Positions 1 to 46,554 of a stretch of 46,554 nucleotides of DNA are shown here, one piece after another. This DNA is from Sorangiineae bacterium NIC37A_2 (GTDB taxonomy: Bacteria > Myxococcota_A > Polyangia > Polyangiales > Polyangiaceae). The DNA lies in assembly GCA_002085155.1 (NCBI GenBank), contig NASX01000040.1, positions 1 through 46,554 on the forward strand. The letters are read 5' to 3'. The translations under genes and the position numbers were made by a program. The notes beneath the pieces are model-generated. The model did not search any database. It saw only the letters and a list, made by a program, of their open reading frames with translations, and was not told the origin of the DNA. The stretch's first letter is position 1, and each line of letters begins with the position of its first letter.

Positions 1-242
1 CTGAAGAGGACGAAGCGCGTCTCTGTGTCGAAGACGAAGAACATAAAGGGTCGATCGACGAAGAATTGCCTCGAGGGCGGCACGAAAATACTCCCGTCGT
101 CGCCGCCAATGGCCACGGTAGCGGCGACAGCTTCGAGCCCGCCCTCGTCCATCGTGACGGCCGCGCCCAAGGGAGGCAGGTTCTCAGCGGGTCTTTGCGA
201 TTGGAATCGCAGCTCCAGGCACACCTGGCACAGAAAGGCGGG
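1..242 (-). pseudogene. C-terminal serpin fragment, cut by the window edge
   Basis: The minus-strand frame that contains codon 152-150 reads as the C-terminal part of a serpin (serine/cysteine protease inhibitor). Visible are a reactive-loop hinge, DEGGLEAVAAT, which fits the inhibitory hinge pattern (E-x-G-x-E-A-x-A-A-T), then a loop of about 18 residues, then FFVDRPFMFFVFDTETRFVLF-like sequence (split here: FFVDRPFMFF, then DTETRFVLF), which matches the serpin C-terminal signature F-x-D-R-P-F. Upstream, FLCQVCLEL may be the strand before the hinge, separated from it by an insertion of about 20 residues. A full serpin has about 350-400 residues, but the upstream DNA is occupied by bioD on the other strand and no frame there resembles a serpin body. 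I therefore infer an N-terminally truncated remnant. The last residues lie beyond base 1. The family call for the hinge and signature is fairly firm; the upstream limit is approximate. Confidence 0.55.
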
Positions 243-488
243 CGAAGCTGTCGCGCGCAGGACAGCCGGCGCTGTGGGGGAGTGAGGGGGCGAACGGATG
301 CGACGCTTGGGAAAAGGCGACGCTCGTCTAGCATCCCGCGGGATGGCAGCTTCGAGATCGAAGGGCGGGAGCGCGGCGGCGAGCTCCGCGGAGCGCGCGC
401 GCGGAGGGGCGCGATCGTCCGGCGGACGGCGCGACCGTGAGAGCTCGTTCGGGGCGATGGCGCGCGGAAATCACGGCGGGGGACGGTT

Positions 489-1349
489 GTGACGAGGCGA
501 GCCTGGGCTGAACGTCTTGCGGAGCTCGCCGCCGCGCTCGGGCGAGCGCGCGGACAATGGAAGACGGAAGAGGGGGCGCGCGGCGACGCTCCTTGTCGCA
601 TCCTGGTGCTCGGAACGGGCACGGAGATTGGAAAGACGTTCATCTCGACGCGCGCCCTCGGCGCGCTCGCGGCCCGGGGGGCGCGGGCGCTCGGGGTCAA
701 GCCGGTCGAAAGTGGGCTCGCGGAGCTCCGGCCGGGCGAGGCGGACTACGAGCGCCTCGGCGCGGCGGGCATTTTTACGGCATTTCCTTGTTATGGGCTC
801 CCCGAGCCCCTCTCTCCGCACCTCGCGGCCCGCCGCGCCGGGCGCGCGCTCGAGCTGTCGGAGATTCTCGAGTGGACCCAGGGGCTCGAGCGCGCGCGCG
901 CCCCCGAGGTGACGTGGGTGGAGACGGCGGGGGGCGCATTTTCGCCTCTTAGTGAGACGATGGTGAACGCCGACTTGATTCGAGTGCTCGAGCCGTCGCT
1001 GGTTGTTCTCGTGGCGCCCGATCGATTGGGAGTGCTCCATGATGTGCGGGCGGCGCTCGGCGCGCTCGAAGAGTTCACTCCTGGTCACGCTGGGTCCTTT
1101 GAAGCGCGCCGAGCGCCGCCGGTCTCGTCCCCCCGCGAAGCCGAGCATCCCGAAGGCTCGGCCGGAGAAACTCGAGGGTCGCGCGCCGGGGCCAAACGCA
1201 CGCCGGTCCACGTCGTCCTCCTCTCTGCGAGTCGCCCTGACTCCTCCACGGGGACCAACCGAGCGGAGCTCGAGCGCGTTGTTTTGCCGCGGTTTACCGC
1301 CCCGGACGGCGCGCCCATCGAGCTCCTGGTCGCGCCCGCGGAACCATAA
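489..1349 (+). CDS. bioD: Dethiobiotin synthetase (BioD-like)
   Basis: Predicted cytosolic ATP-dependent dethiobiotin synthetase, which closes the ureido ring of 7,8-diaminopelargonate with CO2 in biotin synthesis. Visible motifs: P-loop GTGTEIGKT at residues 42-50, the substrate-loop GVKPVESG just after it, and WVETAGGAFSPLSE, which corresponds to the family's VEGAGG-x-x-x-PL segment. The GTG start at 489 has a GGGGGA ribosome site six bases upstream. At 286 residues it is longer than the usual 220-240: there is an N-terminal extension of about 35 residues and a polar, probably disordered insertion at about 196-233, rich in Arg, Pro, Ser and Glu. No other bio gene lies in the window, so the gene stands alone here. 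Because of the insertion a P-loop relative with altered substrate cannot be excluded. Confidence 0.85.
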   Translation: MTRRAWAERLAELAAALGRARGQWKTEEGARGDAPCRILVLGTGTEIGKTFISTRALGALAARGARALGVKPVESGLAELRPGEADYERLGAAGIFTAFPCYGLPEPLSPHLAARRAGRALELSEILEWTQGLERARAPEVTWVETAGGAFSPLSETMVNADLIRVLEPSLVVLVAPDRLGVLHDVRAALGALEEFTPGHAGSFEARRAPPVSSPREAEHPEGSAGETRGSRAGAKRTPVHVVLLSASRPDSSTGTNRAELERVVLPRFTAPDGAPIELLVAPAEP

Positions 1350-1410
1350 AAAGTCCGAAAGTCCTGCCTATTTCGAGGAGCCGCGGCCACAAAGGCAGAG
1401 AGGCTCCTGC

Positions 1411-2106
1411 TTGTCTTGCGGTCGACTTCTTTCTGCCCCGGGGGCTCTGGGGTTCGTTTTCGGGGTTCTCGCGGTTGCATGTTCTGAAGCCGCGCCGGGA
1501 GACGGAGCGGGCGGAACCATGCTGACCGGGGGTGTGAGTGATTCCGGAGGCGCACCTTCAACGGGCGGCTCGAGCGCTGGCGGCCAGGGGACCGGCGGCC
1601 AAGCTGTGGGCGGCCAGGGCGCGGGAGGCGACCCATCGGCGGGAGGTGTTCCTTCGACCGGTGGCGCGAGCGGAGATGGCGGATCTGTGACGAGCGGCGG
1701 AGCGGGCGGCTCGGTCCTCGGTGGCGCTGACTGGGCGACGACGGAGCTGCGCGTGGGGGCCGAGTGCGGAAACTCGATCTGCCACGGCGGGACGGAAATG
1801 CTGTGTTTGGCGAAGGACGCAGACCGAATGGGCGGCCCGGGCTCTTTCTGCCAGGCGGGGAGCTCGCTCTATGAGACGCTGCTTTCGACGCGGGTCAAAG
1901 AGTGCGGCGACGTGCCGCTGGTCGATCCGGGCTCCCCGGATACGAGCGCGATTGTGCTCCTGATGACGCGGAAATGTGGGGACTTCGTGATGCCGGCGAA
2001 CTGTCCCCCCGAGGACCAGGGTTACCCGACCTGTTGGCCAGAGTACGCCGTGCTCGAGCTTCGCGCCTGGATCGAAAACGGCGCTCCGCGTGCAGGAGAG
2101 CTCTAA
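1411..2106 (+). CDS. Lipoprotein with Gly-rich linker and CX4CH heme-like motif
   Basis: A 231-residue predicted lipoprotein. I chose the TTG at 1411, which follows an AGAGAGG ribosome site; it gives a hydrophobic signal ending in the lipobox LAVAC. An earlier start would overlap bioD and lacks a signal. After the lipobox comes a linker of about 75 residues made of Gly-Gly-x repeats (TGGSSAGGQGTGGQ type), typical of Polyangiales secreted proteins. The C-terminal 120 residues are Cys-rich and contain ECGNSICHGG, a C-x4-CH sequence resembling a c-type heme site but with four instead of two spacer residues, and a later CGDFVMPANC. It converges with the DUF1552/DUF1592 operon, families that in planctomycetes and myxobacteria often sit near cytochrome-like proteins. 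Heme binding is an inference. Confidence 0.7.
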   Translation: MSCGRLLSAPGALGFVFGVLAVACSEAAPGDGAGGTMLTGGVSDSGGAPSTGGSSAGGQGTGGQAVGGQGAGGDPSAGGVPSTGGASGDGGSVTSGGAGGSVLGGADWATTELRVGAECGNSICHGGTEMLCLAKDADRMGGPGSFCQAGSSLYETLLSTRVKECGDVPLVDPGSPDTSAIVLLMTRKCGDFVMPANCPPEDQGYPTCWPEYAVLELRAWIENGAPRAGEL

Positions 2107-2159
2107 GAGGCCTCGAGAGCGGTGATGGACGCCGCCCGCCTGAGTCGGAATCGTCGGGA

Positions 2160-2174
2160 GGGGGCCGAACCCCC
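2160..2174. terminator. Weak hairpin between convergent genes
   Basis: GGGGG (2160-2164) and CCCCC (2170-2174) can pair around the loop CCGAA. The hairpin lies between the convergent lipoprotein and DUF1552 genes and touches the stop codon of the latter. The stem is only 5 bp and no T tract follows, so it is a weak candidate. Confidence 0.25.
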
Positions 2175-3727
2175 TAAGCTCTGAGCGCGTCGAGCTCTCC
2201 GGGATTTGTGATGCCGGCGTCGAGGTTTCGGCTGTCGAATTGGCCCCAATGGGTCATGGGGCCGCCGTCTGGAGCCTTACAGCCCGTCGCGTTGGCGATG
2301 GTGACCCAGAGTTTGTTGATCGGAACGTTGCCTGTATTCGAGCCGCTCGAAAAGCCTGCATCTTCGTCCGTGTCGTTCGGGCCACACTCGTAGGTGCTCT
2401 TGCCGCGGTCGGCTGCGCGAGAGTCGAGCTGAACGATGACGCCCTGTTTGATGTAGCCGCCGCCGCTGCCGGCGATGATCATAGGCTGATTGTTGGTGTT
2501 GTGGGCGGCGCCGTCGGAGATTTCCTGCGTCCAGGTGACGAGGCAATTGTCGAGGAGCTTCGAGTCGCCTTCGTCGATGCTGTCGAGGGTCTCGATCAGT
2601 TTGAGGTACTTCCCGACGAACCAGGCGTCGATCTCATGCAAGAGCTCGACGGAGGAGCGACCGCTCGAGTCGGTGTAACAGGGGCCACCCACCGCCGCCG
2701 AGCCCACCCGATGGGAGAGGCCGTGGTGGTCTTTTTCGTGAACGATGCCGTCCCAGTTGAAGGTGAAGTAGCCGGGATAAGTGAAGATGAAGGAGCGATT
2801 TTGGTCGCACATCATCGTCAGCGCCATCAGCTTGAACATCATGTCCGCGGAGCCGGAGACGGTGCCGCTCGATTGGAAGCCACCGCCGCTCACGGCCTTC
2901 ACCGCGTCCGAGGTGACGCCGAGGGCTGTCGCGTTGTCCGCGGTGCAGCCGGCGGCGACCTGAACCGGGCCGGTCACATCGGTGATCAGGTCGAGCCAAT
3001 CTTGGACGCGCTGCCGATCTCGCTTGCTCATGTCGATGCGCTGGAGCGCCTCGAGATCGCCTCGAATCAAGTCAGCGATACCCTTGCCTCGCTTCAGCCT
3101 GTAATCGTCGGGGGTCGGCTCGCCGCTGCCGCTACCGAGCAAGTTGGTGAGGTTGTTGTAGACGGTCTGGGGGTTCGAGATGGCCGGGTAGGCGACGCCA
3201 GGAGCTGAGAAGCTCATGACATCTTTGATGTTTGTGCCGCTGCCGCCGCTGACGGAGAGCACGAGAGGCGCCGCGCCGCCCGGGTTGATCTGCTTTGCGA
3301 TCTCGTGGTCGATGGAGTGGCTTGTGGCGTAGCGGGAGCCGTCGGGATCGATGGTGGCGCAGGTGAGCTTGGAGCCCATGGCCTGATCGTGGGGGTCGAC
3401 CGTCTGGATCTCGCCGTACGAATTGTAGGCTTTGAGCCCGCGCGGGAAGCACAACTTGTTCACATAGGGTGTGAGTGGTTCGAGGGTCGTCCCGGCGAGC
3501 GCTTCGGCGTCGAGGGGGCCGCTCTCTTTGGTGGGAAACCAGTAGTCAGTGATGCAGCCGTTGTGCGTGAAGTAGATGACCGAGCGGATCGGCTTATTTG
3601 CGGGGACACCCTGGGCCTTGGCCCAGCGCTCGTGGACCGAGGGGAGGAACGGCGCCGCGACGAGGGCCCCGCCGAGGCCCTTCAGGAAAATGCGGCGATT
3701 GTGTGCTCTTTTGTTCACGGTAGTCAC
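2174..3727 (-). CDS. DUF1552 domain protein, Tat-type signal
   Basis: A 517-residue secreted protein that I assign to DUF1552, a family of unknown function expanded in planctomycetes and myxobacteria. The N-terminus has NRRIFLKGLGG, a twin-arginine motif followed by a hydrophobic stretch, so export in folded form by the Tat pathway is likely. The body has features I associate with the family: VIYFTHNGCITDYWFP early, GSKLTCATIDPDG, a SHSIDHEIAKQ segment and a late HWGQFDSRNLD. The start codon lies two bases beyond the stop of the upstream DUF1592 gene, so the two genes are almost certainly co-transcribed and probably act together. The sulfatase/alkaline-phosphatase-like role sometimes suggested for DUF1552 relatives cannot be confirmed from this sequence. 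Confidence 0.85.
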   Translation of the reverse strand: MTTVNKRAHNRRIFLKGLGGALVAAPFLPSVHERWAKAQGVPANKPIRSVIYFTHNGCITDYWFPTKESGPLDAEALAGTTLEPLTPYVNKLCFPRGLKAYNSYGEIQTVDPHDQAMGSKLTCATIDPDGSRYATSHSIDHEIAKQINPGGAAPLVLSVSGGSGTNIKDVMSFSAPGVAYPAISNPQTVYNNLTNLLGSGSGEPTPDDYRLKRGKGIADLIRGDLEALQRIDMSKRDRQRVQDWLDLITDVTGPVQVAAGCTADNATALGVTSDAVKAVSGGGFQSSGTVSGSADMMFKLMALTMMCDQNRSFIFTYPGYFTFNWDGIVHEKDHHGLSHRVGSAAVGGPCYTDSSGRSSVELLHEIDAWFVGKYLKLIETLDSIDEGDSKLLDNCLVTWTQEISDGAAHNTNNQPMIIAGSGGGYIKQGVIVQLDSRAADRGKSTYECGPNDTDEDAGFSSGSNTGNVPINKLWVTIANATGCKAPDGGPMTHWGQFDSRNLDAGITNPGELDALRA

Positions 3728-3728
3728 C

Positions 3729-5471
3729 TCAGTTCTCCTCGATGGTTCTGGTGCGGAAGGCTTCGGTCCTCGCGAGATCTGCGAGCAAGTTCTTGATGGA
3801 GTAGCCGGTCAGCAGCTTGGTTCCGAGGTCATCGACGACGCAGGCGTCGAACTCGTTCGGGAGGCGTTCGTAAGCGCTGCTCAAGATCGACTGGGCGTAG
3901 AAGCGGTTCGCCTCCTTTGAGGTGGCGATGACTTCCATGAGCTCGGCGGGCGAGTTCACCGGGACAGGCTCGGCGCCGACGGCGAGAGTGATCTCGGCCT
4001 TCGTGTCGATGGGCGCGCCGGTTCGCTTTTCAGTGGTCTGAGGCGCGCCGACGGTATCGAAGGCTTCCATCACGAAGCCGGGCGGATTGATGTAGGTGTG
4101 ATGACACTCGAGGCACGGTCCGCCGGAGGTCTGGGCGTCGACCTGTTTTCGGTTGGTGTCGAGATCTGCGCTCGTCGGCAGCGGCGTGTTGATCGCGTTT
4201 GGATCGGGGCTATCGATGTGTACCCCGATCACGCGCTGACTGATGAAAGCGCCGCGCAGAATCGGGGAAGCGCGGTCGAAGTCGGAGAATCCGGCGAGAA
4301 AGGCGAGGCGCGTCAAAAAGCCAGGCCGCTCGGGACCCAGGTCCACCTCACGCAGTTCGTCGCCGCCAAAGTCGCCGGAGATGCCGTAGAGCGCCGCGGT
4401 GCCGGCGTTCACGAAGCCTACCTGCGTCAGGAGCAGGTCTTTGAACGATCCTTCTTGGTCGAAGGTGACCTTGTCGAAGAGCTTCTCGGTCTCAGCCATC
4501 ATCGCTGGAACCAGCTCTTTCTTGAAGCCCTTGAAATCTGGTCCTTTCCCGACGCGAGCCGGCGAGTCCCAGCGCGAGTTGCCCGGGATGTAGCCGAGGT
4601 ATTCGCGGTGGTAGCGGGCGACGACCTCTCGCGCTTCGGGCATCTCAAGCAAGCGCGTGGCGTGCTCGAGGATCTGGTCCGGGGTTTTGAGCTCGTCACT
4701 ATCCGCGGCCTGGCTCAAGAGCTCGTCGGGCATCGTGCCCGTCAGCATGTAGGAGAGGCGGGAGGCGATTTCGTGGCCGGAGAGCGCGACGCGTCCGCTC
4801 GAGTCCTTCGTGCCGGTGAGCTCCTGACGCTCGAGGAAACCCGACGAGATCAGCAAGCCGTACAGCAGCAGTTCCGCGACCTCCTCGGGGGTTCCGTTTG
4901 GGGTCATAGCCGCGCCCTCGTCCACGAGTTTCTGAAAGCGGGCCTTGTCTTCGGGGCTCAGGGGCCGCCGGAAGGCGCGCCGACCGAACTCATCGATCGT
5001 GCTCGAAAGGCAGGCGGCTCCGTCGCCGGTCAGCTCACATTTCAGGAAGTTTTTTCGCAGATTTGGGTCGGCCATCACCTCGCGAGCGATCTGCTCGGCG
5101 ACGGTCTGATAAGAGCTCCACATCAGTCCGTTCATGCTCCCGGTGTTGTCGGGGACGAGCAGCGAAGAGGGAGGCGCGCCGGAGAGTTCGGTCAGGCCGA
5201 GCAGCTTGGCGACAGTCTTGTCATATTGGGCATTTGTGAGCCGGCGCAGCTGGCTCGTAGCGGCGACTCCCGACTCACAAGCGGGCGGATCACCCGGGTG
5301 GCCGGTCGAGCCTCCCGTGCCACTGCCGTTTCCTTGTGCGCCTGTGCCGCTGGGGGCGGCTCCGGAGCCCGAGCCGTCGCCGGAATTCCCGTCCTCTCCG
5401 CCCGGATCCTGCGCGCCCGAACAGGCAGCCAGAAGGAGGCTCAGGGCAATGAAACTTCGTGTTTTCAGCAT
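3729..5471 (-). CDS. DUF1592-family lipoprotein (DUF1587/1595/1592/1588/1585)
   Basis: A 580-residue predicted lipoprotein. I chose the ATG at 5471, which has GAGAGGTGG about seven bases upstream; the GTG nine bases earlier lies inside this ribosome site. The signal MLKTRSFIALSLLLAAC ends in the lipobox LLAAC and a Gly/Ser-rich linker follows. Then come the usual DUF order: LRRLTNAQYDKTV (DUF1587), FGRRAFRRPLSPED (DUF1595), HEIASRLSYMLTGTMPD (DUF1592), RASPILRGAFISQRV with CLECHHTYINPPGFV (DUF1588) and a C-terminal AYERLPNEFDACVV (DUF1585). The CLECHH sequence is a possible CxxCH heme or metal site. These families lack a proven function; in planctomycetes they occur in multidomain proteins with cytochrome modules. 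It is the first gene of a two-gene operon with DUF1552. Confidence 0.88.
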   Translation of the reverse strand: MLKTRSFIALSLLLAACSGAQDPGGEDGNSGDGSGSGAAPSGTGAQGNGSGTGGSTGHPGDPPACESGVAATSQLRRLTNAQYDKTVAKLLGLTELSGAPPSSLLVPDNTGSMNGLMWSSYQTVAEQIAREVMADPNLRKNFLKCELTGDGAACLSSTIDEFGRRAFRRPLSPEDKARFQKLVDEGAAMTPNGTPEEVAELLLYGLLISSGFLERQELTGTKDSSGRVALSGHEIASRLSYMLTGTMPDELLSQAADSDELKTPDQILEHATRLLEMPEAREVVARYHREYLGYIPGNSRWDSPARVGKGPDFKGFKKELVPAMMAETEKLFDKVTFDQEGSFKDLLLTQVGFVNAGTAALYGISGDFGGDELREVDLGPERPGFLTRLAFLAGFSDFDRASPILRGAFISQRVIGVHIDSPDPNAINTPLPTSADLDTNRKQVDAQTSGGPCLECHHTYINPPGFVMEAFDTVGAPQTTEKRTGAPIDTKAEITLAVGAEPVPVNSPAELMEVIATSKEANRFYAQSILSSAYERLPNEFDACVVDDLGTKLLTGYSIKNLLADLARTEAFRTRTIEEN

Positions 5472-5829
5472 AGGTCCCACCTCTCGCCGCTGGCCGGTTC
5501 GTGCCGGCTCCCCGGGCTCACAGGCGAAAGAAGGGGGGACGATTTTGCCACTCCCTCGCGCCTGAACGTTTCGTAACCGCCTTCGAGGGAACCTGGCAGC
5601 CGGGGGGGAGAAAAATCACCTACCCATCATTGTCATCCGTCCAGGCGCCATTCGTCGCGCCTGAGCGGATCGGGAGTGCTTGAGGAGTGGGAGGTGTTTG
5701 TGGGTGGCAAGGGGAGGCGCTCAGGTGCGCAGAAGGAGGGCGCGGCCCGCGGCTCAGAGCGCGATTTCAAAAAGGCGCGGTGATGCCTCGGCGAACTTGT
5801 TCAAAAGCGCGCCGAGGGCCGCGAAGCTT
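5472..5829. other. Intergenic region upstream of the DUF1592 operon
   Basis: About 360 bp between the DUF1592 start and the stop of the collagen-like gene, both on the minus strand. It should hold the promoter of the DUF1592 operon, but I could not single out a convincing -35/-10 pair. The right end holds the hairpin listed at 5786-5817. I see no protein-coding signal. Confidence 0.5.
5786..5817 (-). terminator. Hairpin downstream of the collagen-like gene
   Basis: CCTCGGCG (5786-5793) pairs perfectly with CGCCGAGG (5810-5817) around a 16-base loop. It begins 12 bases beyond the stop codon at 5830. On the minus strand a run of five T follows about 12 bases later. It is a plausible intrinsic terminator, with a larger loop than usual. 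Confidence 0.45.
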
Positions 5830-6976
5830 TTAGGGAACCTTCGTGATGGTGGTGAAACCCGCTGGGGTCGACTCGTCGTCGTGGACGGTGCCCCAAGGGC
5901 CGGAGACATCGGCGTAGGATGTCGAGGTGAATAGGTCAGGTGCCGCGGCGCTGATCATGAGCTGGTCGAAGGTCACTGCTGCGAAGGGGCCTGTGGCCCA
6001 TGCACCCGAGCCCGACGTCGCCTGAAAGACGATGGAGGGCCCATCGTAGAACGCGACGACATCCGCCACCGGAAGCAAGAGGATAAAGTCGGACAATCCG
6101 CCATCTTCCATTTCGGCACGAGTGATGGTGCCCGTCGCAACGTAGCCGCTCGAGTACTCGATCCTGTAGCTCGCCTCCGGGAGCTCGAAGGCGCCTCGGA
6201 AACACATGAGGGTCGCGCCGGGGCAAACCCCGGTGGGATTCGTCAGTGAGGCGTGCCCGCAGTTGAGGGTGAAGCGAACTGTGTCTCCCTCCGCGACACC
6301 GCTCGGTGCATCGATGACGTCCGTCACCGTGGAAACGAACTCGATCGATGGGCTGGCGCAGGGAGTGAGCACGTCGTCGTCGTGGTCGAGCGTGCCCTCC
6401 GAACAAGGCTGGGTCGCGATGCAGAGCTTCAGGCTCGATTCGATCTCGTCCGCGTCCAAGATCCCGTTGGGCTCGCTGCTTTGTCCGTCGCCCGCGTCGA
6501 GACCGACCGAGACCGTTTGGCTCCAACCTGTCGGGCACTCGGGATCGAAGACGGGATCTGAGGCTTCGATGAGAGAATTGTAACCCGGAGGACCCGCTGC
6601 ACCGGCGGGGCCCGTCGGACCTGTGTCGCCGTTTGGCCCGGTCGGGCCCGCGTCGCCGGGCTCGCCCTCAGGTCCTGTCTGGCCTGCCTCGCCCTCAGGT
6701 CCTGCTTTCCCGCTCGGGCCCTTCGGACCCTCATCTCCAGCGGGGCCGACGGCCCCGCACACGTATTCGACGCCCTCGACTTCGTCCGAGCTCTCCGTTT
6801 CCGTCGAGGTCGCGCCCTGTGCGGACTTCTATGCCGCCGGTCGGGCAGCTTTTGCCGGGCGGTTCACTCGCTGTAGCGATGAGGGAGGCGGGGGGAGTTT
6901 CGCCTCCCTGACAGGCGAAGAGCAGGCTCGTCAGGGCGAAGGGGGAGAGAGAGCGGGGGGAGGTATTTCGGGGCAT
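5830..6976 (-). pseudogene. Collagen-like (GXX repeat) lipoprotein, frameshifted
   Basis: The N-terminal 64 codons and the rest are in different frames. From ATG 6976, with GGAGGGAG upstream, comes a lipoprotein signal ending LLFAC, then [20 protein letters not shown]. At about 6784-6791 the frame must shift by one base (one G too many in CTCGGACG) to continue [14 protein letters not shown]. The restored region, Cys-x-GG-x...DLDGNGxLDxxEVxx...YVCG, is a module that recurs later as [18 protein letters not shown]...ILDADEIE...LC, which supports the correction. Between the copies lies a stretch of about 45 residues of Gly-x-x triplets ([20 protein letters not shown]), a collagen-like triple-helix segment. 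The C-terminal 200 residues are unrecognised. Myxobacteria have many such surface proteins. The shift may be a real mutation or a base-calling error in a short G run. Confidence 0.72.
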
Positions 6977-7348
6977 GGACGATTCTCCCTCCGTGGGGAT
7001 CGAACTATCGACAATGGGCGCGCCTCACGAAGGGATACGGCGAGCCCTGACGCGCGGCTGTGAGAGTCGAGCGCGCCGAGGCGCGGGGAGCAGTCCAAAG
7101 GAGCAGATGAGGGAGGGCGAAGGCTCGGTCGGACCGCGTTGGAAGTGATGGGCCGGGGCCAAAAAACCAAAGAATTCGCGCAGTTGTCTTCAAATTCCGC
7201 TGACAGGAAAAGCGGAGGGAAGATTCTGCGCGTGCGAGCGTATGAGTTTGTTTTTGCTGAGATTTGGCTCTCATTGACTGCCGTTTGAGACCTCCCAGGT
7301 GAGCGCGATGCTGGTTCGATGGCGGCGCCCTTGCTAGCCTTCGCTCCT
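6977..7348. other. Divergent intergenic region, partly AT-richer
   Basis: About 370 bp between divergent lipoprotein genes, so it should carry both promoters. The stretch from about 7155 to 7280 is clearly richer in A and T than its surroundings (AAAAAACC, TTTGTTTTTGC). A small inverted repeat TCCGCT/AGCGGA lies at 7196-7216. No gene is evident, and I cannot name a defined promoter. Confidence 0.45.
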
Positions 7349-8635
7349 ATGCTTTCACGGTGGATAAGGAATTCGTTGGTCGGTGGTGTGAGTCTTTGGG
7401 TAGCGAGCGCTTGTGGCTCGTCGGACAAACCTCAAGGCTCTGAGGGGGGCGCTTGTTACGGCAATGGGACCTGTGACGCGGGGCTCCTCTGTTCCGAAGG
7501 GAAGACGTGTGTGAACCCGGCCGGAGCGATCGGGGGCAGCGGTAACCCCGGGACGGGCGGGAGCGGGAATCCGGGCGGGATCGATCTCGAAGCCTGTTAC
7601 GCCTGCGGGGACGAGAAGTGTCCGAGCGAGCGGCAGGCGTGCAAGGACGCCAAGGGCTGCGAGGCGCTCCTCGATTGCACAGTGAGATGTGGGACGGACG
7701 TGAGCTGTGCGTCGAAGTGTAGCGTGAGCGATCTTACGGGCGAAGAGCAACAGGCCGCGGGGTTGGCTGTCGGCATGTACAATCTATGTACGACGACCTC
7801 CTGCACGAGCGAGTGCGCGCCGAAGATCGATATTGGCGTTGGCGGAGCGCCGGGCTCAGGTGGCGATGGGTCAGGTTCAGGCGGACAAGACAATGGTGGC
7901 GGCGCAGGCGGCAGTGGCGCCACGGGCAGCGGCGGAAAGAGCTCCGGAGGTTCATCGAGCGGCGGCAGCAGCAATCCGGGGAGCGGCGGCTCGGCCTCGA
8001 CAGGGGTGCTCATTTTCGACGGCACAGGCGTCGGCGCCGGCTCTGAAGATCACGGGATCGACGGAGGTTTCTACATCCTCGAAGACAGCGTGAAAGAAGG
8101 AGTGCTCGTCGAAGACACCCTCCTTCACACGGACTTCGATGCGGTCGACTCGGACCATGAGCCCAGCGACTTCTCGGAGTCGAGCGCGCCCTGCATTACC
8201 GGAACTCTGGCGATGGTGACCGACGAGCTCGGCGACAGCTGTCAGCTCACGAGCGACTACTGCGCCTGGGGCGATCTCTGGGGCGGAGGTATCGGTCTCT
8301 CCCTCAAGATCGAGGACGAAGTCGCCGTGGCTTGGGATGCGACGGCCGCGGGAGTGAAAGGCTTCCGTTTCCAGGTTTCAGGCAGCGTCGGGAGTGTTCC
8401 GGTCCGCTTCATGGTCGAGGACACGGCGGGCAATCAGTTCTGCGTGAACAAGGTCGCGGTGGGTTCGGCGGTGTCCGTGCCTTTTACGACCCTCAAGCAC
8501 AATTGTTGGGACCCAGGGAACGTCGCGTTCGATCCGAGCAAGATCAAGAGCATCAGCTGGCAGTTCGTGCCGGACGCGTCGAAACCCTACCCGATCTCAG
8601 AATTCTGCGTCGATAACGTCTACGTGCTTGAATGA
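7349..8635 (+). CDS. Secreted lipoprotein with Gly-rich linkers and Cys-rich module
   Basis: A 428-residue predicted lipoprotein with no recognised enzyme motif. I prefer the ATG at 7349 to the one at 7319 because it gives a compact signal, MLSRWIRNSLVGGVSLWVASAC, ending in a lipobox-like ASAC. Residues 20-60 are Cys- and Gly-rich (CYGNGTCDAGLLCSEGKTC). A Cys-rich module follows (CYACGDEKCPSERQACKDAKGCEALLDC and further Cys residues), of a type seen repeatedly in Polyangiales lipoproteins. A second Gly/Ser linker of about 65 residues leads to a C-terminal domain of about 190 residues that, by its pattern of short strands and a late ISWQFVPDAS-x-FCVDNVYV, resembles carbohydrate-binding beta-sandwich modules. 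This resemblance is an impression from pattern only. Confidence 0.75.
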   Translation: MLSRWIRNSLVGGVSLWVASACGSSDKPQGSEGGACYGNGTCDAGLLCSEGKTCVNPAGAIGGSGNPGTGGSGNPGGIDLEACYACGDEKCPSERQACKDAKGCEALLDCTVRCGTDVSCASKCSVSDLTGEEQQAAGLAVGMYNLCTTTSCTSECAPKIDIGVGGAPGSGGDGSGSGGQDNGGGAGGSGATGSGGKSSGGSSSGGSSNPGSGGSASTGVLIFDGTGVGAGSEDHGIDGGFYILEDSVKEGVLVEDTLLHTDFDAVDSDHEPSDFSESSAPCITGTLAMVTDELGDSCQLTSDYCAWGDLWGGGIGLSLKIEDEVAVAWDATAAGVKGFRFQVSGSVGSVPVRFMVEDTAGNQFCVNKVAVGSAVSVPFTTLKHNCWDPGNVAFDPSKIKSISWQFVPDASKPYPISEFCVDNVYVLE

Positions 8636-8645
8636 TCGAAGGCTT

Positions 8646-8681
8646 CTTCTTCGAGTTCGGTTCCGGCCGAGCTCGAAGAAG
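8646..8681 (+). terminator. Strong intrinsic-type hairpin after the lipoprotein
   Basis: CTTCTTCGAGTTCGG (8646-8660) pairs with CCGAGCTCGAAGAAG (8667-8681) over 15 bp, with one G-U pair, around the 6-base loop TTCCGG. An outer GATCGA/TCGATC pair (8634-8639 and 8684-8689) can extend it. It begins about ten bases after the stop at 8635. No long T tract follows, only TCTTCT, so it may be a terminator or a 3'-end stabiliser. Confidence 0.6.
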
Positions 8682-8848
8682 GCTCGATCTTCTGGAATCA
8701 CCTTCTGATCTCTATGGAAGGTCGGCACCCTCGCGCCCGTGATTCGCACCTCCAGTGCCGATAAGGGTTAGGAAAGACTGGACAATGGACCGAGGGGCCC
8801 GGAAAATGCAGCTCTCGCGCGAGGGAGCGCGAGGGCTGAAGGTCATTC

Positions 8849-9799
8849 ATGGGTCATTTGGGGAGAATCAGCGGGACGACGCTCGTTCGAAGTGCACTCG
8901 TCGCCACTGGGGTTACAGGCGCTTCGACAATGCTGTCATGCAGCGTCGTCACGAACTTCGATCAAGCGCAGTGCAAGGTCGACAAGGACTGCGCGCAATT
9001 TGGCGCAGAGTACAAATACGGATCTTGTGTCGAGGGGCTGTGTGAGCCCGGGCCCGAGTGCCGGAAGAACGAAGAATGTGGCGCTACCGAGGCCTGCGTC
9101 GATGACAAGTGCGTCGATCGTTGGGCGTGCCTGGGACAGAATATCCCCGCTGCCAGTGAGCCGGTTTCGTTCCAGGTTCCGGTCGCGGACATCTTCGGAG
9201 AACCCATGCCGGGCATCCCGGTCAAGCTGTGCAACGCGGTCGACACCGATTGCAAAGCTCCTATCGAAGAGCTCACGACGGACGAGGACGGTCTTTTGAC
9301 CTTCGAGGTCCCAGAGACCTTCCGAGGCTATCTCGACGTGAATCTTCCTGGGTTTTTCCCTCAGCTGAACTTTCTGCCGGAGGTTCTCACGAATCCGTCG
9401 TTTTTGCCGATCGTGAGCCTCTCGCCGGCCGCAATCATCGAGGCCCTGGCCCAGCAGGTCGGCGACACGGCCGATCCCGATCGCGGACACCTCATCGTCT
9501 CCGTCGCGAGCTGCGTTGTCGGGGCTCCGGATCTCGTCATCAGCTCGGGGCGCGCGGACGACAAAACAATTGCCTATTACGTGAGCGCGAGTGTTCCCGC
9601 GCCGGACCGGACCACGACAACCGAGGAAGGGTCCGGAGGCTTTTTGAATCTCCGAGTCGGCACCGGGGAGGTCAAAGTCACCCTCGATGATGAGCAGCTC
9701 TTCTCGCGCAATGTGTTCATTCGCAAAGGGACCATCACCAGCGTTCACTTTCAACCCGCTGCGCTCAGCGTGGCTCAGCCTGAATCGGACGAGGAGTAA
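8849..9799 (+). CDS. Cys-rich lipoprotein upstream of PEGA protein and kinase
   Basis: A 316-residue predicted lipoprotein. ATG 8849 is preceded by GAAGG at suitable spacing. The signal ends in TMLSC. A Cys-rich segment follows (CKVDKDCAQFG...GSCVEGLCEPGPECRKNEECGATEACVDDKCVD), a repeated motif seen in many myxobacterial surface proteins, then about 200 residues with a carboxypeptidase-regulatory-like look (VPVADIFGEPMPGIPVKLCN...TDEDGLLTFEVPETFRGYLDV). The stop codon is six bases before the next gene, and GAGGAG at its end is the ribosome site of that gene, so the two are co-transcribed. With the kinase further downstream this suggests an envelope sensing unit, but function is unknown. Confidence 0.75.
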   Translation: MGHLGRISGTTLVRSALVATGVTGASTMLSCSVVTNFDQAQCKVDKDCAQFGAEYKYGSCVEGLCEPGPECRKNEECGATEACVDDKCVDRWACLGQNIPAASEPVSFQVPVADIFGEPMPGIPVKLCNAVDTDCKAPIEELTTDEDGLLTFEVPETFRGYLDVNLPGFFPQLNFLPEVLTNPSFLPIVSLSPAAIIEALAQQVGDTADPDRGHLIVSVASCVVGAPDLVISSGRADDKTIAYYVSASVPAPDRTTTTEEGSGGFLNLRVGTGEVKVTLDDEQLFSRNVFIRKGTITSVHFQPAALSVAQPESDEE

Positions 9800-9805
9800 C
9801 GCATC

Positions 9806-10753
9806 ATGAGGCGCATGTTAGCAGCGTGGATCGCGATCGGGCTCGCACTTGGCCTGCTTGGCACAGCTCAGGCGGAGGAGGGGACAGGCCAGACCGAGGC
9901 GGCGGCTCGCTTCGAGAGGGGCCTCGAGCTCTACGAAGACGGGGCCCTCGACGCAGCCCTGGCGGAGTTCGAGCGGGCTTATGAGCTGACCCTGGACGCA
10001 CGTGTCCTTTACAATATCGGCCACGTGCAGTCGCAGCGGCACCGCTACGTCGAGGCGATCGAGGCGTTCGAGCGATACTTGAAAGGAGCCACCGTCAACG
10101 AGACGCGCCGCGCGCAGGTGGACGCGGAGCTCGAGAAGCTGCGCGCGCGCATCGGGCGACTCTCTCTCGAGAGCAACGTCAGCGGAGCTCAGGTGTTTGT
10201 GAACGGCGTGAGCGTGGGTGCCTTCCCGCTCGCAGGGCCCGTGCCTGTCAATCCTGGAGTCTGCGAGGTTCGCGTCGAGAAGCCGGGCTATCAAACGGCC
10301 CGCGAGACCCTGACGATCGCGGGCGGCGATACGCCTCGCCTCGTCATCCATCTTCTGCCCGCGGGCGCTGACCTGACGCCGCCAGCTGAGAGCAGCGCTC
10401 TCGTGACGCCGCGCACGCGCTACAATTATACGCCGTTTTGGATCAGCGCTGCGAGCACACTGGTGCTCGGGGGCGGTACGGCGGTCATGGGTGTGCTCGC
10501 CCTCGACAAAGAGAAGCAGCTCAAGGACGAGCTCGGGACGCCCCCTTCGGATCCGGATCGGGTCGAGGGGCTCAGAAATGATGGGAAGATCTTTGCGGGT
10601 GTCACCGATGGGCTCGCCGCGGCGACTGTGATCGCTGGCGGACTCAGCATCTACTTCTTGGTCGATCCGCCGAAGAAGTCGCGCCGCGTGGGCGCGAGCA
10701 GCTTACGCATTACGGCCGGGCCTGGTCAGGCGATCTTGAGCGGGCGGTTCTGA
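9806..10753 (+). CDS. TPR/PEGA domain envelope protein
   Basis: A 315-residue protein with a cleavable signal (MRRMLAAWIAIGLALGLLGTAQA), a TPR-like helical region at about 28-95 (ARFERGLELYEDGALDAALAEFERAYEL, RHRYVEAIEAFERYL), a PEGA-type beta domain at about 113-170 (LESNVSGAQVFVNG, PVPVNPGVCEVRVEKPGYQ) and two hydrophobic segments near 215-235 and 262-280. PEGA proteins of this design are common in myxobacteria and frequently sit next to Hanks-type kinases, as here: the kinase gene follows after 67 bp on the same strand. The gene is probably co-transcribed with the preceding lipoprotein. No catalytic motif is visible; a role as substrate, sensor or scaffold in the envelope is an inference from context. 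Confidence 0.82.
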   Translation: MRRMLAAWIAIGLALGLLGTAQAEEGTGQTEAAARFERGLELYEDGALDAALAEFERAYELTLDARVLYNIGHVQSQRHRYVEAIEAFERYLKGATVNETRRAQVDAELEKLRARIGRLSLESNVSGAQVFVNGVSVGAFPLAGPVPVNPGVCEVRVEKPGYQTARETLTIAGGDTPRLVIHLLPAGADLTPPAESSALVTPRTRYNYTPFWISAASTLVLGGGTAVMGVLALDKEKQLKDELGTPPSDPDRVEGLRNDGKIFAGVTDGLAAATVIAGGLSIYFLVDPPKKSRRVGASSLRITAGPGQAILSGRF

Positions 10754-10820
10754 TGGAGAGCGGGCGCCGAAGTCGAACGATCTCCCAGCGAACGGCGGAC
10801 GCCGCTCCGGGAGGGCTCTC

Positions 10821-12503
10821 ATGAAGACCGGCGCGCACCCACAAGAACCTCCGCGCGAGGCGGCCGAACATCTCGGCCGCTATCGGCTGCTCGCGCGCCT
10901 AGGCGAGGGAGGCATGGGCGCCATCCACCTCGCCGTCACCGAAGGGCTCGGAGAGTTTCAGAAGGTGGTCGTCCTCAAGGAGCTCAAGCCGGAGCTCTCC
11001 GCGGACAAGGAGTTCGTGAAGCTCTTCTTGCGCGAAGTGAGGCTCGCGGGACGCCTCAACCATCCAAACATTGTTCACACCATCGAGGCCGGTCAAGTCG
11101 ACGATCGGTACTTCATGACGATGGAGTTCCTCGACGGCCAGCCCTTTTCGAACCTGGTCTCACCCGCCATCGAAAAGTCGAAGATCCGGACGCGTCTCCG
11201 CTTTCAGATCTTGTGTGACGTCCTCGCCGGGCTCCATTACGCGCACGAACTCAAGGACTACGACGGGACGCCGCTCTCCGTCGTCCACTGTGACGTCAGC
11301 TTCAGCAACGTCTTCATCACCTACGAAGGTCAGGTCAAACTCGTCGACTTCGGTGTGGCGCGGGTCGCCGACACCGTAGGAAGACGCGCGGGATTTCAGG
11401 GGAAGGTCCGTTACGCGGCGCCGGAACAGCTCACCGGCGGTCCTATCGATCGGCGCGCGGATATTTACTCGGTCGGCGTCATGCTCTGGGAGAGCTTGAC
11501 CCTGCGGCGGTTCACGGCGGGCCAGAACTCGGACAAGGCGATCGTGGACGCGCGCCTGCGTGGTCCCCAGACGAGCATCCGCGCGCTCATGCCTCAGCTC
11601 GACGATGAGCTCGTTACGATTTGTGATCGGGCGTTGAGCCGCGATCCTGCGGGACGTTTTGCGACGGCGGAGGATTTCCGCAAGGCGCTCTCGGACTACC
11701 TGAACAAGATCGGGCCACGCGTCGACGCTGCAGAGATTTCCCAGCTGATGACCACCGAGTTTGCGGCGGAGCGCGCCAAGCTCCACGGCATCATCAGCGC
11801 TCAGCTCCGCGATACGGGTTCGAACGCTGCGCCGGTGCAGCTGCCGAATGTCCCGAATCCGGACGATCCGACGACGGTCGCCGACCTCTCGACCCTCGTC
11901 GAATCGATGTCGCAGGTGCGTCCGATCGTGAGCCCCTCGGCGACGACTGCGCCGCCGCCGGCGGAGCCGCCCAGACGCTCCAAGCTTTGGATCGCCTTGG
12001 GTGCGGTCGCGCTCGGGTTGTCCGCGGTAGCGGCAGTGACGGCGCGTTCGCCTTCGGAGAGTCTGAAGCCCCCGACGCCGCAAGGCGAAGGGACGGCGCG
12101 TGTGGGCGAGGAGGCCGAGCCGGAGGCGGCCCTCGAGGCGAGCGAAGAGGGAACCTCGGAGGCTCCGCAGAAGGACGAGCGCGCCGCGGAGCGCCCTCCA
12201 GAGGCTGGGGCTCATGATTCGAGCGACGACTCGGGGAAATCGGCGCCCGCGAAGAGCGCAGAGTCGAATTCGACGACGCCGAGCTCGACAGTGAAGTCGG
12301 GCTCGAAGACGAAGGCGAGCTCGACGGAGAAGCCTTCGACGGAGAAGGCGGCCACGACGGCGAAAGCCACGAGCGACAAGAAGGCGGGGGCGAGTGAAGT
12401 CCAGGCGGAACCGGCTCGCGCGCCTGCGACCTTCGGTCAGGACATGGCCCCGCGCCCGAAGTCGACCCGGACCGAGATCGACTCGGACAATCCTTTCAAG
12501 TGA
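10821..12503 (+). CDS. Membrane Ser/Thr protein kinase lacking the HRD arginine
   Basis: A 560-residue Hanks-type kinase. GGGAGGG precedes ATG 10821. The kinase domain (about 20-290) shows the glycine loop LGEGGMG (27-33), the ATP lysine K53, the helix-C glutamate E72, the catalytic loop HCDVSFSN (156-163) with D158 and N163, DFG at 176-178 and APE at 200-202. In the catalytic loop the usual HRD arginine is cysteine, so this is a non-RD kinase that should not depend on activation-loop phosphorylation in the usual way. A transmembrane helix lies at about 391-410, followed by some 150 residues that are Ser/Thr/Lys/Glu/Ala-rich (repeats such as STEKPSTEKAAT), probably outside the cytoplasm. The upstream PEGA and lipoprotein genes may encode its partners. 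All catalytic residues other than the arginine are present, so activity is likely. Confidence 0.9.
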   Translation: MKTGAHPQEPPREAAEHLGRYRLLARLGEGGMGAIHLAVTEGLGEFQKVVVLKELKPELSADKEFVKLFLREVRLAGRLNHPNIVHTIEAGQVDDRYFMTMEFLDGQPFSNLVSPAIEKSKIRTRLRFQILCDVLAGLHYAHELKDYDGTPLSVVHCDVSFSNVFITYEGQVKLVDFGVARVADTVGRRAGFQGKVRYAAPEQLTGGPIDRRADIYSVGVMLWESLTLRRFTAGQNSDKAIVDARLRGPQTSIRALMPQLDDELVTICDRALSRDPAGRFATAEDFRKALSDYLNKIGPRVDAAEISQLMTTEFAAERAKLHGIISAQLRDTGSNAAPVQLPNVPNPDDPTTVADLSTLVESMSQVRPIVSPSATTAPPPAEPPRRSKLWIALGAVALGLSAVAAVTARSPSESLKPPTPQGEGTARVGEEAEPEAALEASEEGTSEAPQKDERAAERPPEAGAHDSSDDSGKSAPAKSAESNSTTPSSTVKSGSKTKASSTEKPSTEKAATTAKATSDKKAGASEVQAEPARAPATFGQDMAPRPKSTRTEIDSDNPFK

Positions 12504-12649
12504 GGCTCGGAGCGGGTCTCGGAGCGCGACCCGCACTCATCGAGCGCAAATAGATCTCCTCGAGTATCCCGATCTCCCGAGGGAGCGAAATCCGTGCGTC
12601 CGCAGGCGAGAGGCGCGCAAAGCGTGCAGACCAGAGCGGCGAACCTCAT
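12437..12649 (-). pseudogene. Possible remnant of a small lipoprotein
   Basis: The frame from ATG 12649 begins MRFAALVCTLCAPLACGRTDF, a convincing lipoprotein signal with lipobox APLAC and the CGRTDF start seen in Polyangiales lipoproteins. It then decays: about 45 residues later it runs antisense into the end of the kinase gene and stops at 12437. There is no ribosome site at the ATG. I read it as a possible truncated remnant; chance cannot be excluded in GC-rich DNA. Confidence 0.25.
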
Positions 12650-12853
12650 GGGCGGCGTGGTAGGACGAGGGAGGGGCCCGCGCCGCGAACACGCTCGAGC
12701 AAGATCAGCCTGGGCCTTGGCCGAGGCGACTGCTAGAAGATTTCGAGTGCACGGGGCAGCGAAGGCCCTAGGCCGCCCCTTGGGAGAGCGGCCGAGAGCT
12801 CTCGCGCGCCGGGAAACGAGCGGGATCGACCCGCGTCGAAAAGGAAGGATCCG
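12504..12853. other. Intergenic region before cydA
   Basis: About 350 bp between the kinase and cydA. It contains the hairpin at 12512-12534, the possible lipoprotein remnant noted separately and, at its right end, the ribosome site AAGGAAGG of cydA. The promoter of cydAB is expected here, but I see no well-defined promoter or binding-site repeat. Confidence 0.4.
12512..12534 (+). terminator. Hairpin after the kinase gene
   Basis: GCGGGTC (12512-12518) pairs with GACCCGC (12528-12534) around a 9-base loop, starting nine bases after the stop codon. No T tract follows. Confidence 0.4.
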
Positions 12854-14218
12854 ATGAGCGATCTCGTCTGGGCGAGGAGCACGATGGCCTTGAGCCTCGC
12901 CTTCCACATCATCTTCGCGAGCATCTCGATGGTGCTGCCGTTCTATATGGCGCGCGCCTACGCGATTTATCTAAAGACGGGAGATCCGCTTCACAAGCGC
13001 CTCACGAAAGCCTGGGCCCGGGGTGCGGCGGTCCTTTTTGCGACGGGGGCGGTGAGCGGGACTGCGCTCAGCTTTCAGCTCGGGCTGCTCTGGCCAGGGT
13101 TCATGCGCCACGCGGGCCCGATCATCGGCATGCCCTTTTCTCTGGAGGGTGCCGCGTTCTTCCTGGAGGCGATCTTCTTTGGCCTCTTCATCTACGGCTG
13201 GGACAGGCTTTCGCCCAAGTGGCATCTCGTGTCGGCGGTGATGGTCGGCGTGTGCGGGCTTGCCTCGGGGGTGCTCGTCGTGGCCGCAAATGGCTGGATG
13301 AACAGTCCCGCCGGGTTCACCTGGGAGAACGGTGCCGCCACGAACATCGATCCCTGGGCGGCCATGTTCAACCGGGCCTGGCCGCTCCAGGCGCTTCATA
13401 TGCTCGTGGCGGCGATTCAGGCGACGAGCTTCGCGGTGATGGGCGTTCACGCTTGGTCGCGCCTGTCGGTGCGCGGCGCGACAGACGAGGCTCGGCTCCA
13501 CGAAGAGGCGCTTCGTATCGTCGCGCCTTTCGCGATCGTGGCGTCGCTGCTTCAGCCGGTCGTGGGCGATCTGTCAGCGAAGTCCGTCGCTGAGCGGCAA
13601 CCGGAGAAGCTCGCGGCCTTCGAAGCTCACTTCAAGACGGAGCGCGGGGCGGGCCTTTGGATCGGAGGGATTCCTGACGAAGAGAATGAGACAGTTCGTT
13701 TTGGCGTCCAGATCCCGAAGGCGCTCAGCATCCTCGCCTTCGCCGATCCGGACGCGGAGGTGCTCGGTCTCGAGGCATTTCCTCAAGAGAATCGCCCGCC
13801 GGTGCTCATTCCCCATCTCTCGTTCCAGGTGATGGTTGGGATCGGGTCACTCCTGTTCGCGGTGAGCGGGCTCTGGCTCTATGCGCGCCGCTTTCGTCCC
13901 GCATGGCTTCTCCATCCGCGGTTCTTGCAGCTGCTCGTGGTGCTGACGCCCCTCGGCTTCATTGCCCTCGAGGCGGGTTGGTTCGTGACCGAGGTCGGGC
14001 GTCAGCCTTGGATCATCTACGGCATCCTGCGCACGAAGGACGCTGTGACGCCGGTTCCGGGTCAATGGCTCACCTTCGCCATGGTGGCGCTACTCTATCT
14101 CTTTCTCGGGGTGATGAGCGCGCTGGTTCTCTGGCGGCTTTTTGTACGGGAAATCCGGTCCACACGCGCCGAGCGACATGAGCCGCCTCGCGCGCTCGCC
14201 GAGGAGGGGGCCCTGTGA
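12854..14218 (+). CDS. cydA: Cytochrome bd-type quinol oxidase subunit I
   Basis: Subunit I of a bd-type (or cyanide-insensitive CIO-type) terminal oxidase in the inner membrane, which oxidises quinol and reduces O2 to water. AAGGAAGG precedes ATG 12854. The 454 residues contain about nine hydrophobic segments. Heme ligands that can be placed: H18 (AFHIIF), H182 (LQALHMLV) and M327 (SFQVMVGIG). E98 and E105 (LEGAAFFLEAIFFG) match the conserved proton-path glutamates, and GWMNSPAGF and TEVGRQPW are family hallmarks. The Q-loop is of the short type, as in CIO relatives. The cydB start overlaps the stop codon by four bases, so the subunits are translationally coupled. No cydX or cydCD gene is seen next to it. 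Confidence 0.95.
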   Translation: MSDLVWARSTMALSLAFHIIFASISMVLPFYMARAYAIYLKTGDPLHKRLTKAWARGAAVLFATGAVSGTALSFQLGLLWPGFMRHAGPIIGMPFSLEGAAFFLEAIFFGLFIYGWDRLSPKWHLVSAVMVGVCGLASGVLVVAANGWMNSPAGFTWENGAATNIDPWAAMFNRAWPLQALHMLVAAIQATSFAVMGVHAWSRLSVRGATDEARLHEEALRIVAPFAIVASLLQPVVGDLSAKSVAERQPEKLAAFEAHFKTERGAGLWIGGIPDEENETVRFGVQIPKALSILAFADPDAEVLGLEAFPQENRPPVLIPHLSFQVMVGIGSLLFAVSGLWLYARRFRPAWLLHPRFLQLLVVLTPLGFIALEAGWFVTEVGRQPWIIYGILRTKDAVTPVPGQWLTFAMVALLYLFLGVMSALVLWRLFVREIRSTRAERHEPPRALAEEGAL

Positions 14219-15267
14219 TCGATTTTTGGACGACGGTCGTTGGCGTGTATCTGCTCGTCGCCCTCGCCGCTTATGTTCTCTTCGGCGGCGCGGACTTCGG
14301 AGGCGGGATCCTCGAGGCTTCTTTGCCGCGTCATCTCCGGGAGAAGCTCGAGGAGACGCTGGCTCCGATCTGGGAAGCGAATCACGTCTGGCTCATCGCG
14401 GTGATCGTGATCTTGTTCGTCGGCTTCCCGGGGTTTTATTCGGAGGTCCTGACGCGCCTCTATATCCCCGTGAGCCTCGCGCTGCTCGCGATCTTGATCC
14501 GGGGGACCTTCTTCACGCTGCGGAGGTATGACCCTGAGCCGAGGCAGCTCGGGCGGCTCTATTCGGCTCTGTTTCGCGTTTCGAGCGGGCTCGCGCCGCT
14601 CTTCTTCGGCTTCATCGCGGCCGGTCTGCTCTCGCAGCATCCGGGGGCTCCGGGTGAGGTCTCGGGCCTGTCCGTTTCCGAGGTCTACGTCGAACCCTGG
14701 CTCTCGGGGTTTGGATTTCTGATTGGTTTATTTGTGATGAGTTTGTTCGGGTATGTCGCGGCGGCCCTCTTCTACGGAGAGCTCGGCGACGCCGCCGACA
14801 AGCGCATCGTGGCGCGCCGCGCCTACGGATTCTTCCTCGCGACTTTCTTGCTCGGCGGACTCGTGCTCCTCGAAGGAGCCCGGAGCGGACATGTCGCGCC
14901 GAACAAGGCTCTCTCGCCGCTCTTCCTTGTGTCCCAGCTCGCGGCGCTGCTCCTCATTGGGCTCGTCCGTTTCGCCTTCCAGAGGCGAAATGCTGCGCTG
15001 GTTCGCCTCGCCGCGGGCGCACAAGTGCTCGCGATTCTCGGCGGTTTTGCGAGCGCCGCGGCGCCTGTGCTGCTTCGGACGGAGGGCGGCGAGCTCCTCG
15101 TCCGCGACGCGCGCGCCCCCGAGGTCACTCTCTACTGGCTCGCGATCGGCCTCACGGTTGTGCTCGCGCTCGTTCTCCCGCTCCTCATTGTCCTCTATCG
15201 CGTCTTCCGCGCGCGCCCGGAGTCCGATGGGCCCGCCGAGAGCGGCTCAGGAGACTACTTCGAGTGA
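14215..15267 (+). CDS. cydB: Cytochrome bd-type quinol oxidase subunit II
   Basis: Subunit II of the bd-type oxidase, a membrane protein of 350 residues with about eight or nine hydrophobic segments and no heme ligands of its own. The N-terminus shows the conserved YVLFGGADFGGGILE with the aspartate found throughout CydB, then ANHVWLIAVIVILFVGFPGFYS, a hallmark segment, and RGTFFTLRRYD. The GTG start forms a GTGA overlap with the cydA stop. It partners CydA in a heterodimer. The C-terminal tail (RPESDGPAESGSGDYFE) is polar and likely cytoplasmic. No sign of disruption. Confidence 0.95.
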   Translation: MIDFWTTVVGVYLLVALAAYVLFGGADFGGGILEASLPRHLREKLEETLAPIWEANHVWLIAVIVILFVGFPGFYSEVLTRLYIPVSLALLAILIRGTFFTLRRYDPEPRQLGRLYSALFRVSSGLAPLFFGFIAAGLLSQHPGAPGEVSGLSVSEVYVEPWLSGFGFLIGLFVMSLFGYVAAALFYGELGDAADKRIVARRAYGFFLATFLLGGLVLLEGARSGHVAPNKALSPLFLVSQLAALLLIGLVRFAFQRRNAALVRLAAGAQVLAILGGFASAAAPVLLRTEGGELLVRDARAPEVTLYWLAIGLTVVLALVLPLLIVLYRVFRARPESDGPAESGSGDYFE

Positions 15268-15350
15268 GGGGGACGGGCGGCGTGAGCCACCAGAGGCTCG
15301 CGCGAGAGACATTCAGATCCTGCGCGCGGCGATGAGAGCAGGGGGAGACG

Positions 15351-15485
15351 ATGCAAACCGGGTTTCTCGAGAGCCGAGCGAAAGGCGTGGCGCTGACCTT
15401 TCGGGCGCCGGATGGGTCGCTGGACGTTGATCTGTCGGTCAGCGAAAGTGACAGTCTGAGGCGGGCCGTCCCAGGGCCTATTTGA
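15351..15485 (+). CDS. Small unknown protein (44 aa)
   Basis: A short reading frame 83 bp after cydB: ATG at 15351 with AGGGGGAG three bases upstream, 44 codons, stop TGA at 15483. The product is MQTGFLESRAKGVALTFRAP followed by DGSLDVDLSVSESDSLRRAV and a short tail. It has no signal or membrane segment. The beta-strand-like pattern and ribosome site argue for a real gene, the short spacing and lack of a known family against it. It is not obviously CydX-like, since CydX is a single-helix membrane peptide. Confidence 0.35.
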   Translation: MQTGFLESRAKGVALTFRAPDGSLDVDLSVSESDSLRRAVPGPI

Positions 15486-15526
15486 TATCGAGGGGGGCTG
15501 CGGAGACGGGGGGTCGGAGACGTGGA

Positions 15527-16387
15527 ATGATTGGGCTTGGGAGTTTTGTCAGTAGGCTCGGCGCTCGAGTGAGACCCCTTGCATGGGCAGCGGCGGTGGC
15601 TGTGAGCGGATGCTATTCGCCCGACTATGAAATTCTGGGAAAGTATGAATTTCGTTGGACGGATCAGCGGTTCACTTCTTCCGGTAGCAAGGACACCGGC
15701 TGTGATAGGCCCAGCGGTATTCATGGCGTGGCCAGTGAGCTCGAAGTCGTTCGAGATGGAGGCTATGCCGTGATCGTCGACCGTGGGTGCAGAGTATCGG
15801 TCAGCAGGAGAGGTTCGATCCTTCAGACCTCCGGGTATGAGAAGTGCGAGCTTGTGCCAGGTAGCCAGGCGGAGGCGGTCGGGTGGCAGAATCGACAGTA
15901 TGATATGCGTATCGATGTCGCGGAGGGCCGAGTGTGGGTTGCTTACACGAACCTTGGTGCAGACTCTGATGGTTCGTGCAGCGCTACGGATGGTCGCGTA
16001 AGGAGGCAGGGAACGCCTCCCAAGAGACAGGCAAGGTACTGGTACTACGAAGGTACCGGCTCGGCGCTTGCCGAGCGCTACCGAGGCATCTGGCACCCCA
16101 GCGGTTACATCGAAGAGCGGGCGGACGGAACGCTCTACGTGCAGGGCTTCGGTTGTACGCTGCCTGGCCGCACGCCGCCGGGGGAGACCGCAGAGGTCCC
16201 GGACGGAGCCTGTCGGACGGGGGTGTTTGCGGAGTACGGGGCTCCCGAGCTCGTGGCGCAGCGGTACTCGTTCAACGACACGGAGTTCTCGATGAGCGGC
16301 GAGTACCACGGCGTCGATCGGGACTTTACCTTCGAGCTCCAGTCGACGTCCCTTCGGCCGGACGATTGGGATTCGCGGCATGAGTGA
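15527..16387 (+). CDS. Predicted lipoprotein of unknown function
   Basis: A 286-residue predicted lipoprotein. ATG 15527 is preceded by GGAGACGTGGA; the earlier ATG at 15482 adds only polar residues before the signal. The signal ends VAVSGC, a lipobox, followed by YSPDYEILGKYEFRWTDQRF. The mature part is rich in beta-strand-like segments with several Cys residues, aromatic residues and a repeated GT-x-Y style (RYRGIWHPSGYIEERADGTLYVQGFGC). I do not recognise a family. It is followed by a bidirectional hairpin at 16420-16442 and the convergent toxin-antitoxin pair. Confidence 0.7.
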   Translation: MIGLGSFVSRLGARVRPLAWAAAVAVSGCYSPDYEILGKYEFRWTDQRFTSSGSKDTGCDRPSGIHGVASELEVVRDGGYAVIVDRGCRVSVSRRGSILQTSGYEKCELVPGSQAEAVGWQNRQYDMRIDVAEGRVWVAYTNLGADSDGSCSATDGRVRRQGTPPKRQARYWYYEGTGSALAERYRGIWHPSGYIEERADGTLYVQGFGCTLPGRTPPGETAEVPDGACRTGVFAEYGAPELVAQRYSFNDTEFSMSGEYHGVDRDFTFELQSTSLRPDDWDSRHE

Positions 16388-16419
16388 ATCGAGCGTGCTT
16401 CTAGGTTCTTTGCTTTTGC

Positions 16420-16442
16420 GCGCATCTCATTCTGAGATGCGC
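16420..16442. terminator. Perfect 10-bp hairpin between convergent genes
   Basis: GCGCATCTCA (16420-16429) pairs perfectly with TGAGATGCGC (16433-16442) around a TTC loop. It lies 33 bases after the plus-strand lipoprotein and two bases after the vapC stop on the minus strand. T-rich sequence (CTTTGCTTTTGC) precedes it on the plus strand, that is, A-rich sequence follows on the minus strand, so it lacks a classical T tract in either direction; it may still serve both genes. Confidence 0.55.
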
Positions 16443-16444
16443 TT

Positions 16445-16846
16445 CTACGCTCCGAGTACCGTGATGCCGAGCGAGCGCGCGGCATGGGCCTGACGGATGT
16501 CGAAGGTCAGGAGCGGCAAGTCGTGCGCGACGCGAAGGAGCGCAGCGAGATGGAGGGCGTCGAGAATGCGGAGGAGCGAGCTCTCGGCGATCGAGGCAGC
16601 GCGAGCACAGGTCACTTCGTCGAGCTCGACCACGTGCGTGCGCTCGAAGTCTTTCTCGAAAAGGTCTCGAGCGAGAGCGAGGTCTCTGCTGTCGAGGATG
16701 CGCGCGAGATTCCGGCGAACTTCAACCCAGGTGTGCCGCGCCGTCACCCAGTCTGGATCGGCAAGGAGGTACTGCTCCGCACGGTCGCTGTCGGGCTCAG
16801 CGACGTAGCGCTTCAGGAGAGCACTCGAGTCGACGTACAAGCTCAC
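16445..16846 (-). CDS. PIN-domain ribonuclease toxin (VapC family)
   Basis: A 133-residue PIN-domain protein, the toxin half of a type II toxin-antitoxin pair; such toxins are Mg-dependent RNases that cut tRNA or rRNA. The acidic active-site residues are all visible: D6 (YVDSSALLKRY), E42 (TWVEVRRNLAR), D96 (ILDALHLAALL) and D116 (LLTFDIRQAHAA). The length is typical. The ATG at 16846 overlaps the stop of the upstream antitoxin by four bases, so the pair is translationally coupled in the usual antitoxin-first order. It ends two bases before the hairpin at 16420-16442. Confidence 0.9.
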   Translation of the reverse strand: MSLYVDSSALLKRYVAEPDSDRAEQYLLADPDWVTARHTWVEVRRNLARILDSRDLALARDLFEKDFERTHVVELDEVTCARAASIAESSLLRILDALHLAALLRVAHDLPLLTFDIRQAHAARSLGITVLGA

Positions 16847-17100
16847 TCGTCGCGATCCTCGGAGAGGGCCTCAGCGGCGGTGAGCTTGGCTTTGAACCGG
16901 GGAACGGCGGTCGGCTCCGTGGGCTTCGGCGCGCGGATCCATCCCTCCTCGATCCCCGTATGCAGCCGCCCGACGCCCGGTACTGGACAGAGGAGTGCTT
17001 TCGGCTGGCCGCGATCGGTGACGCGGATCACCTCACCCTGAGCTGCCCGCTCCAGGTACTCGGAAAGGTGTTGTTTGAGTTCGCGAACGCCCACGTCCAT
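16843..17100 (-). CDS. Phd/YefM-type antitoxin
   Basis: An 85-residue antitoxin partner of the PIN-domain toxin. I chose the ATG at 17100 because the product then begins MDVGVRELKQHLSEYLERAA, the canonical start of Phd/YefM antitoxins; an upstream start at 17130 would add ten residues unlike the family. The region up to about residue 40 (GEVIRVTDRGQPKALLCPV) is the dimerising DNA-binding fold, and the C-terminal half (EEGWIRAPKPTEPTAVPRF...AAEALSEDRDE) is the flexible toxin-neutralising part. Antitoxins of this family usually repress their own promoter. The ribosome site is weak. Confidence 0.85.
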   Translation of the reverse strand: MDVGVRELKQHLSEYLERAAQGEVIRVTDRGQPKALLCPVPGVGRLHTGIEEGWIRAPKPTEPTAVPRFKAKLTAAEALSEDRDE

Positions 17101-17208
17101 GTGGATACATTGAAGCGCGAATGTGGACACGTCAAAGGGACACGGAAGCCGCGCGATCGGGGGTCCGAATGGGCGCGACCGCCGCGGTTCCCGCGCAGCG
17201 CAGGCGTC

Positions 17209-18669
17209 TTACGATGCTACGCGCTCTTTCGGAGCCAGCTTGCGGGCGATTTTGCGCAGATCAGCGCGGAGGGAGGGGTCGAGGGTGAGCACGACTGCCG
17301 GGTAGACGAGGACGCCTGTGAGGATGGCGCCGGTGAGGCGGACGTAGTCGGGCTGGCCGAGGAGGAGCGGATGGACCCCGAAGGCGACCGCTGCGCTCAT
17401 GACCGCGGAGCCAATGAACGGCGTGGCGAGGGCGGCTCCGAGGTCGCGCCAGGAGAAGGGGAGTAGGCGCCGGAGCATGGCGAGCTGGAGCGGCGCGAGG
17501 AGGTAACTCGAGACGAGGTAGGCGACGGCGACGTAGAAGATGCCGTGGCGGGCCGCGACGAAGAAGGCGCCGATGTTCAGGACGGCGCCGAGCGCGTACA
17601 GGCCGAGCCGAAGTCCGGGGCGGCCGAGGGCCAGGATGGCGGTCGAAACGAAGTAGAGGACGGCGTGGAGCGCGCCGACCGGCGCGAGGACGCGCATGGG
17701 GGCTATGCTCGGCTCCCAGGTGGAACCGAAGATGGTGGGGACAATTTCGGGCGCTGCCGCGGCGACGCCGAAAAAGGCCGGAAAGGCGACGAGGGCGGAG
17801 TAGCGAACAGCTGCTCGGAAAGCGCGCCAGAGTCGCTCGGGCTCCTTCTGAAGCTGTGAGAAGACGGAGAGCGAGACGTTCGCCGATACGCTCGCGAGGA
17901 GTTGGGTCAAGACGAGTAAGACGCGGTAAGCGATGACGTAGTAGCCGAGAGCTTTGGGTCCGAGGAAGAGACCTATCAAGAAGTCGTCGGCGCGCCGGTT
18001 CACGAACTCGAGAAGATCGGTGCCCATGACGTGGACCCCGAATCCGAAGAGGTCGCGGAAGTGGCGCCTCGTGACTCTGAAGCGGGGCCGATAGGAGCTC
18101 GCGAACCACAGGATCACCACGTCGACGGCCTGTGCCGTGAGCTCCTGGCCGACCAGGGCCCACACGCCATAGCCGGAGAAAGCCATGGAAATGCCGACGA
18201 CGGCCGCGACCGCCCGCGAGATGAGCGAGCGGATCGAGAGCAACTTGAACCCGAGCTCGCGCCAGAACATCGCCACCTGCACCGTGCGCAGCCCGCCGAG
18301 CAGGAAGGTGAGCGAGAGCGCGCGGAGGATCGGGGCGAGCTCGTCGTGGCCGAAGAGGCGCGCGAGGGGCTCGGCGAGCAGAGCGCCCCCCGCGGTGAGC
18401 ACGACGGAGATGCCGAGACTGGTCCAGAAGGCGGTGTCTTTGTGCTCTTCATCGAGCTCCGCTCTTTGGACGAGGGCGCGCCCGAAGCCCTGATCGATGA
18501 AGACCTGCGCCAGGTCGATGAACACCATCGCCATGGCCAAGAGCCCGAACGCCGTCGGTTCGAGCAGGCGCGCCAGGACGAGAAAAACCCCAAATGTGAA
18601 GACCTTCGAGCCCCATTTCTCGATCGACGACCACAAAAGGCCACTCAGCGCGCGCTCACGTAAGCTCAT
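17209..18669 (-). CDS. wzx: Polysaccharide flippase (Wzx / MOP family)
   Basis: A 486-residue integral membrane protein of the oligosaccharide flippase family, which moves undecaprenyl-linked sugar repeat units across the inner membrane. The N-terminus MSLRERALSGLLWSSIEKWG followed by VFLVLARLLEPTAFGLLAMA is characteristic, and about 12-14 hydrophobic segments are evenly spread to the end. ATG 18669 follows GAGGAG and overlaps the stop of a 10-codon mini-ORF (TGATG), which suggests coupled translation; see the finding on the duplicated start. It is the last gene of a minus-strand operon with GT2 and GT4 genes and acts with the Wzy-like polymerase further along the locus. Confidence 0.9.
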   Translation of the reverse strand: MSLRERALSGLLWSSIEKWGSKVFTFGVFLVLARLLEPTAFGLLAMAMVFIDLAQVFIDQGFGRALVQRAELDEEHKDTAFWTSLGISVVLTAGGALLAEPLARLFGHDELAPILRALSLTFLLGGLRTVQVAMFWRELGFKLLSIRSLISRAVAAVVGISMAFSGYGVWALVGQELTAQAVDVVILWFASSYRPRFRVTRRHFRDLFGFGVHVMGTDLLEFVNRRADDFLIGLFLGPKALGYYVIAYRVLLVLTQLLASVSANVSLSVFSQLQKEPERLWRAFRAAVRYSALVAFPAFFGVAAAAPEIVPTIFGSTWEPSIAPMRVLAPVGALHAVLYFVSTAILALGRPGLRLGLYALGAVLNIGAFFVAARHGIFYVAVAYLVSSYLLAPLQLAMLRRLLPFSWRDLGAALATPFIGSAVMSAAVAFGVHPLLLGQPDYVRLTGAILTGVLVYPAVVLTLDPSLRADLRKIARKLAPKERVAS

Positions 18670-18701
18670 CAAATCTCCTCGGGGCGCTCACGTGAGCTCA
18701 T
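18669..18701 (-). CDS. 10-codon mini-ORF coupled to wzx
   Basis: ATG 18701 begins MSSRERPEEI and stops at TGA 18671-18669, which overlaps the wzx start as TGATG. AAGGAG lies two bases upstream of its ATG. Its first 18 bases (ATGAGCTCACGTGAGCGC) equal the first 18 bases of wzx except for one base. It overlaps the end of the glycosyltransferase gene. It could be a leader that couples wzx translation, or just the relic of a local duplication; translation is unproven. Confidence 0.35.
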   Translation of the reverse strand: MSSRERPEEI

Positions 18702-19989
18702 CACTCCTTCTCGGCTCTATGGAGCGAAAGACTCCGCTGGTCCGATGGGCTCGCCCTTGAGCTGACTCTCGAATCCTCTCGACGGAGACGCGCTCTGCTG
18801 GCTCTTCCGGCTCAGGCAGCTCGTTCGTCTCCTCCTCGAGCGAAGGCTCGGTCGTTCGTCTCAAGAACTCCGCTTCAGCCTCGCGATAGACGCGCAAAGT
18901 GCGTTTTCCGATCGAACGCCACTCGAGATCGCGCGCGGCGACCGGGACGGCCGGCCGCTCTTCGATCGCTTCGCTGAGAGCGGCGGCGAGCGCTTCAGCA
19001 TCTCCGGGTGGAACGAGACGACCGGAGTGTCCTTCGTCGAGGTCTTCGGCGAAGATCCCAACGCGGCTCGCGATCGTCCATCTCGGCATCGACTGTGAGA
19101 GGAAGTAGACGCCGCTCGCGTCGATCTGGCGGTAGGGGAAGACGAAACTGTCCGCGCTGTGGAAGAGGGAAAAGATCTCTTCGTCCGCGAGGCGGCGCGG
19201 GATGAACTCGATTGCGTCTTCGATGGCAAGCTCCCGGACGCGCCGCTCGAGGTCCTGAAAGTCGAGGCGAGGTCGACCAGCGATGAGAAAGCGTGCTTGC
19301 CTGCGCGCTCTCTCGGGCAGCTTGGCAACCGCGTCGAGCAAGACGTCAATGCCCTTGTAGGGTTTCATCTCGCCGAAGGTCACGAAGGTATAACGAGCAT
19401 CCGTGCGCTCGGGGAGGGGCTCCTTGGGCTCATGGGCGAGGCGGAGGGGGCCGTGGGGAACGATGGCGATCTTTTCGAGGGGAACGCCGCGGCGAGCGAC
19501 TAGTTCTTGAGCGGAGCGAGTGTGGACAATGACGCGGTCCGCGAAGCGGAGGGGCGCGTCTACGGCGAACCGCTGCAAAAATGGCATTTTCTCGCCGTTA
19601 TAGGGGACGGCGTCGTGGACGGTGACGACGATCGGGAAGCGGCGCCGGAGCGCGAGGATGCAGGCGGTGTCGAAGGCGGGGATCACTGTCCACTGAAAGT
19701 GGATGAGGCGAGGGGCCAGCGCGGAGGCGACGCGCATGAGCTCTCGGAGACCGAGCGCGTGCTCGAAGCCCTTCTTGATCTTGCGCCAGATCTCGGAGCC
19801 CTCTTTCTTGTCGGAGCTCCGATAGAAAAATGGGAGACACAGGGCCTGTTCGATCTCCGGGGAGTCGCCGGGGCGCAGAGGACGAACGGCCCAGAGCGGA
19901 GTGAGACCGGCGCTCTGCAGGCCGCGGGTGAGCGCGGCGTCGTAGGGAGCCGTAAATAGACTCGGATCGACCAAGAGCACGCGGCTCAC
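18688..19989 (-). CDS. Glycosyltransferase family 4 (GT-B)
   Basis: A 433-residue GT-B glycosyltransferase that probably adds a sugar to the lipid-linked repeat unit on the cytoplasmic face. Visible are the N-terminal domain with LIHFQWTVIPAFD and VVTVHDAVPYNGEKMPFLQ, the interdomain IVPHGPLR, the GT4 start of the C-terminal domain YTFVTFGEMKPYKGIDVLLDAVAKL, then LIAGRP and the nucleotide-sugar region SADSFVFPYRQIDASGVYFLSQS in place of the usual E-x7-E. The last residues (after about 385) are Glu/Arg-rich and not typical. The GTG start at 19989 overlaps the stop of the preceding GT2 gene by four bases; wzx follows 18 bp after the stop. Confidence 0.87.
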   Translation of the reverse strand: MSRVLLVDPSLFTAPYDAALTRGLQSAGLTPLWAVRPLRPGDSPEIEQALCLPFFYRSSDKKEGSEIWRKIKKGFEHALGLRELMRVASALAPRLIHFQWTVIPAFDTACILALRRRFPIVVTVHDAVPYNGEKMPFLQRFAVDAPLRFADRVIVHTRSAQELVARRGVPLEKIAIVPHGPLRLAHEPKEPLPERTDARYTFVTFGEMKPYKGIDVLLDAVAKLPERARRQARFLIAGRPRLDFQDLERRVRELAIEDAIEFIPRRLADEEIFSLFHSADSFVFPYRQIDASGVYFLSQSMPRWTIASRVGIFAEDLDEGHSGRLVPPGDAEALAAALSEAIEERPAVPVAARDLEWRSIGKRTLRVYREAEAEFLRRTTEPSLEEETNELPEPEEPAERVSVERIRESAQGRAHRTSGVFRSIEPRRSDELT

Positions 19990-21218
19990 TCGCGCGCTCC
20001 CTTCGCGAACGAAACCGCATCAAATGGCCTCTCGCGCACGGTCAAACACTCCCAGAGAAATCCCGCCGCCCACGACGCATGCATGACGAGCGCGGCGGGG
20101 CCGACCAAGAGCCCCGAGAGAGCGCGGCGCGTGATCGCAAACCAGAGAGAAGCGCCCACGAGCACGCTGAGGTAGGCGAGGGGATAGAGGAGGAGAGCTG
20201 GGAAGAGCGGCGCGAGAGTCAGCGCGAGAAGACTCGCGATGAAATGCAAAGGGACCGCGAGCTGGCGGAGGCGAAGGGAGCCCGGGTGACGCCGGACGGT
20301 TCGGCTTCGCCCTTGTCCGTAGCGGAAGTACTGGCGGGCGAGTCCGCCGAAGGTCGATCTACAAAAATAACCCACCCGCACGCCCGCGTCGAGGAAAATG
20401 CGCGAACCGAGCAGGCGAAGCCGGCAGTCGAGCTCGGCGTCTTCGTTACAAGCGAGAGTTTCATCGTAGCCGCCCGCGCGGACGAAGGAATCGAGGCGGA
20501 AGAGGGCGTGGTGGCCGTGGTCGACGAACTGGCTCTGAGTGCCTGCGCGGTGGGCGGAGCCTCCGGTGCCGAGCTTGGAGTTCGAGAGCCAAGCGATCGC
20601 CTGAGCGACGGAGCCTCTGCCCTGGGAGTCGAGAGGGACCACCACAGCGTCTGCCTCGACGCCCTGGGCCGTTGCGACGAGGGAAGAACAGAAGGCCTTC
20701 GGGTAGGTCGCGTGGGCGTCGCAGCGGAGGAGCCAGGTCTTGCCCAAACCGAACAGGCGCACCGCGCGATTGATGCCGGCGCTCTGAAGGCGCTTCGGGT
20801 TGTCGAGCAGGTGAACCTCGGGGAACGTAGAGGCCAGCTCGAGGACCATCTCGCGGGTTCCATCGTCGCTCCCGCCGTCGGCGACCACAATCGTCAACAG
20901 GCCCGATTCGGCCAGGGGATCGGCGAGAAGATGGGTCACGACGCCCCTGATATGGCGGGCCTCGTTGAGCGTTGGGATCACGACGAGGACTTCGAGCGAC
21001 TCGGGAGCTCTTGGGACGAGGCGGGCTCTTTCGCTCGAGCCTCTCGAATCGTTCCTGGGCGAGAGGACAGAAGAAGTTTGAAGCAAGGTTCCCTCACAAT
21101 CCGAAAACGTGGACTGGAGAAGGTTTGCGATCTCTCTAGGAGAGCGCTCGAGTTCTCTTGCGCTTAAGGTGTGAGATGTGAGCGAGGTGCGCAAGAGACA
21201 CGATGCCTCACTTTGCAT
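19986..21218 (-). CDS. Glycosyltransferase family 2, ExoA-like, with C-terminal membrane segments
   Basis: A GT-A glycosyltransferase resembling the succinoglycan ExoA type. Core motifs: VLVVIPTLNEARHIRGVV, VVADGGSDDGTREMV, a DxD-like LLRCDAHATYP, and NEDAELDCRLRLLG late in the domain. After the core come RSRTVRRHPGSLRLRQLAVPLHF and three or so hydrophobic segments (LLALTLAPLFPALLLYPLAYL and on), anchoring it in the inner membrane. The start is uncertain: ATG 21218 gives about 70 residues before the core; a GTG at 21362 would add 48 more without a ribosome site; a TTG at about 21086 is also possible. It opens the operon GT2-GT4-wzx. The downstream gene overlaps by four bases. Confidence 0.85.
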   Translation of the reverse strand: MQSEASCLLRTSLTSHTLSARELERSPREIANLLQSTFSDCEGTLLQTSSVLSPRNDSRGSSERARLVPRAPESLEVLVVIPTLNEARHIRGVVTHLLADPLAESGLLTIVVADGGSDDGTREMVLELASTFPEVHLLDNPKRLQSAGINRAVRLFGLGKTWLLRCDAHATYPKAFCSSLVATAQGVEADAVVVPLDSQGRGSVAQAIAWLSNSKLGTGGSAHRAGTQSQFVDHGHHALFRLDSFVRAGGYDETLACNEDAELDCRLRLLGSRIFLDAGVRVGYFCRSTFGGLARQYFRYGQGRSRTVRRHPGSLRLRQLAVPLHFIASLLALTLAPLFPALLLYPLAYLSVLVGASLWFAITRRALSGLLVGPAALVMHASWAAGFLWECLTVRERPFDAVSFAKGARE

Positions 21219-21492
21219 CTGCAAACTTGCCTCAGTTGTGCCGCTCTGCCTCACTCGTGAGGGGGCGGGAGCTTTGCCGCTCGGTTTCGGCGGCGCAGGT
21301 TTGAGCCGATTTTGGCGTGATTCAGGGTCAAATGTCTTCGCGAGAGGATGCGTCTCGTGCACTCACGAGTTTCACACACAGTGCACGCCGCCGCGCATGG
21401 CTCGTCGAGCCCCCGCGCGCTCGATGCTTTGGAAATGAACATGGCGCCCTGCGCGAGTTCTGGGAGGATGGGTGCGCGCTCGGTGGAGCAAG

Positions 21493-22689
21493 ATGAGCAT
21501 GAAGATCGCTTTTGTGAACGCGCGCTACGCGCCGAATGAGTTTGGGGGTGCGGAGAGGACAGTGCGAACGATCGCTGAGACACACGTCGCACACGGGCAC
21601 GAGGCCTGCGCGATCAGCGTCGCTCACGACAAGAGCCAGCGAGAGGGTGAGTTGAATGGGGTGCGCACGAGATACGTCCCTTTGACCCACGTCTACGAAC
21701 CGTGGAAAGAGCGCCCCGGGCTCCTCAAGCGCGCCCTCTTTCAGGCGGTCGATTCCTATCACCCGCTCATGGGGGCGCGGGTCGGCCGAATCTTGGACGA
21801 AGAGAAGCCGGACCTCGTTCAGTGCGGCAATTTGAGGGATTTCTCGGTGGCCGTCTGGGTCGAGGCGAAGAAGCGCGGCCTGCCCGTCGTCCAGATGCTC
21901 CACGATTATTATCTCGGCTGCGTGAACTCCTCGATGTTTCGCGGGGGGAAGAACTGCGAGACACAATGTGCGCACTGTCGGGTGCTTTGCGCGCCGCGGC
22001 GGGCCCTCTCGAACACCCCACGCGCTGTCATTTCGCTCAGCGGGCGCACGCTCGAGAAACTCGAGGGCTGTGGCCTCTTCGAAGAGGTCCCTCACAAACA
22101 GGTGATCTTCGGGATCAGCAATCAAAGTGTGGACGACGAAGCTCGCGCACCGAGAGAGAAGGAGGGCCTCGTGGTCGGGTACCTCGGGCGCATTGAGCGG
22201 ACCAAAGGGGTCGAGACTTTGCTCGAAGCCACCTCGCTCATCCGCCATCCGAAACTTCGCGTCTTGCTCGGGGGGACGGGAGAGAGGGACTACATGGTGG
22301 AGCTGCGCGGACGCTATTCTTCGCCGGCGATCGCGTTCTTGGGCTATGTGAAACCGGAGGAGTTCTTCGCGCGGATCGACGTCTTAGTCGTTCCGTCTCT
22401 CTGGGAAGAGCCCCTCGGCCGCGTCATCTACGAGGCGTACGCGCGGGGTGTCCTGGTGATCGCGAATCGTCTCGGTGGCATGCCCGAGATCATCGAAGAA
22501 GGACGGACTGGGTATGTCGTCACGCCGGGAGATGTGAAGGAGCTCGCGGCGGTCATCGAGCAAATGCTCACAACGCAAAGACGTTCGGACTTCCGTTCAG
22601 CGTGCCTCGCGAAAGCGAAGGAATTCAGTGCCGAGCGGCGTTACCCCGAGTACCATTCGGCATGGCAGCGCGCGTTCTCCGAGACATGA
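21493..22689 (+). CDS. Glycosyltransferase family 4
   Basis: A 398-residue GT-B transferase. ATG 21493 (GGTGGAG upstream) starts MSMKIAFVNARYAPNEFGGAERTVRTIA, the typical N-terminus with the GGAE acceptor/phosphate loop. The C-terminal domain shows VVGYLGRIERTKGVETLLEA, LLGGTGERDY, then PSLWEEPLGRVIYEAYARG with the E-x7-E nucleotide-sugar motif, and NRLGGMPEII. A Cys-rich stretch near residue 150 (CETQCAHCRVLC) is unusual and could bind a metal or be an insertion. The gene is the first of a plus-strand operon; its stop overlaps the next start by four bases (ATGA). Confidence 0.9.
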   Translation: MSMKIAFVNARYAPNEFGGAERTVRTIAETHVAHGHEACAISVAHDKSQREGELNGVRTRYVPLTHVYEPWKERPGLLKRALFQAVDSYHPLMGARVGRILDEEKPDLVQCGNLRDFSVAVWVEAKKRGLPVVQMLHDYYLGCVNSSMFRGGKNCETQCAHCRVLCAPRRALSNTPRAVISLSGRTLEKLEGCGLFEEVPHKQVIFGISNQSVDDEARAPREKEGLVVGYLGRIERTKGVETLLEATSLIRHPKLRVLLGGTGERDYMVELRGRYSSPAIAFLGYVKPEEFFARIDVLVVPSLWEEPLGRVIYEAYARGVLVIANRLGGMPEIIEEGRTGYVVTPGDVKELAAVIEQMLTTQRRSDFRSACLAKAKEFSAERRYPEYHSAWQRAFSET

Positions 22690-24131
22690 CCGGTCAGCTT
22701 TTGGCGCAAGGGGCGACGAGCGGGGCTCTGGCTTCGCTTTGGGCGGCCTCGTGCATGTTAGCGAGCTGTGAACCACAGCTGAGGTCGGCGGGGGCGGCGC
22801 CGAACGCTGAAAGCGAAGACAAATCCCCCGAATCCTCCGCGACCGCAGAAAAGGCGCCGGAGGCGCTCGGCTCGCGCGGGGGCGACCCGCCGCCGGTGCT
22901 CGCGCGCAGCATGTACGAGTTTCGGGGGCCGCCCCTCCTTGCGCTCCGTGAGCTTCGAGCGCGCGCTGAGGTCGTCAGGCGGCTGCCTCCGAACACCTTC
23001 GTCCCGAAGAAGAGCTATCGGCTCTCGTTTCAGAGTGACGCACCGCTCGGCGGCAAGGTTCAGGTCATCTTTCGCGAACCTCAAGACCGCTCCTTTCGGA
23101 CCTTTGAGGTGGAGGTGCCGAGCCGCGCGCGCGGCGGGTTCCTCGAGTTTGACGCGCCCGCGTTCACGGAGCGCGCTGAGCTTCGGATCACACCGACGCG
23201 CGGCGAGCTGCGCCTGCGAGAGCTCACGCTGAGCCTGATCCCGCCCCGGAGCCAGACGGAGCCGATCCGCTCGTATCAAGACTCATACGTACCGAAGGGG
23301 TACGGCCTTGTTTTCAACGACGAGTTCGAGGGAGGCGCTCTCGATCGAGCGAAGTGGTTCACTCGTTATATCTACGCGAGCGAGACGCTCGATCGCTTGG
23401 GGGATGAAAAGCAGCGCTACCGCGATAACGACAATCACGTCGTCTCGGGCGGGGTCCTGAAGCTCGTCGCGCGGAAGGTGACGGACTCCGATCCCCAGGG
23501 GGTAAACTACGAGTCCGGCATGATCCGTTCAGATTTCACGATCCATTACGGATTCTTCGAGACGCGGGTGAAGATGCCCGGGGGGCTCGGCGTATTTCCT
23601 GCCTTCTGGCTGAACAGCGACGTCTCACGCAGCGGGCGCATGGAACACCCGCCCGAAATCGACATCTTCGAGTTCGTCAGCAACGGCAAAGACGACACCG
23701 TGGACAAGATTCATATCGCGGCGAGCGCCCCTCCCGGGTACACGAACCGTGTCCTCTTCACGGACCGGGATTTCGACCGGAAGCACCGGACCTACCAGGC
23801 TCCTTTCCACTTCAACGAGGGCTTTCACACGATCGGCTGCGAATGGACGCCGGAGACGATCACGACCTACGTCGATGGCAAGCCGATCGTGAGAACGACG
23901 TTCCGCTGGGTCTACGATGAGGGGGAGCTCGGCGGTCCGGCGCATATTCTTCTGAATCTTGCGATCGGCGGTAACTGGGCTGGACGTTACGGCATTGACG
24001 ACAGCGCCTTCCCTCAAGCTCTCGAGGTCGATTGGGTGCGGGTCTATCAGCGCATGGCCGAGGCGCCTGTAAGGACAGTGGCGCGGGGAGCGGGCGGGGA
24101 AATGGACGCTGGAGGAGGCCAGGATGAATGA
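22686..24131 (+). CDS. GH16-family glycoside hydrolase lipoprotein
   Basis: A 481-residue predicted lipoprotein. ATG 22686 overlaps the stop of the upstream glycosyltransferase and gives a signal ending MLASC (Cys28). After an acidic linker comes a domain of about 110 residues (LRARAEVVRRLPPNTFVPKKSY and on) that looks like a beta-sandwich binding module, then the GH16 domain (about 195-460): YGLVFNDEFEGGALDRAKW, NHVVSGGVLKL, the catalytic motif PEIDIFEF with E324, D326 and E329 in the E-x-D-x-x-E arrangement, and GCEWTPETITTYVDGKPI. GH16 enzymes cut beta-1,3/1,4-glucans, galactans or related polymers. In an EPS locus it may trim or release the polymer made by the neighbours. It precedes a GT4 gene with an 8-bp overlap. 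Confidence 0.9.
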   Translation: MTGQLLAQGATSGALASLWAASCMLASCEPQLRSAGAAPNAESEDKSPESSATAEKAPEALGSRGGDPPPVLARSMYEFRGPPLLALRELRARAEVVRRLPPNTFVPKKSYRLSFQSDAPLGGKVQVIFREPQDRSFRTFEVEVPSRARGGFLEFDAPAFTERAELRITPTRGELRLRELTLSLIPPRSQTEPIRSYQDSYVPKGYGLVFNDEFEGGALDRAKWFTRYIYASETLDRLGDEKQRYRDNDNHVVSGGVLKLVARKVTDSDPQGVNYESGMIRSDFTIHYGFFETRVKMPGGLGVFPAFWLNSDVSRSGRMEHPPEIDIFEFVSNGKDDTVDKIHIAASAPPGYTNRVLFTDRDFDRKHRTYQAPFHFNEGFHTIGCEWTPETITTYVDGKPIVRTTFRWVYDEGELGGPAHILLNLAIGGNWAGRYGIDDSAFPQALEVDWVRVYQRMAEAPVRTVARGAGGEMDAGGGQDE

Positions 24132-25263
24132 GCGAATTGTGCCGGAGAACATCGAGGATGCGCTCTCGGAAGTCGCGCTGACCGGCGCGCCTCATCGAGA
24201 GCCGGACGTTGTCGTTTGGTTCCCCGAAGGCCTCCTCACCCATCCCTATTGTGAGCTCCTTTACCGGGCGCTCGCGCGCCGAGGTGTACAAAGGCGGGAC
24301 GCCACGGGCTTCTGGATCTGGGGAAAAATTCGACCCGCGCGCGGCGCCGTCTTCCACATCCACTGGGCTGACCACTACGTCATTTCGGGAAATCGTGCCC
24401 GCACGCTGCTCAAGATCTCTGCCTTCGCTCTTCAGCTCTTGGTCCTCAGGGCACGCGGTGTCCGAGTCGTCTGGACCGTGCACAACCTGAAAAACCACGA
24501 GAACGCGCTGCCGGTCTTGGATCGGCTCGGGTCGACGCTTCTGGCGCACCTTTCGACGAGCCTCATCTTTCATTGCGAAGCGGGGAAACGCATGGGGCTT
24601 GCTCGCTTCCGATTGCGCGACGCATCCAAGTGCCACGTTATCCCTCACGGACACTTCATCGAACGTTACGGGGTCGGGCCGACCCGTGCGGAGGCTCGCG
24701 CTGAGCTCGGTATCGCTCCTGAGGAGCGGGTCTATCTCGTGTTCGGCTTGATACGACCCTATAAGGGTCTCGATCGGCTGCTCGAAGTGTTCGAAACGAT
24801 CGGGGAGCCCGGGGAACGACTTCTGATCGTGGGAGGGCTCTACGGCACGATGGATCCCGATTGGCCCGAACGGGCGCGAAAGGCGTATCCCTCGGCGACC
24901 TTGATCATCGAGAAGGTGCCCGACCAGCGAGTTCCTCTCTACTTCCGCGCGGCGGACGTGGCTGTTTTCCCCTACCGGGACATCCTGACCAGCGGCGCGA
25001 TGATCTTGGCGATGGGTTACGGGTTGCCTTGTGTGGCGCCGCGGGCGGGCTGCGTCGAAGAGACGCTGGCGCCGGAAGGCAATGTGCTCTTCGACCCCGG
25101 GGACGACGCGTCTCTCGGTCGCGCCATCGAAGTGATGCGAGACAAAGCTCGGAGCTTGCCCGAGATGGGCGCGGAGAATGCAAGGCGCGCGAGAGACTTC
25201 GATTGGGACGAGATCGCCGACCGGACGATCGAGGCATACCGGGGAACGATGCGCGCCGGGTGA
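24124..25263 (+). CDS. Glycosyltransferase family 4 (GT-B)
   Basis: A 379-residue GT-B transferase. GGAGG precedes ATG 24124, which lies inside the GH16 gene end. The N-terminal domain has VVVWFPEGLLTHPYCELLY, FHIHWADHYV and VVWTVHNLKNHENALPVLD; the C-terminal domain begins VYLVFGLIRPYKGLDRLLEV, continues LLIVGGLYGTMD and shows ADVAVFPYRDILTSGAMILAMGYGLPCVA, in which the usual E-x7-E is replaced, as in the GT4 gene at 18688-19989. These two paralogs share the HFQW/HIHW-type early motif and may use related acceptors. It is the last gene of the plus-strand operon. Confidence 0.88.
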   Translation: MNERIVPENIEDALSEVALTGAPHREPDVVVWFPEGLLTHPYCELLYRALARRGVQRRDATGFWIWGKIRPARGAVFHIHWADHYVISGNRARTLLKISAFALQLLVLRARGVRVVWTVHNLKNHENALPVLDRLGSTLLAHLSTSLIFHCEAGKRMGLARFRLRDASKCHVIPHGHFIERYGVGPTRAEARAELGIAPEERVYLVFGLIRPYKGLDRLLEVFETIGEPGERLLIVGGLYGTMDPDWPERARKAYPSATLIIEKVPDQRVPLYFRAADVAVFPYRDILTSGAMILAMGYGLPCVAPRAGCVEETLAPEGNVLFDPGDDASLGRAIEVMRDKARSLPEMGAENARRARDFDWDEIADRTIEAYRGTMRAG

Positions 25264-25274
25264 CACCAGGCGCA

Positions 25275-25343
25275 GATGGGCGCGGGTGGGCGCGCTGTGC
25301 GCGCGGGTGAGCGCGCGGATGGGCGCGGGTGAGCGCGCTGTGA
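25275..25343. repeat. Imperfect 26-base direct repeat between convergent genes
   Basis: GATGGGCGCGGGTGGGCGCG CTGTGC at 25275-25300 recurs with two changes at 25318-25343, 43 bases further on; a partial third copy (GCGGGTGAGCGCGCG) lies between them. The whole 108-bp gap between the convergent GT4 and GT2 genes is made of this GC-rich pattern and could form several GC hairpins, possibly acting as a two-way terminator. Confidence 0.5.
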
Positions 25344-25371
25344 GCGCCGCCAGCGCTTCGGAAGCCCAAAT

Positions 25372-26424
25372 TCAGCTCGTCACGCGGACGAGTCTTGGCA
25401 AGCGGGCGCTGAGAGAGCGCTTGAGCTCGGCGCGCTGGAAGCGAAGCTGGATGAGGGGAGCGGCGAGGGGACGTGGGACGAGCGCGAGGGCACCGAGCCA
25501 GGCGGCGTGAGCCGCGGCCATCCGGAGCGGATATCGATCTTCTCGAATCGTGCGCAGACCTGAGAGGAGGAGGGCGAACCTCTTGTCCCGTTCGTCGCCG
25601 TCGTAGGGAAACCCGAGACGCTTCGCCATGAGACGGTAGTTGATGAAGGGGAGCTCGTGGTCGAGAGGATCGGCTTCGCTGAGGGGAACGTTCCGGCGCG
25701 CGGCGTGTTCCGCGAGGATCGCGTGTTCCTTTCGGCGACGAGCGATGCGAGCGGGAAGGCGGCTCTCGTCGCCGCCGCGAGTGGTCCAGCGGTTCTCGCC
25801 ATGCATGCGATAGGCGGCGAGGGCCTCGGGGATGACGGCAATTTCTCCGTAAAGCGGAGCGATGGTGTTGAGGAAGCCGTCGGGTCCCTCCGTGATTTCG
25901 AGGGGAAAGACCTGCTCCAGGAAGTCCCGCGTGTAGACATTTCCGGCTGTGACGGGCCAGCGATAGGTCGAGAAGCGGTCGAAGAGGCGACGGACCCGGC
26001 GCTGGTCGTAGGAGGGGTTGAGGTGACAGAAGCGCCGGCCAAGGTCGCGGCTCTCTGCGTCGAGGATCTTGAGATCGAACTGAATCTTGGCGATCCCGGG
26101 GGCGCTCGCCTCGGCGACTTTCTGAAGAGCGCCGGGTTCGAGCCGGTCGTCGGCGTCGAGGAAGTAGATGAGCGAGCCATGAGAGGCGGCGAAGGCGCGG
26201 TTGATCGCCGCGACGTGACCGCTGTTCGGCTGGTCGATGACGGTGATTCTGGGTTTGTAGCCCTCGAGAATCGCGAGGGAAGCGTCGGTCGAGCCGTCGT
26301 TGATGGCGATGATCTCGAGGTTCGGATAGTCCTGCCCGAGGACGCTCTCGATGGCTTCGGCGACGTAGCGCTCATAATTGTAACAAGGGACAACGACGCT
26401 GATCAGGGGAGAAACTGTCGACAT
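25372..26424 (-). CDS. Glycosyltransferase family 2 (GT-A)
   Basis: A 350-residue soluble-type GT-A transferase. The N-terminus SPLISVVVPCYNYERYVAEAIESVL is the family signature, followed by EIIAINDGSTDASLAIL and the metal-binding FLDADDRLEPGAL (DxD). The central region includes a possible acceptor-side TEGPDGFLNTIAPLYG and RMHGENRWTTRG. The C-terminal 90 residues have one or two amphipathic or weakly hydrophobic segments. It is the last gene of the minus-strand EPS operon that starts at 32781, after a 29-bp gap from the Wzy-like gene. It should add one sugar of the repeat unit. Confidence 0.9.
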   Translation of the reverse strand: MSTVSPLISVVVPCYNYERYVAEAIESVLGQDYPNLEIIAINDGSTDASLAILEGYKPRITVIDQPNSGHVAAINRAFAASHGSLIYFLDADDRLEPGALQKVAEASAPGIAKIQFDLKILDAESRDLGRRFCHLNPSYDQRRVRRLFDRFSTYRWPVTAGNVYTRDFLEQVFPLEITEGPDGFLNTIAPLYGEIAVIPEALAAYRMHGENRWTTRGGDESRLPARIARRRKEHAILAEHAARRNVPLSEADPLDHELPFINYRLMAKRLGFPYDGDERDKRFALLLSGLRTIREDRYPLRMAAAHAAWLGALALVPRPLAAPLIQLRFQRAELKRSLSARLPRLVRVTS

Positions 26425-26453
26425 GGGACGTAGATCCTAGGTTGGGCTGTGGT

Positions 26454-27698
26454 TTACGCGGCCTTGGGCGCGGGCCGGGAGATGAGGCGGGTGAGCGGGA
26501 AGGGGCCCGCGCGTTTGCGGACGGCGCCGCTCTGGTGTGAGAGGAGTCCGGCGAGGGCGAGGACGAGGTAGTTGTTCGAGGGGCTGAGCAGATGCCCGCC
26601 CATCACGAGCCAACAGAAGAAGAGAACGGCGCGTACTGACGGAGAGAGGCCCGGGTGGCTCAGGGTGACGATGAAGAGCGCGAGAAAGGAGAGCGCCCCG
26701 AGCACTCCGTATTCGAAGAGCAGCTTGGCCCAGGTCGGATCGAAGAACTCATAGAGCTGCTTCTCCCGCGAGATGCTGCCGGGGCCATGGCCGACGAGAG
26801 GTGTCCAGAGGTCCGAGAAGAAGGTGTCGCCGATCAGGCGCGCGGGCGCGATGTAGCGGATGTAGCCGCTCGAGTTCTTTCGTTCTTCGTCGAACTCGCT
26901 GACGCGGTCGAGGGTGGCGTTCAGGTTGAGGAGCTCTCCCGCGACGAGGAAGATCAAGATCCCTGCGCCGAGGAGCCCGAGGATGCGGAGGGTCGTGCGC
27001 AAGCTGAGGGGAAACAGCGCGCCGATGAGCAAAGTCAGGATCCCAGTGCCCGAATAGGAGACGAGGAGGGCGAGCCCGAAGAGGCCGAGACGGACGAAGC
27101 GCTTCGGCCCCTCCCATTCCATGAGGAAACAGAGAGCGACGAGGAAGCCGAAGCCGGAGGGCTCCCGGAGAAAGAAGCCGTTCGATTTGAAGAACGAGCC
27201 GACCGGGATCGTGGTGTTGTAGTGACTCGATCCCCGGAGCGGACTCGGGATCAGATGGCTGAAGTCGAAGAGCCAGCTCGGGCGATAGACGAATTGGACA
27301 AAAAACTGAGCGACGCCGGCGCAGGCGACGAAGAACCCGAGGTTCAGAAAGAGGCCATGACAGAATCGAATGTCCTCATTCGAGGAGAGCGTCCGGGGCC
27401 GCAGCACGAACAAGAAGGGCAGGTAGAGGAACAAGACGAGCGAGAGGGACCCGAAGGAGGTGTTCGGGACGTCGCGCGCGAGGAGGTTCACGTAGAGGCT
27501 CAGGCCCGCGCAGGCGACGCAGAGCCCGTAGAGCGCCGCTCGTTTGAGGGAAACGTCGAGAGCTCCTGTTAGAAGCCCCAGGGTGACGAGGCCGTACATG
27601 GCCACCGCTGAGAGATCGAGGGAATAGCTGCCGAGATTGATCCCGAAGCGCGCGAAGATCAGGATGCTGACGAGGAGGAGGGCGTAAGCGAGACGCAT
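26454..27698 (-). CDS. wzy: Polysaccharide polymerase (Wzy / O-antigen ligase-like)
   Basis: A 414-residue membrane protein with about ten or eleven hydrophobic segments and a large periplasmic loop of about 75 residues between 235 and 320 (LNLNATLDRVSEFDEERKNS ... RLIGDTFFSDLWTPLVGHGPG). This topology, with the WTPLVGHGPGS motif and hydrophobic FLREPSGFGFLVALCFL earlier, fits the O-antigen ligase/polymerase superfamily. I call it the Wzy-like polymerase because it sits between the Wzc-like and GT genes of an EPS locus with a Wzx flippase; a ligase role cannot be excluded. ATG 27698 follows GGAGAGG. It starts 15 bases after the Wzc stop. Sequence identity in this superfamily is low, so the assignment rests mainly on topology and context. 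Confidence 0.82.
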   Translation of the reverse strand: MRLAYALLLVSILIFARFGINLGSYSLDLSAVAMYGLVTLGLLTGALDVSLKRAALYGLCVACAGLSLYVNLLARDVPNTSFGSLSLVLFLYLPFLFVLRPRTLSSNEDIRFCHGLFLNLGFFVACAGVAQFFVQFVYRPSWLFDFSHLIPSPLRGSSHYNTTIPVGSFFKSNGFFLREPSGFGFLVALCFLMEWEGPKRFVRLGLFGLALLVSYSGTGILTLLIGALFPLSLRTTLRILGLLGAGILIFLVAGELLNLNATLDRVSEFDEERKNSSGYIRYIAPARLIGDTFFSDLWTPLVGHGPGSISREKQLYEFFDPTWAKLLFEYGVLGALSFLALFIVTLSHPGLSPSVRAVLFFCWLVMGGHLLSPSNNYLVLALAGLLSHQSGAVRKRAGPFPLTRLISRPAPKAA

Positions 27699-27713
27699 TG
27701 TCGCCTCTCCGTC

Positions 27714-30245
27714 TCAGAGCGGTGCCGTCGTGCGATCGTGCACGCGCGCCGCGTGAGCCAAAGGCTCACGCGCTCCCTGCGCCGAGCGGAGCCGCTCGCG
27801 GGGCGTTCCCTTTGGGAGCGGGACAGGGCGGTCCGAGTCGTCGTTCAGTACGAGGGCGTGGGGCAAGCCGAACCCAAAAAGTCCGGCGATGTGCTCTTGG
27901 GCGCGCTTGCGCCCTGTCTTGTGGAGCCGGAGCACCGTCACGATCGCGTCGACTTCGCTCGCAAGGACCAGCGCATCGGAGACGAGCGGGTACGCGGCAG
28001 AGTCGAGGAGAACGTAGTCGTAGCTCGCGCGCACCTGACGCAGGAGCGTGGCAAGCTCACTGCTCGAGAGCAGCTCAGCGGGCGCTCCTTCGTCGAAGGA
28101 GAGGGAGTCGAAGGTTCCCAGGGAGCAGCGGACAGGGCGAGGTGTGTCAAAGGCCTCGCTCGGATCGTGGGAAGGGGAGCTCTGAGAATAGTCGGCGACA
28201 AACTCCGCGAGCAGCTTCGCGTGAGAGGGATTGCGGAGATCCGTATCGAGCACGAGCACGCGCTTGCCGTCCGCGGCGAGCATCGAAGCGAGCGCGAAGG
28301 TGCACGTGGTCTTGCCGTCACCGGGGCAGGGCGAGGTGATCAAGATGACCCCGCCTGAACCCTGCTCCGCGAGCGCAAAGGAGAGACGCGTGCGCAGGGT
28401 GCGGAAAGCTTCGACGAAGGCGGCCCCTTCTCCGTCCCCTTTGAGCTCAGAGATGGGCGTGGGTTTGCCACGTTTCGCGCCGCGGCGGGGGATGCGCGCA
28501 AAGACCGGCATCGGCCCGAGAGCGCGCAGGGTGTCGCGCTCGCTCCGCAGACGGCCGCGGAACAGCGTCACGAGGAGAACAACACCTGCTCCGAGCACGA
28601 GTCCGAGCGGCAGACTCATGAAGATGAAGGCGAGCTTCGGGCTGTCCTCTTTCCGCGGGATCTCCGGAACGTCAAGGATGCGGTTCTGGGAGACGTTCGA
28701 AGCTTTGACGATCGCAGCTTGTTGCTGCTTCTGGAGGAGGAACGAGTAGATCGAGCTGTAGACCTCGGACTCGCGCGCGAGCTGCGCGAGCTTGAGCTCG
28801 GCGCCGGGGACTGTGCGGAGCTTGTCTTCGAATTGTCCGATGATGCCGTTTAGGGTGCCGAGGTTCGCGCGCGCGCGGCTGAGGCGCCCCTTGACGTAGC
28901 CCCGGATCGACTCGAGCTGCGCGTCGACGACGGCCTGTTGCTCGCGGACCTGGGGAGCTGCGGCGTGGAAGCGGGCCTTCTGGTTCGTGAGCTCTTGTTT
29001 CGCCTGAGCCAGGGAGGTCGCGAGGGTCTCGAGGGCCGTGTCTTTGGCTTCGCCGAGCATGTAGGCCTCGATCGGAGCGTCCGGCTGGCTGAGAGCGCGC
29101 TCGACCTGGGCTAAGGCGGCGACCTCGAGGCGCGCAGCTACGCGCTGTTCCTCGTACTTGCCGATTTGGGCCACCATGGCCTGGGCTTCTTCGGTGTGGA
29201 CGACGACGCGGTTTTCGGAGCGGTAGTCGGCGAGCTGACTTTCGACGTTGTCGAGGGACCCTTGCAGGTCTCGGAGCTGCCGGGTGACGAAGGCTTCTGC
29301 GGCGGTGGCCGTCTCGGTCTTCCAGGCCTGACGCTCGGCCAAGTAGTCCTTCATGAGCGTGTCGAGGAAGCGCGCGGCCAAGAAAGGCGAAGCGCCCGTG
29401 AAGGAGAGAGTGACGACCTTGATCGGCTCGTGGCCGACCTGCTGGGGTGCGGTGATCTCGAGGGAGCGCAGGGCCGCGTCGGTCTGAAGATCGAGCGGCG
29501 TGACGACCATGGCGAGCTCGGTGCCGGGGCTCGGAGGCCCTTCTTCGCCCGCTTCGAGCGTCAGACGGAGACCCGAGAGCTCCGCTGGCTCGCCGAGAGT
29601 TCCCGCGCCGAGACGCTCTCCCTCGGCCCAGACGCTGTAGTCCCGCTCAGATTGGAAGCGCACCGTGAAGGAACGGGGCTCAACGACGCGGCCCTCGAGG
29701 GTCGCGCCTTTGGGGACGACGTGGCGCGTGGCGACGTCGAGGAGCTTCGGGTCGCGGCGGTGCAGGCGCCATGTGTAGTAGCGGAGCGGTTCGCTCTCGA
29801 GCGGAGCAAGCTCGACATTGAGTCCCGACTTGAGGACGGCTCGTTCGACGAGACTGCGACTGCCGACGATGGCGAGCTCACTCGAGACGTCTCCTTCGGT
29901 TCCGCCTGTGAGATCGATGGCGCCGGGACCTTGGTTCGTGGGCGCCCTGGGTGCGTGGAGCTCACCGAGGTAGAGCCGCCCCTTGGCCACGAACTTCATC
30001 GGCATAAAGAGCGTGATGGCGCTGACCCCGATGACGACGGCGGCCGCGACCAGGGCGATCCCGAACCAGTTGCGGACCAAGGTGTGCCAGAGCTCGGCTG
30101 GTTCGAGAGCGTCCCCGCCGGCCTGAGAGGGCGGCGAATAGGGCAAATGAGGCGGTTTCGCCCAGCGCTCGATGCGATGGAAGCCGCTCGGGCTGGTCAA
30201 GCGGATCGGCGAAACGGGCGAGCGGTCATCGGGTTGGTTCATCAT
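27714..30245 (-). CDS. wzc: Wzc-like polysaccharide co-polymerase/kinase without a C-terminal Tyr cluster
   Basis: An 843-residue inner-membrane protein with a Wzz-like N-terminal part, TM1 at about 53-76 (WFGIALVAAAVVIGVSAITLF), a long periplasmic coiled-coil region, TM2 (LGLVLGAGVVLLVTLF) and a cytoplasmic bacterial-tyrosine-kinase domain. Walker A is SPCPGDGKTT with the lysine at about residue 645, Walker A' is VLVLDTDLRNP, and Walker B is YDYVLLDSAAY. Wzc proteins control chain length and, with Wza, form the export path. Unlike typical Wzc, no tyrosine follows the SAAY sequence: the last roughly 90 residues are Arg/Pro-rich and lack the usual phosphorylated Tyr cluster. ATG 30245 has GGAG upstream; it starts four bases after the Wza stop. 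Confidence 0.92.
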   Translation of the reverse strand: MMNQPDDRSPVSPIRLTSPSGFHRIERWAKPPHLPYSPPSQAGGDALEPAELWHTLVRNWFGIALVAAAVVIGVSAITLFMPMKFVAKGRLYLGELHAPRAPTNQGPGAIDLTGGTEGDVSSELAIVGSRSLVERAVLKSGLNVELAPLESEPLRYYTWRLHRRDPKLLDVATRHVVPKGATLEGRVVEPRSFTVRFQSERDYSVWAEGERLGAGTLGEPAELSGLRLTLEAGEEGPPSPGTELAMVVTPLDLQTDAALRSLEITAPQQVGHEPIKVVTLSFTGASPFLAARFLDTLMKDYLAERQAWKTETATAAEAFVTRQLRDLQGSLDNVESQLADYRSENRVVVHTEEAQAMVAQIGKYEEQRVAARLEVAALAQVERALSQPDAPIEAYMLGEAKDTALETLATSLAQAKQELTNQKARFHAAAPQVREQQAVVDAQLESIRGYVKGRLSRARANLGTLNGIIGQFEDKLRTVPGAELKLAQLARESEVYSSIYSFLLQKQQQAAIVKASNVSQNRILDVPEIPRKEDSPKLAFIFMSLPLGLVLGAGVVLLVTLFRGRLRSERDTLRALGPMPVFARIPRRGAKRGKPTPISELKGDGEGAAFVEAFRTLRTRLSFALAEQGSGGVILITSPCPGDGKTTCTFALASMLAADGKRVLVLDTDLRNPSHAKLLAEFVADYSQSSPSHDPSEAFDTPRPVRCSLGTFDSLSFDEGAPAELLSSSELATLLRQVRASYDYVLLDSAAYPLVSDALVLASEVDAIVTVLRLHKTGRKRAQEHIAGLFGFGLPHALVLNDDSDRPVPLPKGTPRERLRSAQGAREPLAHAARVHDRTTAPL

Positions 30246-30249
30246 GCGC

Positions 30250-31356
30250 TCACTCCGAGAGGTATTTGATCTGAACGAAAGGCTGCAGAGATCCTGAGAC
30301 CGCTTGCAGAGTCGGGATGAGCTGTTCGAGGGCCATGTTCCAGCTCGTGATCGCTGTCATCGGGACGTAGACGACGTCGCCAGGTTCGAGCGGGAAGGGC
30401 GCTGCTTTGCCCTTCATGATCATGGCAGCGTCGACGACGATGAACTCGGCGCGATCGCCGATGCTGCGGATGATGCGCACCTCGCTCATCTTGCCCTGAG
30501 CTCGCTCGCGGAAGCCGAAGCCAGCGGCGGCGAGCGCCTGAAGCAAGGAGAGCTGTCCGTGAACGAAGGGGACGGCGCCGCCGCGCGTGTTGCTGCCCGG
30601 AAGGCCACCAAAAACGAACGCCTGCTCTTGGGTATTGTCGGGAACGAAGACGACGTCGCCGGTGCGGAGCGCAATATTTTGGCTCAAGTCGCCGAAGCGG
30701 AGCAGGCGAATGAAGTTGATGGGGAGCTTTCGTCCGCCGCGCGCGACGTAGGCCGTGCGCAGGCTCGCCGCTTCGAGTTGAATGGTGCCGCCAAGGGCGA
30801 GAGCCTCGAGCAAACGCAAAGGGCGGTCGCTGTACTTGAGGCCTGGGCTCGTGAACTGTCCGAGCATGTAATAACGAATGCTCCCGGGGAACAGGAGCTG
30901 GACCGTGACCTTCGGTTCGACGACGTAGGCGGCGAGCTCTTTCTCGAGAAGGAGCCGAAGGTCGTTCGAGGTCTTGCCGGCGACCTGGACCGAACCGATG
31001 AGCGGAAACTGAATCGTTCCGTCGTTATCGACCACGAAGCCGACGTTGCGTCCGTTCGGAACGGTCCCGAGTTGTCCCGCGCCCGCGTAAGCCCCAATCG
31101 CGAGCTCTGCGTGTCCGTAGACAGCGACCAGGAGCGAATCCCCCGGCCCGACCCGATAGGCCTCGGGCTCGTCAGACCCGAGCAATTCGCGCACATCCTC
31201 GTCCGTGAGCCGATCGGCGGCCGTTTCGATGACGGGGGAAGGGAGCTCCTTCCGCGTCACGGGCTGACGCCCGCCGCAGGCTGTCTGAGAGGCGAAGGCT
31301 GAGGTGAGCATGAGCGTGAGCGCAGAGCGGCGGGGGGGAAGAGATGGTTCGGTCAC
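30250..31356 (-). CDS. wza: Polysaccharide export outer-membrane protein (Wza-like)
   Basis: A 368-residue export protein with a Poly_export domain (about 65-165: YRVGPGDSLLVAVYGHAELA, VDNDGTIQFPLIGSVQVAG) followed by SLBB-like repeats (LGQFTSPGLKYSDRPLRLLEAL, GDVVFVPDNTQEQAFVFG, FPLEPGDVVYVPMTAI). It should form the outer-membrane and periplasmic channel that works with Wzc. The N-terminus has PPRRSALTLMLTSAFASQTACGG: a possible lipobox-like QTAC and also a twin-arginine-like RRSALTL, so the export route is uncertain. The start is GTG 31356. It follows the initiating transferase by 24 bp and precedes wzc by four. Confidence 0.92.
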   Translation of the reverse strand: MTEPSLPPRRSALTLMLTSAFASQTACGGRQPVTRKELPSPVIETAADRLTDEDVRELLGSDEPEAYRVGPGDSLLVAVYGHAELAIGAYAGAGQLGTVPNGRNVGFVVDNDGTIQFPLIGSVQVAGKTSNDLRLLLEKELAAYVVEPKVTVQLLFPGSIRYYMLGQFTSPGLKYSDRPLRLLEALALGGTIQLEAASLRTAYVARGGRKLPINFIRLLRFGDLSQNIALRTGDVVFVPDNTQEQAFVFGGLPGSNTRGGAVPFVHGQLSLLQALAAAGFGFRERAQGKMSEVRIIRSIGDRAEFIVVDAAMIMKGKAAPFPLEPGDVVYVPMTAITSWNMALEQLIPTLQAVSGSLQPFVQIKYLSE

Positions 31357-31380
31357 GGCCTTTGAAGCGAAGCGCGAGGG

Positions 31381-32781
31381 TTAATAAGCGTTCTTGTTCA
31401 CGAAGCCCTTCCAGAGGGTCATCGTGAGGATTTTGAGATCGAGGAGGTACGACCAATTGCGAATGTAAAAGAGGTCACATTCGATGCGGCGCTCGAGTGA
31501 AGTATCTCCGCGCCAGCCGTTGACCTGAGCCCAGCCTGTGATGCCCGCGCGCACTTTGTGCCGCAGCATGTAGTTCGGGATCTCGTGGCGGAAATTATTC
31601 ACGAAGACCGGACGCTCCGGGCGCGGCCCGACGAGGGACATCTCGCCGCGCACCACGTTCCAGAGCTGGGGCAGCTCGTCGAGGCTCGTCTTGCGGAGGA
31701 AAGTCCCGAAGGCCGTGCGGCGATTATCGTCCTTTTTGGCCCAGACAGGCCCGCTCTGGGCTTCGGCGTCGATGGCCATGGACCGGAACTTCAGCATCTT
31801 GAAGCTCTGCCCATCGAGGCCAAGTCGCTCCTGGGCGTAGAGGATAGGTCCAGGAGAAGACAGCTTTACGAGCAGCGCGATCAGCAGGAGCAGCGGGCTC
31901 AAGAGAATGATGCCGACGATCGCGAGGGAGAAGTCAGTGAAGCGCTTTGCCCAGCCGCCGAACCCCACGACCGGCGAGTCGTTCAGGTTCAGGACGGGCA
32001 TGCCGTCGAAGTTCTCGATGTTGCAGCCGAGGGCCGCGTAGGTGTTCAGGTCCGGGACGATCCGTACGTGGACTGTTTCGTCCTTGAGCCGGCGTAAGAG
32101 GAGGTCCATCTCGGCGCTCAGCGCGGCAGGGAGCGCAACAAGCACTTCGTCCGGCCGATGCTCCTGGATCACCTTCGAGATGGTCCCGAAGTGCCCGAGG
32201 GCGGGATATCCGGCGACGTCGCGCCGGGATGACCTGTCGCCCGTGACGACGCCGCGGATGCGCAGGCCGAGCTCGGGATAGGCCTCAAGGCGGCTGATGA
32301 CGGTCTCGAGGGCCGCCCCTTCGCCGATCGCGATGATGTGCCGGACGTTGTAGCCGCGGGCCCGGAGGGACCGCAGGGCGTGGAGAACGGTAGCCCGGAA
32401 GGCAAGGAGAGCGATGGTCGATACGCCTCCGAAGTAGAGGATCACGCCGCGGGAGTAACGATACTCTTCGAGCATGAAGGTCGCCGCGACGAAGGCGAGA
32501 AGCGTGACGAGGTGAGCCTTGAAGGTCGCCCCGAGAGCCCGGCTCGTCTTCAGCATGCGGCTCGACTCGTAGACGTTTTGCCACTCGAAGAGGGCGAGCC
32601 ACAGAAAGACGATGAGCGGGACCAGGGCCGCATACCCGGAGAACTCGGGTACACCCTTCGGCGCTGCGACGAGACCCGAGTGAAAGCGAAGCCAGTAAGA
32701 AAAGAACCAGCTCGCAATGACGACCAAGACGTCAATGGTTCGAAAGAGGAAGCTAAAGCCCTCGTGATAGCGTTTCAGCAT
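31381..32781 (-). CDS. Undecaprenyl-phosphate sugar phosphotransferase (WcaJ/EpsZ-like)
   Basis: A 466-residue polyisoprenyl-phosphate hexose-1-phosphate transferase that begins repeat-unit synthesis by loading a sugar phosphate, usually glucose or galactose, on undecaprenyl phosphate. The N-terminal half has four or five hydrophobic segments and a soluble CoA-binding-like middle part (NVRHIIAIGEGAALETVI). The catalytic domain starts at about 275 with KRFTDFSLAIVGIILLSPLLL, LVKLSSPGPILYAQERLGLDG, KFRSMAIDAE and DELPQLWNVVRGEMSLVGPRPERP, the hallmark of the family, and ends at GWAQVNGWRGDTSLERRIECDLFYIRNWSYLLDL (quoted in parts). GGAAGGA precedes ATG 32781. It is the first gene of the main EPS operon. 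Confidence 0.94.
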   Translation of the reverse strand: MLKRYHEGFSFLFRTIDVLVVIASWFFSYWLRFHSGLVAAPKGVPEFSGYAALVPLIVFLWLALFEWQNVYESSRMLKTSRALGATFKAHLVTLLAFVAATFMLEEYRYSRGVILYFGGVSTIALLAFRATVLHALRSLRARGYNVRHIIAIGEGAALETVISRLEAYPELGLRIRGVVTGDRSSRRDVAGYPALGHFGTISKVIQEHRPDEVLVALPAALSAEMDLLLRRLKDETVHVRIVPDLNTYAALGCNIENFDGMPVLNLNDSPVVGFGGWAKRFTDFSLAIVGIILLSPLLLLIALLVKLSSPGPILYAQERLGLDGQSFKMLKFRSMAIDAEAQSGPVWAKKDDNRRTAFGTFLRKTSLDELPQLWNVVRGEMSLVGPRPERPVFVNNFRHEIPNYMLRHKVRAGITGWAQVNGWRGDTSLERRIECDLFYIRNWSYLLDLKILTMTLWKGFVNKNAY

Positions 32782-33329
32782 GACGAATCCTTCCGAATGA
32801 CGCGGGGGAGCTCCCTTTCCGTGTGACGCTCCATCGCTCAGCGCCGCTGGCGCCTATTTGCTTTTTGACCCTTCAGACATCGGTTGTTTGTCTTTGCCTT
32901 GCTGTTGAAAAGCCTCTTTGAGACTCGGGATTGTGTGGCAAATCACCTCACCACGCAGACTTACTAAGAACTAACAATTCAAGGACACCGGTGTATTGGA
33001 TGATGGGAGAGGGTGCGTCAACCCCGGGTCATGGAAAAATGCGGGAGGCTCGGAAAATTATTTGCCGCGAGCCTGAACGACGATGGTTTCGCAAGCCGAT
33101 CTGTGTGGCAAAAAACCCCAGTCTCCTTACCACTGACTAAAAACTAACAATCTTGCCACGAGTCGACACGAAAGCGAGTCCAATGTTTCGGGAGGTCGCG
33201 CCACTCGAACCTGTGGCAAAATGCAACGCGCTCTCGTTCGATCAGGAAGGCGAACAGGTGCGCCGTCCGCGCGAAGCCAGCCTCGCTCTTCCGCGCGATG
33301 GGTTCGAGCGCGGAAGAGCGCGCCACGCC
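32782..33329. promoter_or_regulatory. EPS operon upstream region with repeated boxes
   Basis: About 550 bp without a convincing gene upstream of the initiating transferase, and the place where the promoter of the minus-strand EPS operon must lie. It is AT-richer than its neighbours and holds a set of repeats: TGTGTGGCAAA at 32932-32942 and 33102-33112 with a shorter TGTGGCAAA at 33212-33220; the 16-base ACTAAGAACTAACAAT at 32963-32978 and ACTAAAAACTAACAAT at 33136-33151. In each pair the second box lies 31-34 bases after the first. On the minus strand the box reads ATTGTTAGTTCTTAGT, with two TTAGT half sites. The second unit also has GTGGCAA/TTGCCAC inverted 41 bases apart (33105-33111, 33153-33159). 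These may be regulator sites; I cannot name the regulator. Confidence 0.5.
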
Positions 33330-33827
33330 TCAGGGTCTTTCGAGCTCTCTCTCGAGCGCGCGCGCGATCTGATCGAAGTCGTTGCGAATGTACGGGATGG
33401 CCGACTCGGGCGCGTAGTGCCCTGTCTCCTCCTCGGGACCGAGCTCGAAGCGCATTTCGACGAGCTCTTCGCGGACGATGATCTGGAGCTCGTAGGTCGA
33501 GCGACGCGTGGGTCCGGTGGGTCCGCCGGTGCGGTAGGCAACCGTGGAAGCGAGGCGCAGGGCGCGGGCGCGCGGGTCGCGCTCTTTTTGCACCTTCGAA
33601 AGGTCGTCGAAGGCGCTCCTGAGCCCGCTCTCGACGCGAGCGAAGGCGAGCTCAGGGGGGAGCCGATGGGTGAGTTTTCGTTCGTAGAGCGCTTCGCTCG
33701 GAGGCAGGCTGGTTCGCCCGTAGGCGCCGATGCACCCTACGGGCAGAACGAGAAGGAGAGAACAAAAGGCTCTCCTCCCCGTGAGCGAGGAGGAGGCAAT
33801 CTGTGCTCCGAGCGGACAGGGCGACAT
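33330..33827 (-). CDS. Predicted lipoprotein of unknown function
   Basis: A 165-residue predicted lipoprotein: the N-terminus ends in LLLVLPVGC, a good lipobox, preceded by RRAF. The mature part (about 32-165) has a beta-strand-rich stretch YELQIIVREELVEMRFELGPEEE and a C-terminal helix. No family is recognised. ATG 33827 has only a weak AAGAG ribosome site. It follows the membrane-associated gene at 33841-34743 by 13 bases on the same strand, so they are probably co-transcribed. Confidence 0.7.
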   Translation of the reverse strand: MSPCPLGAQIASSSLTGRRAFCSLLLVLPVGCIGAYGRTSLPPSEALYERKLTHRLPPELAFARVESGLRSAFDDLSKVQKERDPRARALRLASTVAYRTGGPTGPTRRSTYELQIIVREELVEMRFELGPEEETGHYAPESAIPYIRNDFDQIARALERELERP

Positions 33828-33840
33828 CTCTTGGCGATCT

Positions 33841-34743
33841 CTAGAAGGTCCCGCCTGCAGCGAGTCCGAGTCCGAAGGGACGGATCCCGACGGCGACGTT
33901 CTTGCCCGGCTTGGGCTGAGAAGCCTCGAAGAAGTGATAGGATTGTTCGACGGGGCTCTGGATGAACAGAGACGCGCCGCTGCCGCCGAGCAGCGCGACG
34001 CCGGACCCGAGCAGGACGCTTCCCCAGAGCACGCGATCGTCGCGGCTCAGATCGGTCGCTCCCGAGAGGAACGCGATGCCGACGCCGGTGGCCGCTGCGC
34101 CGACCACGAGCCCACCGATCGAGGAGCGGATGCGCCAGCGGCGCGCGTCATCCGCCGCCCGCTCCCAGCTCCGAACCAGGGCGCGCGCCTCGTCGGCCGT
34201 GTGTCCCGGCTCCTCCGCGCCGAGCTTCTTCGCCTGGATCTCGATGGGCGAGGGGATGATCGCGCCGAGCAAAGAGAAACCCGCGGCGAGGCCGCCGATC
34301 ACGTAGAAGGGACCGGGGTTGATGTCTTCTTCGCTCTTCAAGATGGCACCGACGGCGATCGCCGCGCCGCCTCCCGCGACGCCAGCGACGGCCCCCGCGT
34401 AGCGTCGGCGGCGCTCTTGTTTCGCCATGGCCGCGTAAGCGCGAAAGACAGCGTCCGGGTCCGCTTCCACGCTGCTCAAAGGCGCGGGGGACTCCTCACA
34501 GGGCACCTCCGCGGCGGCCGTAGGGGCAGGAGGGACGGCGGCGGCCTCGGGGGCCTCGGCGGTCGAATCGGGCGGGGGATCGCCGGGTTCACTCTCAGCG
34601 GGGGCCTCCAGAGTGCCGTCCTCAGCGGGAGGCAGGGAGCCAGTCGAAGCCGTGGTAGCGCTCACATCGTCTGCGCGGGCGCTGGTCGAAAAGGCGAGGG
34701 CTGAGAGAAGCAGGGCAGTATTGGGAAGTAAGAAACGCGACAT
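33841..34743 (-). CDS. Exported membrane-associated protein of unknown function
   Basis: A 300-residue protein with a cleavable signal (MSRFLLPNTALLLSALAFSTSARA), a long Pro/Ala/Glu-rich low-complexity segment (about 25-90), then several hydrophobic stretches rich in Gly and Ala (YAGAVAGVAGGGAAIAVGAIL, FYVIGGLAAGFSLLGAII, GGLVVGAAATGVGIAFL and VLWGSVLLGSGVALLGG) and a C-terminal Gly-rich tail. The pattern is seen in many myxobacterial envelope proteins of unknown function. It is probably in one transcript with the following lipoprotein. No enzyme motif visible. Confidence 0.65.
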   Translation of the reverse strand: MSRFLLPNTALLLSALAFSTSARADDVSATTASTGSLPPAEDGTLEAPAESEPGDPPPDSTAEAPEAAAVPPAPTAAAEVPCEESPAPLSSVEADPDAVFRAYAAMAKQERRRRYAGAVAGVAGGGAAIAVGAILKSEEDINPGPFYVIGGLAAGFSLLGAIIPSPIEIQAKKLGAEEPGHTADEARALVRSWERAADDARRWRIRSSIGGLVVGAAATGVGIAFLSGATDLSRDDRVLWGSVLLGSGVALLGGSGASLFIQSPVEQSYHFFEASQPKPGKNVAVGIRPFGLGLAAGGTF

Positions 34744-34842
34744 GATTCACCGTCTATGGGGCCGTAGGTTTTTATTGAATCAGGCGACCTCTGGCCGGAT
34801 GCTCGTGCCTAGCACAAGCGAGACGATGTGGAGGGGATACGT

Positions 34843-35379
34843 ATGTGGAAAAAGATCGCGTTAGGTCTGGGGGTCCTCTTGGCGGTGCTGCTCGTCGCCG
34901 TCGCCGTGCAGCCGAGCGAGTTTCGCGTCGAGCGTTCCATCACGATCGCGGCTCCCCCGAGCGTTCCTTACGGACTCGTTGAAGACTTTCGTGCCTGGAA
35001 CAAATGGTCTCCTTGGGAAGAGCTCGATCCGAACATGAAGCGAGAGTACTCGGGCGCTCCGAAGGGCGCTGGTGCGCAGTACTCTTGGGTCGGCCAGGAC
35101 GAAGTGGGCGAAGGGCGAATGACGATCGAACGAGCCGCGGAGGAGCGCGAGCTCGAAATCAAGCTCGAGTTCATCAAGCCTTTCCCCGCGACGAACGACA
35201 CGGTCTTCACCTTTGCTCCCGAGGCCAGCGGAACGAAGGTGAACTGGGCCATGAGCGGTAAAAACGACTTTCTCGGCAAGGCGTTCTGTCTGTTCATGGA
35301 CATGGACAAGATGGTCGGCGGCGACTTCGAGAAGGGTCTCGAGAAGCTGAAGACCCTCTCCGAGAAGAGCGCACCCTAA
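34843..35379 (+). CDS. SRPBCC (START-like) family protein, membrane-anchored
   Basis: A 178-residue protein with an N-terminal hydrophobic segment (WKKIALGLGVLLAVLLVAVAV) and an SRPBCC/polyketide-cyclase-like domain: FRVERSITIAAPPSVPYGLVEDF, WNKWSPWEELDPNMKREYSG, then GAQYSWVGQDEVGEGRM and EASGTKVNWAMSG. Such domains bind hydrophobic ligands; the ligand here is unknown. I chose ATG 34843, after GGAGGGG. Near the 3' end a 16-base tandem duplication spans the stop codon (see the repeat entry). Confidence 0.87.
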   Translation: MWKKIALGLGVLLAVLLVAVAVQPSEFRVERSITIAAPPSVPYGLVEDFRAWNKWSPWEELDPNMKREYSGAPKGAGAQYSWVGQDEVGEGRMTIERAAEERELEIKLEFIKPFPATNDTVFTFAPEASGTKVNWAMSGKNDFLGKAFCLFMDMDKMVGGDFEKGLEKLKTLSEKSAP

Positions 35380-35393
35380 GAAGAGCGCACCCT
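35363..35393. repeat. 16-base tandem duplication across a stop codon
   Basis: AGAAGAGCGCACCCT occurs at 35363-35377 and again at 35379-35393, period 16. The SRPBCC stop codon (TAA) lies in the junction, so the second copy is just outside the gene. Confidence 0.7.
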
Positions 35394-35400
35394 CAGGCGC

Positions 35401-35419
35401 CGCGAGGCAGCACCTCGCG
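35401..35419 (+). terminator. Hairpin between SRPBCC gene and serS
   Basis: CGCGAGG (35401-35407) pairs with CCTCGCG (35413-35419) around CAGCA, 21 bases after the SRPBCC stop, followed by TCCCTCTTC. A moderate terminator candidate that could separate the gene from serS. Confidence 0.45.
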
Positions 35420-35625
35420 TCCCTCTTCACCGGACGCTCCTGCCCCTCTGAGTTCGCTGAGTGTTTTTGGCCCCGGTCCATCACAAGGGAGTGAGCCCAG
35501 CCGAGCCTTCTCCTGCACTCACCGCCTCGAGCGCACTCGAAAGAAACTCTTGCGCTCGGCGCTTCGCGCCTCGCGCCCCTCCCCTTTGGACTCGGGAGGG
35601 CGCTCGTTGTAAACGCCGCGAAGCC

Positions 35626-36927
35626 ATGCTGGATGCCCGATTCGTCGCCGAACATCTCGACCTCGTCCGCGCGCGCTTGACTGCACGCAACGCGTCCTGG
35701 GGTCCGGCCGTCGATGCGCTGAGTGAGCTCGCGGAGGAGCGGCGCCGTCTCATCGGCGAGACCGAGGCCCTCGCCGCGCGGCGGAACGCTGCGAACAACG
35801 AGATGAGCCAGCTCGCGAAGGGTCCGGACAAGGCAGCGTTCGCCGCGCGCCGCGAAGAGCTCAAGGCGATCTCCGAGTCGCTCAAGGCCAGCGAAGAAAA
35901 GCTGAAGGTCGTGCTCGCTGAGTTCGAGGAGCGCCTCCTTTCGATCCCGAACCTCCCTCACGAAGGAGCTCCCGTTGGATCTTCCGAGGAAGACAACCGA
36001 GAGGTGCGCGTCTGGGGGAAGAAGCCGAGCTTCGATTTCGCCCCCAAGGCGCACTACGACATCGCCGGCTCGAGCCTCGATTTCGAGCGCGCCGGTAAGC
36101 TGAGCGGGGCCCGCTTCTCCGTCTTGTTCGGAGATTTGGCGCGGCTCGAGCGAGCGCTCATCGCCTTCATGCTCGACGTGCACACGCGCCAGCACGGCTA
36201 CACGGAGGTCGCTGTTCCTTACCTCGTGCGCGCGGACGCGCTCCGGGGCACGGGCCAGCTCCCGAAGTTTGAGAAGGACCTCTTCAAGACGGGGCGCGGT
36301 GAAGCCGATCCTGAACCCCTCTATCTGATCCCGACCGCGGAGGTTCCTGTCACGAACCTCCACGCCGATGAGATCCTCGACGCGTCCGTCCTGCCCCTCC
36401 GCTATACGGCGTTCACGCCCTGTTTCCGCAGCGAAGCGGGAAGTTACGGCCAGGACGTGCGCGGGCTGATCCGTCAGCACCAGTTCGACAAGGTCGAGCT
36501 CGTTCAGTTCGTCGAGCCCGACAAGAGCATGGAAGCTCTCGAAGAGCTCACAGGGCATGCGGAGATGATCCTCCAGATGCTCGGGCTGCACTATCGCGTC
36601 GTCGAGCTCTGCACGGGCGACCTCGGCTTCTCGGCCCAGAAGACCTACGACCTCGAGGTCTGGCTGCCGAGTCAGGATAAATTCCGCGAGATCTCGAGCT
36701 GCTCGAGCTTCGGCGACTTCCAGGCGCGCCGCGCCCAGATCCGCTACCGCCCGAGCCCGAAGGAGAAGCCGCGCGCCGTGCACACGTTGAACGGTTCCGG
36801 ACTCGCCGTCGGTCGAACCCTGATCGCCATCCTCGAGCAATACCAGAACGCTGACGGCACCGTCACCATCCCCGCCGCCCTCCGCCCCTTCATGGGCAAG
36901 GACGTGCTCGAGTTTTCGAAGTCCTAA
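35626..36927 (+). CDS. serS: Seryl-tRNA synthetase
   Basis: Cytosolic class II aminoacyl-tRNA synthetase that charges tRNA-Ser. The product from ATG 35626, [20 protein letters not shown], is a standard SerS N-terminus; reading frame upstream is open but unlike the family. The long helical arm (about 25-110, [21 protein letters not shown]) binds the tRNA variable arm. Motif 2 is visible as [25 protein letters not shown] (in parts) and motif 3 as [16 protein letters not shown]; the [15 protein letters not shown] segment recognises serine. The 433 residues match the family's normal length. It is flanked by the SRPBCC gene and a convergent outer-membrane-like gene. No sign of disruption. Confidence 0.97.
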
Positions 36928-36978
36928 GATGCGGCGACCTGCTCGGGGCTGCTCGTGACAGAGGCCTCGAGCTTCAGA

Positions 36979-37716
36979 TCAAAGTCGTCCGCCGATGCCC
37001 AGCCCGATCACCCATTGTTCGAGGGGTGGTGTGTCCACAAGGTCCACGAAGAACGTGTGGTCGATGACCTCGGCGCGATCGATGCTGACGAGTCGCTGCG
37101 ATTCGCCCCGCATGTAGCTGAGGGATGCGACACAAAAGGCTTGCTCTCGGAAATCCCAGCTGAGCCCTGCGCTGAGCCCGAAAGCGGAGGCAGCCGATCG
37201 GGTTTCTTCGCTCACTTCTCCGTCGAAATCCCGCGCCTTGTTGCTCGTGAGGATGGCCCACATGCCGCCTCGCGCTTCGAGGAAGGGGCGGAACGCCCCC
37301 TCACTGGGAGTGAGGCGAATCGTCGGCATGATCCAGAGGCCTTGTTGGTGGAGCCAGAAGTGGGCCACGTTGGCATCTCTCTGGACGAACGTGCGACTCT
37401 TCGGGGCAAAGAAGTCGCCGCCGACCGCGAGACCAAAGAGGAGCGGGAGCTTCTGATACCGAGCGCCCCCGAACACATCGATGCCGAGACCGATCGAATC
37501 CGTCCCGATTTGGAGAGCGGCTCCTGGAATGGCTAGGTGAGCGCTGATGGAGAGCTCGAGCTCCCAATCGGACCTGCTTGCCTCGGAGGCGGGGGCGTTC
37601 AGCGCCGAGGCGGTCCCAGGGGCACCCTTCTCCTCGTCGACCGCTTGAGCACCGCTACTCGTCGAAAGGACGAGCCCAGCGACGAAGGTAGCGCGGCGAG
37701 AGCGTCGATTCGACAT
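36979..37716 (-). CDS. Probable outer-membrane beta-barrel protein
   Basis: A 245-residue exported protein: signal MSNRRSRRATFVAGLVLSTSSGAQA, then a short low-complexity linker and a beta-strand-rich body (ELELSISAHLAIPGAALQIG, LGIDVFGGARYQKL, LLFGLAVGGDFF, IMPTIRLTPSEGAFRPFLEAR, SAFGLSAGLSWDF, WVIGLGIGGRL) that looks like an eight- to ten-stranded barrel ending in GGRL. AGGGG precedes ATG 37716 at suitable spacing. It follows the DUF354 gene by 11 bp on the same strand. Function unknown; the barrel call rests on strand pattern. Confidence 0.72.
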   Translation of the reverse strand: MSNRRSRRATFVAGLVLSTSSGAQAVDEEKGAPGTASALNAPASEASRSDWELELSISAHLAIPGAALQIGTDSIGLGIDVFGGARYQKLPLLFGLAVGGDFFAPKSRTFVQRDANVAHFWLHQQGLWIMPTIRLTPSEGAFRPFLEARGGMWAILTSNKARDFDGEVSEETRSAASAFGLSAGLSWDFREQAFCVASLSYMRGESQRLVSIDRAEVIDHTFFVDLVDTPPLEQWVIGLGIGGRL

Positions 37717-37727
37717 GAGACATCCCC

Positions 37728-38762
37728 TCAGGTTGCGACGATCTTGTCAATGTAGTGGACCATGAACTCTGTGAGGTCGATGCGCTCCTCGAGAAGGCGC
37801 GTGTGGGCCGCGCGCATCTCGCCTCGGAGGGTCGGGCGGGCTAGGAGCTCTTCGAGCTTCCGGAGGGCGGAGGGAGCTTCCTTGCGCGTGAAGTTCCAGA
37901 CGAGTCCGTAGCGCTGCTCTTGTTCCGTCGTGTACCCACGGCCCGTATCGGCGATGTAGAAGGCGGGTACCCCGAGGACGGCGGCTTCGCTCGCCATCGT
38001 GGCACTTTCGCCGACGAGAAAGCGAGAGAAGGCGATGTAGTGGTGGATGTGCTCGGGGGGAGCGCGGAAGCGGTACTGCTCGAGATCCGGCGGCAGAGGG
38101 CCTTCGCTCGAGATGAGGACGCGACCGTGGGCTTCGAGGGCGCGCACCATGTTCCGCTTGAGCTCGAGGCTGAAGCCCGCTTCGCCGACGTCGTGAGACG
38201 CCTGCCAGGACACAAAGCGCACGATGAAATAGGGAGATCCCGGGTCGACGCCGCCCGCGCGGACGATCTCGGGATCGGGCGTGAAGCGGGCCGGGTGCAG
38301 GTAAGCGAGCTCGTGGTAGCTCGGGTAAGTGACGTGGCGCCCGCGCACGGGAGCCGAGTAACACTCAGGCGTCACGACCGAGTGGGCGAGGGGATAGACA
38401 AACGCGTTCGTAATGTGAGCGTTCTCAGTATCGTAGAAGACGACAGCTGGCTTTCCGATGAGCCGGCCGACCTGAACGATCGTGACGCCCATGACTCCGA
38501 TGAGCACGTCCGGACGAAACTTGCGCGCGCGGGAGAGCATCTTCGCGTCGCGCACGAGCATCTCCGAGAGGAGCGAGAGTTTCCCCTTCTTGAGGGCGCT
38601 GATCGACTCGTAAGGGATCTGGTACGCGTCGAGCAGCGCGTTAGCGACGTCCTTCTCGCGACTCAGAACCAGCACCTCGTCACCCCGCTCCTTCCAAACG
38701 CCGATCGCATTGCGAAAGACGTGCACATGGGCGGGGTGCAGGATCTCGACCAAGACGCGCAT
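37728..38762 (-). CDS. DUF354 family protein (glycosyltransferase/epimerase-like fold)
   Basis: A 344-residue protein assigned to DUF354, a family with a GT-B-like fold related to UDP-GlcNAc 2-epimerases and glycosyltransferases, of unresolved function. The N-terminus is MRVLVEILHPAHVHVFRNAI and the family-typical HPAHV-type start is clear; further on are GVMGVTIVQVGRLIGKPAVVFYDTENAHITNAF (in parts), RFVSWQASHDVGEAG and GESATMASEAAVLGVPAFYI, where a donor-binding motif would be expected. I chose ATG 38762 rather than the GTG one codon earlier. It is probably co-transcribed with the MscS gene upstream (63 bp) and the barrel gene downstream. It may serve surface sugar modification. Confidence 0.8.
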   Translation of the reverse strand: MRVLVEILHPAHVHVFRNAIGVWKERGDEVLVLSREKDVANALLDAYQIPYESISALKKGKLSLLSEMLVRDAKMLSRARKFRPDVLIGVMGVTIVQVGRLIGKPAVVFYDTENAHITNAFVYPLAHSVVTPECYSAPVRGRHVTYPSYHELAYLHPARFTPDPEIVRAGGVDPGSPYFIVRFVSWQASHDVGEAGFSLELKRNMVRALEAHGRVLISSEGPLPPDLEQYRFRAPPEHIHHYIAFSRFLVGESATMASEAAVLGVPAFYIADTGRGYTTEQEQRYGLVWNFTRKEAPSALRKLEELLARPTLRGEMRAAHTRLLEERIDLTEFMVHYIDKIVAT

Positions 38763-38825
38763 CACTGCGACTTTTAGCCGAGCCCGCCCATGAGTCGAGT
38801 CGGAGGCACAGAGCGCGAGTTCCGC

Positions 38826-39971
38826 TCAGGTGGCCGGCGCCGGCGCGGGCCCCTGGGGCGCGCCGAAGGCTCCCGGGGGACCATCGCGGAAACCCAAGAT
38901 TTGGACCGGGAGCGCGAAGGGAATCTCCGCAGCTTTGAACTCGCGGTAGATGTGGAGATTGATGGCCTGTTGGCGATCCATGTACATGTTGTAATCGCCG
39001 CTTAAGACGTAATAGACGACCTCGTATTCGAGTCCGTATTGGCCGAAGGCGAAGAAGTGGGCGCGGTCGAAGCGGACGTCGGGCTGGGCGCGGACGGCTT
39101 CCTCGAGGATCTGGCGGGCCCGCTCCAGCTTCTCGGCCGGGAGGTTGTACTCGACGCTGAGCTTGAAGACGATGCGCCGTTCGCGCATGCGGCCGTAGTT
39201 GCGGATGAAGCGCTTGGCCAAATCGCCGTTCGGCAGGACGATCTGCTCTCCGCTCAGGGAGTTGATGCGCGTGGTGCGGAGACCGATCGATTCAACCGTG
39301 CCGAGTACATCGCCCAGGATCACGAACTCGCCGATATCGAACGGCCGGTCGAAGTACATGAAGAGTCCGGCAAACATGTCGCCGAGGATGCTCTGAACCG
39401 CCAAAGCTGCAGCGACGCCGCCGACACCGAGGCCGGCGACGACCGCGTTGAGCTCGACGCCGAGGTTCGAAAGCACGAGCAGCGTGACCACGGTCCAGAT
39501 GACGATCCGCCCCATGAAGCGGATGCCCCCCGCGGCTGTTCTCGATCGCGCGTCGCCTTCTCGAAGCGCCCAAGCCTCAAGGACCGCTCCCAAGATCGCT
39601 TGCGCCCAGCGGGCGACCTGAATGCCAAGAAGCAGGGAGACGAGTCCTGTGAGAATTTTCTCACCGGCGCCCGGGAGCTCGATAGCGAGGCGCGCGGCGC
39701 TGATCCCGAGGGCGAGATAAAGGGACCAGCCGGTGGCCTTGACGACTTGGGTCCAAGAGCCATGTCCCACGGTTGTCGTTTCGCTGAGAGGTCTCTTAGC
39801 GAGGCGTTTCGCGACGACCCCTTTGATGAGGCGAATGAGCCCCATCACCGCGAAGAAAGCTGCGATGGAGATGCTCCAGCTGAGGAGCGAGTTCTGAGCG
39901 AAATGGGTCTCTGAGAGGACTGGAACGGAGAGGTTGTCGAGCTCGAGCTCTTTCGGCAGGTCGATCTTCAT
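38826..39971 (-). CDS. MscS-family mechanosensitive channel
   Basis: A 381-residue inner-membrane channel that opens on membrane tension to release solutes. The start at ATG 39971 (AAAGG nine bases upstream) gives MKIDLPKELELDNLSVPVL before four or five hydrophobic segments; an earlier ATG adds an unlikely polar stretch. The pore helix and middle domain are visible as GVGGVAAALAVQSILGDMFAGL, MYFDRPFDIGEFVILG, VESIGLRTTRINSLSGEQIV and LPNGDLAKRFIRNYGRM, all family hallmarks. A C-terminal cytoplasmic domain follows, with a Pro/Gly-rich tail (FRDGPPGAFGAPQGPAPAPAT). It heads a possible operon with DUF354 and the barrel gene. Confidence 0.93.
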   Translation of the reverse strand: MKIDLPKELELDNLSVPVLSETHFAQNSLLSWSISIAAFFAVMGLIRLIKGVVAKRLAKRPLSETTTVGHGSWTQVVKATGWSLYLALGISAARLAIELPGAGEKILTGLVSLLLGIQVARWAQAILGAVLEAWALREGDARSRTAAGGIRFMGRIVIWTVVTLLVLSNLGVELNAVVAGLGVGGVAAALAVQSILGDMFAGLFMYFDRPFDIGEFVILGDVLGTVESIGLRTTRINSLSGEQIVLPNGDLAKRFIRNYGRMRERRIVFKLSVEYNLPAEKLERARQILEEAVRAQPDVRFDRAHFFAFGQYGLEYEVVYYVLSGDYNMYMDRQQAINLHIYREFKAAEIPFALPVQILGFRDGPPGAFGAPQGPAPAPAT

Positions 39972-40212
39972 CCGGCGTGGCCTTTCTCCGCATGCGCGGC
40001 ATAATGATTCAGAAAGTGGCGGGCTTTCCGTCCACAAGGGGTTTAACATGCTGGGCGCGGGGGCCCAGGGGACGAGGAGCGAGGACCTTCGACTCCTTCA
40101 TCTGGATCGGTCAGCCGCATCCCACAAATGCTTCATCAAGAAACACCGAGGTTCCTTCGGGAAAAGGCAACGACCTTGACGCGGGAGCGTACCTCTGGCC
40201 TACGCTGACTGG

Positions 40213-41672
40213 ATGGTATTGGGGAATCATGCGCTGAAGGGGCGAGGGGTAGCGCTCCTGGTTGGCATCGTTAGCTTTGTGCCGCTGGTCTTGGCGTCTC
40301 CGGACGAGGGGCGAATCCTAAGTTTCGAGAGCCTGAGCGATTGGACCATGAGTGAGGGTGTCGGGACCGTGAGCTTGGACAACAGCTCAAGCACGGGCAA
40401 TCACTCGATCACGCTCAGCGGCAGCGGATTTCGGCGCATGGCTGGCGCGAATGTAACGACGCTCGGCTCCGGAGACACGAGCGTCATCAAGTCGACGTTC
40501 GGGTCGATGCTCGCCTAGAGTCCTGGGAATCGGCGGGCATAGTTGTGAGAATCCCGTCCCGAGGCATCTATTGGCAAGACCTTGGCATGGTTGGTTTAGG
40601 AGGAGTCCAACCGGGCACTTGGTCCACGCTCTCCTTCGCCGTTCCGACTGGCCTGAAGGAGACCCTTCAGAGTGCGGCGCTCCAAGACATAGGGCTAGTG
40701 CTGGCCGCAAATACGAGCACCGCGCCTGTGACTTTCGATAGCCTTAGGTTCCTGACGCCACCCCCAGGGAATCCCCCTCCGCCGCGCCCGACGGCCGCAT
40801 CTCCGTCAGCGAGTGAGCTTGGAAAGCCCTATACGCCTCGCTTCCTGTCGTGTTCGACGTCGACCACGACAGTCCTCGATGTAGACGCCGAGTTCAAAGA
40901 CATCTGGGCAGGGCGTGAGACGCCTTGGCAGGGTAAGCGCACGTCTCAAACACCGAAGGTCGGTCTGCGTTTCTCGGGACCAGTCAATCCGACAATGGTG
41001 AATGCTTCGTTCTTTCCCACCGATGCGAACAAATGTGGAACCAGGATTCAAGCGGCCGGAGTTACGGCTCCGGCTCTTTGGCAAGGTTCGTCGACGACCC
41101 CCTCCATTGGGCGCCTCTCCGCCAGCGACTACAACGCGATCGTACTCAGCTCTGTCTCGGGAACTCCGAACTCTGAGGGTCCGGCGATCTCCAGGGGAGA
41201 GATCGAGGGTCCTACGGATGCGGTCGCAAAGATCGAAGCGGAGTTCGTTCGGCGCTGGCCGGAGTCAAAGTATGCGACGGCATTGGAGGAGCGACTCACC
41301 CAAGAGGCAAAGGAGCGACAGGAGGCGACGAACGAGGCCATGAGGATGTCTGAAATCAACAACGTCTGGTACGACGTGAAGAACCAGGGAGACCGCCTCA
41401 CGGTGCTACGCCATCGGCTCAAATGGTTACAAGAGTGGGGCCCGAAGACCACGCAGAACGCTCGTAATATCGAGAACATGAAGGCTGGCATTCGCCTCGA
41501 GCAGAACAGGTTCTGCCAAGCCAAGAGGGAGCTTCTCAAGGAGCTCAAGGCATCCGAGTACCAATCGGTTGTGAAGAGTCACTGCGACACCCAAGCCCCC
41601 GTCGATGATCTTGGGACGGGTGAGGTGGCCCTCACACCTCAATGCCGGCAGCAGTTCGTGTCCGGGTGTTAG
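40213..41672 (+). pseudogene. Secreted protein of unknown function, frameshifted
   Basis: Two consecutive frames together encode one protein. The first (from ATG 40213) starts with a signal MVLGNHALKGRGVALLVGIV and a beta-rich segment (FESLSDWTMSEGVGTVSLDN...). It stops at 40516, but from about 40500 the overlapping frame continues without break: RVDARLESWESAGIVVRIPS and RGIYWQDLGMVGLGGV, which reads well. One base is missing near 40498-40503 (TTCGGG), so a frameshift explains the interruption. The restored protein is about 480 residues; a Pro-rich linker and a Lys/Glu/Arg-rich helical region (EEFVRRWPESKYATALEERL and on) follow, ending in CRQQFVSGC. Family unknown. The change may be real or an error in a G run. 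Confidence 0.6.
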
Positions 41673-42313
41673 AGAGTCCAATCCCCGGGACACTGGAACT
41701 CGTCCGGACTCACCGAGCGTGTGTCTGTCGTCGTAGCACATTCAAGTCGATGTCTCGCGCTCGCTAGATCCCTGGCGGCTATGAGCATCAAATATAGGCC
41801 GCCTTGAAGCTCGTCCGCGATCTCCTTCAACTGAACGGCATAATTTGCGTCCTGCTGATGGGGTGTCAGCTTCAAAAGTTCATGGAACGTGGCGGAATAC
41901 CGGGCCTCTCGATTGGCCAAACGATCCCATACATCGAAATACAATATCGCGGCTTCGGCTTCATGCGGCCTCAGCTTGGCGATCACATCTCCAAGGGGGA
42001 AATTCGGCTTGAGAAACAGGAACCCTGACGGGAGCTTGTTGATAACCTCAAAAGTCAAAGACTTCGTCTCAACGGCCTCGACTACCGCCTGCGTTTCGAA
42101 TCGCGTGGGGAATCCTCTCATCAATGTCTCGACAACTCGCCAGGTAGTTTTTGCTTCCGTACAGAGCGCTGCCTTTAGGGTTGTTCTCGCTCGTCGGCGT
42201 TCGTACAGATCTTTGAGGATCAAAAGGACGAATCCGACGACGATTCCTGCTGCCGGCGACTTACCGAACTCGCTGGTAAAGACTACTCGGGAAAGTTCAT
42301 TGAGGCAGTCCAT
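41669..42313 (-). CDS. Membrane-anchored protein of unknown function
   Basis: A 214-residue protein with one hydrophobic segment near the N-terminus (AAGIVVGFVLLILKDLYERR), followed by a cytoplasmic-type domain of about 160 residues: ARTTLKAALCTEAKTTWRVV, helices around LPSGFLFLKPNFPLGDVIAKL and EIADELQGGLYLMLIAARDL. I do not recognise the family. I chose ATG 42313; TTG 42352 would add 13 residues and start just six bases after the small gene at 42359. It converges with the frameshifted secreted protein (four-base overlap). It is in the same accessory block as the Kiwa-like pair. A single N-terminal helix plus a cytoplasmic helical domain is compatible with a membrane effector, but this is speculation. 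Confidence 0.6.
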   Translation of the reverse strand: MDCLNELSRVVFTSEFGKSPAAGIVVGFVLLILKDLYERRRARTTLKAALCTEAKTTWRVVETLMRGFPTRFETQAVVEAVETKSLTFEVINKLPSGFLFLKPNFPLGDVIAKLRPHEAEAAILYFDVWDRLANREARYSATFHELLKLTPHQQDANYAVQLKEIADELQGGLYLMLIAARDLASARHRLECATTTDTRSVSPDEFQCPGDWTL

Positions 42314-42358
42314 CGCTTCTCTAAAAAGAACGGCGAAACAAAGCTCTATCAAGGAGAC

Positions 42359-42520
42359 CTACTTCTTCGGCTTTGTTCCACGAGGGATGTCTTCCGGAGT
42401 TCGCGCTGGAACATTGGAGTGCTTCCTGATCGAATCGCCGACGTAATCCGGTCTGGCGACTGGCTTTGCAGGCTGTCGTGGTTGATTCTGAGGCTTTGGC
42501 GGCTCTTTTCGTGTTGCCAT
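42359..42520 (-). CDS. Small Pro/Lys-rich protein (53 aa)
   Basis: Reading from ATG 42520 gives 53 residues starting MATRKEPPKPQNQPRQPAKP and ending GTKPKK, stop TAG at 42361. The sequence is hydrophilic and basic, rich in Pro, Lys, Arg, with a distinct central DYVGDSIRKHSNVPARTPED. It is followed six to 46 bases later by the membrane-anchored gene on the same strand, so it may be co-transcribed. AAGG lies 15 bases upstream of the ATG, not ideally spaced. No family recognised; small proteins of this composition are often nucleic-acid or membrane binding. Confidence 0.45.
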   Translation of the reverse strand: MATRKEPPKPQNQPRQPAKPVARPDYVGDSIRKHSNVPARTPEDIPRGTKPKK

Positions 42521-42628
42521 GATCACATACAGCTACCTTGTCGATCCGTGGAAGTCCACCACCCAAAGGGCGGACTAGAAATGTCTGCCCGGCCTTGCCA
42601 CGAGGCCCACGGCCGCCATGCTTGCCGC

Positions 42629-42862
42629 ATGACCCAGGACACGTTTAGCATCTACACGCGAACCTTCGCGAAGGTTGCCTCGGGAGCAAAGGTCACGGAG
42701 TCTGACTTCGGCGTTCTTCGACTGCGGCGGTTCCTCCGGCCGTTCGATCAACGAGGGCAGGTGGCCGTTGCTCTGGCTGTGCAGGACGTGACCCAGGGAG
42801 ACTCGAAGCTCAAGTCGAAGGCCGAGTTCGAGGCCGAAGTGAAGCGGCTCCTTGGCAGCTGA
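42629..42862 (+). CDS. Small protein of unknown function (77 aa)
   Basis: ATG 42629 gives MTQDTFSIYTRTFAKVASGA followed by KVTESDFGVLRLRRFLRPFD and a C-terminal KSKAEFEAEVKRLLGS. It looks like a short soluble, helical protein with no signal. An alternative ATG at 42581 adds 16 residues without a clear ribosome site; neither start has a strong site. It is followed after 29 bases by the SH3 protein on the same strand, so the two may be one operon. Not recognised. Confidence 0.5.
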   Translation: MTQDTFSIYTRTFAKVASGAKVTESDFGVLRLRRFLRPFDQRGQVAVALAVQDVTQGDSKLKSKAEFEAEVKRLLGS

Positions 42863-42891
42863 ACTGGTCCTTGAGCTATAAGGATCGGACA

Positions 42892-43977
42892 ATGGATGTC
42901 TTTGGTAAAGGACTGGGGAGATTCTCAGAAGAGCTCGCGAGAATTTCTCGCTTCACGTCGCCCCAATGGCTTACGGATCTCGAAAGGACGACTAAGGCCA
43001 TGAGCGGCGTTGGCGAAATGACCCGGTTCTGGGGGACGCACGCCGCCCTCGCCAAATCACTTCGTCCTGGCATCCTCACCGACTTCGCTGCGATTCAGGA
43101 CAGGCTCCGTCTGAGACCACAAATGGGCGGGGTGTTCGAAACGAGTTTGAGAACGAACAACGTCTTCTCAGGGGTTCCTACTGACCACTTGAGGCTTCGA
43201 GGATTGACGGAGCTGGCTCGCCTTCAACAGTCGCTTGGGAGTGTCCGTGCGCACAGCGCCACCGAGCGTCTCTTGGCTGCCTCAGCGAAGTACTCGCTGC
43301 TTGAATCCTCCCTTGTTGGCAGAAGCTTTCTACCGGGCAGGTTTGATACATTGCGGGCCATTGCCGCCGGAGCCCAATCGGTTGCCTGGATGGAACCGCT
43401 GCTCCCCGCGATGCTCTCGCTCACCGAGCTTGCCGAAGAAGACCTTCAGGAAGAAGACCGTCTGGCGAGGCTCCGCAGCATCGTCGCGTCCGTTCTGGCT
43501 TCTGCGCCACGTCATCTCAATTTTGACCGGCTCTTCGCGATCTTTGCTTTCATCTGGTCATTGTTGCCCAACGGCCAGATCCAAGAGCTGTCCGAGCAAA
43601 TGAAGGAGGAGTTTCGACAGCTCCGTGAGGAGATTCGAGAGAATCGAGTAGCTGCCGAACTCGACGCAGAGCAGCTTCGTGAGTTGCAGATCCAAGTGCT
43701 TCTTGCCACCGAGGGGATCGAGTCCGGCTACGTTGCCACCATCGAAACAACCGCTCGTATCAAGACAAGGCGGAGCGGCCGGGCTTCCGTTCTCGGCACG
43801 CTGAGTCCAGGGGAGCCAGTCATCGTGCTGCTTCTACGAGGACGTTGGGCCTACATCGAGGCTGAGCTTGGAACACGGCACGTCGTGGGCTGGATCCCTA
43901 AGAAGGCCCTCTCGAAGCCCAGGAAGGCATTATTGCCGGATCTAGAAGAGGCTGAATCCCTGGGAGACCGAGAATAG
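42892..43977 (+). CDS. Protein with bacterial SH3 domain and coiled coil
   Basis: A 361-residue protein from ATG 42892, which follows AAGGA. The N-terminal 200 residues are helical and lack a recognised domain (FGKGLGRFSEELARISRF, LRLRGLTELARLQQSLG). A hydrophobic stretch LFAIFAFIWSLLP at about 212-225 may be a membrane-spanning or re-entrant segment. Residues about 229-273 are Glu/Gln/Arg-rich, probably a coiled coil (QEEL-like, QMKEEFRQLREEIRENRV). The C-terminal SH3_3-like domain (280-340) shows TARIKTRRSGRASVLGTLSP, GEPVIVLLLRGRWAYIEAE and WIPKKALS, typical of bacterial SH3 folds that bind peptides or cell wall. It lies next to the Kiwa-like pair. Function unknown. Confidence 0.7.
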   Translation: MDVFGKGLGRFSEELARISRFTSPQWLTDLERTTKAMSGVGEMTRFWGTHAALAKSLRPGILTDFAAIQDRLRLRPQMGGVFETSLRTNNVFSGVPTDHLRLRGLTELARLQQSLGSVRAHSATERLLAASAKYSLLESSLVGRSFLPGRFDTLRAIAAGAQSVAWMEPLLPAMLSLTELAEEDLQEEDRLARLRSIVASVLASAPRHLNFDRLFAIFAFIWSLLPNGQIQELSEQMKEEFRQLREEIRENRVAAELDAEQLRELQIQVLLATEGIESGYVATIETTARIKTRRSGRASVLGTLSPGEPVIVLLLRGRWAYIEAELGTRHVVGWIPKKALSKPRKALLPDLEEAESLGDRE

Positions 43978-44050
43978 TTCCGCGATTTCGTGTGCGTTGT
44001 TGCCCTGTTCTCGAGCCGGGGTGCACAGCATCGATCTCCCGGCCCAACCG

Positions 44051-44908
44051 TTACGCCTGGCCCTTGATTGGTCGCTTGAAGCTCGCAAAGTAGAGGCGGT
44101 CGTCCTGGGTGAGACTGCCAAGGTAGTCGTCAGATAGGAGCCCCACGGCCTCCTTCAGTCCCTTCCGATCTGAGGGGATGACCATGGCAGTCCCCTGGAA
44201 GTCGAGACTGAGCCCGCACCTCTTGGCGGCCGACCTGATGCGCTTCATGTCGAACTCCGTTTCCTTGGAGGACAGCATTGCGATTCGCCGCCTCATCGTC
44301 TTGTTCGCAGCCTTCTTGAGCTTCTCGGAGTCCTGGACCACAAAATTGTCAGAAGCGAAGAATTCCTCGATTACCTCATCGGAGGCTTCGGTAAAGAACT
44401 CCTCCATGTCCAGAAAGCGACGCACTTGGTGTTCGTTGCGAAAGAGAAGCTGCCCACCCTCATAGAGCGCATCGATTCGGTTCGTCGGGATCAAGCCCAC
44501 CTGCGTGTTGAATTTGAAGTGCTGGTTGCCAAAGAACAAAGCTGACTGAGGAGCCATCATGTTGCTCTTCGTGACCGCCTGAAAACACATGGTGGGAGAC
44601 TCCCCTGGCTTTACGTGCACCAGAGCGACGGGCGGGTCGTTCTCAAGCGTCTTCTTGTCCAGAGCAGGCAGGGCGGAAGGTAGGCTCTTCCTGATCTTCC
44701 CAAGCGGCCCTGAGAGGTCGTACCCCACGGTCATCACCTCCTCGGGAGGTGGGTGATACCCGGGACAGTATTCCACGAGCTCTCTGTCGACCATGTAGTC
44801 GGCGGCTAGTCTGGCGAACTTCTGGTCGAGTTCCTCCGCCGTCCCCTTTTCTAGCGGGATCGTCCTAACTTCTTGGTTGAGATGAATCGCCAGAAAAAAC
44901 CCTGTCAT
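44051..44908 (-). CDS. kwaB: KwaB-like protein (DUF4868), Kiwa anti-phage defence
   Basis: A 285-residue soluble protein that I assign to the DUF4868/KwaB family, the cytoplasmic partner in the Kiwa anti-phage defence system. The family's C-terminal pattern is clear: helices around FLDMEEFFTEASDEVIEEFF and EKLKKAANKTMRRRIAML, then GLSLDFQGTAMVIPSDRKGL and VGLLSDDYLGSLTQDDRLYF followed by ASFKRPI, similar to the LLNDDYL-x-S-x-LT-x(3)-Y segment in KwaB. The N-terminal half (GFFLAIHLNQEVRTIPLE) begins with a beta strand pattern. ATG 44908 follows AGGGCAGGG. It starts ten bases after the KwaA-like stop, in the usual kwaA-kwaB order. The assignment rests on pattern and neighbourhood; sequence divergence from E. 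coli is likely high. Confidence 0.72.
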   Translation of the reverse strand: MTGFFLAIHLNQEVRTIPLEKGTAEELDQKFARLAADYMVDRELVEYCPGYHPPPEEVMTVGYDLSGPLGKIRKSLPSALPALDKKTLENDPPVALVHVKPGESPTMCFQAVTKSNMMAPQSALFFGNQHFKFNTQVGLIPTNRIDALYEGGQLLFRNEHQVRRFLDMEEFFTEASDEVIEEFFASDNFVVQDSEKLKKAANKTMRRRIAMLSSKETEFDMKRIRSAAKRCGLSLDFQGTAMVIPSDRKGLKEAVGLLSDDYLGSLTQDDRLYFASFKRPIKGQA

Positions 44909-44918
44909 TGACCCTGCC

Positions 44919-45446
44919 CTAACTCGAGTTGACTCCTGAATCTTGGAGCCAAAGATAGTCCGAAAGTTTGACTATAGACAAGGTTCCTGGGGCCAGAACT
45001 CTCCTGCGGCTAATGATAAGTACCAGTGCTCCTTGATCGTTTCTGGCGGAATAGAATTTGTACCCCATCAAGGCGACGACCGGGTTCACATGAAACAGCT
45101 GCTGTTGCCAGAGGGTCACCGCCACCGAAACTGTGAAAACAATGAGTCCCCAGGACACGGCTGTTTTGGGCTCTTCAAGCGCAAGTAGCGGTAGAGCGTA
45201 CGCGACGAGGAAGGCCAGGGCGTCCCCCTCCTTTGGGGTGATATCACTGGCCTCAAGAGGAACCGGGGCAACGACTTTCTCGGCACCCCTCAAGAGCAGA
45301 GCACAGATGAAGGCGAGGCCGCAGGCCGTGCCCGCCAGCAGCTTGGCGATGCCCCACATTCCCCCGTCGGCCAGGACCCCCGCATACACCAGCCCGATGG
45401 GGGCAATGCTGGTAAGAATGAGGAGGGCTTGAGCAAAAGCGGTCAC
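44919..45446 (-). CDS. kwaA: KwaA-like membrane protein, Kiwa anti-phage defence
   Basis: A 175-residue membrane protein with four hydrophobic segments: about 5-24 (AQALLILTSIAPIGLVYAGV), 31-51, 76-90 and 97-113, then a cytoplasmic C-terminal tail of 60 residues beginning NPVVALMGYKFYSARNDQGA and containing VLIISRRRVLAPGTLSIVKL and DYLWLQD. The length, four helices and the NP-x-x-x-x-x-GYKFY segment followed by short strands match my recollection of KwaA, the membrane sensor part of Kiwa. It precedes the KwaB-like gene with ten bases between. The start is GTG 45446, with a weak ribosome site. The alternative, a generic four-helix membrane protein beside an unrelated DUF4868 gene, is less likely because of the pairing. 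Confidence 0.65.
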   Translation of the reverse strand: MTAFAQALLILTSIAPIGLVYAGVLADGGMWGIAKLLAGTACGLAFICALLLRGAEKVVAPVPLEASDITPKEGDALAFLVAYALPLLALEEPKTAVSWGLIVFTVSVAVTLWQQQLFHVNPVVALMGYKFYSARNDQGALVLIISRRRVLAPGTLSIVKLSDYLWLQDSGVNSS

Positions 45447-45704
45447 GGGAAAGATCTCAAGTGTATCGGTCGATTCGTTAAAGTGCTGCGTCGTTTTCTG
45501 AGGTGAGACAGGAAAGGACCCGCATCCCGGTCAATAAGATGAAAAATCAACTGGCGTGCTGAGGCTAGGCTTCACCCGATGGTGCAAAAACTGGCCCAAC
45601 TTTTGACTCTCACTGTATTGAGGGTGAACGGGCTACCGAAGAATCTTTTTGTGACTACCTCTGTTCTCACGACAACTGCGAGAGCTGCAGCGGCGACAAC
45701 CCCT

Positions 45705-46463
45705 ATGATTCGAATTGGTCGGATTGTCAGTAGAGCAAACGCTTCCGTGTTGGTGTTGCTTTCCGTTCTGCACCTCTGCGCTTGCGGAGGTGCTACGAGC
45801 ACTGACTCGGATCCCCCTTTAGAAAGCGAAGCTCGAAGGGCAGGGAGGGCCTATCGCGTCCTAGCCATCGTGAATGACCCAAATCTCACTATCGTATCCT
45901 TCGACGATCTTGCCAATCCAGAGCGTGTCGAAGCGCCAATCCCTTCGATGGGCTATCGCGCTTACGACGTACAGTGGAGCTTCGATGGTCGTCGCCTTGC
46001 TGCGGCGACGACCGACACCGAGATCAATTACCAGGCCTATTTCGGCTTCTCCGAGGAGAATTGGACAACACCAGAGCGATTGACGAAGACTCGGCTCGAG
46101 AGCGCGGCCGTTCGCTTTCGCTGGCTCGGGGACGGTCGGTATCTCACCGTTTATCACGATCACTTTCGCCTTGCGAGGACGGCGAGCAATCGCTCGACGC
46201 ACGTGCCGATCGGGGACAGCGACCTGTTTGCGTGGAGCGGTGACGTTGGTCCCAGCTATTTGATTCAAGACGGCACGAGGTTCTATTGGTTCCATCCGGA
46301 GCGCGAGACGGTCGAGATCCGAGCCAACGAACTGGTGTGGTTTCAGGCTACCCGCGGCGGTAATCAGCTGGTTCTGATCTATGAGGGAGAGGGTGCGCCG
46401 ATAGCTTCAGATCATTCCAACATCTGGAGCGTAAAGGGCAAGCCGCAAGAAGGTTGGACCTGA
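45705..46463 (+). CDS. Beta-propeller-like lipoprotein, probably truncated by an insertion sequence
   Basis: A 252-residue predicted lipoprotein. ATG 45705 gives MIRIGRIVSRANASVLVLLS ending in the lipobox-like LHLCAC; earlier ATGs are in an unlikely leader. The mature part (about 30-252) has short repeated strands such as YRVLAIVNDPNLTIVSFDDL, YRAYDVQWSFDGRRLAAATT and VRFRWLGDGRYLTVYHDHF, which resemble the blades of TolB/WD40-type propellers (W-S-x-DGRRLA). The stop codon TGA at 46461 coincides with the predicted end of an insertion sequence, so the true protein may be longer. A full propeller would need more blades than seen here. Confidence 0.62.
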   Translation: MIRIGRIVSRANASVLVLLSVLHLCACGGATSTDSDPPLESEARRAGRAYRVLAIVNDPNLTIVSFDDLANPERVEAPIPSMGYRAYDVQWSFDGRRLAAATTDTEINYQAYFGFSEENWTTPERLTKTRLESAAVRFRWLGDGRYLTVYHDHFRLARTASNRSTHVPIGDSDLFAWSGDVGPSYLIQDGTRFYWFHPERETVEIRANELVWFQATRGGNQLVLIYEGEGAPIASDHSNIWSVKGKPQEGWT

Positions 46464-46554
46464 TCCGATTTTCCGGACAGGTTGTTAAGCACTATGCCGC
46501 AAGGCGCGGCTTCTCACAAGTTTCAAATGCCACTGGGCTCAGGTAGCCGAGCGC
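46461..46554 (-). mobile_element. End of an IS3-family insertion sequence
   Basis: The right edge holds the transposase C-terminus (separate entry) and, beyond its stop, 30 bases that end in TGATCCGATTTTCCGGACAG when read from 46461 to 46480 on the plus strand. IS3-family elements typically begin with TG and end with CA, and the TCCGGA/GTCCGGAAAA-type terminus is common among them. I infer that base 46461 is the element's end. The other end lies outside the window. Confidence 0.6.
46493..46554 (-). CDS. IS3-family transposase OrfB, C-terminal end (partial)
   Basis: Reading the minus strand from base 46554 gives ALGYLSPVAFETCEKPRLAA and a TAG stop at 46495-46493. LGYLSPVAFE corresponds to the typical C-terminus of IS3-family integrase-type transposases (LGYxSPxEFE). 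Only 20 residues lie in the window; the catalytic DDE domain is outside. IS3-family transposases move DNA by a copy-out mechanism. Confidence 0.8.

What the first reader, a model, noticed from the sequence alone, without database searches (positions are those of the whole stretch)
44051..45446. Divergent two-gene Kiwa-like anti-phage system
A four-helix membrane protein (175 aa) and a DUF4868/KwaB-like protein (285 aa) are ten bases apart in the order kwaA-kwaB, in an accessory block beside an insertion sequence. Kiwa is an established two-gene defence system in which KwaA is the membrane sensor and KwaB the cytoplasmic effector. The C-terminal segments (LLSDDYLGSLTQDDRLYF in KwaB; NPVVALMGYKFYS in KwaA) support the call. 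In this apparent myxobacterium the pair would be a divergent branch.
Basis: partly seen in the sequence, partly recalled or inferred. Interest (0 to 1): 0.8.

Follow-up and report, generated by a model that had tools for sequence, protein, structure and literature searches.

The report
Divergent Kiwa anti-phage gene pair

Summary
Two minus-strand ORFs lie where described: kwaA 45446-44919, a 10-base gap, kwaB 44908-44051. KwaB matches PADLOC KwaB almost end to end (E 3e-38) and narrowly passes Pfam's KwaB cut-off (27.9 against 26.3 bits). KwaA matches PADLOC KwaA end to end (E 1.4e-30) but misses NCBIfam's KwaA equivalog cut-off (45.2 against 100 bits). AlphaFold2 models (mean pLDDT 72 and 78) match solved Kiwa structures first: KwaB Z 12.9, next other protein 2.4; KwaA Z 17.2, next 5.2. 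Identity to relatives is only 22-25% (10 KwaB) and 24-31% (9 KwaA), so 'divergent' is fair. kwaA lies just upstream of kwaB in 9 of 11 relative loci; in the other two kwaB starts at a contig end. The 'insertion sequence' is only a repeat end at the contig edge. This is a new, divergent member of a known system; nothing found points to a new mechanism. Phage defence by this copy is inferred, not shown.

The parts
44919..45446 (-). kwaA: 175-aa membrane protein with four long helical stretches and C-terminal strands, GTG start; the proposed membrane sensor/scaffold
   Evidence: PDLC00221 E 1.4e-30, residues 1-168 on model 2-169/173; model m2e71c07be6a3 matches KwaA 9mrx_A, Z 17.2, rmsd 3.1, 170 aligned
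44051..44908 (-). kwaB: 285-aa DUF4868/KwaB protein, ATG start; the proposed cytoplasmic DNA-binding effector
   Evidence: PDLC00222 E 3e-38, residues 9-281 on model 10-291/292; PF16162 27.9 bits against cut-off 26.3; model mee82de471e68 matches KwaB 9nyu_A, Z 12.9, rmsd 5.4, 252 aligned

Best explanation
The pair is a Kiwa anti-phage system. KwaA most likely assembles in the inner membrane and responds to phage attack there; KwaB, made from the same operon, most likely docks on KwaA and then binds incoming phage DNA, blocking its replication and late transcription. Shown here: two adjacent co-directional intact genes, homology of both to Kiwa proteins, fold match of both, and the same gene order in relatives. 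Inferred from published work on other Kiwa systems (review PMC12904381, passages): tetramer and lattice formation, sensing at the injection site, DNA binding without cleavage. Not shown: that this copy is expressed or protects its host.
For: PADLOC KwaB and KwaA near-full-length hits; Pfam KwaB above cut-off. Foldseek matches at E <= 0.001 are Kiwa chains only: 6 of 6 for KwaB, 7 of 7 for KwaA. VIA-align Z 12.9 and 17.2 with a wide gap to the next other protein. kwaA just upstream of kwaB in 9 of 11 relative loci; the two misses have kwaB at a contig start. Defence genes beside the pair in 4 of the 6 relative loci whose neighbours were read. The annotators of Pf phage PfAC02a call the same pair KwaA/KwaB.
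Against: KwaA is below NCBIfam's equivalog cut-off (45.2 against 100 bits) and KwaB has no NCBIfam hit. By sequence alone phmmer finds no PDB chain for KwaB at E <= 1 and only E 0.022 for KwaA; a three-row KwaB profile ranks KwaB second (E 0.13) behind an unrelated repressor. KwaB's Foldseek TM-scores are modest (0.53-0.56 by query length, rmsd 6.3-7.7), and residues 119-135, 168-172 and 261-285 are poorly modelled. No significant PADLOC hit among five neighbouring proteins. Of 11 relatives 10 keep a TNSK motif near the KwaB C-terminus; the window protein does not. No promoter-like or terminator-like consensus around the pair (the scan covers sigma-70-type promoters only).
Confidence: 0.93

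Rival explanations
1. A decaying or inactive Kiwa remnant: homologous, but no longer functional, in an accessory block next to a mobile repeat.
For: Long end branches in both trees; the flanking 294-aa ORF runs into the repeat at the contig edge; the TNSK motif kept by 10 of 11 relatives is not kept.
Against: Both frames are intact and of normal length, gene order and spacing are kept, and both folds are predicted.
Confidence: 0.1
2. A Kiwa-derived pair with a changed sensing or effector step, mechanistically distinct from the studied Kiwa systems.
For: 22-25% identity to every KwaB relative found; C-terminal motif change.
Against: The fold aligns with solved KwaB over 252 residues, and the solved KwaB also lacks the TNSK motif in the aligned C-terminus, so its loss is not special.
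Confidence: 0.07
3. Chance pairing of unrelated membrane and cytoplasmic proteins.
For: Weak direct sequence matches to single PDB chains.
Against: HMM hits of both proteins, fold matches of both and shared gene order.
Confidence: 0.005

Closest known systems
Kiwa with solved structures (KwaA/KwaB; PDB 9mrg, 9mrr, 9mrx, 9mtn, 9nyu, 9o0i; that these come from E. coli is recalled)
   Same: Same two-protein make-up and the same folds; a shared NP-AL-G-K-Y stretch in KwaA and SDDYL-S stretch in KwaB.
   Different: 10-15% identity in the structural alignments; KwaB 285 against 315 residues and KwaA 175 against 195.
PADLOC KwaB PDLC00222/PDLC00234 and KwaA PDLC00221/PDLC00210 subfamilies, with relatives in Pf phage PfAC02a, a Bartonella sp. 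HY406 plasmid, and Sphingomonadales, Rubrivivax and Lachnospiraceae MAGs
   Same: 7 of 7 KwaB of alignment A3 and 8 of 8 KwaA of A6 match these models (the phage and plasmid rows are in A3 only); same gene order.
   Different: Only 22-25% (KwaB) and 24-31% (KwaA) identity; no defence gene recognised around the window pair.

Membership tests
Kiwa | KwaB (DUF4868/PF16162) protein | tested here: met
   PDLC00222 E 3e-38; PF16162 27.9 bits against cut-off 26.3. The margin is thin: a six-frame genome search with PF16162 did not list it at E <= 0.001
Kiwa | KwaA membrane protein | tested here: met
   PDLC00221 E 1.4e-30; four long helical stretches; 9mrx_A Z 17.2, rmsd 3.1, 170 aligned
NCBIfam NF041622 KwaA equivalog (the curated core group, narrower than Kiwa as PADLOC draws it) | KwaA scores above the curated cut-off | tested here: not met
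   45.2 bits against 100; so the protein is not filed in this equivalog group
Kiwa | kwaA and kwaB adjacent on one strand, kwaA first | tested here: met
   10-base gap; same order in 9 of 11 relative loci, the other two with kwaB at a contig start
Kiwa | Fold of solved KwaB | tested here: met
   9nyu_A Z 12.9, rmsd 5.4, 252 aligned; next other protein Z 2.4
Kiwa | KwaA tetramer, KwaB dimer, their supercomplex; DNA binding by KwaB | not testable with these tools
   only single chains were predicted; needs biochemistry
Kiwa | Protection against phage | not testable with these tools
   needs plaque assays

The most novel reading that the evidence does not exclude
A deep, long-branch Kiwa lineage whose KwaA senses, or whose KwaB acts, differently from the studied Kiwa systems, for example tuned to phages of a bacterium with another cell envelope.
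Probability: 0.07. Interest if true: 0.4.

Novelty: new member of a known kind. Interest (0 to 1): 0.15.

Why it matters
It adds a divergent Kiwa sequence from a phylum where this KwaB subfamily was rare in the sample (PDLC00222 in 2 of 377 genomes, own genome included). Such outliers help to point at residues that may matter: KwaB P53, A95, Q110, F156, A175, R206, Y262 are invariant in 9 sequences; KwaA P16, A22, Y83, P86, P122, Y132, G139, I145 in 8. It does not change what is known about the system.

Tried and rejected
Single-protein scans for close relatives found none: KwaB in genome contigs and viral contigs, KwaA in viral contigs. The A1 alignment found 4 loci in genome contigs and none in viral contigs. 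KwaB by tblastn at E <= 1e-5: 1 record among plasmids, 1 among phages. KwaA among plasmids at E <= 0.01: 4 records, of which only the Bartonella one was read further.

Prevalence in the window's phylum depends on the query: 2 of 377 with the protein, 2 of 377 with PDLC00222, 1 of 377 with A3, own genome included each time. The Pfam KwaB search rang nowhere, not even in the own genome (0 of 377), so it says nothing about absence and is not used.

An identity for the 3' repeat was sought with its 20-aa minus-strand frame against plasmids: no match. From memory its ending resembles the C-terminus of an IS3-type transposase; no call shows that.

One search compared KwaB with an alignment that contains it: trivial, not used. 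The main Kiwa paper (Cell 2025, doi 10.1016/j.cell.2025.07.002) is not held, so its residue-level data were not checked. 'Kiwa' with 'myxobacteria' and 'defense systems' gave 0 papers; of the 12 papers listed out of 29 none held both 'Kiwa' and 'Myxococcota'. That does not prove that none exists.

Considered and rejected: unrelated neighbours paired by chance. The weak SIR2 hit of the 368-aa neighbour (E 0.029) is not credited.

Full report
What is there. On the minus strand lie a 175-aa ORF (45446-44919, GTG start) and, 10 bases after its stop codon, a 285-aa ORF (44908-44051, ATG start). They lie in the last 6.5 kb of the contig, where GC per 1-kb step is 0.55-0.60 against 0.60-0.70 over the first 40 kb. 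The contig ends at 46554.

Family tests. PADLOC: the 285-aa protein matches KwaB PDLC00222 at E 3e-38 over residues 9-281 and three more KwaB models at E <= 1e-20; the 175-aa protein matches KwaA PDLC00221 at E 1.4e-30 over residues 1-168 and ten more KwaA models at E <= 1e-5. Pfam: KwaB PF16162 at 27.9 bits, cut-off 26.3; no family for the 175-aa protein at E <= 1. NCBIfam: KwaA NF041622 at 45.2 bits against a cut-off of 100; nothing for KwaB. PHROGs: only families of unknown function. Direct sequence comparison with the PDB: nothing for KwaB at E <= 1; KwaA 9mrg_A first, E 0.022; a three-row KwaB profile gives KwaB 9mrx_K at E 0.13, second to an unrelated repressor. So by plain sequence the link to the solved proteins is weak; it runs through the subfamily models and the fold.

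Fold tests. AlphaFold2 models from alignments of 9 KwaB (A5) and 8 KwaA (A6): mean pLDDT 72.4 and 77.9, pTM 0.56 and 0.67. Foldseek against the PDB: 6 chains at E <= 0.001 for KwaB, all KwaB, TM-scores 0.53-0.56 by query length; 7 for KwaA, all KwaA, 0.56-0.72. VIA-align 2, a second look at Foldseek's own matches: KwaB 9nyu_A Z 12.9, rmsd 5.4, 252 aligned, next other protein Z 2.4; KwaA 9mrx_A Z 17.2, rmsd 3.1, 170 aligned, the other two KwaA entries 13.2, next other protein 5.2. The tool warns that helical proteins can reach about 13 without kinship; 17.2 and the gap to 5.2 speak against that here. KwaB residues 119-135, 168-172 and 261-285 are poorly modelled.

Relatives and gene order. KwaB relatives were found in a Bartonella plasmid (L017), Pf phage PfAC02a (L018), four genome contigs (L019-L022), the phylum of G380 (5 of 398 genomes, G380 = L022 included; three full loci L027-L029 and one partial, L030), and once, distantly, in the window's own phylum (L003/L011/L014). 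Among ORFs of these 11 loci a KwaA profile finds kwaA just upstream of kwaB in 9 of 11; in the two misses (L014, L030) kwaB starts at a contig end. L017 and L018 supplied rows of the KwaA profiles; L019-L022 served as rows only for the later scan, so 7 of the 9 finds are independent of the profile that found them. In L021 the gap is about 70 bases; in the others the genes touch, overlap or lie a few bases apart.

Divergence. Identity of the window KwaB to 10 relatives is 22-25%, of the window KwaA to 9 relatives 24-31% (the partial L030 was left out of both, and L014 has no kwaA). In trees of 11 and 10 rows the window's end branch is 2.81 and 2.61 changes per column (medians 0.58 and 0.59), with no well-supported group that holds it; only L014 is longer, in the KwaB tree. 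Its place is therefore unresolved. Ten of 11 relatives keep a TNSK motif near the KwaB C-terminus; L014 and the window protein do not, nor does the solved KwaB in the aligned region, so its loss does not mark a new function.

Neighbourhood. None of five neighbouring proteins has a significant PADLOC hit (best SIR2, E 0.029). One ends in a weak SH3-like match (E 0.0017, below Pfam's cut-off), and the gene inward of the block is an MscS-type channel. In relatives the pair sits beside defence genes in 4 of the 6 loci whose neighbours were read: type I restriction in L017 and L019, type I-C cas genes in L021, ShosTA in L018. L022 gave one hit, to RtcR-type CARF-AAA-HTH regulator models, and the one neighbour of L028 that was scanned gave none (10 proteins of L019, L021, L022 and L028). 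Neighbours of L014, L020, L027, L029 and L030 were not scanned. The last 100 or so bases of the window recur at other contig ends of the genome, and the 294-aa ORF at 45579 runs into that repeat. The DNA of 36000-46454 was compared with ten genomes (one same genus, nine same family; only 30 of the first-look candidates scored in each): 6 of 10 had a match. Three matches are long, 72-74% identity over about 36.0-36.9 kb; one is 375 bases in the same stretch; the rest are 35-45 bases at E 6e-4 to 9e-4. Two of these short ones fall inside kwaB (about 44421-44458, G041) and kwaA (about 45314-45348, G071); I take them for chance, since no protein match was listed in those genomes. The one same-genus genome listed, G309, shows no KwaB.

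Mechanism. From the review PMC12904381 (passages): KwaA forms inner-membrane tetramers bound by KwaB dimers in lattices, KwaA senses infection at the membrane, and KwaB binds injected DNA and stops replication and late transcription without cutting it. [quoted passage not shown] there Kiwa of Streptococcus thermophilus gave 5- and 4-log reductions for two lactococcal phages and about 1 log for streptococcal phages. PMC12322248 (passages) lists Kiwa as 'DNA degradation', against the review. For PfAC02a, the published relative, the effect of Kiwa could not be told apart from that of ShosTA (PMC11878078, passages). For the window pair all of this is inference from homology.

Verdict. A real, sequence-divergent Kiwa pair: known system, new member, low surprise.

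Noticed in passing
46455-46554: The last 100 or so bases recur at 97-100% at the ends of three other contigs of the same genome (C79, C148, C62), with a 24-base match near the end of C91: a mobile repeat that breaks the assembly, possibly an insertion sequence.
   Followed up: partly
45579-46463: 294-aa ORF that runs into the repeat at about 46455 and so looks cut; only very weak beta-propeller matches (E 0.07-0.2).
   Followed up: no
42871-43977: 368-aa ORF with a weak C-terminal SH3-like match (PF08239, E 0.0017, below cut-off), next to the Kiwa pair; function unknown.
   Followed up: partly
L021 5286-11893: In a MAG contig the Kiwa pair is followed, 2 bases after the kwaB stop codon by mechanical ORF start, by cas3-cas5-cas8c of type I-C, as if one operon with CRISPR genes; L020 shows a similar run of ORF lengths, not scanned.
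   Followed up: partly
25372-32781: Polysaccharide synthesis/export genes: glycosyltransferase, GNVR/AAA protein, Poly_export, bacterial sugar transferase.
   Followed up: no
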